From the NCBI GenBank assembly GCA_920105625.2, contig CAKKTE020000077.1, positions 2,337,723 to 2,401,722 of the forward strand: a stretch of 64,000 bases of DNA, given 5' to 3'. The notes under the pieces are model-generated. The model had not been told where the DNA came from and searched no databases. It saw only the letters and a program-made list of their open reading frames with translations. Shown here piece after piece: positions 1 to 64,000 of the stretch. This stretch comes from Clusia tigrina. Taxonomy: Eukaryota; Arthropoda; Insecta; Diptera; Clusiidae. Made by a program: the position numbers and the translations under genes. Numbering within the stretch: position 1 is the first letter of the stretch; every line of letters begins with the position of its first letter.

Positions 1-757
1 TATCTATTATTACCAAAAACTTTTTTTATCTTATACGGGCCCTTAAACTTTGGAACTATTTTCTTCGATACTCCTGGAGTGCTAATAACATTTTTTACCA
101 TAACGTAATCTCCTAAATTGTAAATTTTTCCTTCTTTGCGATTTCCATCTACAATATTTTTATTGTAATCTTGCGATTTTGTTTGCTTTACAACTGCTTT
201 TGATCTTAAGTTATATACATCCCTTGTATCCCTATTTTCTACATTTTCACTTAAACTTTCACTTAAGAAGTCGATGACTTTTCCTCTTTGCCTTACGCCA
301 AATAAAAGCTCGCTAGGTGATGTTCCTATACTACGCTGAACAGTATTATTCATTGAAAACTCAATGTCCGGTAGTATACCATCTAAACTTGTTTTATTAC
401 CACTGGCTGACTTTGCTATCATTTGAGCAAGACTTCTGTTAATTCGTTCCACCTGTCCATTGGCTTGAGGGGACGCTGTTGCTATTTTAATGTGTCGTAC
501 ATTATGTGTCTCGAGAAATGTTGTAAAATCTTTTGACGTAAAACTGCTGCCCCTGTCGGAAATTATAATTTTTGGACGACTATAAGTGTTAAAGAAATAC
601 TTAAGTTGGCTTAATACTTCATTCGTATTAGTAGTTTTTACTGCATACAGTTTAACGAATTTCGTAAAAGCATCCACTACTAATAGAACGAATTTTTTTT
701 TTGAGTTTGGTAACAAAACTGGGCCAAAATGATCTATGTGAAGGGTGTCAAAGGGTA
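1..757 (-). CDS. Element A integrase catalytic core and C-terminus (partial)
   Basis: The integrase joins retrotransposon cDNA to target DNA. Translating the complement gives an uninterrupted frame from about 757 to base 1. It carries all three catalytic acids: the D of IDHFGP, the D of ISDRGS and the E of GQVERI, with 35 residues between the last two (DD35E). Near base 40 a GPY motif marks the C-terminal GPY/F module. Relative to the upstream zinc-binding part the frame shifts once near 735-757. The end of the protein lies outside the window. Confidence 0.85.
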
Positions 758-1027
758 GGTCCCTTTTGGTATATTATTCAACAAACCTTCCCGTTTTCCA
801 AATTTAGGTGAAAATGCTATGCATTTTAAACAATTGTCTATATAAATAGAAATTTTTTCTTTCATCTTTGGGAACCAATAGGTCTTGGTTATAGATTCTA
901 AAACTTTATCACGACCAATATGCCCCAAGTCATCATGGTATTTGTGTAATACTTGGTTTTCCATATCCGATGGAACATAAAATTTAACTTTTCCTTTGAC
1001 TTTTCTGTATACTAATCCGTTGTGCAT
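734..1027 (-). pseudogene. Element A integrase zinc-binding (HHCC) domain
   Basis: This reading frame holds an integrase H2C2 zinc-binding domain: the histidines fall in HKYHDDLGH and the cysteines in CLKC, about 30 residues later. It should continue into the catalytic core but a one-base frame difference near 735-757 separates them. Between 1028 and 1103 the link to the RNase H frame is also broken. It is part of one pol gene, not a separate gene. Confidence 0.75.
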
Positions 1028-1103
1028 TTCATAAAATTTGCTCTCAGTGTTCGCATATTTTGCGTAAGGTTTCGTCTCTACTCTGACAAATTGACAAATT
1101 CTG

Positions 1104-2093
1104 CTAAAATGTGTTTTCTTCTAAAATAAAAATATTGGTTGCACGGCTTAGTGCATCTACATGTTGCATTTTGACTCCATTTCTATGCTCTAATGTGTAA
1201 TCATAATCTTGAAGTTTTAATACCCAACGGGCAATACGAGGGTTTATATCTTTCTTGTTGATCGTTAGAGTTAAGGAATTACAATCCGTAATGATTTTAA
1301 ACTTAATTCCCTGTAGGTATATTCTAAACCTTTCAAGAGCATATATAATCGCTAAAGTTTCTAATTCGAAACTATGATACTTCGCTTCACATTGAGTTGT
1401 TCTTTTCGAAAAATAAAAAACTGGGTGAAAAATTCCATCAGATTTTCTTTGCAGTAAAATAGCTCCAAAACCTATTGCACTGGCATCACAGTGTAACTCA
1501 GTCTCATCGCGAGGATCATAAATAGCTAGGATGGGTGCTGCAACTAGTTTGCTTTTGAGCAGTAAAAAACAATCGAGTTCTGTCTTACCGAAAATGAAAT
1601 CTGAGTCTTTCTTTATTAATTTGTATAACGGCTGAGCAATCGTTGAAAAATTTTGAACAAATCTTCTAAAATAAGAGCATAACCCTAGAAAACAATGAAC
1701 GGCTTTGACATTCCCTGGTACTGGAAAATCCAATATTGCGTTTACGCCGTTTTCATCAGGGCGAATCCCGTCTTTAGATACCGTATAGCCTAAGTATTTT
1801 ACTTCAGACTGCAGAAATTTGCATTTATCTAATCTCAATTCAAGATTGTTTCTCACTAATCTTTGTAACACCTCTTTAAGGATCCTAAAATGTTCATCTA
1901 TTGTGCTAGCTGCGATCATAATATCGTCCATATAGATTGTCATACTTCCAGTCTCTATAAGGTCATTAAAAATTCGGGTCACGTATCTCTGAAATGCAGA
2001 CGGTGCATTTTTAAGACCGAAGGGCATCCTAAGGAACTCATACTGCCCAGTTGGTGTTACGAAGGATGTGTACTTAATGGATTCATTGTTCAT
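1104..2093 (-). pseudogene. Element A reverse transcriptase (palm onward) and RNase H
   Basis: The frame begins inside the RT palm, with FVTPTGQYEFLRMPFGLKN followed by the YMDD catalytic motif. It continues through the thumb and connection, and then RNase H (LHCDAS with the first catalytic D, ELETLAIIYAL with the E, and TDCNSL with a further D). It ends with the typical VDALSRA. The preceding RT fingers are out of frame (frame changes near 2100-2215), so the enzyme is interrupted. The closest relative in the window is the pol of element C. Confidence 0.85.
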
Positions 2094-2211
2094 ATGAACA
2101 TGGTAAATGCACTCTTTAAGTCTAGTAGTGTAAAAACACGTTTGTTTGCTAATTTATCTAAAAGGTCGTCGATAAGTGGAAGCGGATAATTGTCCCTACA
2201 GGTAACTTTGT

Positions 2212-3234
2212 TCAAGGTCCGAAATCCACACAGAATCGTAGTTCCCCTGTTTTTTTCTTAACGAGTACAATTGGAGATGCATATTCAGACTCACTAGGCC
2301 TTATTATACTTTTAGCTAACAGATCATCTATAATTTCTCGTAATTTACCCTTTTCAAAATACGACAATCGCCTCGGGGTACAATGGGAGGGCTTTTCGTT
2401 AGAAAGAGATAGTTTCATTTCATAGTTTGTTTCTGACAACTCGGGACGTTTACCATTAACATAAAACTGCTTAAAGATATCAGTCACCATCATTTTGGTT
2501 TCGAAACTTAATTTTGTGTTAACATTTATATCTAATTTATCATCTTCAATTTCCATTAAAAGGAATTTACATTCGTCATTAACAAAAAAATTGGTTTCGC
2601 TTTTACTCTTAGAAATTCCTTCATTTGTAATATCATCGTTTTTTAAAAATTCAAATTTCTTAACTTGGTTTTTATTTTTTAAACTTAACTCGGTTTTAAT
2701 TTTATCATTTTCCAAACAATCGATGTTTTTAAAATAATTTTTATTTTTTAAGCCAAGGTCATCTCTATTTAGTTCTTTTCTTTTTCGTAATTCTAGCTTA
2801 GCTTTCAATATAAAATCTCTACCTAGTACTATGGGGTAAACCATAGTCTCATCCGATACGACAAAAACATCCAGTAAAACATTTTCATTTTCAAAACATA
2901 TATTTAATTCAATTTTCCCATAAAAAATTAATTTGGTTTTATTGATTCCGTAGTAATTAACATCTTTGTTTAATTTTTTTTTTAAAAAATCTGGAACGAA
3001 CATTTGTCGGATGAAGCTAATGGGACTCCCCGTATCTATCAGGCATTCTAATAAAGTTTTATAATTACTACTCAATAAACAAAAACTAATATACATTTTC
3101 CTTAAAAATTCTTCGCCATGTTCGTCTTGCACATTGTGAACCAAGTTCTTCTTCTTGTACTTCGGACATTCAGCAGCGTAGTGCCCAAACTCACCGCATG
3201 CGTGGCATGCACCAACTTCTCTTTTGGTTGGCAT
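2212..3234 (-). pseudogene. Element A zinc knuckle, aspartic protease and RT N-terminus
   Basis: This frame opens with a CCHC knuckle (CHACGEFGHYAAEC). A retropepsin follows with the active site LIDTGSPISFI. After about 150 poorly conserved lysine/asparagine-rich residues comes the start of RT (RPSESEYASPIVLVKKKTG). The frame closes at FCVDF, where element C continues into YRPLNKV, so a one-base indel is likely at about 2212. It overlaps gag by 133 bases in the -1 frame. In C, gag and pol share one frame, so this may be a mutation rather than programmed frameshifting. Confidence 0.8.
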
Positions 3235-4514
3235 TCTGACGCAATGTGTCCCACTGAATTGCAGTTGTAGCAGCGATTTTTCCGCTCAGCAGTGTCATTG
3301 TTTCCTCCTACAGTTGTTGGCTTTGGCAAAGAAACATCTACGAACGCTTCCAACAGCTGATTTTCATGATGAAAACGATGCATCTTCGCCTGTGACCGTA
3401 GCTGCCGATTTGGTATACCTTCGATTATGTATTCTACTAATTCCTCGCTCCCAAAATCGATTTTATTCGCCAGTATGAGTTTGTCGTGAAAGTAGTTTTG
3501 GAAATGTTCACTTGGTAGCCACTTACGTGCTTCAAACTCTCGACGAATGGTTAGTTTGTCGAACAAAAATTTCATCTCAGCGAGTAGGTCAAGAATTGGA
3601 ATTGTTGCGACGTCTGCTCTTGAATGCAGCCACTTAAGAGCTTTTCCTTTTAATTTCGTTGCAATCAACGCACGTAAATTGTTGTCGTCTAAGTTGAAGG
3701 ATTTTTGAGCACTTAGTAGTTGAGATTCCCATAGTTGAAAGTGGTCTACCTCTCCTGAGTATTCCGAAATTAAATCCTTCACCATTGACATTTTATTTAT
3801 AAATGTCTCGTCCGGCGTTTCTTTTGTCGTTTTTACGCACTCATTTGATACAACCGCAACTTTATTATATTTTGATTTCTGCTTTTCATTTGTTGTTTTC
3901 TGGCACTCATTTGACAGTTCATTGTTTTTGTCTGTACATTCGTTTGCTTTTTCATTGTTCTTTTCATATATTTTCCCACACTCTTTTGACTTTTCGTTGC
4001 TGCTGGTTTTCTTCAATCGCTCGTTTGACGTTTCATTTTTTTTAGCTTGTTGCAGACACTCTTTTTCTCTTTCTAGCACTTCTATTTCTCTACGTTGCAA
4101 TTCCATTTCTTTTCTCATCAATTCTATCTCTTTTTGCATCAGGTTGAATTCGTTTGTTTTGTTGTTAGATTTCTGTTCATCTTGATGTGCGTACGTGAGT
4201 TGCGTGACTGCGTTGTCGTTTTCGTCACCGCTTTCGCCGTCGGCGTCTTGCGCACTTTTGCTTTTGTTGCCGGCCGTTTCTTCGGCGTCGCTGTGCTCGC
4301 TTGCTGCTGCATCTGTTTCTTCAGGCGTTAGATTTGAACTTCCAGAAACTGCTTCAGCCGTTGGCCTTGGACACTTTTCGCGTCTTTCGCGTGGAATAGC
4401 TTCCAAGCGTAGTATTAGGGCTGATTTATTCCCGTTTGACTTCTCGCCCAGAACATCTAGCCATGCTTTTAGCTGCGCCAAAGTGTAGCGATTAAGGTCT
4501 TCAGTACCCGGCAT
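3102..4514 (-). CDS. Element A Gag with N-terminal SAP-like domain
   Basis: This is the structural protein of the element's virus-like particle, 470 codons from an ATG at 4514. Residues 8-41 resemble a SAP DNA-binding motif (LKAWLDVLGEKSNGNKSALI). A highly charged region follows, with long K/E/N-rich coiled-coil-like segments around residues 120-220. Then comes a capsid-like region with a GKALKWLHSR segment, and a C-terminal CCHC knuckle (CYNCNSVGHIASEC). The reading frame is intact, although the last 45 residues lie in the overlap with the pol frame and may not be native. Confidence 0.8.
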   Translation of the reverse strand: MPGTEDLNRYTLAQLKAWLDVLGEKSNGNKSALILRLEAIPRERREKCPRPTAEAVSGSSNLTPEETDAAASEHSDAEETAGNKSKSAQDADGESGDENDNAVTQLTYAHQDEQKSNNKTNEFNLMQKEIELMRKEMELQRREIEVLEREKECLQQAKKNETSNERLKKTSSNEKSKECGKIYEKNNEKANECTDKNNELSNECQKTTNEKQKSKYNKVAVVSNECVKTTKETPDETFINKMSMVKDLISEYSGEVDHFQLWESQLLSAQKSFNLDDNNLRALIATKLKGKALKWLHSRADVATIPILDLLAEMKFLFDKLTIRREFEARKWLPSEHFQNYFHDKLILANKIDFGSEELVEYIIEGIPNRQLRSQAKMHRFHHENQLLEAFVDVSLPKPTTVGGNNDTAERKNRCYNCNSVGHIASECQPKEKLVHATHAVSLGTTLLNVRSTRRRTWFTMCKTNMAKNF

Positions 4515-4564
4515 ATCGTTTTGTTCACTTATTGTTTGTCACTTTTTAATTTAATTTAATTTTA

Positions 4565-4582
4565 GCTCAATCCCACTTCTGA
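4565..4582 (-). promoter_or_regulatory. Element A primer-binding site (leucine-tRNA type)
   Basis: On the minus strand TCAGAAGTGGGATT lies two bases downstream of the 5' LTR. The same motif sits at the matching place in element C. It fits the 3' arm of a leucine tRNA, starting a few bases inside the CCA end as described for micropia-like elements. The tRNA assignment is from memory. Confidence 0.65.
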
Positions 4583-4584
4583 AT

Positions 4585-4767
4585 TGTGGTAGGAACAAAA
4601 CAATGTTTAATGTATTTTATTTATTCAATCGCATGTACACGTCTGCACGGTAGAACGCTTAAATTCAACTGTTTGTGCAGTTACTGCCACAGCGATATCT
4701 AACAATATTCACAATAATAAAGGTATGTATATATATAAGTGTAGATTATTACAGCAGTGCTGCCACA
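4585..4767 (-). repeat. Element A 5' LTR
   Basis: On the minus strand the segment runs from TGTGGCAGCACTG to CCTACCACA, with the TG...CA ends expected of an LTR, and abuts the PBS. It is 183 bp, short for the group. The outer boundary is supported because sequence from 4768 matches the B2 spacer. The second LTR is outside the window, so there is no direct LTR comparison. Confidence 0.65.
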
Positions 4768-5304
4768 CTAATTTGTTATGGTAAGCTAAATACATTGTTC
4801 TAAATCAATATATAAGTACATTTCAATTCCCCACACTCTAATTTCCTAAGCGATAAACCGAAAAACCTATATATACTTACATATCACCTGCTGCAGTATG
4901 TAAATATCTGCAAATTCCCAATTTCCCATCGTATGTCTCCATATACTTACTTTTTTAAAATATACGTTCGTACATTCACTCTGTATCTTATACACATATA
5001 TAGACTTACTTCCCCAGCGGTTCCGTTGCCTGGCGTTAACGCTTACGCGTCGAATTTCCGTCCATGAACTGCAGTATGTATGTATGTATATATTTTTAGC
5101 TTAAAAAATATTCTTCTCTATGGTGCCTCATTCTGCTATAATGCCGATCATTACGTCAATTTGATTCGTCCGAGTTGAATTGGCACACTTCTGCTGACAT
5201 TGACTTTGAAAATCGGCGCTGTGTGTGTTATTTGATATACACATGTACGTGTTTACATTGTTATTCTAGTGTTTACTCTTCTAAAACACTGTTAACACAT
5301 GTCT
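4768..5304 (-). other. B1 post-pol spacer, noncoding
   Basis: There is no credible reading frame here. The segment is AT-rich, with TATG/TATA microsatellite tracts. It aligns by eye with the spacers of B2 (about 24740-25280) and B3 (57317-58950). Shared landmarks include a TTTCCTAAGCGATAAACC block and a GTTGCCTGGCGTTAACGC block. It is therefore part of family B, not unique host DNA. Confidence 0.65.
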
Positions 5305-6092
5305 TTAGTTGTGTGGTCTCATGTGGAACAATTTGAATAAATTATTGTGTAGTTTTTTATGCTTGCCCTTAATTGTTACGACTGTTGTAACTGGGCTGCG
5401 GATCTCTGTTACTACATACGGACCTATCCAAACAGGCGAGCAATTGTTTTTCCTAGCCTGATTCTTCATTAGAACTTGGTCACCCACGGGTTTAATACCT
5501 TGTTATATGCTTCCCTGGCTACCCGTTTAGCACAGTCCTGGTTTTCTCTAACCAATTCGTGCGCTCGCTGTAACTGATACTTTTGCACTTTATTGGCGTC
5601 ATCAGCATTGTACACTGGCGCAGATTTGCGCTTCAAATTTGCTGGCATATTGAAATCAAACCCGTGGAGCGTCCTTAATGGAGTTTGCTTCGATTTTACA
5701 CGTTTCTGAGAATAGTTTTGATACAAAATTTGAACCATTGTCGGTTATCAAGACCTTAGGTATGTTGTACCGTGCTTTAATTTCGTCAAAGAATGCCTTG
5801 GCCACTGTACTTGCTTCAGCATCGGGTATAGCCACGCACAACATATACTTTGAGAACTCGTATTGGAACGTCAAAATGTATTTATTTCCCGAAACTGTCT
5901 CAGGTAATACCACTACAATATCCATACGAACTTTATCAAATGGCTGTTTTGGTGTGTCAGTTAAAACCATTGGCATCTTTGTTAGCCTTGAACTCTTATT
6001 GGCCTGACATTTCGGACAACTCTTTATATACTTTTTTATGTCTCGGAGCAGACTTTTCCATCCGTTTACTCTCCTAATTCTGTCATGGGTTT
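5305..6092 (-). pseudogene. B1 integrase, catalytic glutamate deleted
   Basis: The reading frames 5976-5656, 5738-5469 and 5487-5305 are pieces of one integrase. Zinc-binding cysteines (CPKCQ) lie near 6015. The first acid is in MDIVVVLPE and the second in ITDNGSNF. The segment that carries the third acid in B3 (NGSLERSH) is missing: B1 jumps from the second acid to KQTPLRTLHGFDFNMP. The C-terminal module with IGPYVV and HKKLHNNLFKL is present. Frame breaks near 5700 and 5480 also inactivate it. Confidence 0.8.
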
Positions 6093-7035
6093 TCAGAATC
6101 CCTGTTGTCCACCTAGGGGTGAATCATGAAAACCCTTTAACACAGCCTGGATATCATTTTTATCCTCCAGCCATTCCACATTATTGGCTGCCTGTTCATT
6201 GGCATCGAAACCCGCATTGCAAACATCTCTTGTAGCATCAATTTTATCTTTTGGCATTCTCTTGGCCTCCTCCTTATCTGACCGTGCTTTGGCCCTTGTT
6301 TGCACTACTGATACCTTCTGTGCCTGCGGTACTCTGCTGAGTGCGTCCGCATTCAGATTCTTTTTCCCAGGTTTGCATATGATTTCAAAATCATACTCAG
6401 ACAACTTGTGCCTGAACCTGGCTAGCCTAGACGTTTGGTCTTTCAAATTGGCTATACCTCTCAACGGCTGGTGATCAGTGTACATCTTAAATGGGCGACC
6501 TAACACATATGCCCTAAAATTCTTTGTAGCCCACACTATTGCTAGGAAGTCCTTCTCTATTGTGGAGTATCTTTTGTCCATATCGCTAAGCGCCCTGCTT
6601 GCGAACGCTAGTGGCCGGTTACTACCCACTTCCCCTTGTGACAATACTGCCCCTAATGCTTCATTGCTAGCATCAGTGGTCAACAAAAAAGTTTGCTCAA
6701 AGTCGGGGTACGCCAAAATCGGTGGCGAACTAATTATTTCCTTTAGCCTCTCGAATGCTTGCTGACGGCTCTCTGTCCATTCGAACTTTGCTTCTTTTCG
6801 TAGCGACTTATTCCCTGGCAACGCAATTCCTGCTAGTCCTTCTACGAACTTTCTGTAATAGTCCACTAGTCCTAGGAATCCTTGCACTTCCTTTCTATTC
6901 CTCGGAATCGCTAAATTTTTAACGCATTCTACCTTCTGTGGGTCAGGCAGTGCTCCTGCCTCTGAGCAACGATGGCCTAAATAAACCACCTCTCTTCGCA
7001 AAAATTTACATTTCTCCGTCGTGATGATGAAATTT
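6093..7035 (-). pseudogene. B1 RT thumb/connection, RNase H and integrase N-terminus
   Basis: One long frame runs from the RT thumb (FLRREVVYLGHRCSEAGAL) through the connection (FLGLVDYYRKFVEG) and RNase H (LTTDASNEALGAVLSQGE, STIEKDFLAIVWA, YTDHQPL). It then passes NADALSRV to the start of the integrase zinc domain (FHDSPLGG), where the frame is lost. At the RT end it is cut by foreign sequence at about 7036. The RT segment is in frame here, whereas B2 and B3 carry deletions at the same place. Confidence 0.85.
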
Positions 7036-7525
7036 GTCCACTGATAAATTTCACTCACACAAACCTTTCACTTGCTCCAAATTTGAAAAGAAAAGAAGTA
7101 GGCGACAAAAAGCTATAAAGTCGAGCAAATGTGCAGAAAAAGGGGGAGCTGAAATATATTAAAACAGTCCACAATCGGTATTCTAAATAAAAACACCGAA
7201 ACAAATTTAACTCGCAGGATTTTTTTTTGTATTTTCTGTATGCGACCCCTGGAAGCCGCTGAGTTTTTACCTCAGCTCTGAAAAGTTCGTTACAGGACAT
7301 AGTAAAGTTCGTTACATAGGAAATAAAATCAGAAATAACGCAAAGAAAGTATCAAATCGAAGGACTAAATAATATCCAAGAATAATTCAAGGACTTGTTG
7401 TAACTAAAGACTTGCAAGGACCCACAAAGAACTTCAAGGATCCTTGAGGCTTCTGGATATATTTCTGTATACGAAACCTGGCTATCCGGCGAGCTAACCC
7501 CGGCGGAAATTTGAGTCCTTACACC
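7036..7525. mobile_element. Unclassified ~490-bp insertion in B1 RT
   Basis: B1 RT is interrupted between the NTEKC motif and the preceding LQKLRE segment. B2 and B3 are continuous there. The inserted DNA has GAAATTTG at both edges, a possible target duplication. Inside are two related blocks of about 40 bases (TTTCTGTATGCGACCCCTGG and TTTCTGTATACGAAACCTGG) and a doubled AAGTTCGTTACA. No protein motif is visible. A solo LTR or MITE is plausible; the class is not determined. Confidence 0.5.
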
Positions 7526-8145
7526 GTGTTGAATTTCCAATTGTGTTCTCGTAATTTCTGGAGCACCTTGCACAAGCGTTGCGAATGCTGCTGCAAGTTC
7601 TTCCCATAAATTACAATATCATCCAGATACACAAAACAATCTAACACAAACCTGCACATGGTTCATTAGCCGTTGGAAGGTAGTGCTCCTGTTAATCCAA
7701 ACGGCATTCTATTAAACTCATTATGGCCTAAACCGGTGCTAAACGCGGTCTTTTGCTTATCTTGGGTATCCACCAGAACTTGGTGGTAGCCACTCGCTAA
7801 ATCAAGTGTAGAAAAATATCTACTGTGTCCCAAATGATCCAAAATTTCTTCTATCCTTGGTATCGGGAACACTTGCTTGATAGTGGCGTCGTTCAATTTC
7901 CTAAAGTCGACGACCATTCTCCATTTCTTCTGACCCTGAGGACCTCCCTTCTTTGGTACCAAAGTTATTGGTGAGTTCCAATGCGAGATACTCGGTGAAA
8001 TTATGTTATCCTTTAACATTCCTTCTACTTGCCTATTTACCTCATCTTTGTGAGCCTGTGGCAATCTGAACTCTTTCTGGTTAATTGGTGGTTGATCCAC
8101 TCTAGTAGGTATTTCATGCTCGACCCAAAAGATTATCGCGGCCAA
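7526..8145 (-). pseudogene. B1 reverse transcriptase fingers and palm
   Basis: The frame from 8145 reads the gypsy RT start (NQKEFRLPQAHKDEV, ISHWNSPITLVPKKGGPQG), the palm (FSTLDLASGYHQVLV) and the pre-catalytic loop (FNRMPFGLTGA). After a small deletion near 7660, the catalytic YLDDIVIYGK can be read from the complement at about 7600-7640, then LQQHSQRLCKVLQ, up to the foreign insertion. Several frame changes make it non-functional. It is closely related to the B3 RT at 55545-56100. Confidence 0.8.
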
Positions 8146-8480
8146 TTATCCCATCGGCCGGGATACCTTCCCTATCCAATTCCACTGCGTGCACTCTAAA
8201 ACTCATGCCCCTAACTTTACTGTGCCCTATTCTGAGCGACCCCAATGTCCTGATGCACCCTCCAAACGGTCCGTTAAACATTCTTACGTCCACTTGATTA
8301 ATATCCAGCCCTTTCCTTAGAACACTAGATTTTACGAGGCTAGTTTCCGCCCCTGAATCTCCTGAATCTAAGAAAAACAACTAAGGTTTCCACAAACTGC
8401 TTCCTCGCAGGGTATCTCGATGAAGGCATCACCTATCTTGCTCGTAACGAAGCAATATCATTTTGTTCCCAACATGGACG
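8114..8480 (-). pseudogene. B1 aspartic protease remnant
   Basis: The frame encodes a degraded retropepsin matching B2 and B3. The active-site region, VDSGADTSLV in B2 and B3, here reads DSGDSGAETSLV, with the second catalytic-loop aspartate changed to glutamate and a rearranged lead-in. The flap and C-terminal part (GCIRTLGSLRIGHSKVRGM, ADGIIGRDNL) are well kept. The protease-to-RT linker present in B3 (about 300 codons) is missing: the frame runs from GRDNL almost directly into the RT lead-in. Confidence 0.7.
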
Positions 8481-8787
8481 TTGGCGTATCCACTTCCTAA
8501 CTCTTCGTGATATTAGAGAGCCTCTTGCTCCTCCTTCTCCTGGACTGTAGTTTCTACATTACTACTCACACGTACTTCCGGCCTAATTATTACTTCTTTT
8601 CTTTTGGCTTTCCAGTCTACTGGCCTCGACTGGGCCGCTGGAAGTTTTCCTGGTTTCTTTGTTGGATTTGTCTATCCCAACATTCCGCTGCCCGATTTCC
8701 TATTCATCCACATGAGAATCATCTCAACCCCTGTTGTATCCCTGTATTCCGCTGCCCGATGTCCCATTCGTCCACATGAGAAGCATG
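8481..8787 (-). pseudogene. B1 gag-pol junction, degraded
   Basis: This stretch lines up with the B2 region 27960-28260. It includes the end of Gag (CCHC-like CFSCGRMGH motif in B2) and the lysine-rich start of pol. In B1 the block is frameshifted and partly duplicated: two copies of a CATTCCGCTGCCCGAT-containing segment lie about 65 bases apart (near 8680 and 8745). No intact frame remains. Confidence 0.55.
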
Positions 8788-10542
8788 TCAACCCCTGTAT
8801 GTTATTGCCTTTCCTTGGTTCACTTCTGGAATCCCAATTTGGTCGCTGCTGACCACTCCCAGTTTTGAAAGGATTTCTTCCTTTGTTAATTTCTTCCGTT
8901 GAATTAACTCGGGGACTGAAGTTAAGGGTAGCACCTTTGTTGCGGAAATTGGCCCATCTCTTTGTTGCGGAAATTGGCCCATCAATCTACCGATTCCACT
9001 TGTGTTTCGCTGATGTGCTGGTCCTACCTCTGCAGGAGCATCAGTCCAGCAGATTCCACCTGTTGTCGTTCGCTGTTGTATTGCTGCTTCAGCGGAAGAG
9101 ACCGCTTCCACTAACTCTGCCAAACTCCTCGGCGTGAGAGTAAGAGTATAATTAGCTAAGTCCCTATTTATCATACCTGCCTTAAACACAGAAATCATAG
9201 CTTGTTCTACTTGAGCCTTGTATGCTGCAATATATCCTGGAAACTGCCTGTTGGCTTTTGTCTCAGCAGCATTCCCCAGAGACTGGAGCCTTCGTCCCCA
9301 GGCTCTCATTTCCTCCCGTGGTTTCTGAGTTGATTCCTGTATTTCTCGTACAAGACAGTCGTACGACTTTTGTTTTAAATATGTCCGACCTAAAAATGCG
9401 AATAATTCTGCCATGGTGGTGGAGCTATGCACCAGTAAATCAAACGCATCACCTGTGGTTCTTTGCCTAATACACTTTATTAAGTGTTCCCCGTCCGCTT
9501 CCGGAAGACTCTGTTGTGCTAGCTCACAACCTTCTTTGAAGGGCCGTATCTCAGTTCTCAGATCATACAACTCGACTCCTGAGAACATGGGCACCAACTT
9601 CTCCACCGCATGAGCAACTTCCAGAATGCCCATTATACTTCTTTGTGCTTTCTCAATTGCTGGTAAAATCTTAGCTTTATTAATCTCTTGGTGGGTTTCC
9701 AAATTCTCTTCTCCCGGATCTGAGAGATCCTGGACCAGTGTCGGATTCAAACTGATTAGTCTTCGACCATTTGCTCGTGCAGGTGAAATACTATCCACTG
9801 TATCGAGACTTTGCTGCACTGTTATTGCTTCTGGCTCTTTTGGCGGATATTCCTGATGTTTATTATTTATCGGACTTCCCGGAGAAAATGGCTTGACACC
9901 GATTTCAGATGCGCCAAACAAAAATTCCACTTGCTTTTCTTCACTGAAAACTACTCTTGGCTTTACCATGCGGCTTATCCCTTCTGGTGTTAAATATTCG
10001 GGCCAGCGAACTTCCGGAGGCAATGTCAATACTGTGTGTGTAAATCCAGCCGATGCTGATTTTGATCTCTCCTTTTTCGGTGAGGCTCTATAGGTCGCCC
10101 GTCCTCTTTTTAATTCTGCACACTCCTTTTCCAACTGCTCGAATACCCTCTCGGTGAAAAGACTAACCTCCGTTCTTACTGCTCTTAACTCGTCCTGTGC
10201 ATCTTCTTTTCTATTTGACTTAGACCCACTCGGTGCCTCAATAATTGCCAATTCCGACTCGAATACTTTAAGCCACGCTGACACTAAATTTTCCACATAT
10301 CCATGAAAACCCGTCGCAAAGTACTCGTCGTCCCTACAGACCTCCTTGTGCGGCAGCAATTTTGCGTGGTTGCTGTTAAATTTTTCCACCAAACCTCGCA
10401 ACTCAGTGATGCGTCTGTGATAGGACTTCACGTTTTTGACATCCTTCCGGTCCTTCCTGAAGTTTGAAATCAACCCCTGGATCTCTTTACCCACCACTTC
10501 CTGGAATTTCAGCAACTCCTTCACTTCCTTCGATAGTCCCAT
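8788..10542 (-). pseudogene. B1 Gag, internal deletion and frameshifted C-terminus
   Basis: The frame has 584 codons from an ATG at 10542. The N-terminal third is charged and helical. A capsid-like region follows, recognised by identity to B2 and B3 (VRWPEYLTPEGISRMVKP, HAVEKLVPMFSGVELYDL, LTLTPRSLAELVEA). Compared with B2, about 90 residues of the predicted coiled coil are missing between FEQLE and KECAELKRG. The zinc-knuckle region is deleted, and the last 50 or so codons are read out of frame. Confidence 0.75.
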
Positions 10543-11309
10543 TGATTATGCCTAATCCAATAAATGTCCCGTTGAACAACCCAATCTCAAGGAAAAATCT
10601 CCATTTGTTCATCCCAAATGCCAGAATAGATGGCGTATCCCATTTACAAATAAAACCCAATAATTGTTAAAATTTGCTATCAACTTATCCCAATATTTCA
10701 TTCCATTCAATTTATTAAAAAAAAAACATTCCACCGTAAATTCTATCTTTATATATATTCTTTCTTTACTTATTTTCCATCACAAGTTCCATATCAGCTG
10801 TCTATCGGCGTCCATTAAGTCCTTCCATCAATGCAAATTGGTCCTTGACTTCCTCACAGATACTCTTTGATTTCCTTAAAGATGGTGATTTAATATTTAA
10901 AAAAAAAATCCATAGAAAATGCTATATATTCGCAAAAACCGAAATTAGATTTACAGGCAAAAACGTCTTGATTTATTCCCGGAAATTTGAATCCATATTC
11001 AAAAATAAACCCTTTACGTATGCGCCACGTAATAATCACATTTAAATTTTTTCTCCAACATTGTTACGCAAATCGTAGTTTCCGAACTACAAAAACTTTG
11101 ATGCAACAAACGTGTTGTCTGAACCTCTTGAAGTATCATTGCCTAATAATCTAAGCTTACAATGTCAAATAATTAAAATAATTTAACAAACAATATAAAT
11201 GTCCCTATCGACAAACAAACTCGATTCCCCTACAAAAAAAAAATCCTCACAGCTAGGACGACATACATGACTTTGAAATGAAACACTTCATCACTTTCAG
11301 ATTCAAAAT
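10543..11309 (-). other. B1 5' leader, noncoding
   Basis: No convincing gene. The sequence aligns with the B2 leader (30366-31424), for example the shared stretch TTCCCGGAAATTTGAATCC and the ACACGTGTTG-like palindrome near 11110. The PBS and the LTR end next to it are deleted around 11250-11290. Confidence 0.6.
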
Positions 11310-11703
11310 ACCAAGAAGCGTTTTTTCTTAAAATACTAGTTCTTATATACTATTTCCAAACAGTACTCTCAGTCTCTGAACTGACCTTTCTGGTGTTCTA
11401 GTTCCGCACCTGTTAATTGGTGTCAGTTGGTCAAGCCAACTGACCTACTCCAATGCAAATGTGTCGATGGTGCATTCTAAATTTCAATGCCCTTCGGTTA
11501 CTCGACTGCGAAACTGTAACACCCTAAAAGTTTACATAATTTTTATTACATAAATTCTAGTTACTTATAATACTTGCACCCTAAAAATATGTGCTTTCTT
11601 ATTTAACTTAATTGCTTAAAGCTAACCACACCAAATGTGTAGTAGTTAGGAGTCGGTGCTGTGAGTCAACTACCCGCACGCAGCTTGATTCTAACTCACA
11701 ACA
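11310..11703 (-). repeat. B1 5' LTR, truncated
   Basis: This matches the outer ~390 bp of the 482-bp B LTR defined at 31448-31929. It includes a block around TGAACTGACCTTTCTGGTGT, a block around CACCCTAAAAGTTTACATAA, and the outer end TTGATTCTAACTCACAACA. The inner end with TGTTGGGGTCC and the PBS is absent. It directly abuts BEL/Pao-like sequence at 11704. Confidence 0.7.
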
Positions 11704-11977
11704 CGTCGGAGTGCTTTGCGGGGCCATGTTTGCGGTGCCCAGGGGCGCAGAAGTGCAATAGCGTGCTATGTGCAAAAAGGGAACCACAGCAACAAGTGTT
11801 GGTGGTTCGACAGCAGCCACAGCAGAACGCTGCCACGGCCACGATGCCTAAAGCGAAGAGAGATTGACGGTGCGAATACCTTGCAAAGCGCGCAAGGACA
11901 ACAGAGCCTGAGCAAAACTTAGTGTTAAGAGCAAATATAAATTTAGACATGAAAAACCATTAAAAAGAAGGCAAGAA

Positions 11978-12540
11978 ATGCCAGATTATAAAACCTATTA
12001 CAATTCCTTTCTTTTTTGTTTAGAGATACGAAAAGCCCTGGTACCAACAGATATGGAGCGGGTCGAGATTGCAGGAATGCTATATGGGCTAGTACGAACA
12101 CAGAGCATCAAAATGATGGGAATTGAAGGTAAATCATTTGACATAAAAAATTGTTTGAGTGCCAAGGTGTTTTCATGCTACCCTGCGAAGAGCGAAAACG
12201 ATTATTTAGAGACAGAGTTTTGGGTGCTACCAAGAGAATGTAACTGGTGACCAGTTTTGTCAGCAAGAGATTTAGTGGGGATACCAATTCATTTTAAGAA
12301 TGAGGGTTTATGGGTGGATCCTGCCAAATGAGGTGCAAGGCATTGCCATATATGAGAGCATGTTTGGGCAAGTCATTTTCGGGGCACAACCCTGCGAGAG
12401 AGATAGAGGCGACGATGCTGTAGTTGCTGCGATAGAATGTATCGGTAGCAAAAACTTAGACGAGTTATTGCAGCGCCTGTTGCAGATGGACCAGGTGGAG
12501 ACAGTAACTCGCTGGCGATCAGATGGAGACCTATGCTAGA
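11978..12540 (+). pseudogene. BEL/Pao protease-domain remnant of element P
   Basis: Two frames (11978-12250 and 12300-12539) form a degraded region between Gag and RT. It has the general pattern of the BEL/Pao protease segment: a run ending in FWVLPREC resembles the AFVLPR-type motif, followed by a stretch leading to IYESMFGQVIFG. The usual catalytic DSGS/DQGS is not recognisable, so assignment rests mainly on position before a clear BEL/Pao RT start. Confidence 0.45.
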
Positions 12541-12912
12541 GACGAAAAATATCGTGTTATTGTGACAATTCCGATGAAGGAAACAGTGCAGCATTTAGGC
12601 ACTTCAAGAGCAATAGCATTGAGCAGATTCAGGTACTTAGAGCGCAAATTAGCAAAAGACCCAGAGCTGAGAAAGCAATATATAGAATTCATGAGAGAAT
12701 ATGAGAGATTAGGGCTTATGTAGTGTGCAACACAACCCCCGAGAGCAAACGAGTCAGTTTATTATATCCCACATCACTGTGTCACCAAAAAATTTCTGGT
12801 GGTTTTTGACGCTAGCTGCCAAACGAATCGTGGCCTCTCTCTGAATCAAGTGTAATGCTTGGGCGAGAAGTTGCAAAAAGACCGTTACGAAATAGTAATG
12901 AGATAGAAAGAA
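12523..12912 (+). pseudogene. BEL/Pao RT N-terminus of element P
   Basis: The frame contains RFRYLERKLAKDPELRKQY and FMREYERLGLM, typical of the BEL/Pao pol region just before RT. After a stop at 12721 the same strand reads YYIPHHCVTK, VVFDASCQTN and RGLSLNQV, the standard opening of BEL/Pao RT. The reading is lost after LGEKLQKD near 12885. The catalytic YVDD region is absent. Family recognition is by motif only. Confidence 0.7.
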
Positions 12913-13509
12913 ATGGAAAGATAGGTTTTGGAATAGATAAGTTTAGGTAAAAATTTTGGTCAATATAATTAGGAATAAAAATAATCAATCAGTAAGGCAA
13001 ATTTTCTATAAATAAAACTGTTTAATATACATAAAATTGAATCTAGAGTAGATTTTGTGGGAATTTATTTGATTAATAGCTAAACAGAATTTAGAATCAG
13101 CAAGAGATAGCATATGTAGGAGTAGAGATAATGTGGGGCAAAGTAAAGTATGAATTTAGAGCCCAATAATTAATAATAAATATATATTCAATCATGCAAA
13201 ATAAACATTACAAAAAATTTTCCTGCAGGGGGGTATAAGCGAGTGGCACAGAACGTCTTCGTAACCTGTGAGCACATACGGATGCATGCATATAACATCT
13301 ATGAGAGGAGATGTAAGCAGATGTCCGCACCAACTAGAATGGAAAACACAGACGACCACCAAGAGAGGCGAGGCATACTGTGGGCATATACAACCTGAGC
13401 TACCACTATAGTGAAACATAGAAGACATGAAAGTAAGCTAACCGAGCCAAACAAAATAAGCACAAAATAGAGTTGGGAAAATAAATATTTTCTTTATTAG
13501 CAGAATGGA
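12913..13509. other. Noncoding AT-rich stretch
   Basis: No supported gene. Base composition is A-rich. A purine run containing CCTGCAGGGGGGTATAAG near 13224-13241 could be a polypurine tract of an LTR element, but no LTR with TG...CA ends follows it clearly. Confidence 0.4.
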
Positions 13510-13950
13510 TTATAATAATAACTTAATTATAAAATTCTGCGACGAATTTGGGGTCAAGCGGCAATTGAAAAGACCCCCGGATAACGTCAATTCGGTGCAA
13601 CAACACCATAAGCCGGCCAAAACAGAGACGCGGCCATATAACGGTGGTAATCGCCAAATCCCAAAGGTATGCTCCCAGCTATTGCCCAACTCTATGAGCG
13701 CGTCAATGGTATAGTGGGAGATGCGCTCAACAGGGCCCTCTTCTCTGATGAGGTAAACATGTGCACGCCGGGGAGCACGAAGTTCTCCCGGTGCTCCTTC
13801 AGCAACCTTCAGCACCTGTTGGTATTCCAGCACGCACCCGTCAAGGTTCCAAGTTGGTCCGTTCATGTCGTTGATCGTTTGCCTAATGAGTTGGGAATAA
13901 ACGGTGAAGGCGTTACAAATTATCTCACACCATCTAATGCACTTGCGCAA
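13510..13950 (-). CDS. Hypothetical ORF, 146 codons, unrecognised
   Basis: This ORF begins with an ATG at 13950. Composition is ordinary (no low-complexity runs), with a cysteine-rich start and an LWCCC cluster near residue 114, and the surrounding DNA is GC-richer than its flanks. I do not recognise a domain. An overlapping plus-strand ORF (13669-13962) is about 100 codons and equally anonymous. It sits between BEL/Pao remnant P and element C, so it is probably part of an unrecognised element, possibly P's own accessory region. Confidence 0.3.
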   Translation of the reverse strand: MRKCIRWCEIICNAFTVYSQLIRQTINDMNGPTWNLDGCVLEYQQVLKVAEGAPGELRAPRRAHVYLIREEGPVERISHYTIDALIELGNSWEHTFGIWRLPPLYGRVSVLAGLWCCCTELTLSGGLFNCRLTPNSSQNFIIKLLL

Positions 13951-14226
13951 GCAATTTCATAAGAAACTCAAAGTAAAACTCAAGCTTTATTTCGGACTGG
14001 AGGATTTCAGAGGAGCATAGTGAAAAATATGCAGTTTTAGAAAGTCATAAAAATACCAGGTATTTACAAAACTACTGTATTACACGGTCTAAAGATTTCA
14101 CTCCTCTTTCTCAATGTATATCACTATTTAAATAATAAGTAAAATCTTTTGTAATTGAAAGGGAAAGACAAGAGAAACGAATTACCACATAATTACACAA
14201 TCTGTTTTTCAAACAACCCAATGCAT

Positions 14227-14563
14227 TGTAGTCAGTTCCTGTTGTTTCATACCGGTCTTGTCGGTGCTTTTTCTGATTCGCAGAGTGTATTAATATTTGC
14301 GTCAAATTTAAGTGGCAACGCTTCTGAGAAGCGAGATAGCAATAGTGTAATTTAAATGACAGCTGTGATTTGACTGACAGTTTTTTCCCTCTCTCGGGTA
14401 ATCGGAAAAAGCGCGCGACGTCACTGGTTTTGCGCGGGAAATATAGATATATATATATAAAAAAAGATTATTAGAAGCGAATTGTCGCACGTCAAGTGTG
14501 GATTGTTTGTGAATTAAAATTAACTACAAAAATAAAGGAAAATATCGCCCACATTGATTAAAG
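14227..14563 (+). repeat. Element C left LTR
   Basis: This 337-bp direct repeat pairs with 19278-19619. It contains an ATATAGATATATATATATAA block near 14440 that may be the TATA region. Differences from the right copy are the fourth base, a T-run, one base near the end (GCCCACA versus GACCACA), and a shorter TA run. Confidence 0.9.
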
Positions 14564-14564
14564 C

Positions 14565-14579
14565 GTCAGAAGTGGGATT
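14565..14579 (+). promoter_or_regulatory. Element C primer-binding site (leucine-tRNA type)
   Basis: GTCAGAAGTGGGATT begins two bases after the left LTR and matches the element A site. The match to tRNA starts several bases inside the CCA end, as described for micropia-like elements. Confidence 0.65.
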
Positions 14580-14619
14580 ACCTACGAATAAAATTATCAT
14601 TATTTTGCGTAAATACATA

Positions 14620-15279
14620 ATGGAACACATTGGAAAAGATGAAATGTTGGCTGCTCTTCAAGCAGGCGAAATAGATGTCCCACCTACTGCGAGCTTGAGC
14701 CGAATCCGATCACTATATGAAGAAGTCCATCCTCATCAAGGAGCCGATCGCCCTGATGCCTTTGATGCAATTCCAAATGTGAATTCTAACCCTGATGCAA
14801 CTGAAGTAAATGTGAATACAACTGCTGCTGATGCGTGCCGAAACCCTGTTTTAACTGCTGCTAATGTTAGTGCAAATGGGTGCACAACTGCTGTCAATGT
14901 TTGCCAAAACTTTGATGTAACCGATGGTACTGCTAGTGTACATACTTTTAACATGGATGAGCAACTGCTACAAATGCGAAAAGAGCGTGAACTACTATTA
15001 CTGCAGCAGGAAGTGTCTGCTCTTCGTCGGGCTCAATCCGCCACACCGATGACTGCAGCCCCAATTCATATGAATATTAATGTCATTGAATCTATGGTAA
15101 TGCAGTTTACTGCTGACGATACGTATGACATCTGTAAATGGGTAGACGATGTTGAGGATGCATTCGAGAGTCTTCAATTTAACAATAACGCACGTCTCAT
15201 CGCAATGCGGAGGTTGCTTGGGGGCACTGCAAAGATATTTGCTCGCACCATATCTGCCCACACCTATGAAGCTTTATGA
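14620..15279 (+). CDS. Element C Gag, N-terminal part ending at an in-frame TGA
   Basis: The ATG at 14620 opens 219 codons of Gag. A short helical start is followed by an Ala/Asn/Val-rich segment, a coiled-coil-like stretch (LLLLQQEVSALRR), and a capsid-like part (WVDDVEDAFESLQF, LIAMRRLLGGTAKIF). The TGA at 15277-15279 stops translation, but the same frame continues for 844 codons with the rest of Gag and Pol. A single C-to-T change in an arginine codon would explain it; readthrough is the alternative. Confidence 0.8.
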   Translation: MEHIGKDEMLAALQAGEIDVPPTASLSRIRSLYEEVHPHQGADRPDAFDAIPNVNSNPDATEVNVNTTAADACRNPVLTAANVSANGCTTAVNVCQNFDVTDGTASVHTFNMDEQLLQMRKERELLLLQQEVSALRRAQSATPMTAAPIHMNINVIESMVMQFTADDTYDICKWVDDVEDAFESLQFNNNARLIAMRRLLGGTAKIFARTISAHTYEAL

Positions 15280-17820
15280 GATGCATTGATAAGGGAATTC
15301 GGTCGGAAGTGCTCTTTACATGAAGTGTACCAACAACTCCGTGCTCGCACTTTGAAGCCCAACGAGAGCTTGCACCGCTATGTTATAGAGATGCAAGAAA
15401 TTGCCTCGCGAGCCAATATAGTCGAGAATGAATTGGTCGACATAATAATAGAAGGTATTGGCGACACTTCGGGTGATGCAGTGATTCTGTACAATGCAAC
15501 TAGTATTGAATCGTTAAAAGATGCCATAAAACGCTACGAACGCAAGCGAGCTCGCGTTCCAACTGCCCCATCTCGACGTCCTGCAGTTGATGTGAATGCA
15601 CTTTTAGCTCAGATGACTACTCGTATGAAGTCGAATGCCTCAAACAACACTAAAACGACTGCTGCCACTACTGTTTCTACTGCTGCTACTGGCGCCCTAG
15701 CTAAGTCGGAAATCCGTTGCTTCAATTGTCAACGTTTTGGGCACTTTCAAAGCGAATGCCCGATGCCTAAGCGCCTGCCTGATTCGTGTTTTAAATGCGG
15801 TCAGCTGAATAATCTGTATAAGGACTGCCCTCATCGTGCTGCGAAATTGGCTGCAGCTGTTAGTGGTCGTACTGAGGAAACTGATGACATCGATGATGCT
15901 GCTGAATCCTATATTATATCTGAAAAGCTTAGATCCTTGCAGCAGGTGAGTGTTGCCTTTGAATCGAGTGATCTTGTGGGTGCTCAGTATTCACGTGTGT
16001 TTTCGCTTTTTGATTCTGGTAGCCCTAAAAGCTTCATTGACGAATGCCAAGTGCCGAAGTTAGGCAAAAAAGCCGTCTGCCCTTCAGGATACTACGGCCT
16101 TGGAAACACCCCGCTTATGTCTTTGGGATGTATTCGATGTTTTGTTAAATTCAAACAAATTAAAGTTGAACATGAATTCATTGTTTTACCGAAAGGTATT
16201 TTATTTTTTCCATTAATAATTGGTAGAGACCTATTACCAAAGTTGAAAACACACTTATGTTTTATTTTATATAAATACTCAAAAGAAAAGTTAATTGAAG
16301 TTAATAAAATACAGCAATCTAAGTTATTGAAACCACACGTGTATACTGTTTTAAACTCTTTGGATCTTTTGAAAACTGATGTTGGCCATGCTGCAGCCCG
16401 GAATGTGCATTGCGTTCCGTTGTCGCGGTTAGATAATATTAAAAGTCAATTTGGTGTCATGAAGGCTCCTTCTGATAACTCATTTGATGACGTGTGTGAC
16501 CAAATGTGTGCAATTGATGTTAGTTTATCTGAACCTATTGCGAACATCAACCCTCAATTATCTGTTAGGCAGAAGGAAAAAATAACTGAGGCCATTAGTA
16601 ATAATTACCAACAATTTTTTGCAAGTCAAGTTAAAGAAACGAACTTTTCTATGAAAATTAATCTGACACATGACACACCTATTTTTTGTAAACCGCGACG
16701 ACTCTCTTACTTTGATCGATTGGAGGTAAGGAAAATTGTAAGTGATTTAATGCAGAAAGGAATTATTCGACCTAGTAATTCTCCATATGCCTCTACGCTT
16801 GTTTTGGTTCGTAAGAAGAATGGAGAAATTCGTAAATGTGTCGATTACCGCCCTCTGAACAAAGTCACGATTCGCGATAATTACCCTTTGCCCCTGATTG
16901 AGGACTGTCTTGAGCAATTAGGAGGGAAGAAGTTTTTTACCCTGATGGATCTTAGAAGTGGATTTCATCGTGTTAAAATGAACGAAGAGTCTGTTAAGTA
17001 TACTTCTTTCGTCACTCCTGATGGTCAATATGAATATGTTAGAATGCCATTTGGCCTCAAAAATGCACCTGCGGAATTTCAACGTTTCATTAATAGAATT
17101 TTTTGTGACCTTATTATTGCCGGTAAAGTTGTTATCTATTTGGATGACATTCTAATCGCATCTAACGATTTTGAGACGTATTTAGATATCGTCACTGAAG
17201 TCTTGCGCTTACTGAGGATGCATGGGCTTGAACTTCGGTTAGACAAGTGCAAATTTGCTTATACAGAGCTTGATTATTTGGGCTATCGTGTAAATACTTT
17301 GGGAATCAGGCCTAGTGATATGCACCTAAAAGCAATAAAAAATTATCCGATGCCTACAAATAGGCATCATTTAGAAAAATGTGTTGGACTATTTTCTTAT
17401 TTTCGCCGTTTTGTTGAAGGCTTCTCAACGATAGCCAGACCTATGACCTTCTTGTTGCGTAAAGATGCTCCCTTCATTTTTAACGAAGCCTGTGTGCGAT
17501 CTTTTAATTTATTGAAACAGAAACTACTTGAGTCCCCCGTACTGGCCATTTATGACCCAAAGCGAGAAACCGAATTGCATTGCGATGCGAGTTCGGTTGG
17601 TTTCGGCGCGGTGCTTCTTCAAAGGCAAAACGATGCAAAATTGCACCCTGCTGCGTATGTTTCTAAAACTACTTCTTTGGATGAGTGTAAACTACATAGT
17701 TATGAACTGGAAACACTAGCCATTATTTATGCCCTTAAACGATTCCATACTTACGTTGATGGTATTCCTTTTAAGGTGGTTACTGATTGTGATTCGTTAG
17801 CGCAAACATTAAAAAATTAA
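15280..17820 (+). pseudogene. Element C Gag C-terminus, protease, RT and most of RNase H
   Basis: The frame is continuous with the upstream Gag. Domains in order are: capsid C-terminal part (LHEVYQQLRARTLKPNESL), two knuckles (CFNCQRFGHFQSEC and a degenerate CFKCGQLNNLYKDC lacking the His), retropepsin (LFDSGSPKSFI), RT (CVDYRPLNKV, FTLMDLRSGFHRV, MPFGLKNAP, catalytic YLDD) and RNase H (LHCDASSVGFGAVLL, ELETLAIIYAL, TDCDSL). It stops at 17818-17820, just before the IARW block. A one-base shift follows. Confidence 0.85.
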
Positions 17821-18119
17821 ACCCATTCCGCTAAAATTGCTCGCTGGTCACTTTTTTGGAAAATTACAACTATACAGTGCAGCATCGAGCTGGTACTGCA
17901 ATGAAACACGTTGATGCATTAAGTCGAGCAGGTATATGCATAGTATTCGATGAGTCAGACCTTGACTTTCAGTTACAATTGACCCAGTGCCGAGATTCGG
18001 AGATTGAAACAATTAAATTGAATCTTGAAGCTGGTCCTGTCAACGGCTACGAACTAAACGATGGCTTGGTTTTCCGTAAGTTACCTTCTGAAAGACTCCA
18101 ATTGTATGTTCCTAGGTAG
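17821..18119 (+). pseudogene. Element C RNase H end and RNase H-integrase linker
   Basis: After the frameshift the +1 frame reads ENYNYTVQHRAGTAMKHV and DALSRA, the conserved RNase H end. A linker leads to LQLYVPR just before a TAG at 18117. Comparison with element A (KVKFYVPSDME) shows the stop interrupts pol rather than ends it. Confidence 0.75.
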
Positions 18120-19112
18120 ATGGTTACCAATGTGATTAGAAGCATTCACGAGAAAATAGGTCATTTGGGAGTTGATTAATGCTGTAACCAAATTAGCAAG
18201 AATTATTGGTTTCCTTTGATGAAGACACGTGTCGAGAATTTTATACGAAATTGCTTAAAATGTATCATTTATTCTGCTCCCGCCCGGAATAATCGTCGAA
18301 ATATGTTTAATATTCCGAAGGTACCTATGCCGTTTGATACTATTCATATTGACCATTTAGGCCCGCTTCCGTCCTTCCAGTCTAAGAAAAAGTATGTCCT
18401 AGTTATTGTTGATGCTTTTACTAAATTTACGAAATTGTACTCCGCTACTTCCACTAGCACTAGAGAGGTTTGTTATGCCTTAAGCCAATATTTCTCTTAT
18501 TACAGTCGCCCTAGAAGGATCATAAGTGATCGTGGCACTTGCTTTACTTCCAATGAATTTAAACAATTTTTATATGAACGGAATATTGAACACGTTCTCA
18601 ATGCCACTGCATCCCCTCAGGCAAATGGGCAAGTGGAGAGAGTCTATCGGGTTCTTCGACCGATATTAAGTAAACTCTCTAACTCACTTAACCATTCCGA
18701 TTGGGCTTCTCAATTAACATCTGCAGAATATGCCCTCAATAATACGGTTCATACTTCTACTCGATGCACCCCTTCTGTCTTATTTTTTGGAGTCGAGCAA
18801 CGCGGTAAAGTCATTGATGAATTAACGGAATATTTAGCAATTAAAAACGAAAGTATGAACAGAGATTTAGGAAAATTGAGGTGTAAAGATGAGGAAAACA
18901 TCAGCAAGTCACAAGAGAGTAATCTAAAAAATTTCCTGAGGTCACATACTGCAGCACCTGAGTTATGTAGTAATACGAAATGTCGAAAACAGCGTAGAAA
19001 GTAACAAAAAACTGATTCCTCGATATAGAGGCCCTTATGTTGTATGTAAAAAATCACCGAGTGACCGATATGTTATTCGAGATGTCGACGGGTGTCAAAT
19101 AACTACCTTATA
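18120..19112 (+). pseudogene. Element C integrase
   Basis: The integrase starts with a zinc-binding segment broken by a stop (IHEKIGHLGVD then TAA at 18178). The frame 18216-19004 holds CLKC, the catalytic triad (D in IDHLGP, D in ISDRGT, E in GQVERV) and the FFGVEQRGK block shared with element A. After the stop at 19002, RYRGPYVV marks the GPY/F module, and the frame degenerates near 19112. Catalytic residues are intact, but the protein is split by stops. Confidence 0.85.
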
Positions 19113-19277
19113 ATGGCATCTTAGAAGCAAATAAACTGCAGAAATGGCTTGCACCTTCGGCTGATCTGGTCACCGACATCACTGAGGCAACACTTACCAC
19201 TACTGCTAGTTAGTGTATTTTGTTAAAACTAGGATTCCGCGGAATTGAGGACAATTCGGTCGTCAGGACGGCCGAAC

Positions 19278-19619
19278 TGTGGTCAGTTCCTGTTGTTTCA
19301 TACCGGTCTTGTCGGTGCTTTTTCTGATTCGCAGAGTGTATTAATATTTGCGTCAAATTTAAGTGGCAACGCTTCTGAGAAGCGAGATAGCAATAGTGTA
19401 ATTTAAATGACAGCTGTGATTTGACTGACATTTTTTCCCTCTCTCGGGTAATCGGAAAAAGCGCGCGACGTCACTGGTTTTGCGCGGGAAATATAGATAT
19501 ATATATATATATATAAAAAAAGATGATTAGAAGCGAATTGTCGCACGTCAAGTGTGGATTGTTTGTGAATTAAAATTAACTACAAAAATAAAGGAAAATA
19601 TCGACCACATTGATTAAAG
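19278..19619 (+). repeat. Element C right LTR
   Basis: This 342-bp repeat is nearly identical to 14227-14563. It is preceded by a 12-bp palindrome ATTCCGCGGAAT near 19232 and a GGTCGTCAGGACGGCC stretch, with no obvious long polypurine tract. A mariner lies 10 bp beyond its end. Confidence 0.9.
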
Positions 19620-19629
19620 TATATATATA

Positions 19630-19660
19630 CGAGGTGTGATCAAAAAATAACCGTTATTTT
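19630..19660 (+). repeat. Mariner left terminal inverted repeat
   Basis: CGAGGTGTGATCAAAAAATA begins the element. It matches the reverse complement of 20893-20923 with four mismatches in 31 bases. Confidence 0.85.
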
Positions 19661-19878
19661 CATCTTTTCGTGTGTTACGTATGTTCGATGTTCGCATTTT
19701 TTTTCTGTTTTGTTGGTACACATGTCTGTTATATATGTTGGCAATACCAACCATTTTGGATTGTCAGTTTGTTTTTGGCAGATAAAAAGGTTAGTCGTGT
19801 TTTGGTGTGCTCTTCGATTTTGTACTATTCGAAAAAATGGTTTAAAGAAACTGTATTCAGTTTTGTGTAAAAAATGAA

Positions 19879-20868
19879 ATGAAATGCGCAAGGACATTTG
19901 AAATGTTGACTGTGGCCTTTGGCGAGTCTACTATGAGCAGAACACAAGTTCAATTGTGGTATAACCGGTTTAAGGAAGGCCGAGAAGATGTCAATGACGA
20001 TGCTCGTCCTGGTCGCCCGAGCACGTCAACAACCGATGAAAACATTGACGCAGTGAAGAAAATGAGTTTGGATAATCGTCGAATCACTATCAGAGAGGCT
20101 GCTGATGATGTTGGCATATCGTTCGGCTCATGCCAAGCAATTTTTACGGATGTTTTAGGCATGAAACGTGCGGCAGCGAAGATTGTTCCAAAATTGCTAA
20201 ATTTTGAGCAAAAACAACGTCGCATGGACATCGCTCAGGAGCTGTTGAACATCGTCAACGACGATGCAGATTTCCTCAAAAAAACATAACTGGTGACGAA
20301 TCGTGGGTGTATGGATATGACATTAAAACCAAAGCCCAATCATCCCAATGGAAACGTCCAGATGAGCCAAGACCGAAAAAAGCACGTCAAGTTCGGTCGA
20401 ACGTAAAGGTTTTGCTGACATCATGAATTCTTGCCACAAGGTCGTACGGTCAACAAGGAATACTACCTTGAAGTTATGCGCCGTTTGCGAGAAGCAATTC
20501 GTCAGAAACGCCCAGAATTGTTGAAAAACCAATCATGAATTTTGCACCATGATACCGCACCAGCTCACACATCTATGCGTGTGCGTAATTTTTTGGCCAA
20601 AAACAAAACCGTTATCATGCCTCAACCACCGTAATCACCGGTCTTGGCCCCCGCCGACTTTATCCTCTTTCCAAAACTGAAGACACCGATGAAAGGAAAG
20701 TGTTTTGCTACGATTGAGGAGATAAAAGAAAAATCGAAACAGGATCTGTTGGCGATACCAAAAAAAGCGTTTCAGAAGTGTTTCGAGGATTGGAAAAAAC
20801 GCTGGCATAAGTGTATTACATCTGAGGGGAATTATTTTGAAGGGGACAAGATAGTTGTTGATGAATAA
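19879..20868 (+). pseudogene. Mariner transposase, broken
   Basis: The first 130 or so residues carry the mariner paired-like DNA-binding region (TMSRTQVQLWYNRFKEGRED, RPGRPSTSTTDEN, RITIREAADDVGISFGS). The frame is lost in an A-run at about 20280, after which the +1 frame reads TGDESWVYGYD, holding the first catalytic D. Further on are HDTAPAHT (second D) and LAPADF (third D), with exactly 34 residues between them, hence DD34D. Stops at about 20410, 20536 and 20632 and a SPD-to-SPV change add to the damage. Confidence 0.9.
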
Positions 20869-20892
20869 ATAAATACTTTATTTTTTGATCAA

Positions 20893-20923
20893 ACAATAAT
20901 GGTTATTTTTTTAACACACCTCG
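20893..20923 (-). repeat. Mariner right terminal inverted repeat
   Basis: The complement begins CGAGGTGTGTTAAAAAAATA, pairing with the left repeat. A TA follows immediately. Confidence 0.85.
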
Positions 20924-20989
20924 TATGTTGTAATAAATAAATAATGATTTCAGCTTAGACAATAAGATTATGCCTATACATTGAATGAA

Positions 20990-22343
20990 TTGCCTGGGCA
21001 TCAGGGGTGCTGATTGATTATCTGGAGGACACGGATATAATGTTGGAATCCCTGAATGAAGCGTGGTTCTCTAAGAACGAATGGGTAGTCGTGTCGGAGT
21101 TACGTAAGACTAGCATAGAACCTACACAGGAGCAACTCGAAATAATACAAGTAAAAGAGACCCGAGTTATGCGGGTGCCAAGGAAATGCGGTCGACCGGG
21201 ATGCTCAACGACAAAGGTGTAAAATATCAGCAAAAGAAGCAGAGTCTATGGTAGCAGGACTCAAGAGAAATGCGAAAGTTTTATCAATACAACTCAACAT
21301 TCACAGAGGGAAAAGGTCACTAATGGATGTTGGTGGGGAATTGTTAAAATGGGCAATTGGAACGATGGACCACAAGTATGCCGATGAAATATATGACCAT
21401 TTACGAGAACTTGGAGCCTAACAGACTAGAACAGTTACGGTCTTAACTAAAGAAATTACTATACTAGGCGCAAGTTACACAGTTCTGAATAACACTGTAA
21501 ATGAAACGTTCACAAATATTAATCACTTACAGTCTGCAATCAGAACGCTAAGAGGACACTAGTTAGAGATTAACGCGACCCTATCACAGCTCATAAGCTT
21601 GCAATATATAATCACGGAACAAATAATGTACCTGCAAAGCCAAGAAAATCTGGAAATGGCCATCGTTGATGATTTATTGCATGGGAAATTACATCCCCTG
21701 GCGAAAAACTCTAGACGCAATCAACTGGTATGCTAGGCAACCCGAGAGAAAATGCGGACTAGCGACGGTGCGAGCGGCCCCATCAGCTCGAGATTTCACA
21801 GTAGTGATGCTAATACCAATAGCGAACGCATACACTCTCTACAGAAATACCCCATTCCCAAACATTTAAAAGGAAATTGGAATATAGTACCAAAAGTAGA
21901 GTACGATTATATAGCGGAAAACTATACACATGATTCCTACATTGGTATATCTATCATAGAAAATGAACAGTGCAAGATGACCAACAGAACGCATGTGTAC
22001 GCATACAGGAAAAATACTAACAAGAGATAGTAGTATCTGTGAAATTGAAGTTCTGAAACACGAACAGGAAAAATGCGGATATGTTGTAGTTCCAGCAATA
22101 GGAAGGATGTTAACAGCAACGAAGTCACTAAATCGTTGGTTCTTTCATTTCAATATACAGACAAGCTTGACGGCCGTTTGCCAAGCGAAGACAATGTGTC
22201 TTGAACTAAGAGGAACAGGGTTTATCCACAACGGACCAAAACGGCAGCAGAACTCCGTCGTATGCTCGACTCTCCAAAAACCAACGCGTACACTCCAGAA
22301 ACTCCCGTATGAGAACAATACACAAGATCCCTCAGTAAAACAC
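20990..22343 (+). pseudogene. env1: retroviral/errantiviral-type Env (F-like) remnant
   Basis: This is a relic of a fusion glycoprotein of the type carried by insect LTR retroviruses and shared with baculovirus F proteins. A basic cleavage-site-like RGKR precedes a fusion-peptide-like segment (SLMDVGGELLKWAIG, then TMDH) near 21310-21370. Downstream are a heptad-like helical region (LQSAIRTLRG, LISLQYIITEQI), DDLLHGKLHPL, and a cysteine-containing ectodomain (CKMTNRTHVYAYRK, EQEKCGYVVV) up to 22340. Several frame changes occur. No membrane anchor is visible because LINE M begins at 22344. It is related to env2 at 58966. Confidence 0.7.
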
Positions 22344-22576
22344 CATGGTAATGGTAATGGTTGTACAGGTTAGGCTAAGATCTTTATGCACTGCGACCAA
22401 CTTGATCTATTGTGCGTTCCTTCGTACTTAATTATTTAGTATACTTAGTATATCAAGGAATCGAACCAACTCCTTTGGAGGGAGCATTTGAAGGTCTTCA
22501 TCTTCTAGTATATAGAAATCGAAGATCCTGTGTCTCCTGTGGCCTAATGCATCACAGTTGGTGATTTGGTGTCCAA
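22344..22576 (-). pseudogene. LINE M: ORF2 C-terminal end and 3' tail
   Basis: On the minus strand, reading from 22576, the frame gives GHQITNCDALGHRRHRIF followed by DFYILEDEDLQML and VRFLDIL, then stops near 22430. This continues the cysteine motif left at 31930-31960 (CRFYCDEEESMG), completing the C..C...H...C pattern seen at the C-terminus of RNase-H-bearing LINEs. The tail ends in a repeated ATTACC at about 22345-22360, beside env1, so M was probably inserted into env1. B2 interrupts M between the two parts. Confidence 0.7.
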
Positions 22577-22737
22577 TGTTGGGGTCCGTGTTTGGTTGAC
22601 GGGGGACGTCCTTCTGCTGTGCGCGTGTGGCTGAAAACCCTAAATCACTCTTTGGAAAAATCACCACATTACACTTTTAGTTTCTAAATCACAAGCCATT
22701 TATTCTTACAAATACTAATTCTTATATACTATTTCTT
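22577..22737 (-). repeat. B2 3' LTR fragment
   Basis: Plus-strand TGTTGGGGTCCGTGTTTGG and the following 140 bases match 31448 onwards with small changes. After about 22737 the match stops at a T-rich tract, so roughly two-thirds of the LTR is deleted. Confidence 0.8.
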
Positions 22738-23276
22738 CTTTTTTTTCAAATTCGCCTTATTTGGGTTCTATTATTGTTTTCTTTTTATTTTTTGTTTTGT
22801 GTTCTTTTGGTTTATTTTTATTTTACTACTTCATTTTATAGTTTGTTTTTTTCTTTTGTTTTGTTCTTTTAGTTCTAATTTTTTTTTTTAGTTATATTCC
22901 CCTTTTTATGTTTGGTCTTTCATCGACTCTTTTCTCACTGACGTATATACAATCAAAATTACAAACTAATTACATATTTAGGTAATGCTACGCTTTCATG
23001 AATACGGTCGTCTGCAATTGTTGGTCCTGGTAATGCCCGTCCTGCTAGAGTGAAGTCGCTCGATGAACTCAGCATACCCCTCCCTTCTTTCTGGATCGGT
23101 ACGTACAAAGATGTTATAGGTTGGCGACTTGGTTTGCCATTAAAACTTTGCTTTTAGTAGCCTTCTTCTTTCCATTTATATAGCGTGCCCTACGGCTGTA
23201 GGTGGTACTGCCTCTGCTTATAGTATTCAACTTGTAAAAAACATTTGGAATACATGAGAGATTACAATACTCCTTC
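22738..23276. other. T-rich noncoding stretch
   Basis: The first part is strongly T-rich on the plus strand (TTTTT/TTTTG runs to about 22920). No gene, repeat unit or LTR end could be recognised. It lies where the missing outer part of the B2 3' LTR and any env should be. Confidence 0.4.
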
Positions 23277-23651
23277 TTACTTTGCAGCAATGCGTTTTAT
23301 GGTGGAATTGTTACTCTTTGGCTTTCTCATAATTTTATTTTTTCTTTCGTTGCCTTCGATATGTACACTATCGGTATTTCTCTGAGATACACTCTTAATG
23401 AGGTAATCTGTGTACACTGATCGGATACCAGTCTCTGTGTCCTCTTGTATTAAATCATATTTCATATATAAATCACATTTCATATGTTCACACTCTAAAT
23501 TGGACATATACTTCAATGAAGCAATTAACTTCCGTAGGCCAAATTTCTTCTGCTTATTATATTTGGTTACAGTCACCCTCCTTAAGCTTTTACCCATCTT
23601 CAACTTATCCAAAATCGATTCTGTTGAGATTGTGATACACTGGGTGGACAT
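23277..23651 (-). CDS. Hypothetical ORF, 124 codons, unrecognised
   Basis: The ATG at 23651 opens a lysine- and serine-rich basic protein with two Cys residues near the middle (NLECEHMKCDLYMKYD). No domain, signal peptide or membrane segment is seen. It lies in the part of B2 between the post-pol spacer and the 3' LTR fragment, where family B is expected to carry env, but shows no resemblance to env1 or env2. It may come from an unrecognised insertion, and the ORF could be chance in AT-rich DNA. Confidence 0.25.
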   Translation of the reverse strand: MSTQCITISTESILDKLKMGKSLRRVTVTKYNKQKKFGLRKLIASLKYMSNLECEHMKCDLYMKYDLIQEDTETGIRSVYTDYLIKSVSQRNTDSVHIEGNERKNKIMRKPKSNNSTIKRIAAK

Positions 23652-25281
23652 TGTAATATAAAATTGTCCAATTCAAAGCAAGACTCCGCAAGGAAACTTG
23701 TTTATTTTTCGTTGCTTGTCAATATCTCATCCACAACGCGTTCAAATGCTGCGGCCATATGCCGTTTCACAAAGAAAAATAACTCCGTCACCATTCATCC
23801 CCAATCCAATATATTGGCATCCTTGCGGTCACAACCGGATTCCCAAACCTTGGATAGCTGCCAGAAATCTCTGATTTTCAAAAACACATCTTTCCGAATA
23901 ATACGTTTGTCACATCATCAAAAAGGAATACTTACAATAATTTTCTTAATTTTCTAGTTAAGATTTCAATTTGATATTTTTCTGTTTAATTTTAGCCGAA
24001 CATTTCATAAGTTAATTTCATAAATCAATTTCAAAATTGTATAATATTTATACAAATATACTACATATACTATATATACTCTTGGGTATAATTTTCCTAT
24101 TTAGTATAATTTGTGTTTTCTTTGGATTATTACATTTCTTTCTTTATAAATTTAGAATTTAAATAGATAATTTCTGTAACATTAATTATTTTCTAAACTA
24201 CCTTTAATTTTAATCTGAACTTTTACACAGATTATAATTTTTTTAATCTTTAACTTTTCTTAAACATACAAACATTTCTTGAATATATTAAAAAAAAACA
24301 AAATTTCTATAATATGCTTATTCTATAATTGAATGCTATATCATTCAATTTGCGTCCACTCGTCTTTTCCCCTTATATTCTTGGATTCGCTACTGCATCA
24401 TAGAGGAAAAGAGGACTGGACTATGTGTTATTATTGCCATATAGGGCATCAGTTTGGCTTCGATAAATTTTCCGTGCTCTTTTTTAATACGTGAGCTATC
24501 ACCCATTTCAGTTTGAACAAATTCATTTGTCCTCTGACATAAAACAGAATATTTAAGATAAACTCGTTTATGTAAAAACATTGTCCATTGCATGACTGAA
24601 CTCTTCATTGCATATACTACTCTATATATTTAAATTTTACTACTAGCCCGGTATGTATATATCCATTAACAAGTGTAGTACATACATTCAAGGCATTTTA
24701 TAATTAATTGTTTAAAATTAATTGCTACAGTTATTACCTAATGTGTAATGGTAAGCTAAATATATTGTTCTAATTCAATATACGAGTATGTATATACTCG
24801 TATATACATTACTATTCCCCACACGCTAATTTCCTAAGCGATAAACCGAAAAAAAAATCTATGTATATTTACATGTCGCCTGCTACAGTATGTAAATATC
24901 TGCAAAAATATAGTTACGTACATACCCATTCCTCTTAACTAGAATACTTACTTCTTTAAATATACGTTCGTACATTCACTCTGTATATTATACACATATA
25001 TTTACATATATACTTACTTCACCACCGGTGCCGTTGCCTGGCGTTAACGCTTATTCGTCGAATTTCATTGCATACACTGCCGTATGTATGTATGTACATA
25101 TTTGAAGTTAAGTTTTATAATACTTACCCACGACTGTCTTATGATTTTATATTTTAATTACGTGCAATGAACCCGTTTCTTATTATTTAATATATAAAAA
25201 ATATTTTTCTCTACTGTGCTTCGTTCGGCCATAGTGCCTAATAAGCACATTTTGCTTACGTCAATTATACTCGCTCGATTT
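23652..25281 (-). other. B2 post-pol spacer, AT-rich, noncoding
   Basis: From about 24250 to 25281 the complement matches the B3 spacer. One landmark is the block around GATATAGCATTCAATTATAG (near 24330); another contains GTTGCCTGGCGTTAACGC. TATG and TATA tracts are common. From 23652 to 24250 no match to anything else in the window was recognised. Small ORFs here are not supported. Confidence 0.55.
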
Positions 25282-25899
25282 TCAGTGGCTCACTTCTACT
25301 GGCCTTGACTTTGAGAATCGGAGCTGTGTGTTATCCGATATACACACGTACATGTTTACGTTGTTATTCTTGTATTTACAATTGTAAAGCACTGTTAACA
25401 CATGTCTTAAGTTGTGTGATCTAATGTGGAACAATTTCAACAAGTTATTGAAGTTATTATGTAGCTTTTTATTCTTGCCCTTAATTGTTACGACTGTTGT
25501 AACTGGGCTGCGGATTTCTGCTACTACATACGGACCTATCCGCACAGGTGAGAATTTGTTTCCCCTAGCCTGATTCTTCATGAGTACTTGATCACCCACG
25601 TGAAAGTTTACTGGATTTATTACCTTGTTATAGGCTTCCCTGGCTACTCGTTTAGCACAATCCTGGTTTTCTCTGACCAACCCGTGCGCTCACTGTAGCT
25701 GGTACTTCTGCACTTAATTGGGATCGTCAGCATTGTATATTGGCGCATACTTTTTTATGTCTCTGAGCATACCTTTCCACCCGTACACTCGCCTAATTCT
25801 GTCATGGGTTTTCCAGAATCCCTGGTGTCCACCTAGGGGTGAATCATGGAAACCCTTTAACACAGCCTGGATATCTTTTTTATCCTCCAGCCATTCCAC
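25282..25899 (-). pseudogene. B2 integrase: zinc-domain start fused by deletion to C-terminus
   Basis: The frame from 25899 reads the start of the integrase zinc domain (FHDSPLGGHQGFWKTHDRI, DIKKYA). It then jumps to PIYNADDPN, which in B1 and B3 lies after the catalytic core. The entire DD-E core (roughly 0.9 kb) is therefore missing. The frame 25680-25282 carries the C-terminal module (VGDQVLMKNQ, IGPYVV, KLHNNFNNLLKLFH). It ends in a 40-residue tail not seen in B1 or B3. Confidence 0.8.
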
Positions 25900-25947
25900 A
25901 TTACTGGCTGTTCGTTCATTGGCATCGAAACCCGCATTGCTAACATC

Positions 25948-26640
25948 TCATGTAACATCAATTTTATCTTCTGGCATTCTCTTGGCCTCCTCCTTATCTG
26001 ACCGTGCTTTGGCCCTTGTTTGCACTACTGATACTTTCTGTGCCTGCGGTACTCTGCTGAGTGCGTCCGCATTCAGATTCTTCTTCCCAGGTTTGTATAT
26101 GATTTCAAAATTATACTCAGACAACTTGTGCCTGAACCGGGCTAGCCTAAACGTTTGGTCTTTCAAATTGGCTATGCCTCTCAACGGCTGGTGATCAGTG
26201 TATATCTTAATTGGGCGACCTAGCAGATATGCCCTAAAATTCTTCGTAGCCCACACTATGGCTAGAAATTCCTTCTCTATTGTAGAGTATATTTTGCCAG
26301 TGTTGCTAAGCGCTCTGCCTGCGAATGCTATTGGTCGGTCATTACCGACTTCCCCTTGTGATAAATCTGCTCTTAATGCTTCATTGCTAGCATCAGTGGT
26401 CAACAAGAAAGTTTGCTCAAAGTCGGGGTACGCCAAAATTGGTGGCGAGTTAATTATTTCCCTTAGCCTCTCGAATGCTTGCTGACGGCTCTCTGTCCAT
26501 TCGAACTTTGCTTATTTTCTTAGCAATTTATTCACTGGCAACGCAATTGCGGCTAGTCCTTCTACGAACTTTCTGTAATAGTTCACTAGTCCTAGGAATG
26601 CTTGCACTTCCTTTTTATTCCTCGGGATTGCTATATTTTT
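25948..26640 (-). pseudogene. B2 RT connection and RNase H
   Basis: The main frame (26436-25948) carries RNase H: LTTDASNEALRADLSQGE with the first catalytic D, STIEKEFLAIVWA with the E, YTDHQPL, and NADALSRV. Upstream, FLGLVNYYRKFVEGL-type sequence can be read in another frame up to 26640. A stop in the connection (from a changed base near 26515) and frameshifts separate it from RT. Confidence 0.8.
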
Positions 26641-27480
26641 AAACGCATTCCACCTTCTGCGGGTCAGGCAGTGCTCCTGCTCTGAGCAACGATGGCCTAA
26701 ATAAACACTCTCTTCGCAAAAATTGACACTTCTCCGTGTTTAATTTCAAATTGTCTTCTCGTAATTTCTGGAGCACCTCGCACAAGCGTTGCGAATGCTG
26801 CTGCAAGTTCTTTCCATAAATTACAGTATCATCCAGATACACAAAACAATCTAACCCTTTGCAAGCCTGTTAGCACATGGTTCATTAGCCGTTGGAAGGT
26901 AGCCGGTGCTCCTGTTAATCCAAACGGCATTCTATTAAACTCATAATGCCCTAAACCGGTGCTGAGCGCGGTTTTCTGCTTATCTTGGTTATCCACTAGA
27001 ACTTGGTGGTAGCCACTCGCTAAATCAAGTGTAGAAAAATATCTACTGTGTCCCAATTGATCCAAAATTTCCTGTATCCTTGGTATCATCAGTGGCGTTA
27101 TTCAGTTTCCTAAAATCAACGACCATTCTCCACTTCTTCTGACCCTGAGCACCTCCCTTCTTTGGTACCAAAATTATTGGTGAGTTCCAAGACGAGATAC
27201 TCAGTGAAATTATGTTATCCTTTAACATTCCTTCCACTTGCCTATTTACCTCATCTTTGTGAGTCTGTGGATATCTGTACTGTTTCTGGTTAATTGGTGT
27301 TTGATCCACTCTAGTAGGTATTTCATGCTCTACCTCTGGTGTATATGTCAACTGGCCTCCTTCCAGCAAAAATATGTCATGGAATGACGCACAAATGGCT
27401 TCTATTGATGCCTTCTCTTCTGAATTTACGCTTGGGTCTAACTTCAGTGATTCTAGCACTCTCTCCATTCTTTTTCTTAT
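26639..27480 (-). pseudogene. B2 reverse transcriptase
   Basis: Frames 27549-27043, 27089-26829 and 26842-26639 together cover RT. They include fingers (ISSWNSPIILVPKKGGAQG), palm (FSTLDLASGYHQVLV, FNRMPFGLTGAPATFQRL) and the catalytic YLDDTVIYGKN, where the second residue after DD is T instead of I. The thumb is frameshifted: RECLFRPSLLRAGALPDP replaces the B1 version REVVYLGHRCSEAGAL. The same shifted reading occurs in B3, caused by the same small deletions. Confidence 0.85.
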
Positions 27481-27500
27481 ATCAACTTGTTTAATCTGAT

Positions 27501-27962
27501 TTACCGATCTATAATTCGGTTCCTTAAAATTATCGTAACTAGTGAACACACAAAAGTAAGGATTCTATTCTTATTATTATCATAGAAAGATAACTGCTTG
27601 TCGAGCGCATCCAGTATGGTGCGGCCCCAAAGATTATCGCGGCCAATTATCCCATCAGCCGGGATACCTTTCCTATCCACTTCCACTGCGTGCACTCTAA
27701 AACTGATACCCTTAACTCCACTGTGCCCTATTCTGAGCGACCCCAATGTCCTAATGCACCCTCCAAACGCTTCGTTAAGCGTTCTTAAGACCATTTGATT
27801 AATGTCTAGCCCCTTCCGTAAAACACTAGATCTTACGAGGCTAGTGTCCGCCCCTGAATCTACTAATAGCACTAGCTTTCCACTCGCTGCCTCCTCGCAG
27901 GGTATCTCGATGAAGGCATCACCTATCCTGCTTATAGCGTAGCAACCTCCTTTTGTTCCCAA
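27501..27962 (-). pseudogene. B2 aspartic protease
   Basis: The frame holds an intact-looking retropepsin core: KLVLLVDSGADTSLV (catalytic D), then GCIRTLGSLRIGHSGV, and ADGIIGRDNLWGRTILDAL. At about 27545 the frame leaves family sequence: some 230 bases of linker present in B3 (from SWQEGTVTRD to PKFPSYDN) are deleted, joining protease to a later part of the linker out of frame. Confidence 0.8.
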
Positions 27963-28102
27963 TATGGACGTGTATGCACTCCCTAACTCTTCGTGATACT
28001 GGAGAGCCTCTTGCTCCTCCTTCTCCTGGACTGTAGTTCCTACATTATTAGTCGCACGTACTTCCGGCGTAATTATTACTCTCTTTCTTTTGGGTTTCCA
28101 GT

Positions 28103-28513
28103 CTACTGGCCTCGACTGGGCCGCTGGAAGTTTCCCTGGTTCCTTTGTTGGGATTGCCTATCCCTGAATTCCGCTGCCCGATGTCCCATTCGTCCACATG
28201 AGAAGCATCTCAATCCCTGTATATTATTGCCTATCCTTGGTTCACTTCTAGAATCCCAACTTGGTCGCTGCTGACCACTCCCAGTTTTGAAAGGATTTCT
28301 TCCTTGGTTAATTCCTTCCGTTGAATTAACTAGGGGACTACTGAAGTTACCCCTGCTGTCCCTCAAAGGTGGAACCGGGCGCCTCGTAGCTGGATGCCTA
28401 CTTTGATCCCATTTAGTGTCTACTTGCCTCATGACCGTAAGTTTGGCACTCCATACAGTAGGGCGTGTTTTTCCGTGTAACGCATTCATCCCTTGTGTGC
28501 CCTGGCTTATCAC
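28103..28513 (-). pseudogene. B2 Gag C-terminus with CCHC-like motif
   Basis: This frame continues Gag after a frame change at about 28413. It contains CFSCGRMGHRAAEF, a zinc-knuckle-like motif whose last Cys is Phe, and ends SRGQ just before pol. Pol is in the -1 frame, which fits normal gag-pol frameshifting in this group. B3 has the same layout at 54038-54448. Confidence 0.65.
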
Positions 28514-30332
28514 AGAATGAGCAAATGGGTTTCCTTGACTGGAACCTCCGAACCAGGAATTCCTGGTCTCTTTGTTCCGGAAATTGGCCCATCAATCTAC
28601 CGACTCCACATCTGTTTTGCTGCTGTACTGTTCCTACCTCTGCTGGAGCAGTCGCCCAGCAGATTCCACCTGTTGTCGTTCGCTGTTGTATTGCTGTTTC
28701 AGCGAACGAGGCCACTTCCACTAGCTCTGCCATACTCCTCGGCGTGAGAGTAAGAGTATAATTAGCTAAGTCCCTATTTATCAGGCCTGCCTTGAACACA
28801 GAAATCCAAGTCCGTTCTACTTGAGCCTTGTATGCTGCAACATTTTCTGGAAACTGCCTATTGGCTTCCGTCTCAGCAGCATTCCCTAGAGACTGGAGCC
28901 TTCGTCCCCAGGCTCTCAATTCCTCCCTCGGTGTTGATTCCTGAATTTCCCTGAATTCTGCCAGGGTGCTTACTGAGCTATGCACCAGTAAATCAAAAGT
29001 ATCACCTGTGGTTCTTTGCCTAATACACTTTATTAAATGTTCCCCGTCCGCTTCCGGAACACTCTGTTGCGCTAGCTCACAACCTTCTTTAAAGCGCCGG
29101 ATCTCAGTTCTCAGATCATACAACTCGACTCCTGAGAACATGGGCACCAACTTCTGCACCGCATGAGCAACTTCCAGAATGCCCATTTTATTCCTTTGTG
29201 TTTTCTCAATTGCTGGTAAAACCTTAGCTTTATTAATCTCTTTGGTAGTTTCCAAATTCACTTCTCCCGGATCTGAGAGGTAATTGGCCAGTGACGGACT
29301 CAAACTAGTTAGTCTTCGATTGTTTGTTCTTACTGGCGAAATATTGTCCCCAGTATCGGGACTTTGCTGCACTGTTACCGCTTCCGGCTCCTCTGGCGGA
29401 TATCCCTGATTTTCGTTATTTATCGGGCTTCCCGGAGAAAAAGGCTCGACACCGACTTCAGATGCGCCAAACAAAAATTCCGCTTGCTTTTCTTCACTAA
29501 GTACTAATTTTGGCTTCACCATGCGGCTTATCCCTTCTGGTGTTAAATATTCCGGCCAACGTACTTCCGGAGGCAATGTCAATACTGTCTGCGTAAATCC
29601 AGCCGATGCTGATTTTGATCTCTCCCTATTCAGTGAGGTCCTATTGGTCGCCCGTCCTCTTTTCAATTCCACACACTCCTTTTCCAACAGCGTTGCTGCT
29701 TCCTCTGTTTCCGTCAATCTGTGACAAAGTTCCTTTACCTTCTTCTCAAGATACTCTTTTTGTGCTCTCAAATCTTCTGTTTTCTTATGAAAATTGAAAA
29801 ACTTTTCTTCTGTTCTTCTTTGGATTGCCGTAAAGGCTTGATCCGCTATTTCTAATGGTGACACAGCTCCTCCGGCATTCGCCTGCTTCCACAATTCCTG
29901 AGCTTCTTCCCTGCTCGTACTCGCTTCGAACTGGTCAAATATTTTCCCAGTAAACAGTTCCACCTCTGACTGCATTGATTTCAATCTGTTCCTTACTTCC
30001 TCGTCTGGTGAAACCAAACTCACAGTTTGTTGTCCTAATTCCACTAATTCAGAACTAAATGTATCTGCCCATTCTTTGACCAGACTATTTATGTAGTCTG
30101 CGTAATTTTCCGCAAAATATTTTCCCTTGCCGTACTCAACTGCGTGAGGCAACAGCAGTCCGTGATTATTGTTGAACTCTCTCCCCAGATTTTGCAACTG
30201 TGTTATTCGCTTGCGGTAATACACGTTGTCCTTACGTAACCTGCCGTCTTTCTTAAAATTACGGACCAATTTTTCAATCGCTTCTCCAATTTGCTCCTGC
30301 ATCAGCAGTAATCCTTGCGCTTCATTCGTCAT
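28413..30332 (-). CDS. B2 Gag main frame (long coiled-coil Gag)
   Basis: From an ATG at 30332 there are about 639 codons. The N-terminal 240 residues are rich in charged heptads (coiled coil expected around KEYLEKKVKELCHRL and LTETEEAATLLEKE). A VRWPEYLTPEGISRMVKP block and a capsid-like region follow (MFSGVELYDLRTEIRRFKEG, LLVHSSVSTLAEF). Two knuckles close it: CSFCDKPGHTRDEC and CMECQTYGHEASRH, where His replaces the last Cys. The TAA right after it is shared with B3 and cuts off the third knuckle. The left arm of the large inverted repeat begins inside codons 4-5. Confidence 0.8.
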   Translation of the reverse strand: MTNEAQGLLLMQEQIGEAIEKLVRNFKKDGRLRKDNVYYRKRITQLQNLGREFNNNHGLLLPHAVEYGKGKYFAENYADYINSLVKEWADTFSSELVELGQQTVSLVSPDEEVRNRLKSMQSEVELFTGKIFDQFEASTSREEAQELWKQANAGGAVSPLEIADQAFTAIQRRTEEKFFNFHKKTEDLRAQKEYLEKKVKELCHRLTETEEAATLLEKECVELKRGRATNRTSLNRERSKSASAGFTQTVLTLPPEVRWPEYLTPEGISRMVKPKLVLSEEKQAEFLFGASEVGVEPFSPGSPINNENQGYPPEEPEAVTVQQSPDTGDNISPVRTNNRRLTSLSPSLANYLSDPGEVNLETTKEINKAKVLPAIEKTQRNKMGILEVAHAVQKLVPMFSGVELYDLRTEIRRFKEGCELAQQSVPEADGEHLIKCIRQRTTGDTFDLLVHSSVSTLAEFREIQESTPREELRAWGRRLQSLGNAAETEANRQFPENVAAYKAQVERTWISVFKAGLINRDLANYTLTLTPRSMAELVEVASFAETAIQQRTTTGGICWATAPAEVGTVQQQNRCGVGRLMGQFPEQRDQEFLVRRFQSRKPICSFCDKPGHTRDECVTRKNTPYCMECQTYGHEASRH

Positions 30333-31424
30333 ATCCCAAATGCAAGAGCAGATGGCGTATCCCAATTACAAATAAAAATCCAATAATTGTAAAAACTTGT
30401 TCCAATATTTTATTCTATCTTACTTAATGATTCAAAACAGAGTTATTAACAAAAAACATTCCACCGTAAATTTATCTTTATATACATATTCTGCTATACT
30501 TGTTTTCCATCACAAAGTTCCATATCCGCTGTCTACCGGCGTCCATTAAGTCCTTCCATCACTGCAAATTGGTCCTTGACTTCCTCACAGATACTCCTTG
30601 TTTTCCTCACATATATCCCTATATCCCAATCACCAACTTTAATACTCCCAAAATTGGATTTACAGGCAAAAATGTCTTGATTCATTCCCGGAAATTTGAA
30701 TCCATATTTAATAAAAAAAAACCCGTAACGTATGCGACATGTAATAATAGCATTTACATGTTTTCTTCAACATTGCTACGCAAATTGTAGTTTTGGAACT
30801 ACACAAACTTTGATGCAACAACACGTGTTGTCTGCATCTCTTCACCTAATACCCTAAACTCAAAATGCCAAATATTTAAATCAATCTTTATTTTGATTTC
30901 AAAACAATATAAATTGAATCATATAAATGTCCCTACTGACAAACAAAAACAAATCCTCTATCATAACCGTACGAACCCTATACCGTGGCACGTTCTTTCC
31001 GAACCAAACTAACCGGTATACACAAGTTCGCAATTCAATAACGCAAAATCCGTGAATAAACAGACACGTCCCACATCCCCCGAGAATGCTGAAACAAGAA
31101 GTAAGAAAAAATATAAGCCTAATCTCAGTGAAATAAACCTATACAACCTGACCATTAAAAATTTTCGAGGATCAACCTAGTGTCACCTAACCGCAGCGAC
31201 TATTCAGCCCCGATGCTGCTTCTTCTGCATGACCGGCGCAAAAGCGCCCACACGGCCACCGAAGAAGCGTCGACAAAATGCACTTAAATACTAAAGTATC
31301 CTAATATAAGCATACTCACCAATATCCTTGCTCCCTCCATTGAACTCCTTTTAGATGGTTATCCTAATGGTTTCCTGTTGGTGGATTCCCGCGTAGGAGT
31401 GCTCTTTTCCTAGCACTCGACGTT
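30333..31424 (-). other. B2 5' leader, noncoding
   Basis: No credible ORF lies between the PBS and gag. The whole leader is inside the left arm of the inverted repeat and is copied at 33671-34763. Landmarks are the palindromic ACACGTGT near 30820 and the GC-rich TTTTGCGCCGGTCATGCAG region near 31230 (minus). Confidence 0.7.
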
Positions 31425-31444
31425 GGATCCTACCGGCTGCGCCA
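31425..31444 (-). promoter_or_regulatory. B2 primer-binding site (serine-tRNA type)
   Basis: On the minus strand TGGCGCAGCCGGTAGGATCC begins three bases after the LTR. It resembles the serine-tRNA PBS reported for the 297/17.6/ZAM group. Confidence 0.75.
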
Positions 31445-31447
31445 AAA

Positions 31448-31929
31448 TGTTGGGGTCCGTGTTTGGTTGACATGGGGCGCCCTTCTGCTGTGCGCGTGTG
31501 GCTGAAAACCCTAAATCACTCTTTGGAAAAATCACATTACACTTTTTTTTAAATCACAAGCCATTTATTCTTACAAATACTAATTCTTATATTCTATTTC
31601 TTAACAGTCATCTCAGTCTGTGAACTGACCTTTCTGGTGTTCCAGTTCCGCACCTGCTAATTGGTGTCAGTTGGCTTGACCAACTGACCTAGTATGAAAT
31701 TGACGACGCTGCATTACAATGCCCTCGTCGAATCGACTGCGGAACTGTATTACCCTAAAAGTTTACTTAAAACATTACACAGATCATATTAACTTATACT
31801 TGGACCCTAAAAGTATGTTCTATTCTTAAATAACGATTAGCACATGCTAATCCAACAGAGTGTGGCATCTATTAGGAGTCGATACTGTGAGTCAGCTACT
31901 CGTAGGTAGCTTGATTCTAACTCACAACA
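31448..31929 (-). repeat. B2 5' LTR (482 bp, reference B LTR)
   Basis: On the minus strand it runs from TGTTGTGAGTTAGAATC to GGACCCCAACA, with perfect short inverted ends (TGTTG...CAACA). One edge abuts the PBS and the other abuts LINE M RNase H sequence. An exact-length inverted copy lies at 33166-33647. Confidence 0.9.
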
Positions 31930-32520
31930 CCCATAGACTCCTCTTCATCACAGTAGAATCTGCAAATGCTCGTGCTACATATACCTATTTTGTGGATGGC
32001 CAGTTCGTTGAGTGCGTTGTTACACTCTATAAGGACTTTTGATGTAAATGTGTAGCTTTTAAGAGCTTTGAGGACTGATTGACTGTCTGAGAGTATTTTA
32101 ATTTTCACTCCTTTAAGTCCTCTTTTAGATAAGATTTCCACTGTTTCCATTATAGCATAGAGCTCCGCATGGAAAATCATGGTATCTGCACTTAGGTTTA
32201 TTGATTTGTGTGCTCTAGGTCCCACTATTCCTGCTCCTACCCCCTTGAGCGTTTTGGATCCATCTGTATACCATTTTTGCGAATCATCGTGTAGCCATGT
32301 TGGGCTATCGTTCCACTCCTCCATTGATGAGAATATGACATTGTACCTCTTGGTGAAATTGAGTGCTAAGTCTGTGTGGTCACTTGCCTGGGTCATGCAC
32401 GTAGCATCTTCGACCAAATTTAGAATTTCTAGGTGTCCAGTGAGATTTGCTGGTTTGAATTTTTCATTTGTATGGATTGAGAGTGATTGCCTTGCAACTT
32501 CGTCTTGTATTGCTAGGCCC
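31930..32520 (-). pseudogene. LINE M: RT C-terminal part and RNase H
   Basis: The minus frame reads GLAIQDEVARQSLSIHTN, then a linker, then RNase H: WYTDGSKTLKGVGAGIVG with the first catalytic D, FHAELYAIMETVEI with the E, ILSDSQSVLKAL with the next D, and NALNELAIHKI. It ends in CRFYCDEEES at the B2 insertion. RNase H after RT is typical of I, R1-like and LOA-group LINEs. Upstream RT is not present in this orientation: sequence flips near 32520. Confidence 0.8.
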
Positions 32521-32698
32521 ATCATACTATATGGGGCATTGGTATGGTGGGGAAAAACAAAACAAACAACAGCCATATTAAAACTGTGCAAATTACAAAG
32601 GCTGGCATGCCTAAGCATTACAGGGGCTATTAGAACTACCCCCACTGCTGGCATGGAAGCGCTGTTAAATTTACCACCGCTACACCTAGCAATACAAG
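32521..32698 (+). pseudogene. LINE M: plus-oriented RT C-terminal fragment in palindrome spacer
   Basis: Plus-strand reading gives ILYGALVWWGKTKQTTA, then LACLSITGAIRTTPTAGM and LPPLHLAIQD, the LINE RT tail that should directly precede the EVARQ stretch found in minus orientation at 32397-32515. The fragment thus faces away from the adjoining one. After LAIQD it joins the right arm at TQASDH, skipping about 40 codons. Confidence 0.75.
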
Positions 32699-33165
32699 AT
32701 GACCCAGGCAAGTGACCACACAGACTTAGCACTCAATTTCACCAAGAGGTACAATGTCATATTCTCATCAATGGAGGAGTGGAACGATAGCCCAACATGG
32801 CTACACGATGATTCGCAAAAATGGTATACAGATGGATCCAAAACGCTCAAGGGGGTAGGAGCAGGAATAGTGGGACCTAGAGCACACAAATCAATAAACC
32901 TAAGTGCAGATACCATGATTTTCCATGCGGAGCTCTATGCTATAATGGAAACAGTGGAAATCTTATCTAAAAGAGGACTTAAAGGAGTGAAAATTAAAAT
33001 ACTCTCAGACAGTCAATCAGTCCTCAAAGCTCTTAAAAGCTACACATTTACATCAAAAGTCCTTATAGAGTGTAACAACGCACTCAACGAACTGGCCATC
33101 CACAAAATAGGTATATGTAGCACGAGCATTTGCAGATTCTACTGTGATGAAGAGGAGTCTATGGG
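32699..33165 (+). pseudogene. LINE M RNase H, inverted second copy
   Basis: The same RNase H residues as 31930-32396 (YTDGSKTLKGVG, FHAELYAIME, SDSQSVLKAL) read on the plus strand, because this is the right arm of the palindrome. It ends at the inverted B LTR. Confidence 0.85.
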
Positions 33166-33647
33166 TGTTGTGAGTTAGAATCAAGCTACCTACGAGTAGC
33201 TGACTCACAGTATCGACTCCTAATAGATGCCACACTCTGTTGGATTAGCATGTGCTAATCGTTATTTAAGAATAGAACATACTTTTAGGGTCCAAGTATA
33301 AGTTAATATGATCTGTGTAATGTTTTAAGTAAACTTTTAGGGTAATACAGTTCCGCAGTCGATTCGACGAGGGCATTGTAATGCAGCGTCGTCAATTTCA
33401 TACTAGGTCAGTTGGTCAAGCCAACTGACACCAATTAGCAGGTGCGGAACTGGAACATTAGAAAGGTCAGTTCACAGACTGAGATGACTGTTAAGAAATA
33501 GAATATAAGAATTAGTATTTGTAAGAATAAATGGCTTGTGATTTAAAAAAAAGTGTAATGTGATTTTTCCAAAGAGTGATTTAGGGTTTTCAGCCACACG
33601 CGCACAGCAGAAGGGCGCCCCATGTCAACCAAACACGGACCCCAACA
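33166..33647 (+). repeat. B LTR, inverted copy in right arm
   Basis: 482 bp, TGTTGTGAG...CCAACA, the reverse complement of 31448-31929. No gag-pol follows beyond the first codons, so this is a 5'-end fragment and not a separate element. Confidence 0.9.
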
Positions 33648-33650
33648 TTT

Positions 33651-33670
33651 TGGCGCAGCCGGTAGGATCC
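33651..33670 (+). promoter_or_regulatory. B primer-binding site, inverted copy
   Basis: TGGCGCAGCCGGTAGGATCC follows the LTR after TTT, as in B2. It is part of the right arm. Confidence 0.75.
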
Positions 33671-34775
33671 AACGTCGAGTGCTAGGAAAAGAGCACTCCT
33701 ACGCGGGAATCCACCAACAGGAAACCATTAGGATAACCATCTAAAAGGAGTTCAATGGAGGGAGCAAGGATATTGGTGAGTATGCTTATATTAGGATACT
33801 TTAGTATTTAAGTGCATTTTGTCGACGCTTCTTCGGTGGCCGTGTGGGCGCTTTTGCGCCGGTCATGCAGAAGAAGCAGCATCGGGGCTGAATAGTCGCT
33901 GCGGTTAGGTGACACTAGGTTGATCCTCGAAAATTTTTAATGGTCAGGTTGTATAGGTTTATTTCACTGAGATTAGGCTTATATTTTTTCTTACTTCTTG
34001 TTTCAGCATTCTCGGGGGATGTGGGACGTGTCTGTTTATTCACGGATTTTGCGTTATTGAATTGCGAACTTGTGTATACCGGTTAGTTTGGTTCGGAAAG
34101 AACGTGTCACGGTATAGGGTTCGTACGGTTATGATAGGGGATTTGTTTTTGTTTGTCAGTAGGGACATTTATATGATTCAATTTATATTGTTTTGAAATC
34201 AAAATAAAGATTGATTTAAATATTTGGCATTTTGAGTTTAGGGTATTAGGTGAAGAGATGCAGACAACACGTGTTGTTGCATCAAAGTTTGTGTAGTTCC
34301 AAAACTACAATTTGCGTAGCAATGTTGAAGAAAACATGTAAATGCTATTATTACATGTCGCATACGTTACGGGTTTTTTTTTATTAAATATGGATTCAAA
34401 TTTCCGGGAATGAATCAAGACATTTTTGCCTGTAAATCCAATTTTGGGAGTATTAAAGTTGGTGATTGGATATAGGGATATACGTGAGGAAAACAAGGAG
34501 TATCTGTGAGGAAGTCAAGGACCAATTTGCAGTGATGGAAGGACTTAATGGACGCCGGTAGACAGCGGATATGGAACTTTGTGATGGAAAAAAAAGTATA
34601 GCAGAATATGTATATAAAGATAGATTTATGGTGGAATGTTTTTTGTTAATAACTCTGTTTTGAATCATTAAGTAAGATAGAATAAAATATTGGAACAAGT
34701 TTTTACAATTATTGGATTTTTATTTGTAATTGGGATACGCCATCTGTTCTTGCATTTGGGATATGACGAATGAAG
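33671..34775 (+). other. B leader, inverted copy, with truncated gag start
   Basis: Noncoding leader copied from B2. The gag ATG at 34763 is followed by only four family codons (MTNE) before the arm ends at 34775. Confidence 0.75.
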
Positions 34776-35190
34776 GATTAATTACCCCCTTGGACAGTGA
34801 TTTTTGTATTCTGGCTGTCGTTGGGACATCTTTAAGTTCTTCACAGAAGTTTTTCCATGATTTCCTCAGTTCCTTATTGTATAGTGTCAGGGATTTCTTA
34901 TATTCCTCCCATGTTTTGTATTTCTTTGCGTCATTGAATTTGGACCTTGCTACTTGACGCAAATTAGCTAGTTCTTTGTTCCACCAAGGGACCTTCTTCG
35001 TTGAGGTTTTTGTATTGAGTGGACTACATTCGTGATATGAGGATATAATGGAGTCAGTCAGAGCTTCAACTGATGCATCCAATTCCTCTGTGGATCTTAT
35101 GTGAAGCATGCTTCTGGTTAGCTTAGTTTCTAAGCACTCTGAGTATTTATCCCAGTTTGTTGATTTAGGGCTTCTTCAGAGCGTTTTAGG
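34776..35190 (-). pseudogene. LINE M: endonuclease-RT linker fragment
   Basis: The minus frame reads STNWDKYSECLE, then VPWWNKELANLRQVARSKF, YKKSLTLYNKELRKSW and KNFCEELKD. This is the region just before RT in jockey/R1/LOA-type LINEs; LINE L has the matching PWWNSEI segment near 37480. It ends abruptly at the palindrome's right arm, so the RT fingers and palm of M are missing. The polarity agrees with the minus-oriented RNase H part. Confidence 0.75.
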
Positions 35191-35340
35191 CCGACTGGTG
35201 TTGCTTGTAGCTTTTCTTGTCTTTGCTCTGTTGGTTGTTGAAAAGAAGAAACATCAATTACTTTTAAAAGAAGAAATAACTGTTTCCTCCTTGTTCCTTG
35301 TTCAGACAGGCCAACACTGCATATTTGTGCTTTAACATTT
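35191..35340. other. Junction between LINE M and LINE L
   Basis: Minus-strand M coding sequence fades around 35190 with a stop upstream. LINE L begins by about 35341. The exact edge and any target duplication are not visible. Confidence 0.35.
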
Positions 35341-36618
35341 TTTGAGTCGAATAACTGTCCTGGTTTATTTACCTACTTAGCCCCGCTCCCAGCCACAAGC
35401 GCATCCTCACAGGGTCATAAAAACCCTGCTTCGGACCACCCCAGCACAAGGACTGCTAGGCCGGGTGCTAGGGTCGCCCCTCCGTCCGTTCCTCGGACTG
35501 GTACAGGGAGAGCTTCGGCAAATAAGCCGACCTCCTCCAGCACGGGCCCCAGCACCAATCTCCCTTCAGGTGCTCGCACGCATGTGAATGCGTCTACACG
35601 GGAGTACACAACCCGGAGGTCCGCCTTCAGGATTCTGCAAAGGTTGGAATCCGCCGACCGCGCATCAATGTCGGATAAAGACAAGGGAGCGCTTGCATGG
35701 GCTCACCAAAATATTGGTGCTCGTGCGCAGCCACCCCCTGAGGGTGCTCAGGAACGACAACGGTCGACTGACCACCCCTCCCAATCAATCGTGCGGGAAA
35801 CTAATCGCCCACGACTGGCTTCCAGGCCGAGACTGACTCGGCCATTTAATGAGGTAGCCAAAGAGGGCCTCATCTGGGCAATCGTTGACACTGGAAACAG
35901 TGACGGTACCATTTCCCAAGCGAACTGGAAGATGGTGGAGAAGGCCCTTTTCAGGATCTATAGGGACATCCTGAGGGTCAATCCAGGCCCTTCACCTGTA
36001 TGCCGGGACGCGGCATGGTATCAGGGGCACGTGAAGCTCATCGCGTGCTCAGATGAGCGCTTGGCTGAGCTTTATAAGATGGCCATCTCAATGGTTGGCG
36101 AAATCTGGCCGGGGGCCAAGCTCTTAGTTGTTCCCAGAGACCAGATCCCGAACCGCCTGCGTTCTAGGGCCTGGGTTCCGGCAGAGCACTCCTCGCCGGA
36201 AGAAATTCTGTAGTTGCTTAGGCTCAGCAATTACGCCCTCCCCACGGATGACTGGAAGGTCGCAAAAATAAGCGAGCCCAAGGGCAACTCTCGAGAGATC
36301 ATCATTATTCTTAATGAGGACTCTCTAGCCCCTATTAATGCCAAAAAGGGAGAGATCAACTATGGCTTTAGTTCGATCTCACTCAAGGTCTATAGGAGTG
36401 ACAACCAGGGAGCATACAAGCCCCCCATTCAGGCCAAACCGGATCTCACCTTCGATGATGGGGAGAGTTACGCTTCGGCCTCAGAATCGGTTGGCAGTTT
36501 CTGCGGACGTCCGATAACTAATATCGCCGACGTTGGTGATTCTCCTCTGTCAGAAGAGAAGGCAGCCTGCGTGACGATGATGGCCACCTCCGGGAATGGT
36601 GAGGGTATTACAGATTAA
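35341..36618 (+). pseudogene. LINE L ORF1 (DUF4780-like RNA-binding/Gag-like protein)
   Basis: The frame is open from before 35341 to 36618 with a single TAG at 36211. The N-terminal part is Pro/Ser/Arg-rich. From about 35860 a folded domain follows: LIWAIVDTGNSDGTIS, DAAWYQGHVKLIACSDERL, GAKLLVVPRDQIP, then beyond the stop NYALPTDDWKVAKI and INYGFSSISLKVYR. This resembles the DUF4780 domain of insect LINE ORF1 proteins; there is no CCHC knuckle. No ATG is visible in frame near the start. It overlaps the ORF2 start by 23 bases. Confidence 0.7.
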
Positions 36619-37470
36619 CCTTCACCATTCCATGGCTGCCTCAGCAGCCCTGATCCTCCACCTGACTCAAAAAGGAGAGGAACTCAGACTGGTCCAAGAA
36701 CCTTGGGTCGTAAATGATCAGGTTCGCGGACTCACTATAAGCGGATACGGCACAGTATTCTTGCAGGATCGAGGTAAACCCAGAGCCTGTATTCTTGTTA
36801 AGAACAATATTAACGCTCTTCTTCTTCACAGGTTCAGCGACAAGGATAATGTAGCCATGGGTATTTCCACCAACACCATGGCTATATGGATCTTTAGCAG
36901 CTACATGGCGCACGACCACGGGCTGACGCCGCCTCCGGATGCTTTAAGGCCGCTGGTAGCGGAGGCTAATAGAAAGCGCATCCCGGTAGTCATCGGGGCC
37001 GATGCCAATGCCCATCACGAGGTGTGGGGCAGCACGGATACCAATGAGCGGGGTGAGTCACTCTTTGATTTCATTCTTACCAACGACATAGTCATTGCTA
37101 ACAGGGGGAGAGAGCCAACCTTCATTACCTCAAATAGAAGGGAGGTTCTCGATCTAACTCTTGGTAATAATCACTCGTCTCACCTTATTTCGAGCTGGCG
37201 CGTTTTGCAGGAATGCTCCTTCTCGGACCACTGTTACATCTGTTTTAGAATTGCGATCTCAGATACGTTAGATACAGCAGAGCGCAAAAGACACACTAAC
37301 AGGAAAAGAACTGACTGGACAAGATTCCAGACCATTATGGAGTCGGGCCTGCAGTAGACTCCTCCCACGATCAATAATAACCTCGATATAGATCGAGCGG
37401 TTGAAACCATTACAGCACTATTTAACTCTGCTGCCAAATCAGCCTGCAACTTCCCGAAGCCAAGAGGAAA
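36596..37470 (+). pseudogene. LINE L ORF2: AP-type endonuclease
   Basis: The ATG at 36596 lies inside the end of ORF1. The endonuclease that nicks target DNA is recognisable from RVLQINLHHS (N-terminal Asn), LVQEPWV (catalytic Glu), VVIGADANAHHEVWGS (Asp/Asn active site), and FSDHCYICF (the final Asp-His pair). All key residues are present. A TAG at about 37355 and a frameshift near 37460-37480 separate it from RT. Confidence 0.85.
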
Positions 37471-38694
37471 ACCAAAGCCCCTTGGTGGAATTCGGAAATT
37501 GCTGAGCTACGAAAAGTATGCCGCAAACTCTTCAACAGAGCCAAAGCTACAAATGACTGGCTCCCTTTCAAAAACAAACAAAGGGAACTCAAGTATATGG
37601 TTAGGAGATCCAAACGTGCGTCTTGGCGAGACTTCTGTGGCAACATAGAAAGCTCGTCGGAGACAAGTAGACTCCGGAGGATTCTCAATACCACCCCTCG
37701 GGCTCAGAGATCGGACGGTACCTGGGCCGACTCTGAAACCGACACTTTGGACGCCCTAATAGAAACACATTTCCCGGGGAATGAAATCTTTGTGGATTGC
37801 AGGTCTCTTAACACCAACCACTCTTTAAGTCACTCAACCCAATTCCAAATGACCAACACGCATATTCAGTGGGCCATCAACAGCTTTAAGCCTTTTAAAT
37901 CTCCCGGGCCTGATGGTATCATTCCCGCGGACATTCAGCACACTGCAAGTGCGGTTGCGCCTTGGCTACTGTATATTTATAATGCATGCCTAAGATGGTC
38001 GTACATTCCCAAAAGCTGGAGAGAAGCTCGAGTAGTTTTCATCCCTAAAGCGGGAAAGTCGACCCACACCAAGCCTAAGGACTATAGACCAATTAGTTTG
38101 TCTTCATTTCTTTTGAAAACACTGGAAAGAGTCCTTGATATACAAATCAGGAGCTCTATTAATTCCACGTGCCTTTCCAAATCACAACATGCCTATACTA
38201 AAGGCAAGTCTGTGGAAACAGCGCTTGACGTGCTCATTGAGCAAGTAGAGAAATCTCTAGCCAACAAAGAATATACTCTTGCAATATTTCTCGATATAGA
38301 AGGGGCATTCAACAATATTTGTCCCTCCGCCATTACTAAATCCTTAGTAAACCTGAATCTGGACCCCAGCTTGGTTAGGTTCATCGAACAGCTACTGAAA
38401 ACACGCGTCATTAGCTCCTCAATAGGAAACGTACATGCTAAAAGGACTGTCAAAAGAGGTACTCCACAAGGCGGTGTGCTCTCACCCCTCATATGGAACT
38501 TGACGGTGAACACACTACTTAGGAGATTAGATCAGACCGGCTGCAACACTATAGCTTATGCGGACGACATTGCTATCTCTGTTTCCGGTAAATATCTGTC
38601 AACACTATAAGAAAAGCTAAGCTACACTCTTAGCATTCTGTCCCAATGGTGTCTTGAAGTTGGCCTAGATGTCAACCCTTCCAAAGCTGAGGCC
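37471..38694 (+). pseudogene. LINE L ORF2: reverse transcriptase
   Basis: The frame runs from the PWWNSEI linker through FKSPGPDGIIPADI, VVFIPKAGK, YRPISLSSFLLKTLERVL, QHAYTKGKSVETAL, FLDIEGAFNNI, RGTPQGGVLSPLIW and the catalytic AYADDI. These are the standard RT blocks in order. A TAA at 38608 replaces a codon soon after the active site, and the same frame then continues into the thumb. Confidence 0.88.
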
Positions 38695-39528
38695 ATGCTC
38701 TTCACCAGGAAGCACAAAATACCAAGTTTTGACTTACCCAAACTTAATGGGAATACGCTTAGCCTAAGCAATAGCGTCAAGTATCTAGGTCTGATCCTGG
38801 ACCCTAAGCTCCATTGGAAAGCAAATTTGGCAGAGAGGGTACGGAAAGCCACTTGTGCTCTGTACTGTTGCAAGAGATCCATGGGAACAACATGGGGCGT
38901 CCAACCTCGAACCATGTCCTGGCTCTATGCGGCGGTGGTTGAGCCATACTTTCTCTACGGCGCTGTCTTCTGGTGGCCCGCAACTGACAAGGCGGTGAAC
39001 CTAAAACCTCTTGACAAGGTTAGAAGAACAGCAGCGGTTATGATAACAGGGGCTCTGCGTACCACCTCTACCAAACCTCTATTTGCATTCCTACATTGGT
39101 TGCCCACTAGGCTTCTGGTCAGGCAACAAGCAAAATGCTCGGCAACCAGACTCAATGCTATATCCCGCTGGACTAGGCTGAACCTGGGCCAAGCCAATAT
39201 TCTGATGCAGGACACGCCCGTACAGGACGTTGACTTTACGTGCTCTACACCTAATCTAAACCACGGGTTCGACACTTACATTCCTAGTAGAGAGGAATGG
39301 TCCAACAATTTAGTGGTCACTGGCAGTTCCATTGACATATATACGGATGGCTCCAAACTGGAGAATAAGGTCGGTTGCGGCATCTTCTCCAGAAAACTTG
39401 TCATCAAGCTCTCCTATCGTCTCCCTGACCATTGCAGCGTCTTTCAGGCGGAAGTAATGGCAATATTCCAAGCGTCCAAGCGGCTTATTCGCAATGAAGT
39501 ATGCGATGTGATGATACGCATATCGTGA
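38695..39528 (+). pseudogene. LINE L ORF2: RT thumb region and RNase H N-terminal half
   Basis: This continues RT in the same frame with VKYLGLILDPKLHWKAN, FLYGAVFWWPATDK and RTAAVMITGALRTTSTK. RNase H begins at IDIYTDGSKLENKVGCGIF (first catalytic D) and reaches FQAEVMAIFQASKRL (catalytic E). It stops at 39526-39528 exactly where an 18-bp hairpin begins to disrupt the sequence. Confidence 0.85.
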
Positions 39529-39546
39529 ATATGCGTATCATCACAT
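39506..39546. repeat. Perfect 18-bp inverted repeat with 5-bp loop inside RNase H
   Basis: ATGTGATGATACGCATAT is followed by CGTGA and its exact reverse complement. The second arm is extra relative to a normal RNase H reading and brings in the stop, so it looks like a template-switch insertion or snapback repair. Confidence 0.85.
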
Positions 39547-42650
<3,104 letters not shown>

Positions 42651-42670
42651 TACTAACTCCTCCCCCTCTT
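42651..42670 (-). promoter_or_regulatory. Element E polypurine tract and 3' LTR start
   Basis: On the minus strand AAGAGGGGGAGG is followed by AGTTAGTAGGGTGC. LTRs starting AGTTA right after a purine tract are typical of gypsy-like errantiviruses. The far end of the LTR was not fixed. Confidence 0.65.
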
Positions 42671-44016
42671 AAACGTAGCCGTCCTCGGCTGGCTGTGCAG
42701 GCCCGGTAGATCTATTGGAGCGCCAATTCCTAATGAATTGGAGCACTCTTAGGTTATTCTGAGCCTCCTTGTTCCTCTTTCTAGATTTGCAGACCCAAAG
42801 GATTATGACTAGTGCCAGCGTGGCCACGGTTATACGACGTGAAATCAGTTAGGTTCACTGTATGGAAGAAGGAATACCCGCCCTCAGTAAAGGTGTCCTT
42901 TTGGGGTTTATGTAAGAGGTGCCGTTAATAAGAACTTGAGAATCGAATGTTATTAGCACAGTACCATTCACCTTTACGGGCGCCCTCTTTGATACCTCGA
43001 TTATGGTGGGTTGGCTCCTTAAAAGTATGACTCCGTCGTCGATAGTCCGAAGATAGTGGAAGGCTGGAACCGAATTGCAGGATGAAGAAAAGTTGTTCGC
43101 CAAGCGACTAACGCAGGTGTAGGATGGGTTGCGCTCGCAAAACCACATCGTCTTGTCGGATGGTTTGCAGGTTAAAGTGGGCAGGAAAGTTCTGTCACAA
43201 TTGGCTAAAACGGACGAGCCCAAGGACAGGACAAATCTATTTTCCCTAACGACAGGAAAAACTAACATACGCTCGTAGACTCGATCCACAATTGGGTATT
43301 TGACCAGGAAGTACAGCTCCGTTTCACTCTGGTACAGTGAAAGTATTTGAGACGGCTATAATACTCATTACTGTCACATTTCCCGAATGCTCCTCCCTCA
43401 CTAGCTCTTCCACCTCACGGGCGTCCAATAACGTGGGATTTACGACGTTTAGTCTAGCCATCGCGATGGAATTCAGGAGGTTGTTTAATTCCATCATGAT
43501 CACCCTATTGCGGCTGGTCACCAAAGAGAACAGGCTGGCTGAGACAAGCCTATCCCGTTTGGTGGGTCTCATGAGCTCGTTCACGGTGTGGCTTAGGTGT
43601 CGAATATGTTCCTGCATTACAGTATTGACGTGTATTTGTTGCCCGTGTGATGCGATTAACCGGTCTTGAGTGCGCGTAAGAGCTTGGAAGTCATCGGCGT
43701 CGGGAGTGCCGGCAATGAATTTTAAAGCCGAACCCAATATGTCAATGCCGCGGGCATGCCTATGATGAACCTGAATCAGCTGCAGTAAGCGGCTGATCTG
43801 CTCAATGTCAGCTTCAATTAGTTTCCTCATGTGGGATTCCGGGCAGTATTGAAGGATATTTTCCGACTGTTCAACCGTTCCCCAATACTCCGACAAGTTG
43901 GTGGCATGACGCAAATACCCGTGGTCCGTAAACAAGGCTACCTTTCCTCCGGTGACAGGCACATAATAGGAATGGTTGTAATCATGGATGCTGCATCGCA
44001 TGTCATGCAGACCCAA
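42669..44016 (-). pseudogene. Element E Env (errantivirus-type envelope), two frameshifts, copy 1
   Basis: The frame from 44016 covers the surface part and a fusion-peptide-like segment (GIDILGSALKFIAGTPDADDF) followed by a helical region, as in gypsy-type Env. A frameshift near 43325 moves to 43289-42855, which carries the cysteine-rich ectodomain (FCERNPSYTCVSR, FSSSCNSVPAF). A second shift near 42850 leads to a membrane segment (VATLALVIILWVC) and a basic tail (KSRKRNKEAQ), ending at 42669. The signal peptide lies before 44016 and is not clearly in frame. Confidence 0.75.
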
Positions 44017-44132
44017 TAGTAACCTGCAACGATGTGGATGTAAGTGGCGAGGATGGTTATAAATTAATTATGGGGTAGTTAAGCTAGATTCTTGTGCCTG
44101 CCTAACGCAGATTGTCCTTGTCTAGAGCTTGC

Positions 44133-44492
44133 CTAACGCAGATTGTCCTTATGAACCACCCTTCCCTTAATTATGACCTTGGATCCGAGGTCCCTTTCGA
44201 TTGTGGCCTGTGAATAAATCTTGGTAAGTTTGTTACCTAGCCTCCTATTCGATTTTATGAAAACCTTACGCCCTGGTTGGAATAACCGCGTTCGCTTTCC
44301 CCTATTGAGGTTTCTCAATTCCGATTCCTGTGCGGTCTTCAACCTTTCAATCACCGCGTCCCTTAGCTCGTCCGGAATGGAGTATGTTGAGAAGTTAGGC
44401 TGGCAGGATCGCCATGTAGGGTATGTTGACAAGTTAGGCTGGCAGGATTGCCATGTAAGATATGTTGATTGTTGTTCACGCAGGATCGGCAT
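44133..44492 (-). pseudogene. Element E Pol C-terminus (integrase end), copy 1
   Basis: The frame ends with KVFIKSNRRLGNKL and GSKVIIKGRVVHKDNLR, the characteristic end of errantivirus integrase just upstream of env. Upstream is a tandem duplication of about 14 residues (STYLTWQSCQPNL, STYPTWRSCQPNF). The protein is cut at 44503 by the D LTR, so the rest of E pol is missing. A 25-base duplication (GACAAGGACAATCTGCGTTA) follows the stop. Confidence 0.75.
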
Positions 44493-44502
44493 TCAATTCA
44501 TT

Positions 44503-45107
44503 TGCAGATTCTATACAATGCATAGATGCAAAAGAGCACTATAAAATAGAAATGCCTAACACGAAGCGGAAAGACGCCCTCAGTAAAGGTTTTGACCGGC
44601 AGAGTGTGCCGTTGGCCAAGCTATTGTTTGTGCTGTTCTAAGACTTTCCTGACTTAGAGCACGAGAGATAAAAAGAATAAACTAATGCGAGTAGCAGTTT
44701 CAGTTGTCTTCAGATTAACTCTGCTTTATTTGGTGGCTCGCTGGCCTTTTTATATTATTGAATTCTTATTGTTTTCATATCCTAACTAACATAAAATATA
44801 TCTATCTTATTTCCACTAGTTACAAATCATATTCCCGAAATTTGTCTCAAGTATCGGATTACCGATATTATTCATTGACGAATCATCGTCTTTGTTTATA
44901 TTAATAATTTTGAGTGCAAGTTCAGGGCTAAAGTCACTGCACTGTCTAATATGCATACGCTGCACCACCAAAATGCTAGTCTAGCGTATTTTGGTATTGA
45001 GTGCAATTGCGCACGTTGCGCTATTGTCAGTTTGTTTGCATATGCGACTTGTTGCTGTGCTTATGACGATGTGTGGTCGTCAGTGTACACTTGTGTGGTA
45101 CACTACA
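44503..45107 (-). repeat. D(-) 3' LTR
   Basis: On the minus strand it runs from TGTAGTGTACCACAC to AATCTGCA, 605 bp, preceded by the purine tract AAAGGGTGAGGG. It matches the D(+) LTR 59770-60394. Confidence 0.85.
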
Positions 45108-45383
45108 CCCTCACCCTTTAGGGGTGTTAGCGAATAATTTTTCTGGAAATATGGTTTGTGTTGTATTACAATTGTCTTATGTTATGGATTTGTTAGATGA
45201 TTTTCATATTTTCTAATAATTGGTATTGTTTGTTTATAAATTGTTTCTTATTATGTTTTTAATTATATAGTTAAAATTACAAATTATGTAGTTTTGATAT
45301 AATTACATATACTTATGATTACTAATTACATTGTTTTGATTACATATTGTGATAGTTTTAATTATAAATCTTATTGTATAAAT
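45108..45383 (-). other. D(-) region between pol and 3' LTR
   Basis: AT-rich with repeated TTACAT/TTGTATAA-like motifs and no ORF. It matches the D(+) region 63420-63690. Confidence 0.6.
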
Positions 45384-46373
45384 TTAAATTACATTGTATG
45401 GCTTTAATTGATTATTATGTACTTTCTTAGGTGTACCATTATATTCTATTAATGAATTTACTCCTAACTTATTTAGTATTTTATATGGTCCTTTATATGG
45501 ATTCATATTCTTTTTCCTATTTTCTACTTTTAATAGAACTAAATCTCCTATTTCTACATTAAGTGTATTCGTATTAGTTTTTGAGTCAGTTAGTGTACGT
45601 TTTTGTTTTGCTTTCATTAGCATTTGTTTTGCCTTTTCGTGGGCATAGCGTAATCTCGCTTTTAGCTCGTTGGCGCAATTTTCAAAGTTGTAAATTTTTG
45701 TGTTACTTTCTATTACTTCATTGGGTAAACCTGGGAGTTTCCCATATATTAATTCATATGGCGTGTAGCCCGTGTCAACATGTGGCATTGTGTTGTAAGT
45801 AAAAGTGAAGTAGGGAATCCACTTATCCCATTCGTCGTCGTTTGTCGATGTCAGTAGGAATTCATTAAAAACTCTGTGGTTGCGTTCTAGTGAGCCTATC
45901 GTTTGGTGGTGGTACGGTGTCGAAAATTGTTGTTGTATTTTGAGCAGTGCACATATGTTTGCCATTAGCTCGTTTGTAAGTTCTGTCCCGGTGCCAGATT
46001 TAAGTATTTTAAAGTGTCCGTATTTGAGTATAAATTGTTCAACTAATGTTTTGGCTGTTGTGAGTGCGTCTTTTGTTATCATTGGATGTGCGATTACGAA
46101 CTTTGTCAGCTCGCACTGCATGGTCAGTAGGTAGCGGTATTCGTTTGAAATTTTTAGTGGTCCTACGGTGTCAATTGATATGACTTCGAAACTTGTGTTA
46201 GGGGTGTCTGTTATAGTTTGTGGTTCTTTGATGTGTCTTGTTTGTTTACACTTTACGCATGTGTCACAGTTGGATACGAATTTCTTTACCATTTGGTTCA
46301 TATTTTCCAAACGTATCTTTGTTTTAATTTGAGTAGAGTTTTTCTTACTCCGGGATGTCCTGTTTTGTGACAT
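45384..46373 (-). CDS. D(-) integrase, long open frame with a damaged active site
   Basis: The frame has 329 codons. Zinc cysteines are in CDTCVKC. The catalytic core begins with SIDTVGP (first D) and has GSLERNH (E), but the second position reads KSGTGTEL where D(+) has KSDNGTEF, so the essential aspartate is Gly. The C-terminal module has YKGPYKILNKLG and KKVHNNQLKPYN. The length and open frame are striking, but the substitution should abolish strand transfer. The first residues overlap the upstream frame out of register. Confidence 0.8.
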   Translation of the reverse strand: MSQNRTSRSKKNSTQIKTKIRLENMNQMVKKFVSNCDTCVKCKQTRHIKEPQTITDTPNTSFEVISIDTVGPLKISNEYRYLLTMQCELTKFVIAHPMITKDALTTAKTLVEQFILKYGHFKILKSGTGTELTNELMANICALLKIQQQFSTPYHHQTIGSLERNHRVFNEFLLTSTNDDEWDKWIPYFTFTYNTMPHVDTGYTPYELIYGKLPGLPNEVIESNTKIYNFENCANELKARLRYAHEKAKQMLMKAKQKRTLTDSKTNTNTLNVEIGDLVLLKVENRKKNMNPYKGPYKILNKLGVNSLIEYNGTPKKVHNNQLKPYNVI

Positions 46374-47137
46374 TCATCTATTAGTTTGTATTTTAAAATG
46401 TCCTCCGTTATTCTCTTTGGAAGTATATAAATTAATATTTTTAGCTGAGGACTTTTGCTATTCATTTTTAGTTTTGCGTACGCTTCTTTAAATTCTTCTT
46501 TTGTATATATTTTGAATATTTCATCATTATTTGCAATTGCTAATTCTTTAATTTTTTCTTTCTTCGTTTTGGATATCAATTTCCTCAGAATCGAGTCTAG
46601 TCTCGCTGATTTATCATTGATTCCTGCATGCTTTATATTTTCATTTATATTTTTATTTTTAGGTCGGAGCTTCTTCAGAGTCGACTCTTGATTCGGTGAA
46701 TTGTCGCTTTCGCCTATGTGCACAATATCTTTATTTATATATATATTCATTTTTTCAAAGCTTTGATTTTTCTTGTCGACATTAAATTTTAATTTTTTAA
46801 TATTCTTGACGTCATTTATTGATGTACATTCCCATATTTGAAGGTGATCAGTCTCCTGAGATATGCAATTTCTCAATTTCTTATTTTCATTTTTATTTGC
46901 CTCTTCATTTATTTCATTTTTATTTGCCTCTTCATTTGTTTTATTTTTATTTGCCATCCCTCTCGTTATTACTAGGGTTCTTTTGGCTTTTTCATCAATT
47001 TTTTTCGGTATCATATCTTTTAGAATGTCCGAGTCAATTTGTATTCTTGACAATGCATCTGCATTTGTATTCATCTTTCCTGTTTTATATACTATGTTGA
47101 AATCATAGTCACTGAGGTCTAATCTAATTCTGGTCAT
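46298..47137 (-). pseudogene. D(-) RNase H end and long variable linker to integrase
   Basis: The frame begins LSDYDFNIVYKTGKM with NADALSRI, the RNase H end. It continues with about 200 residues rich in Lys/Asn/Glu, including a 9-residue repeat (NKTNEEANK, NEINEEANK). A conserved block follows (KHAGINDKSARLDSILRKL, also in D(+) near 62500), then the start of the integrase zinc domain (CHKTGHPGVRKTLLK). A frame change near 46330 leads to the integrase ORF. Confidence 0.75.
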
Positions 47138-47143
47138 TTTAGA

Positions 47144-47716
47144 TTAAGGGTTTTTATGAGAGAATAGTGATATCAGTGGTCGATGGTCAGTTACTACCGT
47201 GAGCTTTTGACCATATAGATAGGGTTTGAAAAAGTTAATACTCCAATGTATTGCTAGTAGCTCTTTTTCTATTATTGGCTTATTCAAATCGTGTTTTTGT
47301 AATGATTTCCTAGCATATGATATGGGTAAATCTTGTCCTATTTCGCCTTGTGATAGTACGGCGCCTAATGCATAATTTGATGCACCTGTAGTTAATATGA
47401 AGGGTTTATCAAAATTTGGGTATTGCAATAGTGGTGGGTTTATTAATTTTAGTTTAAAAGTTTCAAAAGATTTTTGGCATTCATCTGTCCATACAAATTT
47501 GGCTGATTACTTTAGTAAGGAGTTTAAACATTTTGCAATATCTGCAAATTCTGGTATGAATTTTCTATAGTAGATGCAGAATGCAACGAATCTTATTACT
47601 TCGTCTGCGTTTTTCGGTTGAGGGTAATTTTTTACAGTCTCGTATTTTGCTGGGTCAGTTTTAACTCCGTCTTGTGTAATCAAATGTCCTAAATATACGA
47701 CTTCTGGTCTCAGAAA
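47144..47716 (-). pseudogene. D(-) RT thumb/connection and RNase H N-terminus, truncated
   Basis: From 47716 the minus frame reads [17 protein letters not shown], then the connection, a stop near 47506, KFVWTDECQKSFETF, and RNase H. The RNase H motif reads LTTGASNYALGAVLSQGE, so the first catalytic D is Gly. It then has IIEKELLAIHW and VTDHRPL before a stop at 47144. The upstream YXDD part is missing because the sequence breaks into TA repeats at 47717. Confidence 0.8.
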
Positions 47717-49877
<2,161 letters not shown>

Positions 49878-49895
49878 TACTAACTCCTCCCCCTC

Positions 49896-51243
49896 TTAAA
49901 CGTAGCCGTCCTCGGCTGGCTGTGCAGGCCCGGTAGATCTATTGGAGCGCCAATTCCTAATGAATTGGAGCACTCTTAGGTTATTCTGAGCCTCCTTGTT
50001 CCTCTTTCTAGATTTGCAGACCCAAAGGATTATGACTAGTGCCAGCGTGGCCACGGTTATACGACGTGAAATCAGTTAGGTTCACTGTATGGAAGAAGGA
50101 ATACCCGCCCTCAGTAAAGGTGTCCTTTTGGGGTTTATGTAAGAGGTGCCGTTAATAAGAACTTCAGAATCGAATGTTATTAGCACAGTACCATTCACCT
50201 TTACGGGCGCCCTCTTTGATACCTCGATTATGGTGGGTTGGCTCCTTAAAAGTATGACTCCGTCGTCGATAGTCCGAAGATAGTGGAAGGCTGGAACCGA
50301 ATTGCAGGATGAAGAAAAGTTGTTCGCCAAGCGACTAACGCAGGTGTAGGATGGGTTGCGCTCGCAAAACCACATCGTCTTGTCGGATGGTTTGCAGGTT
50401 AAAGTGGGCAGGAAAGTTCTGTCACAGTTGGCTAAAACGGACGAGCCCAAGGACAGGACAAATCTATTTTCCCTAACGACAGGAAAAACTAACATACGCT
50501 CGTAGACTCGATCCACAATTGGGTATTTGACCAGGAAGTACAGCTCCGTTTCACTCTGGTACAGTGAAAGTATTTGAGACGGCTATAATACTCATTACTG
50601 TCACATTTCCCGAATGCTCCTCCCTCACTAGCTCTTCCACCTCACGGGCGTCCAATAACGTGGGATTTACGACGTTTAGTCTAGCCATCGCGATGGAATT
50701 CAGGAGGTTGTTTAATTCCATCATGATCACCCTATTGCGGCTGGTCACCAAAGAGAACAGGCTGGCTGAGACAAGCCTATCCCGTTTGGTGGGTCTCATG
50801 AGCTCGTTCACGGTGTGGCTTAGGTGTCGAATATGTTCCTGCATTACAGTATTGACGTGTATTTGTTGCCCGTGTGATGCGATTAACCGGTCTTGAGTGC
50901 GCGTAAGAGCTTGGAAGTCATCGGCGTTGGGAGTGCCGGCAATGAATTTTAAAGCCGAACCCAATATGTCAATGCCGCGGGCATGCCTATGATGAACCTG
51001 AATCAGCTGCAGTAAGCGGCTGATCTGCTCAATGTCAGCTTCAATTAGTTTCCTCATGTGGGATTCCGGGCAGTATTGAAGGATATTTTCCGACTGTTCA
51101 ACCGTTCCCCAATACTCCGACAAGTTGGTGGCATGACGCAAATACCCGTGGTCCGTAAACAAGGCTACCTTTCCTCCGGTGACAGGCACATAATAGGAAT
51201 GGTTGTAATCATGGATGCTGCATCGCATGTCATGCAGACCCAA
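49896..51243 (-). pseudogene. Element E Env, copy 2
   Basis: Second copy of the Env relic at 42669-44016 with the same two frame changes. Visible differences include one residue in the fusion-proximal segment (TPNADDF instead of TPDADDF) and one near the C-terminal part (FDSEVL instead of FDSQVL). The polypurine tract and LTR start follow at 49878-49897. Confidence 0.75.
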
Positions 51244-51359
51244 TAGTAACCTGCAACGATGTGGATGTAAGTGGCGAGGATGGTTATAAATTAATTATGG
51301 GGTAGTTAAGCTAGATTCTTGTGCCTGCCTAACGCAGATTGTCCTTATCTAGAGCTTGC

Positions 51360-51719
51360 CTAACGCAGATTGTCCTTATGAACCACCCTTCCCTTAATTA
51401 TGACCTTGGATCCGAGGTCCCTTTCGATTGTGGCCTGTGAATAAATCTTGGTAAGTTTGTTACCTAGCCTCCTATTCGATTTTATGAAAACCTTACGCCC
51501 TGGTTGGAATAACCGCGTTCGCTTTCCCCTATTGAGGTTTCTCAATTCCGATTCCTGTGCGGTCTTCAACCTTTCAATCACCGCGTCCCTTAGCTCGTCC
51601 GGAATGGAGTATGTTGAGAAGTTAGGCTGGCAGGATCGCCATGTAGGGTATGTTGAGAAGTTAGGCTGGCAGGATTGCCATGTAAGATATGTTGATTGTT
51701 GTTCACGCAGGATCGGCAT
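51360..51719 (-). pseudogene. Element E Pol C-terminus, copy 2
   Basis: Copy of 44133-44492 with the same tandem duplication; the first unit here reads CQPNF where copy 1 reads CQPNL, so the two units are slightly more alike. Confidence 0.75.
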
Positions 51720-51729
51720 TCAATTCATT

Positions 51730-52087
51730 TGCAGATTCTATACAATGCATAGATGCAAAAGAGCACTATAAAATAGAAATGCCTAACACGAAGCGGAAAG
51801 ACGCCCTCAGTAAAGGTTTTGACCGGCAGAGTGTGCCGTTGGCCAAGCTATTGTTTGTGCTGTTCTAAGACTTTCCTGACTTAGAGCACGAGAGATAAAA
51901 AGAATAAACTAATGCGAGTAGCAGTTTCAGTTGTCTTCAGATTAACTCTGCTTTATTTGGTGGCTCGCTGGCCTTTTTATATTATTGAATTCTTATTGTT
52001 TTCATATTCTAACTAACATAAAATATATCTATCTTATTTCCACTAGTTACAAATCATATTCCCGAAATTTGTCTCAAGTATCGGATT
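51730..52087 (-). repeat. D LTR fragment, copy 2
   Basis: The inner ~358 bp of the D LTR, matching 44503-44861, truncated at the end of the duplicated block. Confidence 0.8.
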
Positions 52088-52194
52088 AGTATTTATTGAT
52101 TAATAAAGTTTATATAAAAAAAGAAAGAAAACCAATTTGTAGCATTTATTATTTATGGAATTTACGGCTTCATAGATAAGAATTTGTTCGGTCT
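52088..52194. other. Junction between duplicated block and B3
   Basis: AT-rich, no gene. It could be the last remnant of a B3 leader, but no PBS or LTR is present. Confidence 0.35.
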
Positions 52195-53190
52195 ATGGAA
52201 ACGCCAAGAGAAGCTATAAGATTGCTGGAAGCTCAAAAGCTGCAGAGCTAGGCAATCCATAATAGAATCAGGAATTGTAGGAAGGATAGCAAGGAAAGAA
52301 AAAATAGCGCGTACTACCGTAAGCGCATAGCGGAATTAGAAACCTTGTTGAGGACATTCAATGATCACAACGAGGAGTTGTTAAATTTTAAGGACTGTTG
52401 TGGTGACAAGGAATACTTTGCCAAGGATTATCTGTTATATGTCCACGGTTTAACACGGGACTGGTTGACCAAGTTCAGATTGGATCTGGAAGAACTGGAA
52501 GCACAGGAAGATAGTCCTAGTTCGCAGGAGGACAAGGCTCAAGACAAGCTAAGGTCTTTACAGACGGAGGTTAAATTATTCGTAGAAAAATTGTTTGAAC
52601 AATTAGAAGCGGCAACCAGCAAGAGTGAAGCCCAGGTACTCTGGAGATTAGCGAGGGACGGTGGAAACTTGTCAATTTTGGAAGCAGCAGACCATGCATT
52701 AGCGACTATTCAGAGTCGAACGGAGGAAAAATTTTTCGAAGTCTTCAAGGATACAGAAAAATTGAAGATAAAAACGGAATTTCTGGAGAATAAAACTAGA
52801 GTACTTTCTAGGCAACTCCGGGAAACTGAGGAAGCAGCATCGTATCTGGAGAAGGAAAAGCTAGAGCTTAAGAGAATCGGGGAACTACTGAGCCAGCAAG
52901 AGTAAGATCGGTGTCAACCTCTCAAATACATACGCAAACAGTACTAGCTTTGCCACCAGAAGTTCGCTGGCCGGAATATTTAACTCCGGAAAGGATAAGT
53001 CGTGTGGTAAGGCCCAGATTAGTATTGAGTGAAGAGAGGGAAGCTGAATTTTTGTTTGACGCATCTGAAATCGGTGTCGAACCTTTTTCGCCGATAATTC
53101 CAGTACAGAGTAAAAACAAGAAATATCTGCTGAAGGAATCAGTACCAGTAACTGTACCGCAAAGCTCCAAGCGTACGAAGACTAATTAGT
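52195..53190 (+). pseudogene. B3 Gag N-terminal, coiled-coil part
   Basis: The ATG at 52195 starts a frame with a TAG near 52249. From 52345 the frame is open to 52905, with YYRKRIAELETLLRTFN and a coiled coil (KTEFLENKTRVLSRQLR, ETEEAASYLEKEKLELK). The next piece (52911-53189, VRWPEYLTPERISRVV) is in another frame. It aligns with B2 Gag but with many substitutions, unlike the following region. Confidence 0.75.
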
Positions 53191-54448
53191 TTGTGGCCGT
53201 CATTGGTTAAATACCTCTCAGATTCGGGAGAAGAGAATCTGGAAACTCCCACAGAGATTAACGCTAACTTTTTATCAGAGCTTAAGCAAGCACGTATGCG
53301 TAAAATGGGCATTCTGGAAGTTGCTCATGCGGTGGAGAAGTTGGTGCCCATGCTCTCAGGAGTCGAGTTGTATGATCTGAGAACTGAGATCCGGCGCTTT
53401 AAAGAAGGTTGTGAGCTAGCGCAACACAGTGTTCCGGAAGCGGACGGGGAACATTTAATAAAGTGTATTAGGCAAAGAACCACAGGTGATACTTTTGATT
53501 TACTGGTGCATAGCTCAGTAAGCACCCTGGCAGAATTATATACACTTTTGGATAGGACGTATTTAAAACAAAAGTCGTATGACTATCTCGTTCGGGAAAT
53601 TCAGGAATCAACTCAGACACCGAGGGAGGAATTGAGAGCCTGGGGACGAAGGCTCCAGTCTCTAGGGAATGCTGCTGAGACGGAAGCCAATAGGCAGTTT
53701 CCAGAAAATGTTGCAGCATACAAGGCTCAAGTAAAACGGACTTGGATTTCTGTGTTCAAGGCAGGCCTGATAAATAGGGACTTAGCTAATTATACTCTTA
53801 CTCTCACGCCGAGGAGTATGGCAGAGCTAGTGGAAGTGGCCTCGTTCGCTGAAACAGCAATACAACAGCGAACGACAACAGGTGGAATCTGCTGGACGAC
53901 TGCTCCAGCAGAGGTAGGAACAGTACAGCAGCAAAATAGATGTGGAGTCGGTAGATTGATGGGCCAATTTCCGGAACAAAGAGACCAGGAATTCCTGGTT
54001 CGGAGGTTCCAGTCAAGGAAACCCATTTGCTCATTCTGTGATAAGCCAGGGCACACAAGGGATGAATGCGTTACACGGAAAAACACGCCCTACTGTATGG
54101 AGTGCCAAACTTACGATCATGAGGCAAGTAGACACTAAATGGGATCAAAGTAGGCATCCAGCTACGAGGCGCCCGCTTCCACCCTTGAGGGACAGCAGGG
54201 GTAGCTTCAGTAGTCCCCTAGTTAATTCAACGGAAGGAATTAACCAAGGAAGAAATCCTTTCAAAACTGGGAGTGGTCAGCAGCGACCAAGTTGGGATTC
54301 TAGAAGTGAACCAAGGATAGGCAATAATATACAGGGATTGAGATGCTTCTCATGTGGACGAATGGGACATCGGGCAGCGGAATTCAGGGATAGGCAATCC
54401 CAACAAAGGAACCAGGGAAACTTCCAGCGGCCCAGTCGAGGCCAGTAG
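53191..54448 (+). pseudogene. B3 Gag capsid and zinc-knuckle part
   Basis: The frame 53191-54138 carries the capsid-like region (HAVEKLVPMLSGVELYDL, LLDRTYLKQKSYDYLV) and two knuckles (CSFCDKPGHTRDEC; CMECQTYDHEASRH). The TAA that follows is identical to B2. The other frame continues to 54448 with CFSCGRMGHRAAEF. B3 keeps the AELYTLLDRTYLKQK segment that B2 lacks, so B2 has an extra deletion there. Confidence 0.8.
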
Positions 54449-55380
54449 ACTGGAAACCCAAAAGAAAGAGAGTAATAATTAGGCCGGAAGTACGTGCGAC
54501 TAATAATGTAGGAACTACAGTCCAGGAGAAGGAGGAGCAAGAGGCTCTCCAGTATCACGAAGAGTTAGGGAGTGCATACACGTCCATATTGGGAACAAAA
54601 GGAGGTTGCTTCGCTATGAGCACGATAGGTGATGCCTTCATCGAGATACCCTGCGAGGAAGCAGCGAGTGGAAAGCTAGTGCTATTAGTAGATTCAGGGG
54701 CGGACACCAGCCTCGTAAGATCTAGTGTTTTACGGAAGGGGCTAGACATTAATCAAATGGACTTAAGAACGCTTAACGAAGCGTTTAGAGGGTGCATTAG
54801 GACATTGGGGTCGCTCAGAATAGGGCACAGTGGAGTTAAGGGTATGAGTTTTAGAGTGCACGCAGTGGAAGTGGATAGGAAAGGTATCCCGGCTGATGAG
54901 ATAATTGGCCGCGATAATCTTTGGGGCCGCACCATACTGGATGCGCTCGACCAGCAGTTATCATTCTATGATAATAATAAGAATAGAATCCTTACTTTTC
55001 CATTAATGTCATGGCAGGAAGGAACCGTGACTAGGGATAAGAAATGTGGTATGGAGGTAGTAAACGGAAGGTCAACCAGAGTAGTTACTATGCATGTAAA
55101 TACGAAACTTAGGACTGTTGTTTTGCACAAGCAGCAGCTATCGGAGGGCGTATATATGGGAGAAACCAAAACGCACGTTGACAAGGGTAACGCATCGGAA
55201 AAAGACTACCTGATCGATGAGGATTTTAGGCCTAAGTTCCCTAGTTACGATAATTTTAAGGAACCGAATTGTAGATCGGTAAATCAGATTAAACAAGTTG
55301 ATATAAGAAAAAGAATGGAGAGAGTGCTAGAATCACTGAAGTTAGACCCAAGCGTAAATTCAGAAGAGAAGGCGCAATAG
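54449..55380 (+). pseudogene. B3 aspartic protease and protease-RT linker
   Basis: The frame is open from the pol start (basic WKPKRKRVIIRPEV) through retropepsin (LLVDSGADTSLV, GCIRTLGSLRIGHSGV, IIGRDNLWGRTILDAL) and a 170-residue linker that B1 and B2 have largely lost (SWQEGTVTRDKKCG, RTVVLHKQQLSEGVY). It stops at 55378 because of a one-base change of frame at EEKAQ. Of the three copies this is the best preserved. Confidence 0.8.
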
Positions 55381-56155
55381 AAGCCATTTGTGCGTCATTC
55401 CATGACATATTTTTGCTGGAAGGAGACCAGTTGACATATACACCAGAGGTAGAGCATGAAATACCTACTAGAGTGGATCAAGCACTAATTAACCAGAAAT
55501 AGTACAGATATCCACAGGCTCACAAAGATGAGGTAAATAGGCAAGTGGAAGGAATGTTAAAGGATAACATAATTTCACTGAGTATCTCGTCTTGGAACTC
55601 ACCAATAATTTTGGTACCAAAGAAGGGAGGTGCTCAGGGTCAGAAGAAGTGGAGAATGGTCGTTGATTTTAGGAAACTGAATGACGCCACTATCAAGCAA
55701 GTGTTCCCGATACCAAGGATAGAGGATATTTTGGATCAATTGGGACACAGTAGATATTTTTCTACACTTGATTTAGCGAGTGGCTACCACCAAGTTCTAG
55801 TGGATAACCAAGATAAGCAGAAAATCGCGTTCAGCACCGGTTTAGGGAATTATGAGTTTAATAGAATGCCGTTTGGATTAACAGGAGCACCGGCTACCTT
55901 CCAACGGTTGATGAACCATGTGCTAACATGCTTGCAAGGGTAAGATTGTTTTGTATATCTCGATGATATTGTACTTTATGGGAAGAACTTGCAGCAGCAT
56001 TCGCAACGCTTGTGCAAGGTGCTCCAGAAATTACGAGAACACAATTTGAATTTGAACACGGAGAAGTGTCAATTTTTGCGAAGAGAGTGTTTATTTAGGC
56101 CATCGTTGCTCAGAGCAGGAGCACTGCCTGACCCGCAGAAGGTGGAATCCATTTA
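55381..56155 (+). pseudogene. B3 reverse transcriptase
   Basis: The sequence reads the RT lead-in (with TAG at about 55501), then a clean frame 55545-55943 with ISSWNSPIILVPKKGGAQG, VVDFRKLNDATIKQVFPI, FSTLDLASGYHQVLV and FNRMPFGLTGAPATF. The catalytic YLDDIVLYGKN is at about 55960, in a shifted frame. The thumb has the same shifted reading as B2 (RPSLLRAGALPDP). Confidence 0.85.
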
Positions 56156-56545
56156 AAAATATAGCAATTCCGAGGAATAGAAAGGAAGTGCAAGCATTCC
56201 TAGGACTAGTGAACTATTACAGAATGTTCGTAGAAGGACTAGCCGCAATTGCGTTGCCAGTGAATAAATTGCTACGAAAAGAAGCAAAGTTCGAATGGAC
56301 AGAGAGCTGTCAGCAAGCATTCGAGAGGCTAAAGGAAATAGTTAGCTCGCCACCGATTTTGGCGTACCCCTACTTTGAGCAAACTTTTTTGTTGACCACT
56401 GATGCTAACAATGAAGCATTAGGGGCAGTATTGTCACAAGGGGAAGTCGGTAATGACCGACCAATAGCATTCGCAAGCAGGGCGCTTAGAGATACGGAGA
56501 AAAGATATTCCACAATATAGAAGGAATTCCTAGCCATAGTGTGGG
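56156..56545 (+). pseudogene. B3 RT connection and RNase H, truncated
   Basis: The frame 56188-56520 gives FLGLVNYYRMFVEGL, then RNase H start LTTDANNEALGAVLSQGE (catalytic D present) and KRYSTI before a TAG. After KEFLAIVWA the family sequence ends in a GAGAGAGAGTAGAGAGAG filler. The second half of RNase H is missing. Confidence 0.8.
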
Positions 56546-57316
56546 CGAGAGAGAGTAGAGAGAGTTTCGGGAAATAAATACATATTGACGTTCCAAGACG
56601 ATTTCTCAAAGTATATGGCGTGCGTGGCTATACCCGATACTGAAGCAAGTACGGTGGCCAAGGCATTCTTTGATGAAATTTTAGCATGGTACAACATACC
56701 TAAGGTCTTGATAACCGACAATGCTTCAAATTTTGTATCAAAACTATTCTAAGAAACGTGTAATATGCTGGGAATCAAAAAATTGCATATAACACCATAT
56801 CATCAACAGGCGAATGGCTCATTGGAACGTAGTCATCGACCTCTGGCCAAGTACTTGCGCAGTTTCACCAAGGAAGACGGCTCGAATTGGGATCATTGGT
56901 TGACCACTGCAATGCATGTACACAACAATACTGTGCATGTATCAACGAAGCAAACTCCATTTAGGACGCTCTACGGGTTTGATTTCAACATGCCATCAAA
57001 TTTGAAGCGCAAATGTGCGCCAGTGTACAATGCTGATGACCCCAATAAAGTGAAAAAATATCAGTTGCAGCGAGCGCACGAATTGGTTAGAGAAAACCAG
57101 GATTGTGCTAAATGAGTAGCCAGGGAAGCCTATAACAAGGTACTAAACCCAGTAGTTTTTCAGGTGGGTGACCAAGTACTGATGAAGAATCAGTCTAGGA
57201 GAAACAAATTCTCACCTGTGTGGATAGGTCCATATTCAGTACCAGAAATCCGCAGCCCAGCTACAACAGTCGTAACAATTAAGGGCAAGAATAAAAAGCT
57301 ACATAATAATTTGTGA
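56546..57316 (+). pseudogene. B3 integrase, N-terminal domain deleted
   Basis: After the deletion filler the sequence re-enters inside the integrase core. It holds ITDNASNF (second acid), NGSLERSH (catalytic E), WDHWLTTAMHVHNNTVHV, FDFNMPSNLKRKCAPVYN, VGDQVLMKNQ and IGPYSVPEI. The zinc domain and first catalytic acid are gone. Stops near 56574, 56750 and 57113 interrupt it. B1 lacks exactly the E region that B3 retains. Confidence 0.82.
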
Positions 57317-58965
57317 AATTATTCCATACATGGCAGCACAATTAGAGACATGTGTTGGCGGTGTTTTACAAGTGTAAACACGAAATAATAACGTAAACAA
57401 ACTGATGCCGCGTAAGTATATCAAATAGCACGGTTCTGACGTTCAAAGTCAATGCCAGTAGAAGTGCGCCACTTAAACTCGGGCGAATAAAAGTGCCGTA
57501 ATGAAAATGTGCTTATTAGCACTGTAGCCAATGAGGCACCATAAAGAAGAATATTTTTAAATATATATACATACATACATACACCGAATGAAACACCGTA
57601 GAGTAAATAATAATTCTACAAGAAAAATAAAATCATGAGGTGGTCACGGGTAGGTAACATAAACTTGACGCGTAAGCGTTGTAGCCAGGCGACTGAACCG
57701 CTAGTGGATAGGGAGCATAAGGGCATCAAGAGAGGGAGAGAGAGAGGGTTTACTTATTCAATAGCTGTGGGATAATAATAAGAAATAAGTAGTCAAGAGT
57801 TTGCATATGATAGTTTGTTTTTATTTGTTTTCACTTTTATTAGTAGAATTTAGAAATAATTTGCGGATTCCCGGGTGGGAATCCGGGCACGGTCATTTCG
57901 TGCGCCCGGTGCAGTACAACTAGGAGGCGCCCCAGGACTCTCTCGACTCCCTGGTCTTCCGGGTTGTGCCTCGAAGTCAGCAGGAGCTTCCACGATATTT
58001 TCACTGCCTCCGGTTCATCCCATTGGGTTTCAATCTCTTTGAGGTAGTTGATTAGGGTGGCGTATATTTGTGTATAAGATCCACGGGGTAGATCCAGTAG
58101 ACGGCGATGTTCCTCCAGATTTAGTGCCGTGCTAACGGGATGGATTCCTTGCCCTTGCACTGACTTTTTAATCAGGTACTTAAAACCTGATTGAAGAGTC
58201 AGGGCTCGGCTAAAAGTTTTTTTTGACGCTAGCACCCTACGACCATATGTCAATTATGGGGGTACTAGGTGTAGAATAAATATGCGGATATATATTTAAA
58301 CAAGTAAGCATTTTTGTTGTAGACATATAGGTAAGTATATGGAGACGGATGATTAGAAATTAGAAATTTGCAGATTCTGCAGCGGCCTATATGTAGATAT
58401 ACATAGGTTTTTGCTATTTATTGATTAGGAATTTAGTGTATGGGAAAATGAAGAAAGGTATATTAAAGAAAAATGTGTATAGGTTAATTGAGAAAATAAC
58501 AGTAGCAATTAATTCTATGTAATTGAATGTGCCTTGAATGTATGTATGTAGCCATTTACCAACTAATTACAGGGTGTAGGAAAAGACGATCGTTAATGGA
58601 TATATACATATCATTTTATAGATAAATTTAAAGCCAATAAATTGACTGCGATGAAAAATATAGTCATGCAATGGACAAAGTTTTGACATAAACGGGTTTA
58701 TCTTATATAATCTGTAAATGAGCACGGAAAAATTAAGCGAAACAAAACTGATGCCCTATTTGGATATAATAACACTTAGTCCAGTCCTCTTTTCCTCTAG
58801 GATGCAGTAGCGAATCCAATAATGTAAGAAGAAAAGACGAGTGGACGTAAATTGAATGATATAGCATTCAATTATAGAGTAAGCATGTTATGAAAATATT
58901 GTTATATATTTATTCAGAAGTATCGTATGGTTAGTGTAAAAATTTTTCATTTTTGTACGGTTATA
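57317..58965 (+). other. B3 post-pol spacer with a foreign insertion
   Basis: This 1.65-kb spacer separates pol from env2. Its outer parts match the B1 and B2 spacers (for example the GATATAGCATTCAATTATAG block near 58857). Between about 57715 and 58285 lies sequence absent from B1 and B2, carrying a minus-strand ORF. GAGAGAGA-rich sequence marks its left side (57725-57748). Confidence 0.65.
57840..58253 (-). CDS. Hypothetical ORF, 137 codons, in insertion within B3 spacer
   Basis: The ORF opens with ATG at 58253 on the minus strand. Composition is protein-like and much GC-richer than its surroundings. It contains LDLPRGSYTQIYATLINYL, EIETQWDEPEAVKISWKLL and VLGRLLVVLHRAHEM, with helical character and a Pro-rich end (VPGFPPGNPQ). 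I do not recognise the family. It is confined to DNA that B1 and B2 lack at this place, so it arrived with an insertion; a piece of another element's gag or a captured host exon are both possible. Confidence 0.45.
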   Translation of the reverse strand: MTYGRRVLASKKTFSRALTLQSGFKYLIKKSVQGQGIHPVSTALNLEEHRRLLDLPRGSYTQIYATLINYLKEIETQWDEPEAVKISWKLLLTSRHNPEDQGVERVLGRLLVVLHRAHEMTVPGFPPGNPQIISKFY

Positions 58966-59769
58966 GATCATGTTAGGGATGTTCCTCGCGGTTTCCGATG
59001 GGATACGTGCAGGAGTGCGGTTGGACAAACTACCGGACACGGATATATTACTGGAGAAAACAGGAGATGTATTGTTCGCCAAAGACTATTGGGTGGTTAT
59101 AACTGTGTTTCCACGAACAGAATTGGGGATTGTTGTGGAACAGTTCAAAGGCATACAGGAGACAACCAAGAAGTTATGTAGTGGCCAGCGGGACCGAGCT
59201 AAAGCGTAGATGCGATGTTTAGACATTGGAAATAGAGGCAATAATGAGAAGATTTCTGGAAAAAGAGAAATCATTGTCCCTGAAAGGGAGGATACGCCGG
59301 TCGCTAATAAATGCTGGCGGAGAAATTCTTAAGTGGGCAATTGGTACAATGGACCACCAGGATTCAGATCGAATTTATGGTCACTTACAGCATCTTGAGA
59401 AAAGACAATCAAACATTGTCATTGCTGGGAAAAGAGGTGACTGTGACGAGAGCAGGTTATCAGGGTCTTCACGAAGCAGTGAATAAGACTTTCCAAGAGC
59501 TGGAAGAGATGCACTTGGCGTTGGAAGGCATTGGAAAGAGACAGGAGGAAGCAGAAGTGAACTTGGCAGAATCTTTCATGTTGGGGAAAGTTATTTCTGA
59601 GGTATTACTGAGGATTCAGGATCAACAACAAACGGAGATAGTGGTTCTTGATGACCTATTACATGGCAAGCTACACCCGTTGTTCCTGACGTCAGATGAG
59701 TTACTCAAAACAGCTCCAACGTCGATGAAAGGAATTGCATGGTATAGCGAGGCACCGGAGCTGTTCTAT
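58966..59769 (+). pseudogene. env2: retroviral-type Env of B3, interrupted by D(+)
   Basis: From an ATG near 58967 the sequence reads a short hydrophobic start (LGMFLAVSDGIRAG, possible signal peptide) and then DTDILLEKTGDVLFAKDYW. A frameshift near 59210 leads to a basic site (KGRIRRSL) and fusion-peptide-like INAGGEILKWAIG with TMDH. A second frame carries a heptad-like region (FQELEEMHLALEGI, RIQDQQQTEIVVL) and DDLLHGKLHPLF. The D(+) LTR starts at 59770, after which residues are LTR-encoded. It is homologous to env1 at 20990. Confidence 0.72.
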
Positions 59770-60394
59770 TGTAGTGTACCATACAAGTGTACACTGACGA
59801 CCACACATCGTCATAAGCACAGCAGCAAGTCGCATATGCAAACAAACTGACAATAGCGCAGCGTGCGCAATTGCACTCAATGTCCAAATACGCTAGACCA
59901 GCGTTTTGGGGGTGAAATAACACACGCTGCATATATTGCAGCGCATGCATGTTAGACAGTGCAGTGACTTTTAGCCCTGTACTTGCACTCAAAATAATTA
60001 ACATAAACAAAGACGATGATTCGTCAATGAATAATATCGGTAATCCGATACTTGAGACAAATTTCGGGAATATGATTTGTAACCAGTGTAAATAAGATAG
60101 ATACATTTTATATTAGTTAGAATAAGAAAACAATAAGAATTGAATAATATAAAAAGGCCAGCGAGCCACCAAATAAACCAGAATTAATCTGAACCTCTAA
60201 AACTGCAATCCTGCATTAGAATTCTTATTTCTTCTCTCGTGCTCTGGACTAGGCATAGTCACAGAACAGCACAAACAAGTAGCTTGGCCAACGGCACACT
60301 CTGCCGGTCAAAAACTCTGCTGAGGGCGACATTCCGCTTTGCACTAGGTTCATATATACATATAATTGCATTCATACGTTGTGTGAAATCTGCA
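59770..60394 (+). repeat. D(+) 5' LTR (625 bp)
   Basis: It runs from TGTAGTGTACCATAC to AAATCTGCA with TG...CA ends. It has ATATAAAAAGGCCAGCGAGC near 60148, a likely TATA/promoter block, and an AATAAACC stretch near 60171. No PBS was confidently identified after it. Confidence 0.85.
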
Positions 60395-61499
60395 ATCGAT
60401 GCGTAAGCCGCTCTTGCAAGGCCAACACAGTTGATGTTCAATCAACTCTTACTACACATCGTAGATTACCCCTACATGGCGATCCTGCAACCGATCCTGC
60501 AACAGATCCTGCAACCGATCCTGCAACAGTTCCTACAACCGCTCTAAATTCCTGCACCGCTCAAAAATCCTGCAACAGTTCCTGCAACGGTTCCTGCAAC
60601 CGTTCCTGCAACAGATCCTGCAACCGTTCCTGCAACAGTTCCTGCAACCGCTCTAAATTCCCGCACCGCTCAAAAATCCTGCAACAGTTCCTGCAACGGT
60701 TCCTGCAACCGTTCCTGCAACAGATCCTGCAACCGTTCCAGCAACAGTTCCTGCAACCGCTCTAAATTCCTGCAACCGATCCTGCAACCGATCCTGCAAC
60801 TGAAGAAGATCCTGAAAATTATCCAGAAACGGTGGACCAATATTCCAGCATATGAAAGAATACGTGCCGACTACCATGCATTTCCAGCTTATGTTCCATC
60901 AAAGATTATCAACTCTGACCCGCAATCGAAGAGTACAAGAGGCGACAAATTAAAAAGAAGGAGCAACTGACGCAGCCAATTTGACTCAAAAATTGGAAAA
61001 ATGACGAAGCAGAGAGCAAAGAAGAAGTCAAGGAGAAAAAGAAGCATATAGAGAAAGCAACAGATAGAAAAGAAGACGAAGAGAGAAAACGAGAGGCAGT
61101 AATAAAATAATTAGAGAAAAAGGAAGAAGAATAGAGAAGACAAACGATCATATTAAAGTACGACTACTGCGAGTAATTGAATTAAAATTTGATATTGATT
61201 TACAATGTTAATCAACAATTTTATGTTTGCTTAAAAATATAAACATTTTATTGCTAAAATTATGTATTAGTAATAATTCATACATGTATTGAAATGAAAG
61301 AAAAGCATTAAAAAACTAAAAATTATAAAAGTAATATAGCTCCAACTTCCCAAAAATGTACTGCGACAAAAGCAAAAATTGAAAATGATGATGGGGACGT
61401 AAACAACAAAAAAAAAAAAAAAAATCTTTATGTAAAATCAGATTAAAATTAAATAAATTTTGTATCTAAAATTTTAAGAAATATAAGACAATTTAATGA
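60395..61499 (+). other. D(+) leader and gag-region remnant with minisatellite
   Basis: It starts with minisatellite DNA (see 60476-60800). Around 60950-61110 a Lys/Glu-rich reading (KEEVKEKKKHIEKATDRKED) may be the end of a decayed Gag. From 61150 to 61500 the sequence is AT-rich with an A17 run and no gene. No CCHC knuckle or protease was seen. Confidence 0.5.
60476..60800 (+). repeat. Minisatellite with 10-bp unit and 109-bp higher-order period
   Basis: Units like CCTGCAACAG/AT and CCTGCAACCG/TT repeat throughout. GCTCTAAATTC blocks recur at 60541, 60650 and 60759, giving an exact 109-bp period. Confidence 0.92.
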
Positions 61500-61848
61500 C
61501 ATAACACCAGTATATATAAAAAATTATAGACTACCACAAACTTATACAGAAATAGTAAATGAACAAATATAGAAAATGCTACATGAAAACATCATTGAAC
61601 CTTCAGTCAGCCCATACAATGCTCCACTCCTTTTGGTTCCCAAAAAGAACACTAATAACAAAAAGAAAAAGAGACTTGTAATGGACTTTAAAAAACTGAG
61701 CAACAAGATAATCAATGACAAATTTCCACTTACTCAACTAGAAGACATTCTAGACAAGCTAGGAGGAGCAAAATGGTTTTCAACTCCAGATATGACCAGT
61801 TCATTCCACCAAATAGAACTTGACAAACCATCAAGACCACTTACTTAA
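61500..61848 (+). pseudogene. D(+) RT N-terminal fragment
   Basis: The reading gives NYRLPQTYTEIVNEQ, then MLHENIIEPSVSPYNAPLL, LVPKKNTNNKKKKRLVMDF, LTQLEDILDKLGGAKWFS and TPDMTSSFHQIELD. These are RT fingers and early palm. Normal elements read TLDMTSGFHQI here. It stops at 61846; the catalytic YXDD and the rest of RT are deleted. Confidence 0.8.
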
Positions 61849-62040
61849 TTTTTAATAAATAGTGTAAAAACAATTTACAACAATTTTATATTTAAGTTTT
61901 GAATTGAAAATATGTTTAGATAAACCAGTAACTAAAAAGCAATTTTTACAATTTATATGGTTAAAAATTTATAGTTGCAACTAACCATTAGTATCACTTT
62001 TAACAATGACAAAATACCATTTTGATTTTAACATACTATA
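61849..62040 (+). other. D(+) AT-rich gap in place of RT palm
   Basis: No reading frame. It stands where RT palm, thumb and most of RNase H should be. Confidence 0.5.
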
Positions 62041-62800
62041 AAAAAAGGATAAAATGAATTCGAACAAAGACGCGTTATCAAAAATACAATTAAACTCCAG
62101 CATACTCAAGAATATGATACCAATGAATATTGATGAAAATCGCTAATAATTACAAGGGGCATGTCTAAAGCGTAAAAGTTAAGAGAGGAAATAGAGAACT
62201 GTATATCTCGGCAGAAGTCTGATCAACTTCAAATTTGGGATTGCACATCTATAAATGACGTCAAATATAAGAGGAAATAAAAGAATTAATAATGGCAAAT
62301 GAAAGAAAAGAAAGTGCACAAGAAAAATTGGGTATAAAGAAATCCACGTGGGATGTAGTGATAATTCGGCGAATCAAGATTCGAACCAGAAGAAGCTATC
62401 ATCAAATATAAATAAAAGATACAGTGATAAATCAGCGAAACAAGATTCGATACTGAAGAAACTGATATCAAGAAGGAATAATGAAGATATAAAGCATGCA
62501 GGAATCAATGATAAATCAGCGAGACTAGACTCGATTCTGAGGAAATTGATATCCAAAACGAAGAAAGAAAAGATAATGAATAAGCTAAATTCATATATAT
62601 AGCAAACAATGATGAAATATTTAAAATATGTGCCAAAGAAGAATTTAAAGAAATGAATCCGCAAATAAAAATAATGAATGAAAATCCTCAAATAAAAAAA
62701 ATTATGACATATGCCGCCCCAGAAAGAGAATTTAAATGAATATAAACTGATAGATGAGTATCATAATGCACCACATGGAGGTCATTTAACAATTAGAAAA
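62041..62800 (+). pseudogene. D(+) RNase H end, linker and integrase zinc-domain remnant
   Basis: Short pieces match D(-): DALSKIQLNSSILKNMIP near 62070, LQIWDCTSINDVK near 62230, and KHAGINDKSARLDSILRKL near 62500. EYHNAPHGGHLTIRK near 62760 is a version of the integrase zinc domain start. An extra run of SAKQDSILKKLISRR shows a tandem duplication of the KSARLDSILRKL unit. Many frame breaks. Confidence 0.7.
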
Positions 62801-62806
62801 ATCCTG

Positions 62807-62807
<1 letters not shown>

Positions 62808-62842
<35 letters not shown>
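62808..62842 (+). repeat. Poly(A) run of about 30
   Basis: A single long A tract lies within the D(+) interior between the zinc-domain and core remnants. It could be polymerase slippage, or the footprint of a retroposed A tail. Confidence 0.85.
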
Positions 62843-62879
62843 AAAAATAAGTAAATAAATTAAAACAGATATATATATT

Positions 62880-63424
62880 TAAAAATATGAATAAAGTGGT
62901 AAAAGAATTGATTACGAACTATGACCTATGTGTACGACACAAACAAACAACACACACAAAAGAACCACTTACAATAACAGACACCCCTAATAACAGCTTT
63001 GAAGTAATATTCATCGACTCCGTGGGACCACTTAAAATTTTAAATGAAAACTGACCATGCAGTGCGAGCTGACAAAATTTGTAATCGCACACCAAATGAT
63101 AACAAAAGATGCACACACAACAGCCAAGACAGTCGTTGAACAATTCGTTCTAAAATACGGATACTTTAAAATACTTAAATCTGACAACGGGACAGAATTT
63201 ACAAACGAGCTAATGGCAAACATATGTGCACTGCTGAAAATACAACAAAAATTTTCGACAACGTACCAGCACGAAACAATAGGTTCATTAGAACGCAACC
63301 ACAGAGATTTGAACGAATTCCTACTGACATCGACAAACAACGACGAATGGGATAAATGGATTCCTTACTTCACTTTCACTTACAACTATATAATTGAAAA
63401 CCATAAGGTAACCAAAATAATGTA
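62880..63424 (+). pseudogene. D(+) integrase core remnant
   Basis: The core reads FIDSVGP (first acid), KSDNGTEFTNELMAN (second acid, intact here unlike D(-)) and GSLERNH (E), then WDKWIPYFTFTYN. There it jumps to YIIENHKVTKIM and stops, so about 390 bases encoding the C-terminal domain are deleted. A frame change near 63050 separates the first acid from the rest. Confidence 0.8.
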
Positions 63425-63693
63425 ATTTAAATTTATAAACCATAAAATGTAATTTAAACAATAAGATTTATAATTAAAACTATCACAATACATAAGCAAA
63501 ACAATGTAATTAATAATCATAAAAATATGTAAACTGCATAATTTGTAATTTTAAAACGCTACTATGTAACATTAATAATAAGAAACAATTAATATGTAAA
63601 TCATCTAACATAAGACAATTGTAATACAACGCAAACCATATTTCCAGAAAAATTATTTGCTAACACCCCTAATTTTTCTCTTAAGGGTGAGGG
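63425..63693 (+). other. D(+) 3' noncoding region and polypurine tract
   Basis: AT-rich with repeated TGTAATTT-like motifs. It ends with AAGGGTGAGGG immediately before the LTR, the likely polypurine tract, as in D(-). Confidence 0.65.
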
Positions 63694-64000
63694 TGTAGTG
63701 TACCATACAAGTGTACACTGACGACCACACATCGTCATAAGCACAGCAGCAAGTCGCATATGCAAACAAACTGACAATAGCGCAGCGTGCGCAATTGCAC
63801 TCAATGTCCAAATACGCTAGACCAGCGTTTTGGGGGTGAAATAACACACGCTGCATATATTGCAGCGCATGCATGTTAGACAGTGCAGTGACTTTTAGCC
63901 CTGTACTTGCACTCAAAATAATTAACATAAACAAAGACGATGATTCGTCAATGAATAATATCGGTAATCCGATACTTGAGACAAATTTCGGGAATATGAT
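63694..64000 (+). repeat. D(+) 3' LTR, truncated by window end
   Basis: The first 307 bp of the LTR, identical by eye to 59770-60076. Confidence 0.88.

Follow-up and report, generated by a model that had tools for sequence, protein, structure and literature searches.

Results

The window analysed here is a 64,000-nucleotide stretch of contig CAKKTE020000077.1 of the fly Clusia tigrina (assembly GCA_920105625.2), and all positions refer to it. Read from its sequence, the locus is a minus-strand, 5'-truncated copy of a LINE (LINE M, presumably jockey-like) carrying an inserted LTR retrotransposon, element B (Table 1). An RNase_H match (PF00075) was found at 31917-32732 on the minus strand. Element B shows the features of an LTR retrotransposon: TG...CA LTR ends, an RT_RNaseH domain in pol, and a 4-bp target-site duplication (CCCA / CCAA) at its flanks; the empty site is present in LINE M copies. 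Only 163 bp of its 3' LTR can be aligned with the 5' LTR, and the two LTRs have a K2P distance of 0.033 over a 157-site piece. A match to the gypsy env domain (PF07253) was also found. A target-site duplication joining positions 35182 and 22345, the ends of LINE M, was looked for and not found; 34776-35182 was thus assigned to this LINE M insertion solely by its order and strand and by a comparable divergence.

Table 1. Features of the LINE M / element B locus
Feature	Position	Strand	Remarks
LINE M 3' part beyond element B	22345-22576	-	ends in CCAA half of target-site duplication
Element B (LTR retrotransposon), within LINE M	22577-31929	-	target-site duplication CCCA (31930-31933) / CCAA (22573-22576)
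Left (original-side) arm, full extent	30320-32517	-	start of gag (codons 1-5), leader, LTR of B, LINE M piece
PBS-like site (putative) TGGCGCAGCCGG, left arm	31433-31444	-	3 bases past LTR
5' LTR of B, left arm	31448-31929	-	482 bp, TG...CA ends
LINE M RNase H-side piece, left arm	31930-32517	-	329-bp internal deletion common to both arms
Left-arm LINE M sequence deleted from right arm	32397-32503	-	107 bp; 1-bp microhomology
Inner junction	32517-32518		head-to-head LINE M join; no microhomology (0 bp) when compared with LINE M copies
True loop	32518-32684	+	167 bp of LINE M, in reverse orientation to the LINE M around it
Right (inverted-copy) arm, full extent	32685-34775	+	lacks the 107 bp matching 32397-32503
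LTR copy, right arm	33166-33647	+	482 bp, TG...CA ends; 2 bases different from left-arm LTR
PBS-like site (putative) TGGCGCAGCCGG, right arm	33651-33662	+	3 bases past LTR
gag start (ATG and first codons), right-arm outer end	34763-34775	+	continues into antisense LINE M
Outer junction	34775-34776		gag codon 5 of inverted copy against upstream LINE M; 1 bp (G) common
LINE M upstream part	34776-35182	-	5'-truncated near 35182; ~1.27 kb adjoining in other copies absent

The near-perfect inverted repeat that the first-pass annotation had reported between 30320-32396 and 32699-34775 is real. The two arms differ by nine mismatches and two 1-bp indels over 2,078 alignment columns (99.47% identity by BLAST), and their longest perfect stretch is 759 bp (31638-32396). 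When the entire window was shuffled five times at mononucleotide level, the longest exact inverted match was 15-20 bases, which excludes a chance origin. The proposed pairing of position n with 65095-n holds over most of the arms but fails between about 30500 and 30625, where the register is off by one base: the right arm carries one additional T opposite 30499/30500, and a surplus C at 30625 of the left arm restores the pairing. At fixed register, 97 mismatches are therefore counted, 90 of them within 30502-30625. Of the two sites suggested for arm-specific variants, that near 33460 holds them (33458/33459), and the difference near 34468 is the 1-bp indel opposite 30625; further arm-specific variants lie at 34107, 34138, 34483, 34623, and 34629. 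The arm contents agree with the earlier description (LTR of B, PBS-like site, leader, and RNase H part of LINE M); the PBS label is tentative, given by position and motif.

The 302-bp spacer described earlier is correct for these two arms as placed, but it is not a simple loop. It contains a further 14-bp arm pair (32504-32517 / 32685-32698), and the right arm lacks 107 bp, so that a simple palindrome with a 302-bp loop was ruled out. The 14-bp repeat was also considered as pre-existing homology that primed a fold-back; it is instead the innermost part of the arms, beyond the 107-bp deletion. A Foldback-type or other terminal-inverted-repeat transposon was rejected on two grounds: the outer ends fall within gag and LINE M, and a comparison of the outer flanks (...TTGCG on the left and GATTA... 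on the right) showed no shared target-site duplication.

Relatives of the locus were sought in the same genome. Among the LINE M copies fetched (the best 40 of 257 candidates were scored for the loop), 28 of 29 have the loop joined directly to the arm sequence and uninverted; the remaining copy (L030) was dropped by the 350-bp length filter only, and its short match is also uninverted. In 21 of the 29, the sequence at 34776 is found upstream of the loop, on the correct strand every time and at a distance of 1,258-1,275 bp. No further copy of the palindrome was found: among the best 40 of 4,844 candidates, none of the 39 other matches extends beyond query base 933, the LTR edge.

A hairpin RNA from the locus is physically plausible. 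The predicted fold of 31300-33795 has an energy of -2245.5 kcal/mol, and 1,095 of its 1,190 pairs follow the arm register, bearing out the earlier claim that a transcript spanning the locus would pair with itself. Thirteen Piwi-domain matches indicate that Argonaute/Piwi genes are present in the genome. By their orientation in the sequence, the LTRs of the two arms stand head to head and transcripts from either would run outward, away from the loop; a hairpin RNA would thus need read-through from outside. Past the loop, a read-through RNA of either strand would meet the sense-oriented AATAAA of an LTR (plus strand, 33526; minus strand, 31569). If this signal worked as it does in a normal LTR, the duplex would stop there, without PBS and leader; this argument is weak, since 30001-36500 holds 13 AATAAA/ATTAAA hexamers on the plus strand and 14 on the minus.

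The earlier proposal that such a hairpin would be directed at the B family stands in part. Some 21-mers are shared, 23-79 of the 462 in the arm LTR per copy among six fetched B copies (three independent loci) and 192-317 of 1,108 in the B leader. The LINE M part of the arm, however, shares a median of 246 of its 447 21-mers with the 29 LINE M copies, and LINE M would be the better-matched potential target family.

Discussion

The palindrome probably records a single local episode of break repair, and in our judgement it has no dedicated hairpin function. The LINE M copies, with the loop uninverted and the sequence at 34776 placed upstream, show that an inverted copy was made and that some 1.27 kb was lost. 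By sequence comparison, a 5'-truncated minus-strand LINE M first received retrotransposon B. The segment from LINE M position 1501 (L012 numbering) through the RNase H part, B LTR, leader, and the first four codons of gag, into codon 5, then reappeared as an inverted copy next to its source, and the adjoining LINE M lost roughly 1.27 kb. The 107-bp deletion shortened the right arm afterwards or simultaneously. That the B insertion preceded the duplication follows from the LINE M/LTR border present in both arms. The order of divergence agrees, with 9 differences at 2,076 aligned sites between the arms against a K2P of 0.033 between the LTRs of B, although gene conversion could explain the low arm divergence and the age of the event is thus a lower bound. 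Of the nine arm differences, seven are derived in the right arm and two in the left, a split that does not reach significance on its own.

The route may have been a small inversion in which one break was staggered (~2.2 kb), filled in, and end-joined. What lies between the inverted duplicates runs in reverse to the LINE M around it, exactly the structure that such an inversion would leave. The same product would also result from a double template switch, or from fusion of sister chromatids followed by re-breakage. The joins, with 0-1 bp of microhomology, were presumably made by end joining; we infer this microhomology, since the lost 1.27 kb had to be represented by other LINE M copies rather than by an allele of the locus.

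Two other explanations concern how the structure arose. The classical route, in which a broken end folds back and passes through a dicentric intermediate and breakage-fusion-bridge, appears rather unlikely here. It would account for a spacer between inverted copies and an adjoining deletion, as in human cases (PMC3907307), but it takes more steps than either inversion through a staggered break or two template switches, and the 0 bp of microhomology and 167-bp spacer contrast with the 2-8 bp and 766-70,466 bp of the 13 human junctions described there. An assembly artefact, either a single-read fold-back chimera or a mis-join between repeats, is quite improbable. The arms differ by nine substitutions, two indels, and the 107-bp deletion, with derived states in both, and the right outer flank is upstream LINE M on the expected strand and in the expected place, unlike a random chimera. 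On the other side, near-perfect long palindromes are a known type of library artefact, and the locus lies on a 3.1-Mb contig, one of 666.

Whether the locus works as a source of small RNA is a separate matter. Read-through double-stranded RNA cut by Dicer into siRNAs against B and LINE M would fit the long arms capable of pairing, with their near-perfect duplex fold and 759-bp perfect stretch, as well as the Piwi-domain genes, the 21-mers shared with LINE M copies and the B leader, and the precedent of hp-ODox2 in D. simulans (PMC10317233). The LTRs nevertheless point outward; a listing of TATA-like motifs over 30001-36500 did not show a promoter that drives read-through; and an LTR AATAAA, one among many such hexamers, lies past the loop on either strand. 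In Aedes aegypti, moreover, TE-derived siRNAs are described as having limited effect on TEs (PMC12076837). A working hairpin-RNA locus is thus quite doubtful. Still harder to credit is an animal locus like Mu killer, in which a recent inverted duplication carrying the B promoter, PBS, and leader and a piece of LINE RNase H yields siRNAs against two unrelated retrotransposon families; in a variant of this reading, the outward right-arm LTR may make RNA antisense to LINE M (34776-35182).

The locus offers a fully traceable example of how a long transposon-derived hairpin can arise, since target element, insertion, break, and inverted copy can be read from relatives in the same genome. Detection of small RNAs would make it a hairpin-RNA locus at an early stage, with a known origin; otherwise it adds one more case to the local inverted duplications seen in nested transposons.

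Similar structures have been described in other systems. Maize Mu killer, as presented in PMC3440606, is likewise a partial inverted duplication of a transposon end and promoter, and a hairpin is possible in principle at both loci; however, Mu killer derives from a plant DNA transposon and its silencing is shown, whereas an LTR element and a LINE in an animal genome are involved here. Drosophila hpRNA loci such as hp-ODox2, whose arms are BS2/Jockey TE sequence according to PMC10317233, also consist of a long inverted repeat of transposon sequence, but the arm LTRs here point outward. The present locus differs from both in being known from sequence alone. With the human fold-back inverted duplications described in PMC3907307, it shares two inverted copies, an unduplicated spacer, and a neighbouring deletion; it differs in its kilobase rather than megabase scale, its interstitial position, its short spacer, which is inverted relative to the retained flank, and its spacer junction, where the inverted microhomology of at least 2 bp typical of the human cases is absent (0 bp). 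Staggered-break inversions in Drosophila leave inverted duplications (PMC7584159). Compared with those described there, the inverted segment is only the 167-bp loop and the copied arm, inside transposons, and the duplication lies at one end with a 1.27-kb loss at the other; as in Drosophila, however, an inverted duplication flanks an inverted segment, and the junctions are of the end-joining type.

Structure of the inverted repeat

The inverted repeat is a real, cleanly explained inverted-duplication scar inside nested retrotransposons, namely the LTR element B and LINE M, the 5'-truncated LINE into which B is inserted. The arm positions reported by the first-pass annotation were confirmed by gapped alignment: 30320-32396 and the reverse complement of 32699-34775 differed by nine mismatches, eight of them transitions, and two 1-bp gaps over 2,078 columns. 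The exact register also claimed for the arms fails locally: the right arm has an additional T opposite 30499/30500 and the left arm an additional C at 30625, and between these two points the register is displaced by one base; at fixed register, 90 of the 97 mismatches fell inside 30502-30625. Perfect matches between the arms reached 759 bp, versus 15-20 bases in mononucleotide shuffles (n=5). The 302-base spacer holds a further arm pair: CTTGTATTGCTAGG occupies 32504-32517, and its complement lies at 32685-32698. The two full arms differ in length by 107 bases (32397-32503) that are missing in the right arm.

Coordinates of the inverted repeat and its host elements
Feature	Position	Strand	Length	Domain
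Left arm, full	30320-32517		2,198 bp	
Right arm, full	32685-34775		2,091 bp	
True loop	32518-32684		167 bp	
LINE sequence	31930-32517	minus		RNase_H PF00075
Element B	22577-31929	minus		

At the centre of each arm is a 482-bp LTR bounded by TG...CA, and a PBS-like site comes after it; the outer part contains the leader and the first gag codons. The left arm continues into the remainder of element B, where RT_RNaseH domains are located, and LINE M picks up again at 22574 and below. The target-site duplication of element B is CCAA/CCCA, and LINE M copies read through the empty site. The 3' LTR of B can be aligned to the 5' LTR over only 163 bp (22575-22737), the remainder of the 3' LTR being missing or replaced.

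Other repeats were found in the window. A direct repeat of 4,371 bp (40491-44861 and 47718-52088; 99.5% identity, 22 mismatches, spacing 7,227 bp) is a recent tandem duplication that begins in (AT)n arrays. Its ORFs include the Gypsy env domain PF07253, a result obtained with the first copy. At 27552-28955 and 53591-54999, two oppositely oriented related elements share 98.2% identity versus 81-94% in the adjoining parts, a contrast suggesting that they have undergone conversion or recombination with each other. A 307-bp direct repeat of 100% identity (59770-60076 and 63694-64000), extending to the window end, is possibly an LTR pair.

Origin and age of the duplication

Used as a search query, the spacer gave 79 matches; among the best 40 of 257 candidates, which were scored, the window alone gave an unbroken match to all 302 bases, and other copies matched as two pieces on opposite strands. 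Thirty loci were compared, the window (L009) and 29 other LINE M copies (L010-L038). The loop runs directly, uninverted, into the arm in 28 of the 29 copies (L030 was excluded by a 350-bp filter). The sequence of window position 34776 sits 1,258-1,275 bp upstream of the loop, on the expected strand, in 21 of the 29; the other eight gave no match of the required length for it in the DNA compared. This order indicates that the loop of the window is inverted and that LINE M sequence amounting to about 1.27 kb has been lost. A 329-bp internal LINE M deletion is common to both arms and therefore predates the duplication. Element B was also already inserted, because the LINE M|LTR border is present in both arms.

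Microhomology was assessed against the other LINE M copies, standing in for the lost part of this copy. It is 0 bp at 32517|32518, where neither LINE M continuation matched (29 copies); one G is common to element B and LINE M at 34775|34776 (21 copies), and the right-arm deletion has 1 bp. The loop runs opposite to its flank, and the duplication is present at one end only. One inversion, with a left break staggered by about 2.2 kb and a lossy right break, would yield exactly the observed structure. Two template switches would give the same product, as would sister-chromatid fusion followed by re-breakage; inverted duplications are described at inversion ends, with models that are hard to tell apart (PMC7584159). 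For human fold-back duplications, 13 junctions are reported to have 2-8 bp of inverted microhomology, with spacer lengths of 766-70,466 bp (PMC3907307), whereas the present case has 0 bp and a 167-bp spacer.

The arms diverge by 0.43% (9 of 2,076 aligned sites). The LTR pair of B has a K2P of 0.033 over 157 alignable sites, a rough value since the 3' LTR aligns with the 5' LTR over 163 bases only. Polarity was read against the related element inside the window and six B copies (L003-L008; four of them, L005-L008, share one tandem array, leaving three independent loci). Derived states fall in the right arm at seven of nine sites (30466, 30472, 30502, 30611, 30988, 31636 and 31637) and in the left at two (30348 and 30957); at 30502 the references are inconsistent (five G; A in L003 and the window's element). 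G000:C1:87084055-87165773 is a tandem array of LTR-element copies: the B LTR/leader matches it ten times, all on one strand, and successive matches are 8,726-10,228 bp apart, with six of the nine intervals measuring 8,740-8,751 bp.

Potential for a hairpin RNA

The first-pass annotation proposed a hairpin RNA processed into endo-siRNAs. Folded as RNA, 31300-33795 gave -2245.5 kcal/mol, and 1,095 of its 1,190 pairs followed the arm register. The two LTRs stand head to head and point outward, so a hairpin requires an outside promoter; the closest upstream plus-strand element is at 14536-19004, and minus-strand elements are at 43-47 kb. The LTR AATAAA (33526 plus, 31569 minus) might stop a read-through transcript ahead of the PBS and leader; such hexamers are common in 30001-36500 (13 on plus, 14 on minus). 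Each of the six B copies shares 192-317 of the 1,108 gag-start/leader 21-mers and 23-79 of the 462 LTR 21-mers, and the 29 LINE M copies each share 8-267 (median 246) of the 447 from the LINE M part. A hairpin would thus best match LINE M and, fully, its own parent element. Other matches to 31000-31930 showed 78-95% identity, mostly 84-87% (best 40 of 4,844 candidates). Piwi-domain genes are present in the genome (13 matches). A hairpin function is possible, and the anatomy does not favour it.

For gypsy elements of Anopheles gambiae, piRNAs are reported to be numerous and siRNAs very few (PMC4423592). In Aedes aegypti, TE expression was described as little affected by Dicer-2 loss, with the authors' caveat that trans-acting long hairpins were possibly missed (PMC12076837). 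The maize locus Mu killer consists of a transposon end duplicated in inverted orientation; in the published account its transcripts in silencing plants are short antisense RNAs initiating within Mu killer, and the read-through hairpin stayed a proposal (PMC3440606). In D. simulans, hp-ODox2, with arms derived from BS2/Jockey, is reported to produce siRNAs (PMC10317233).
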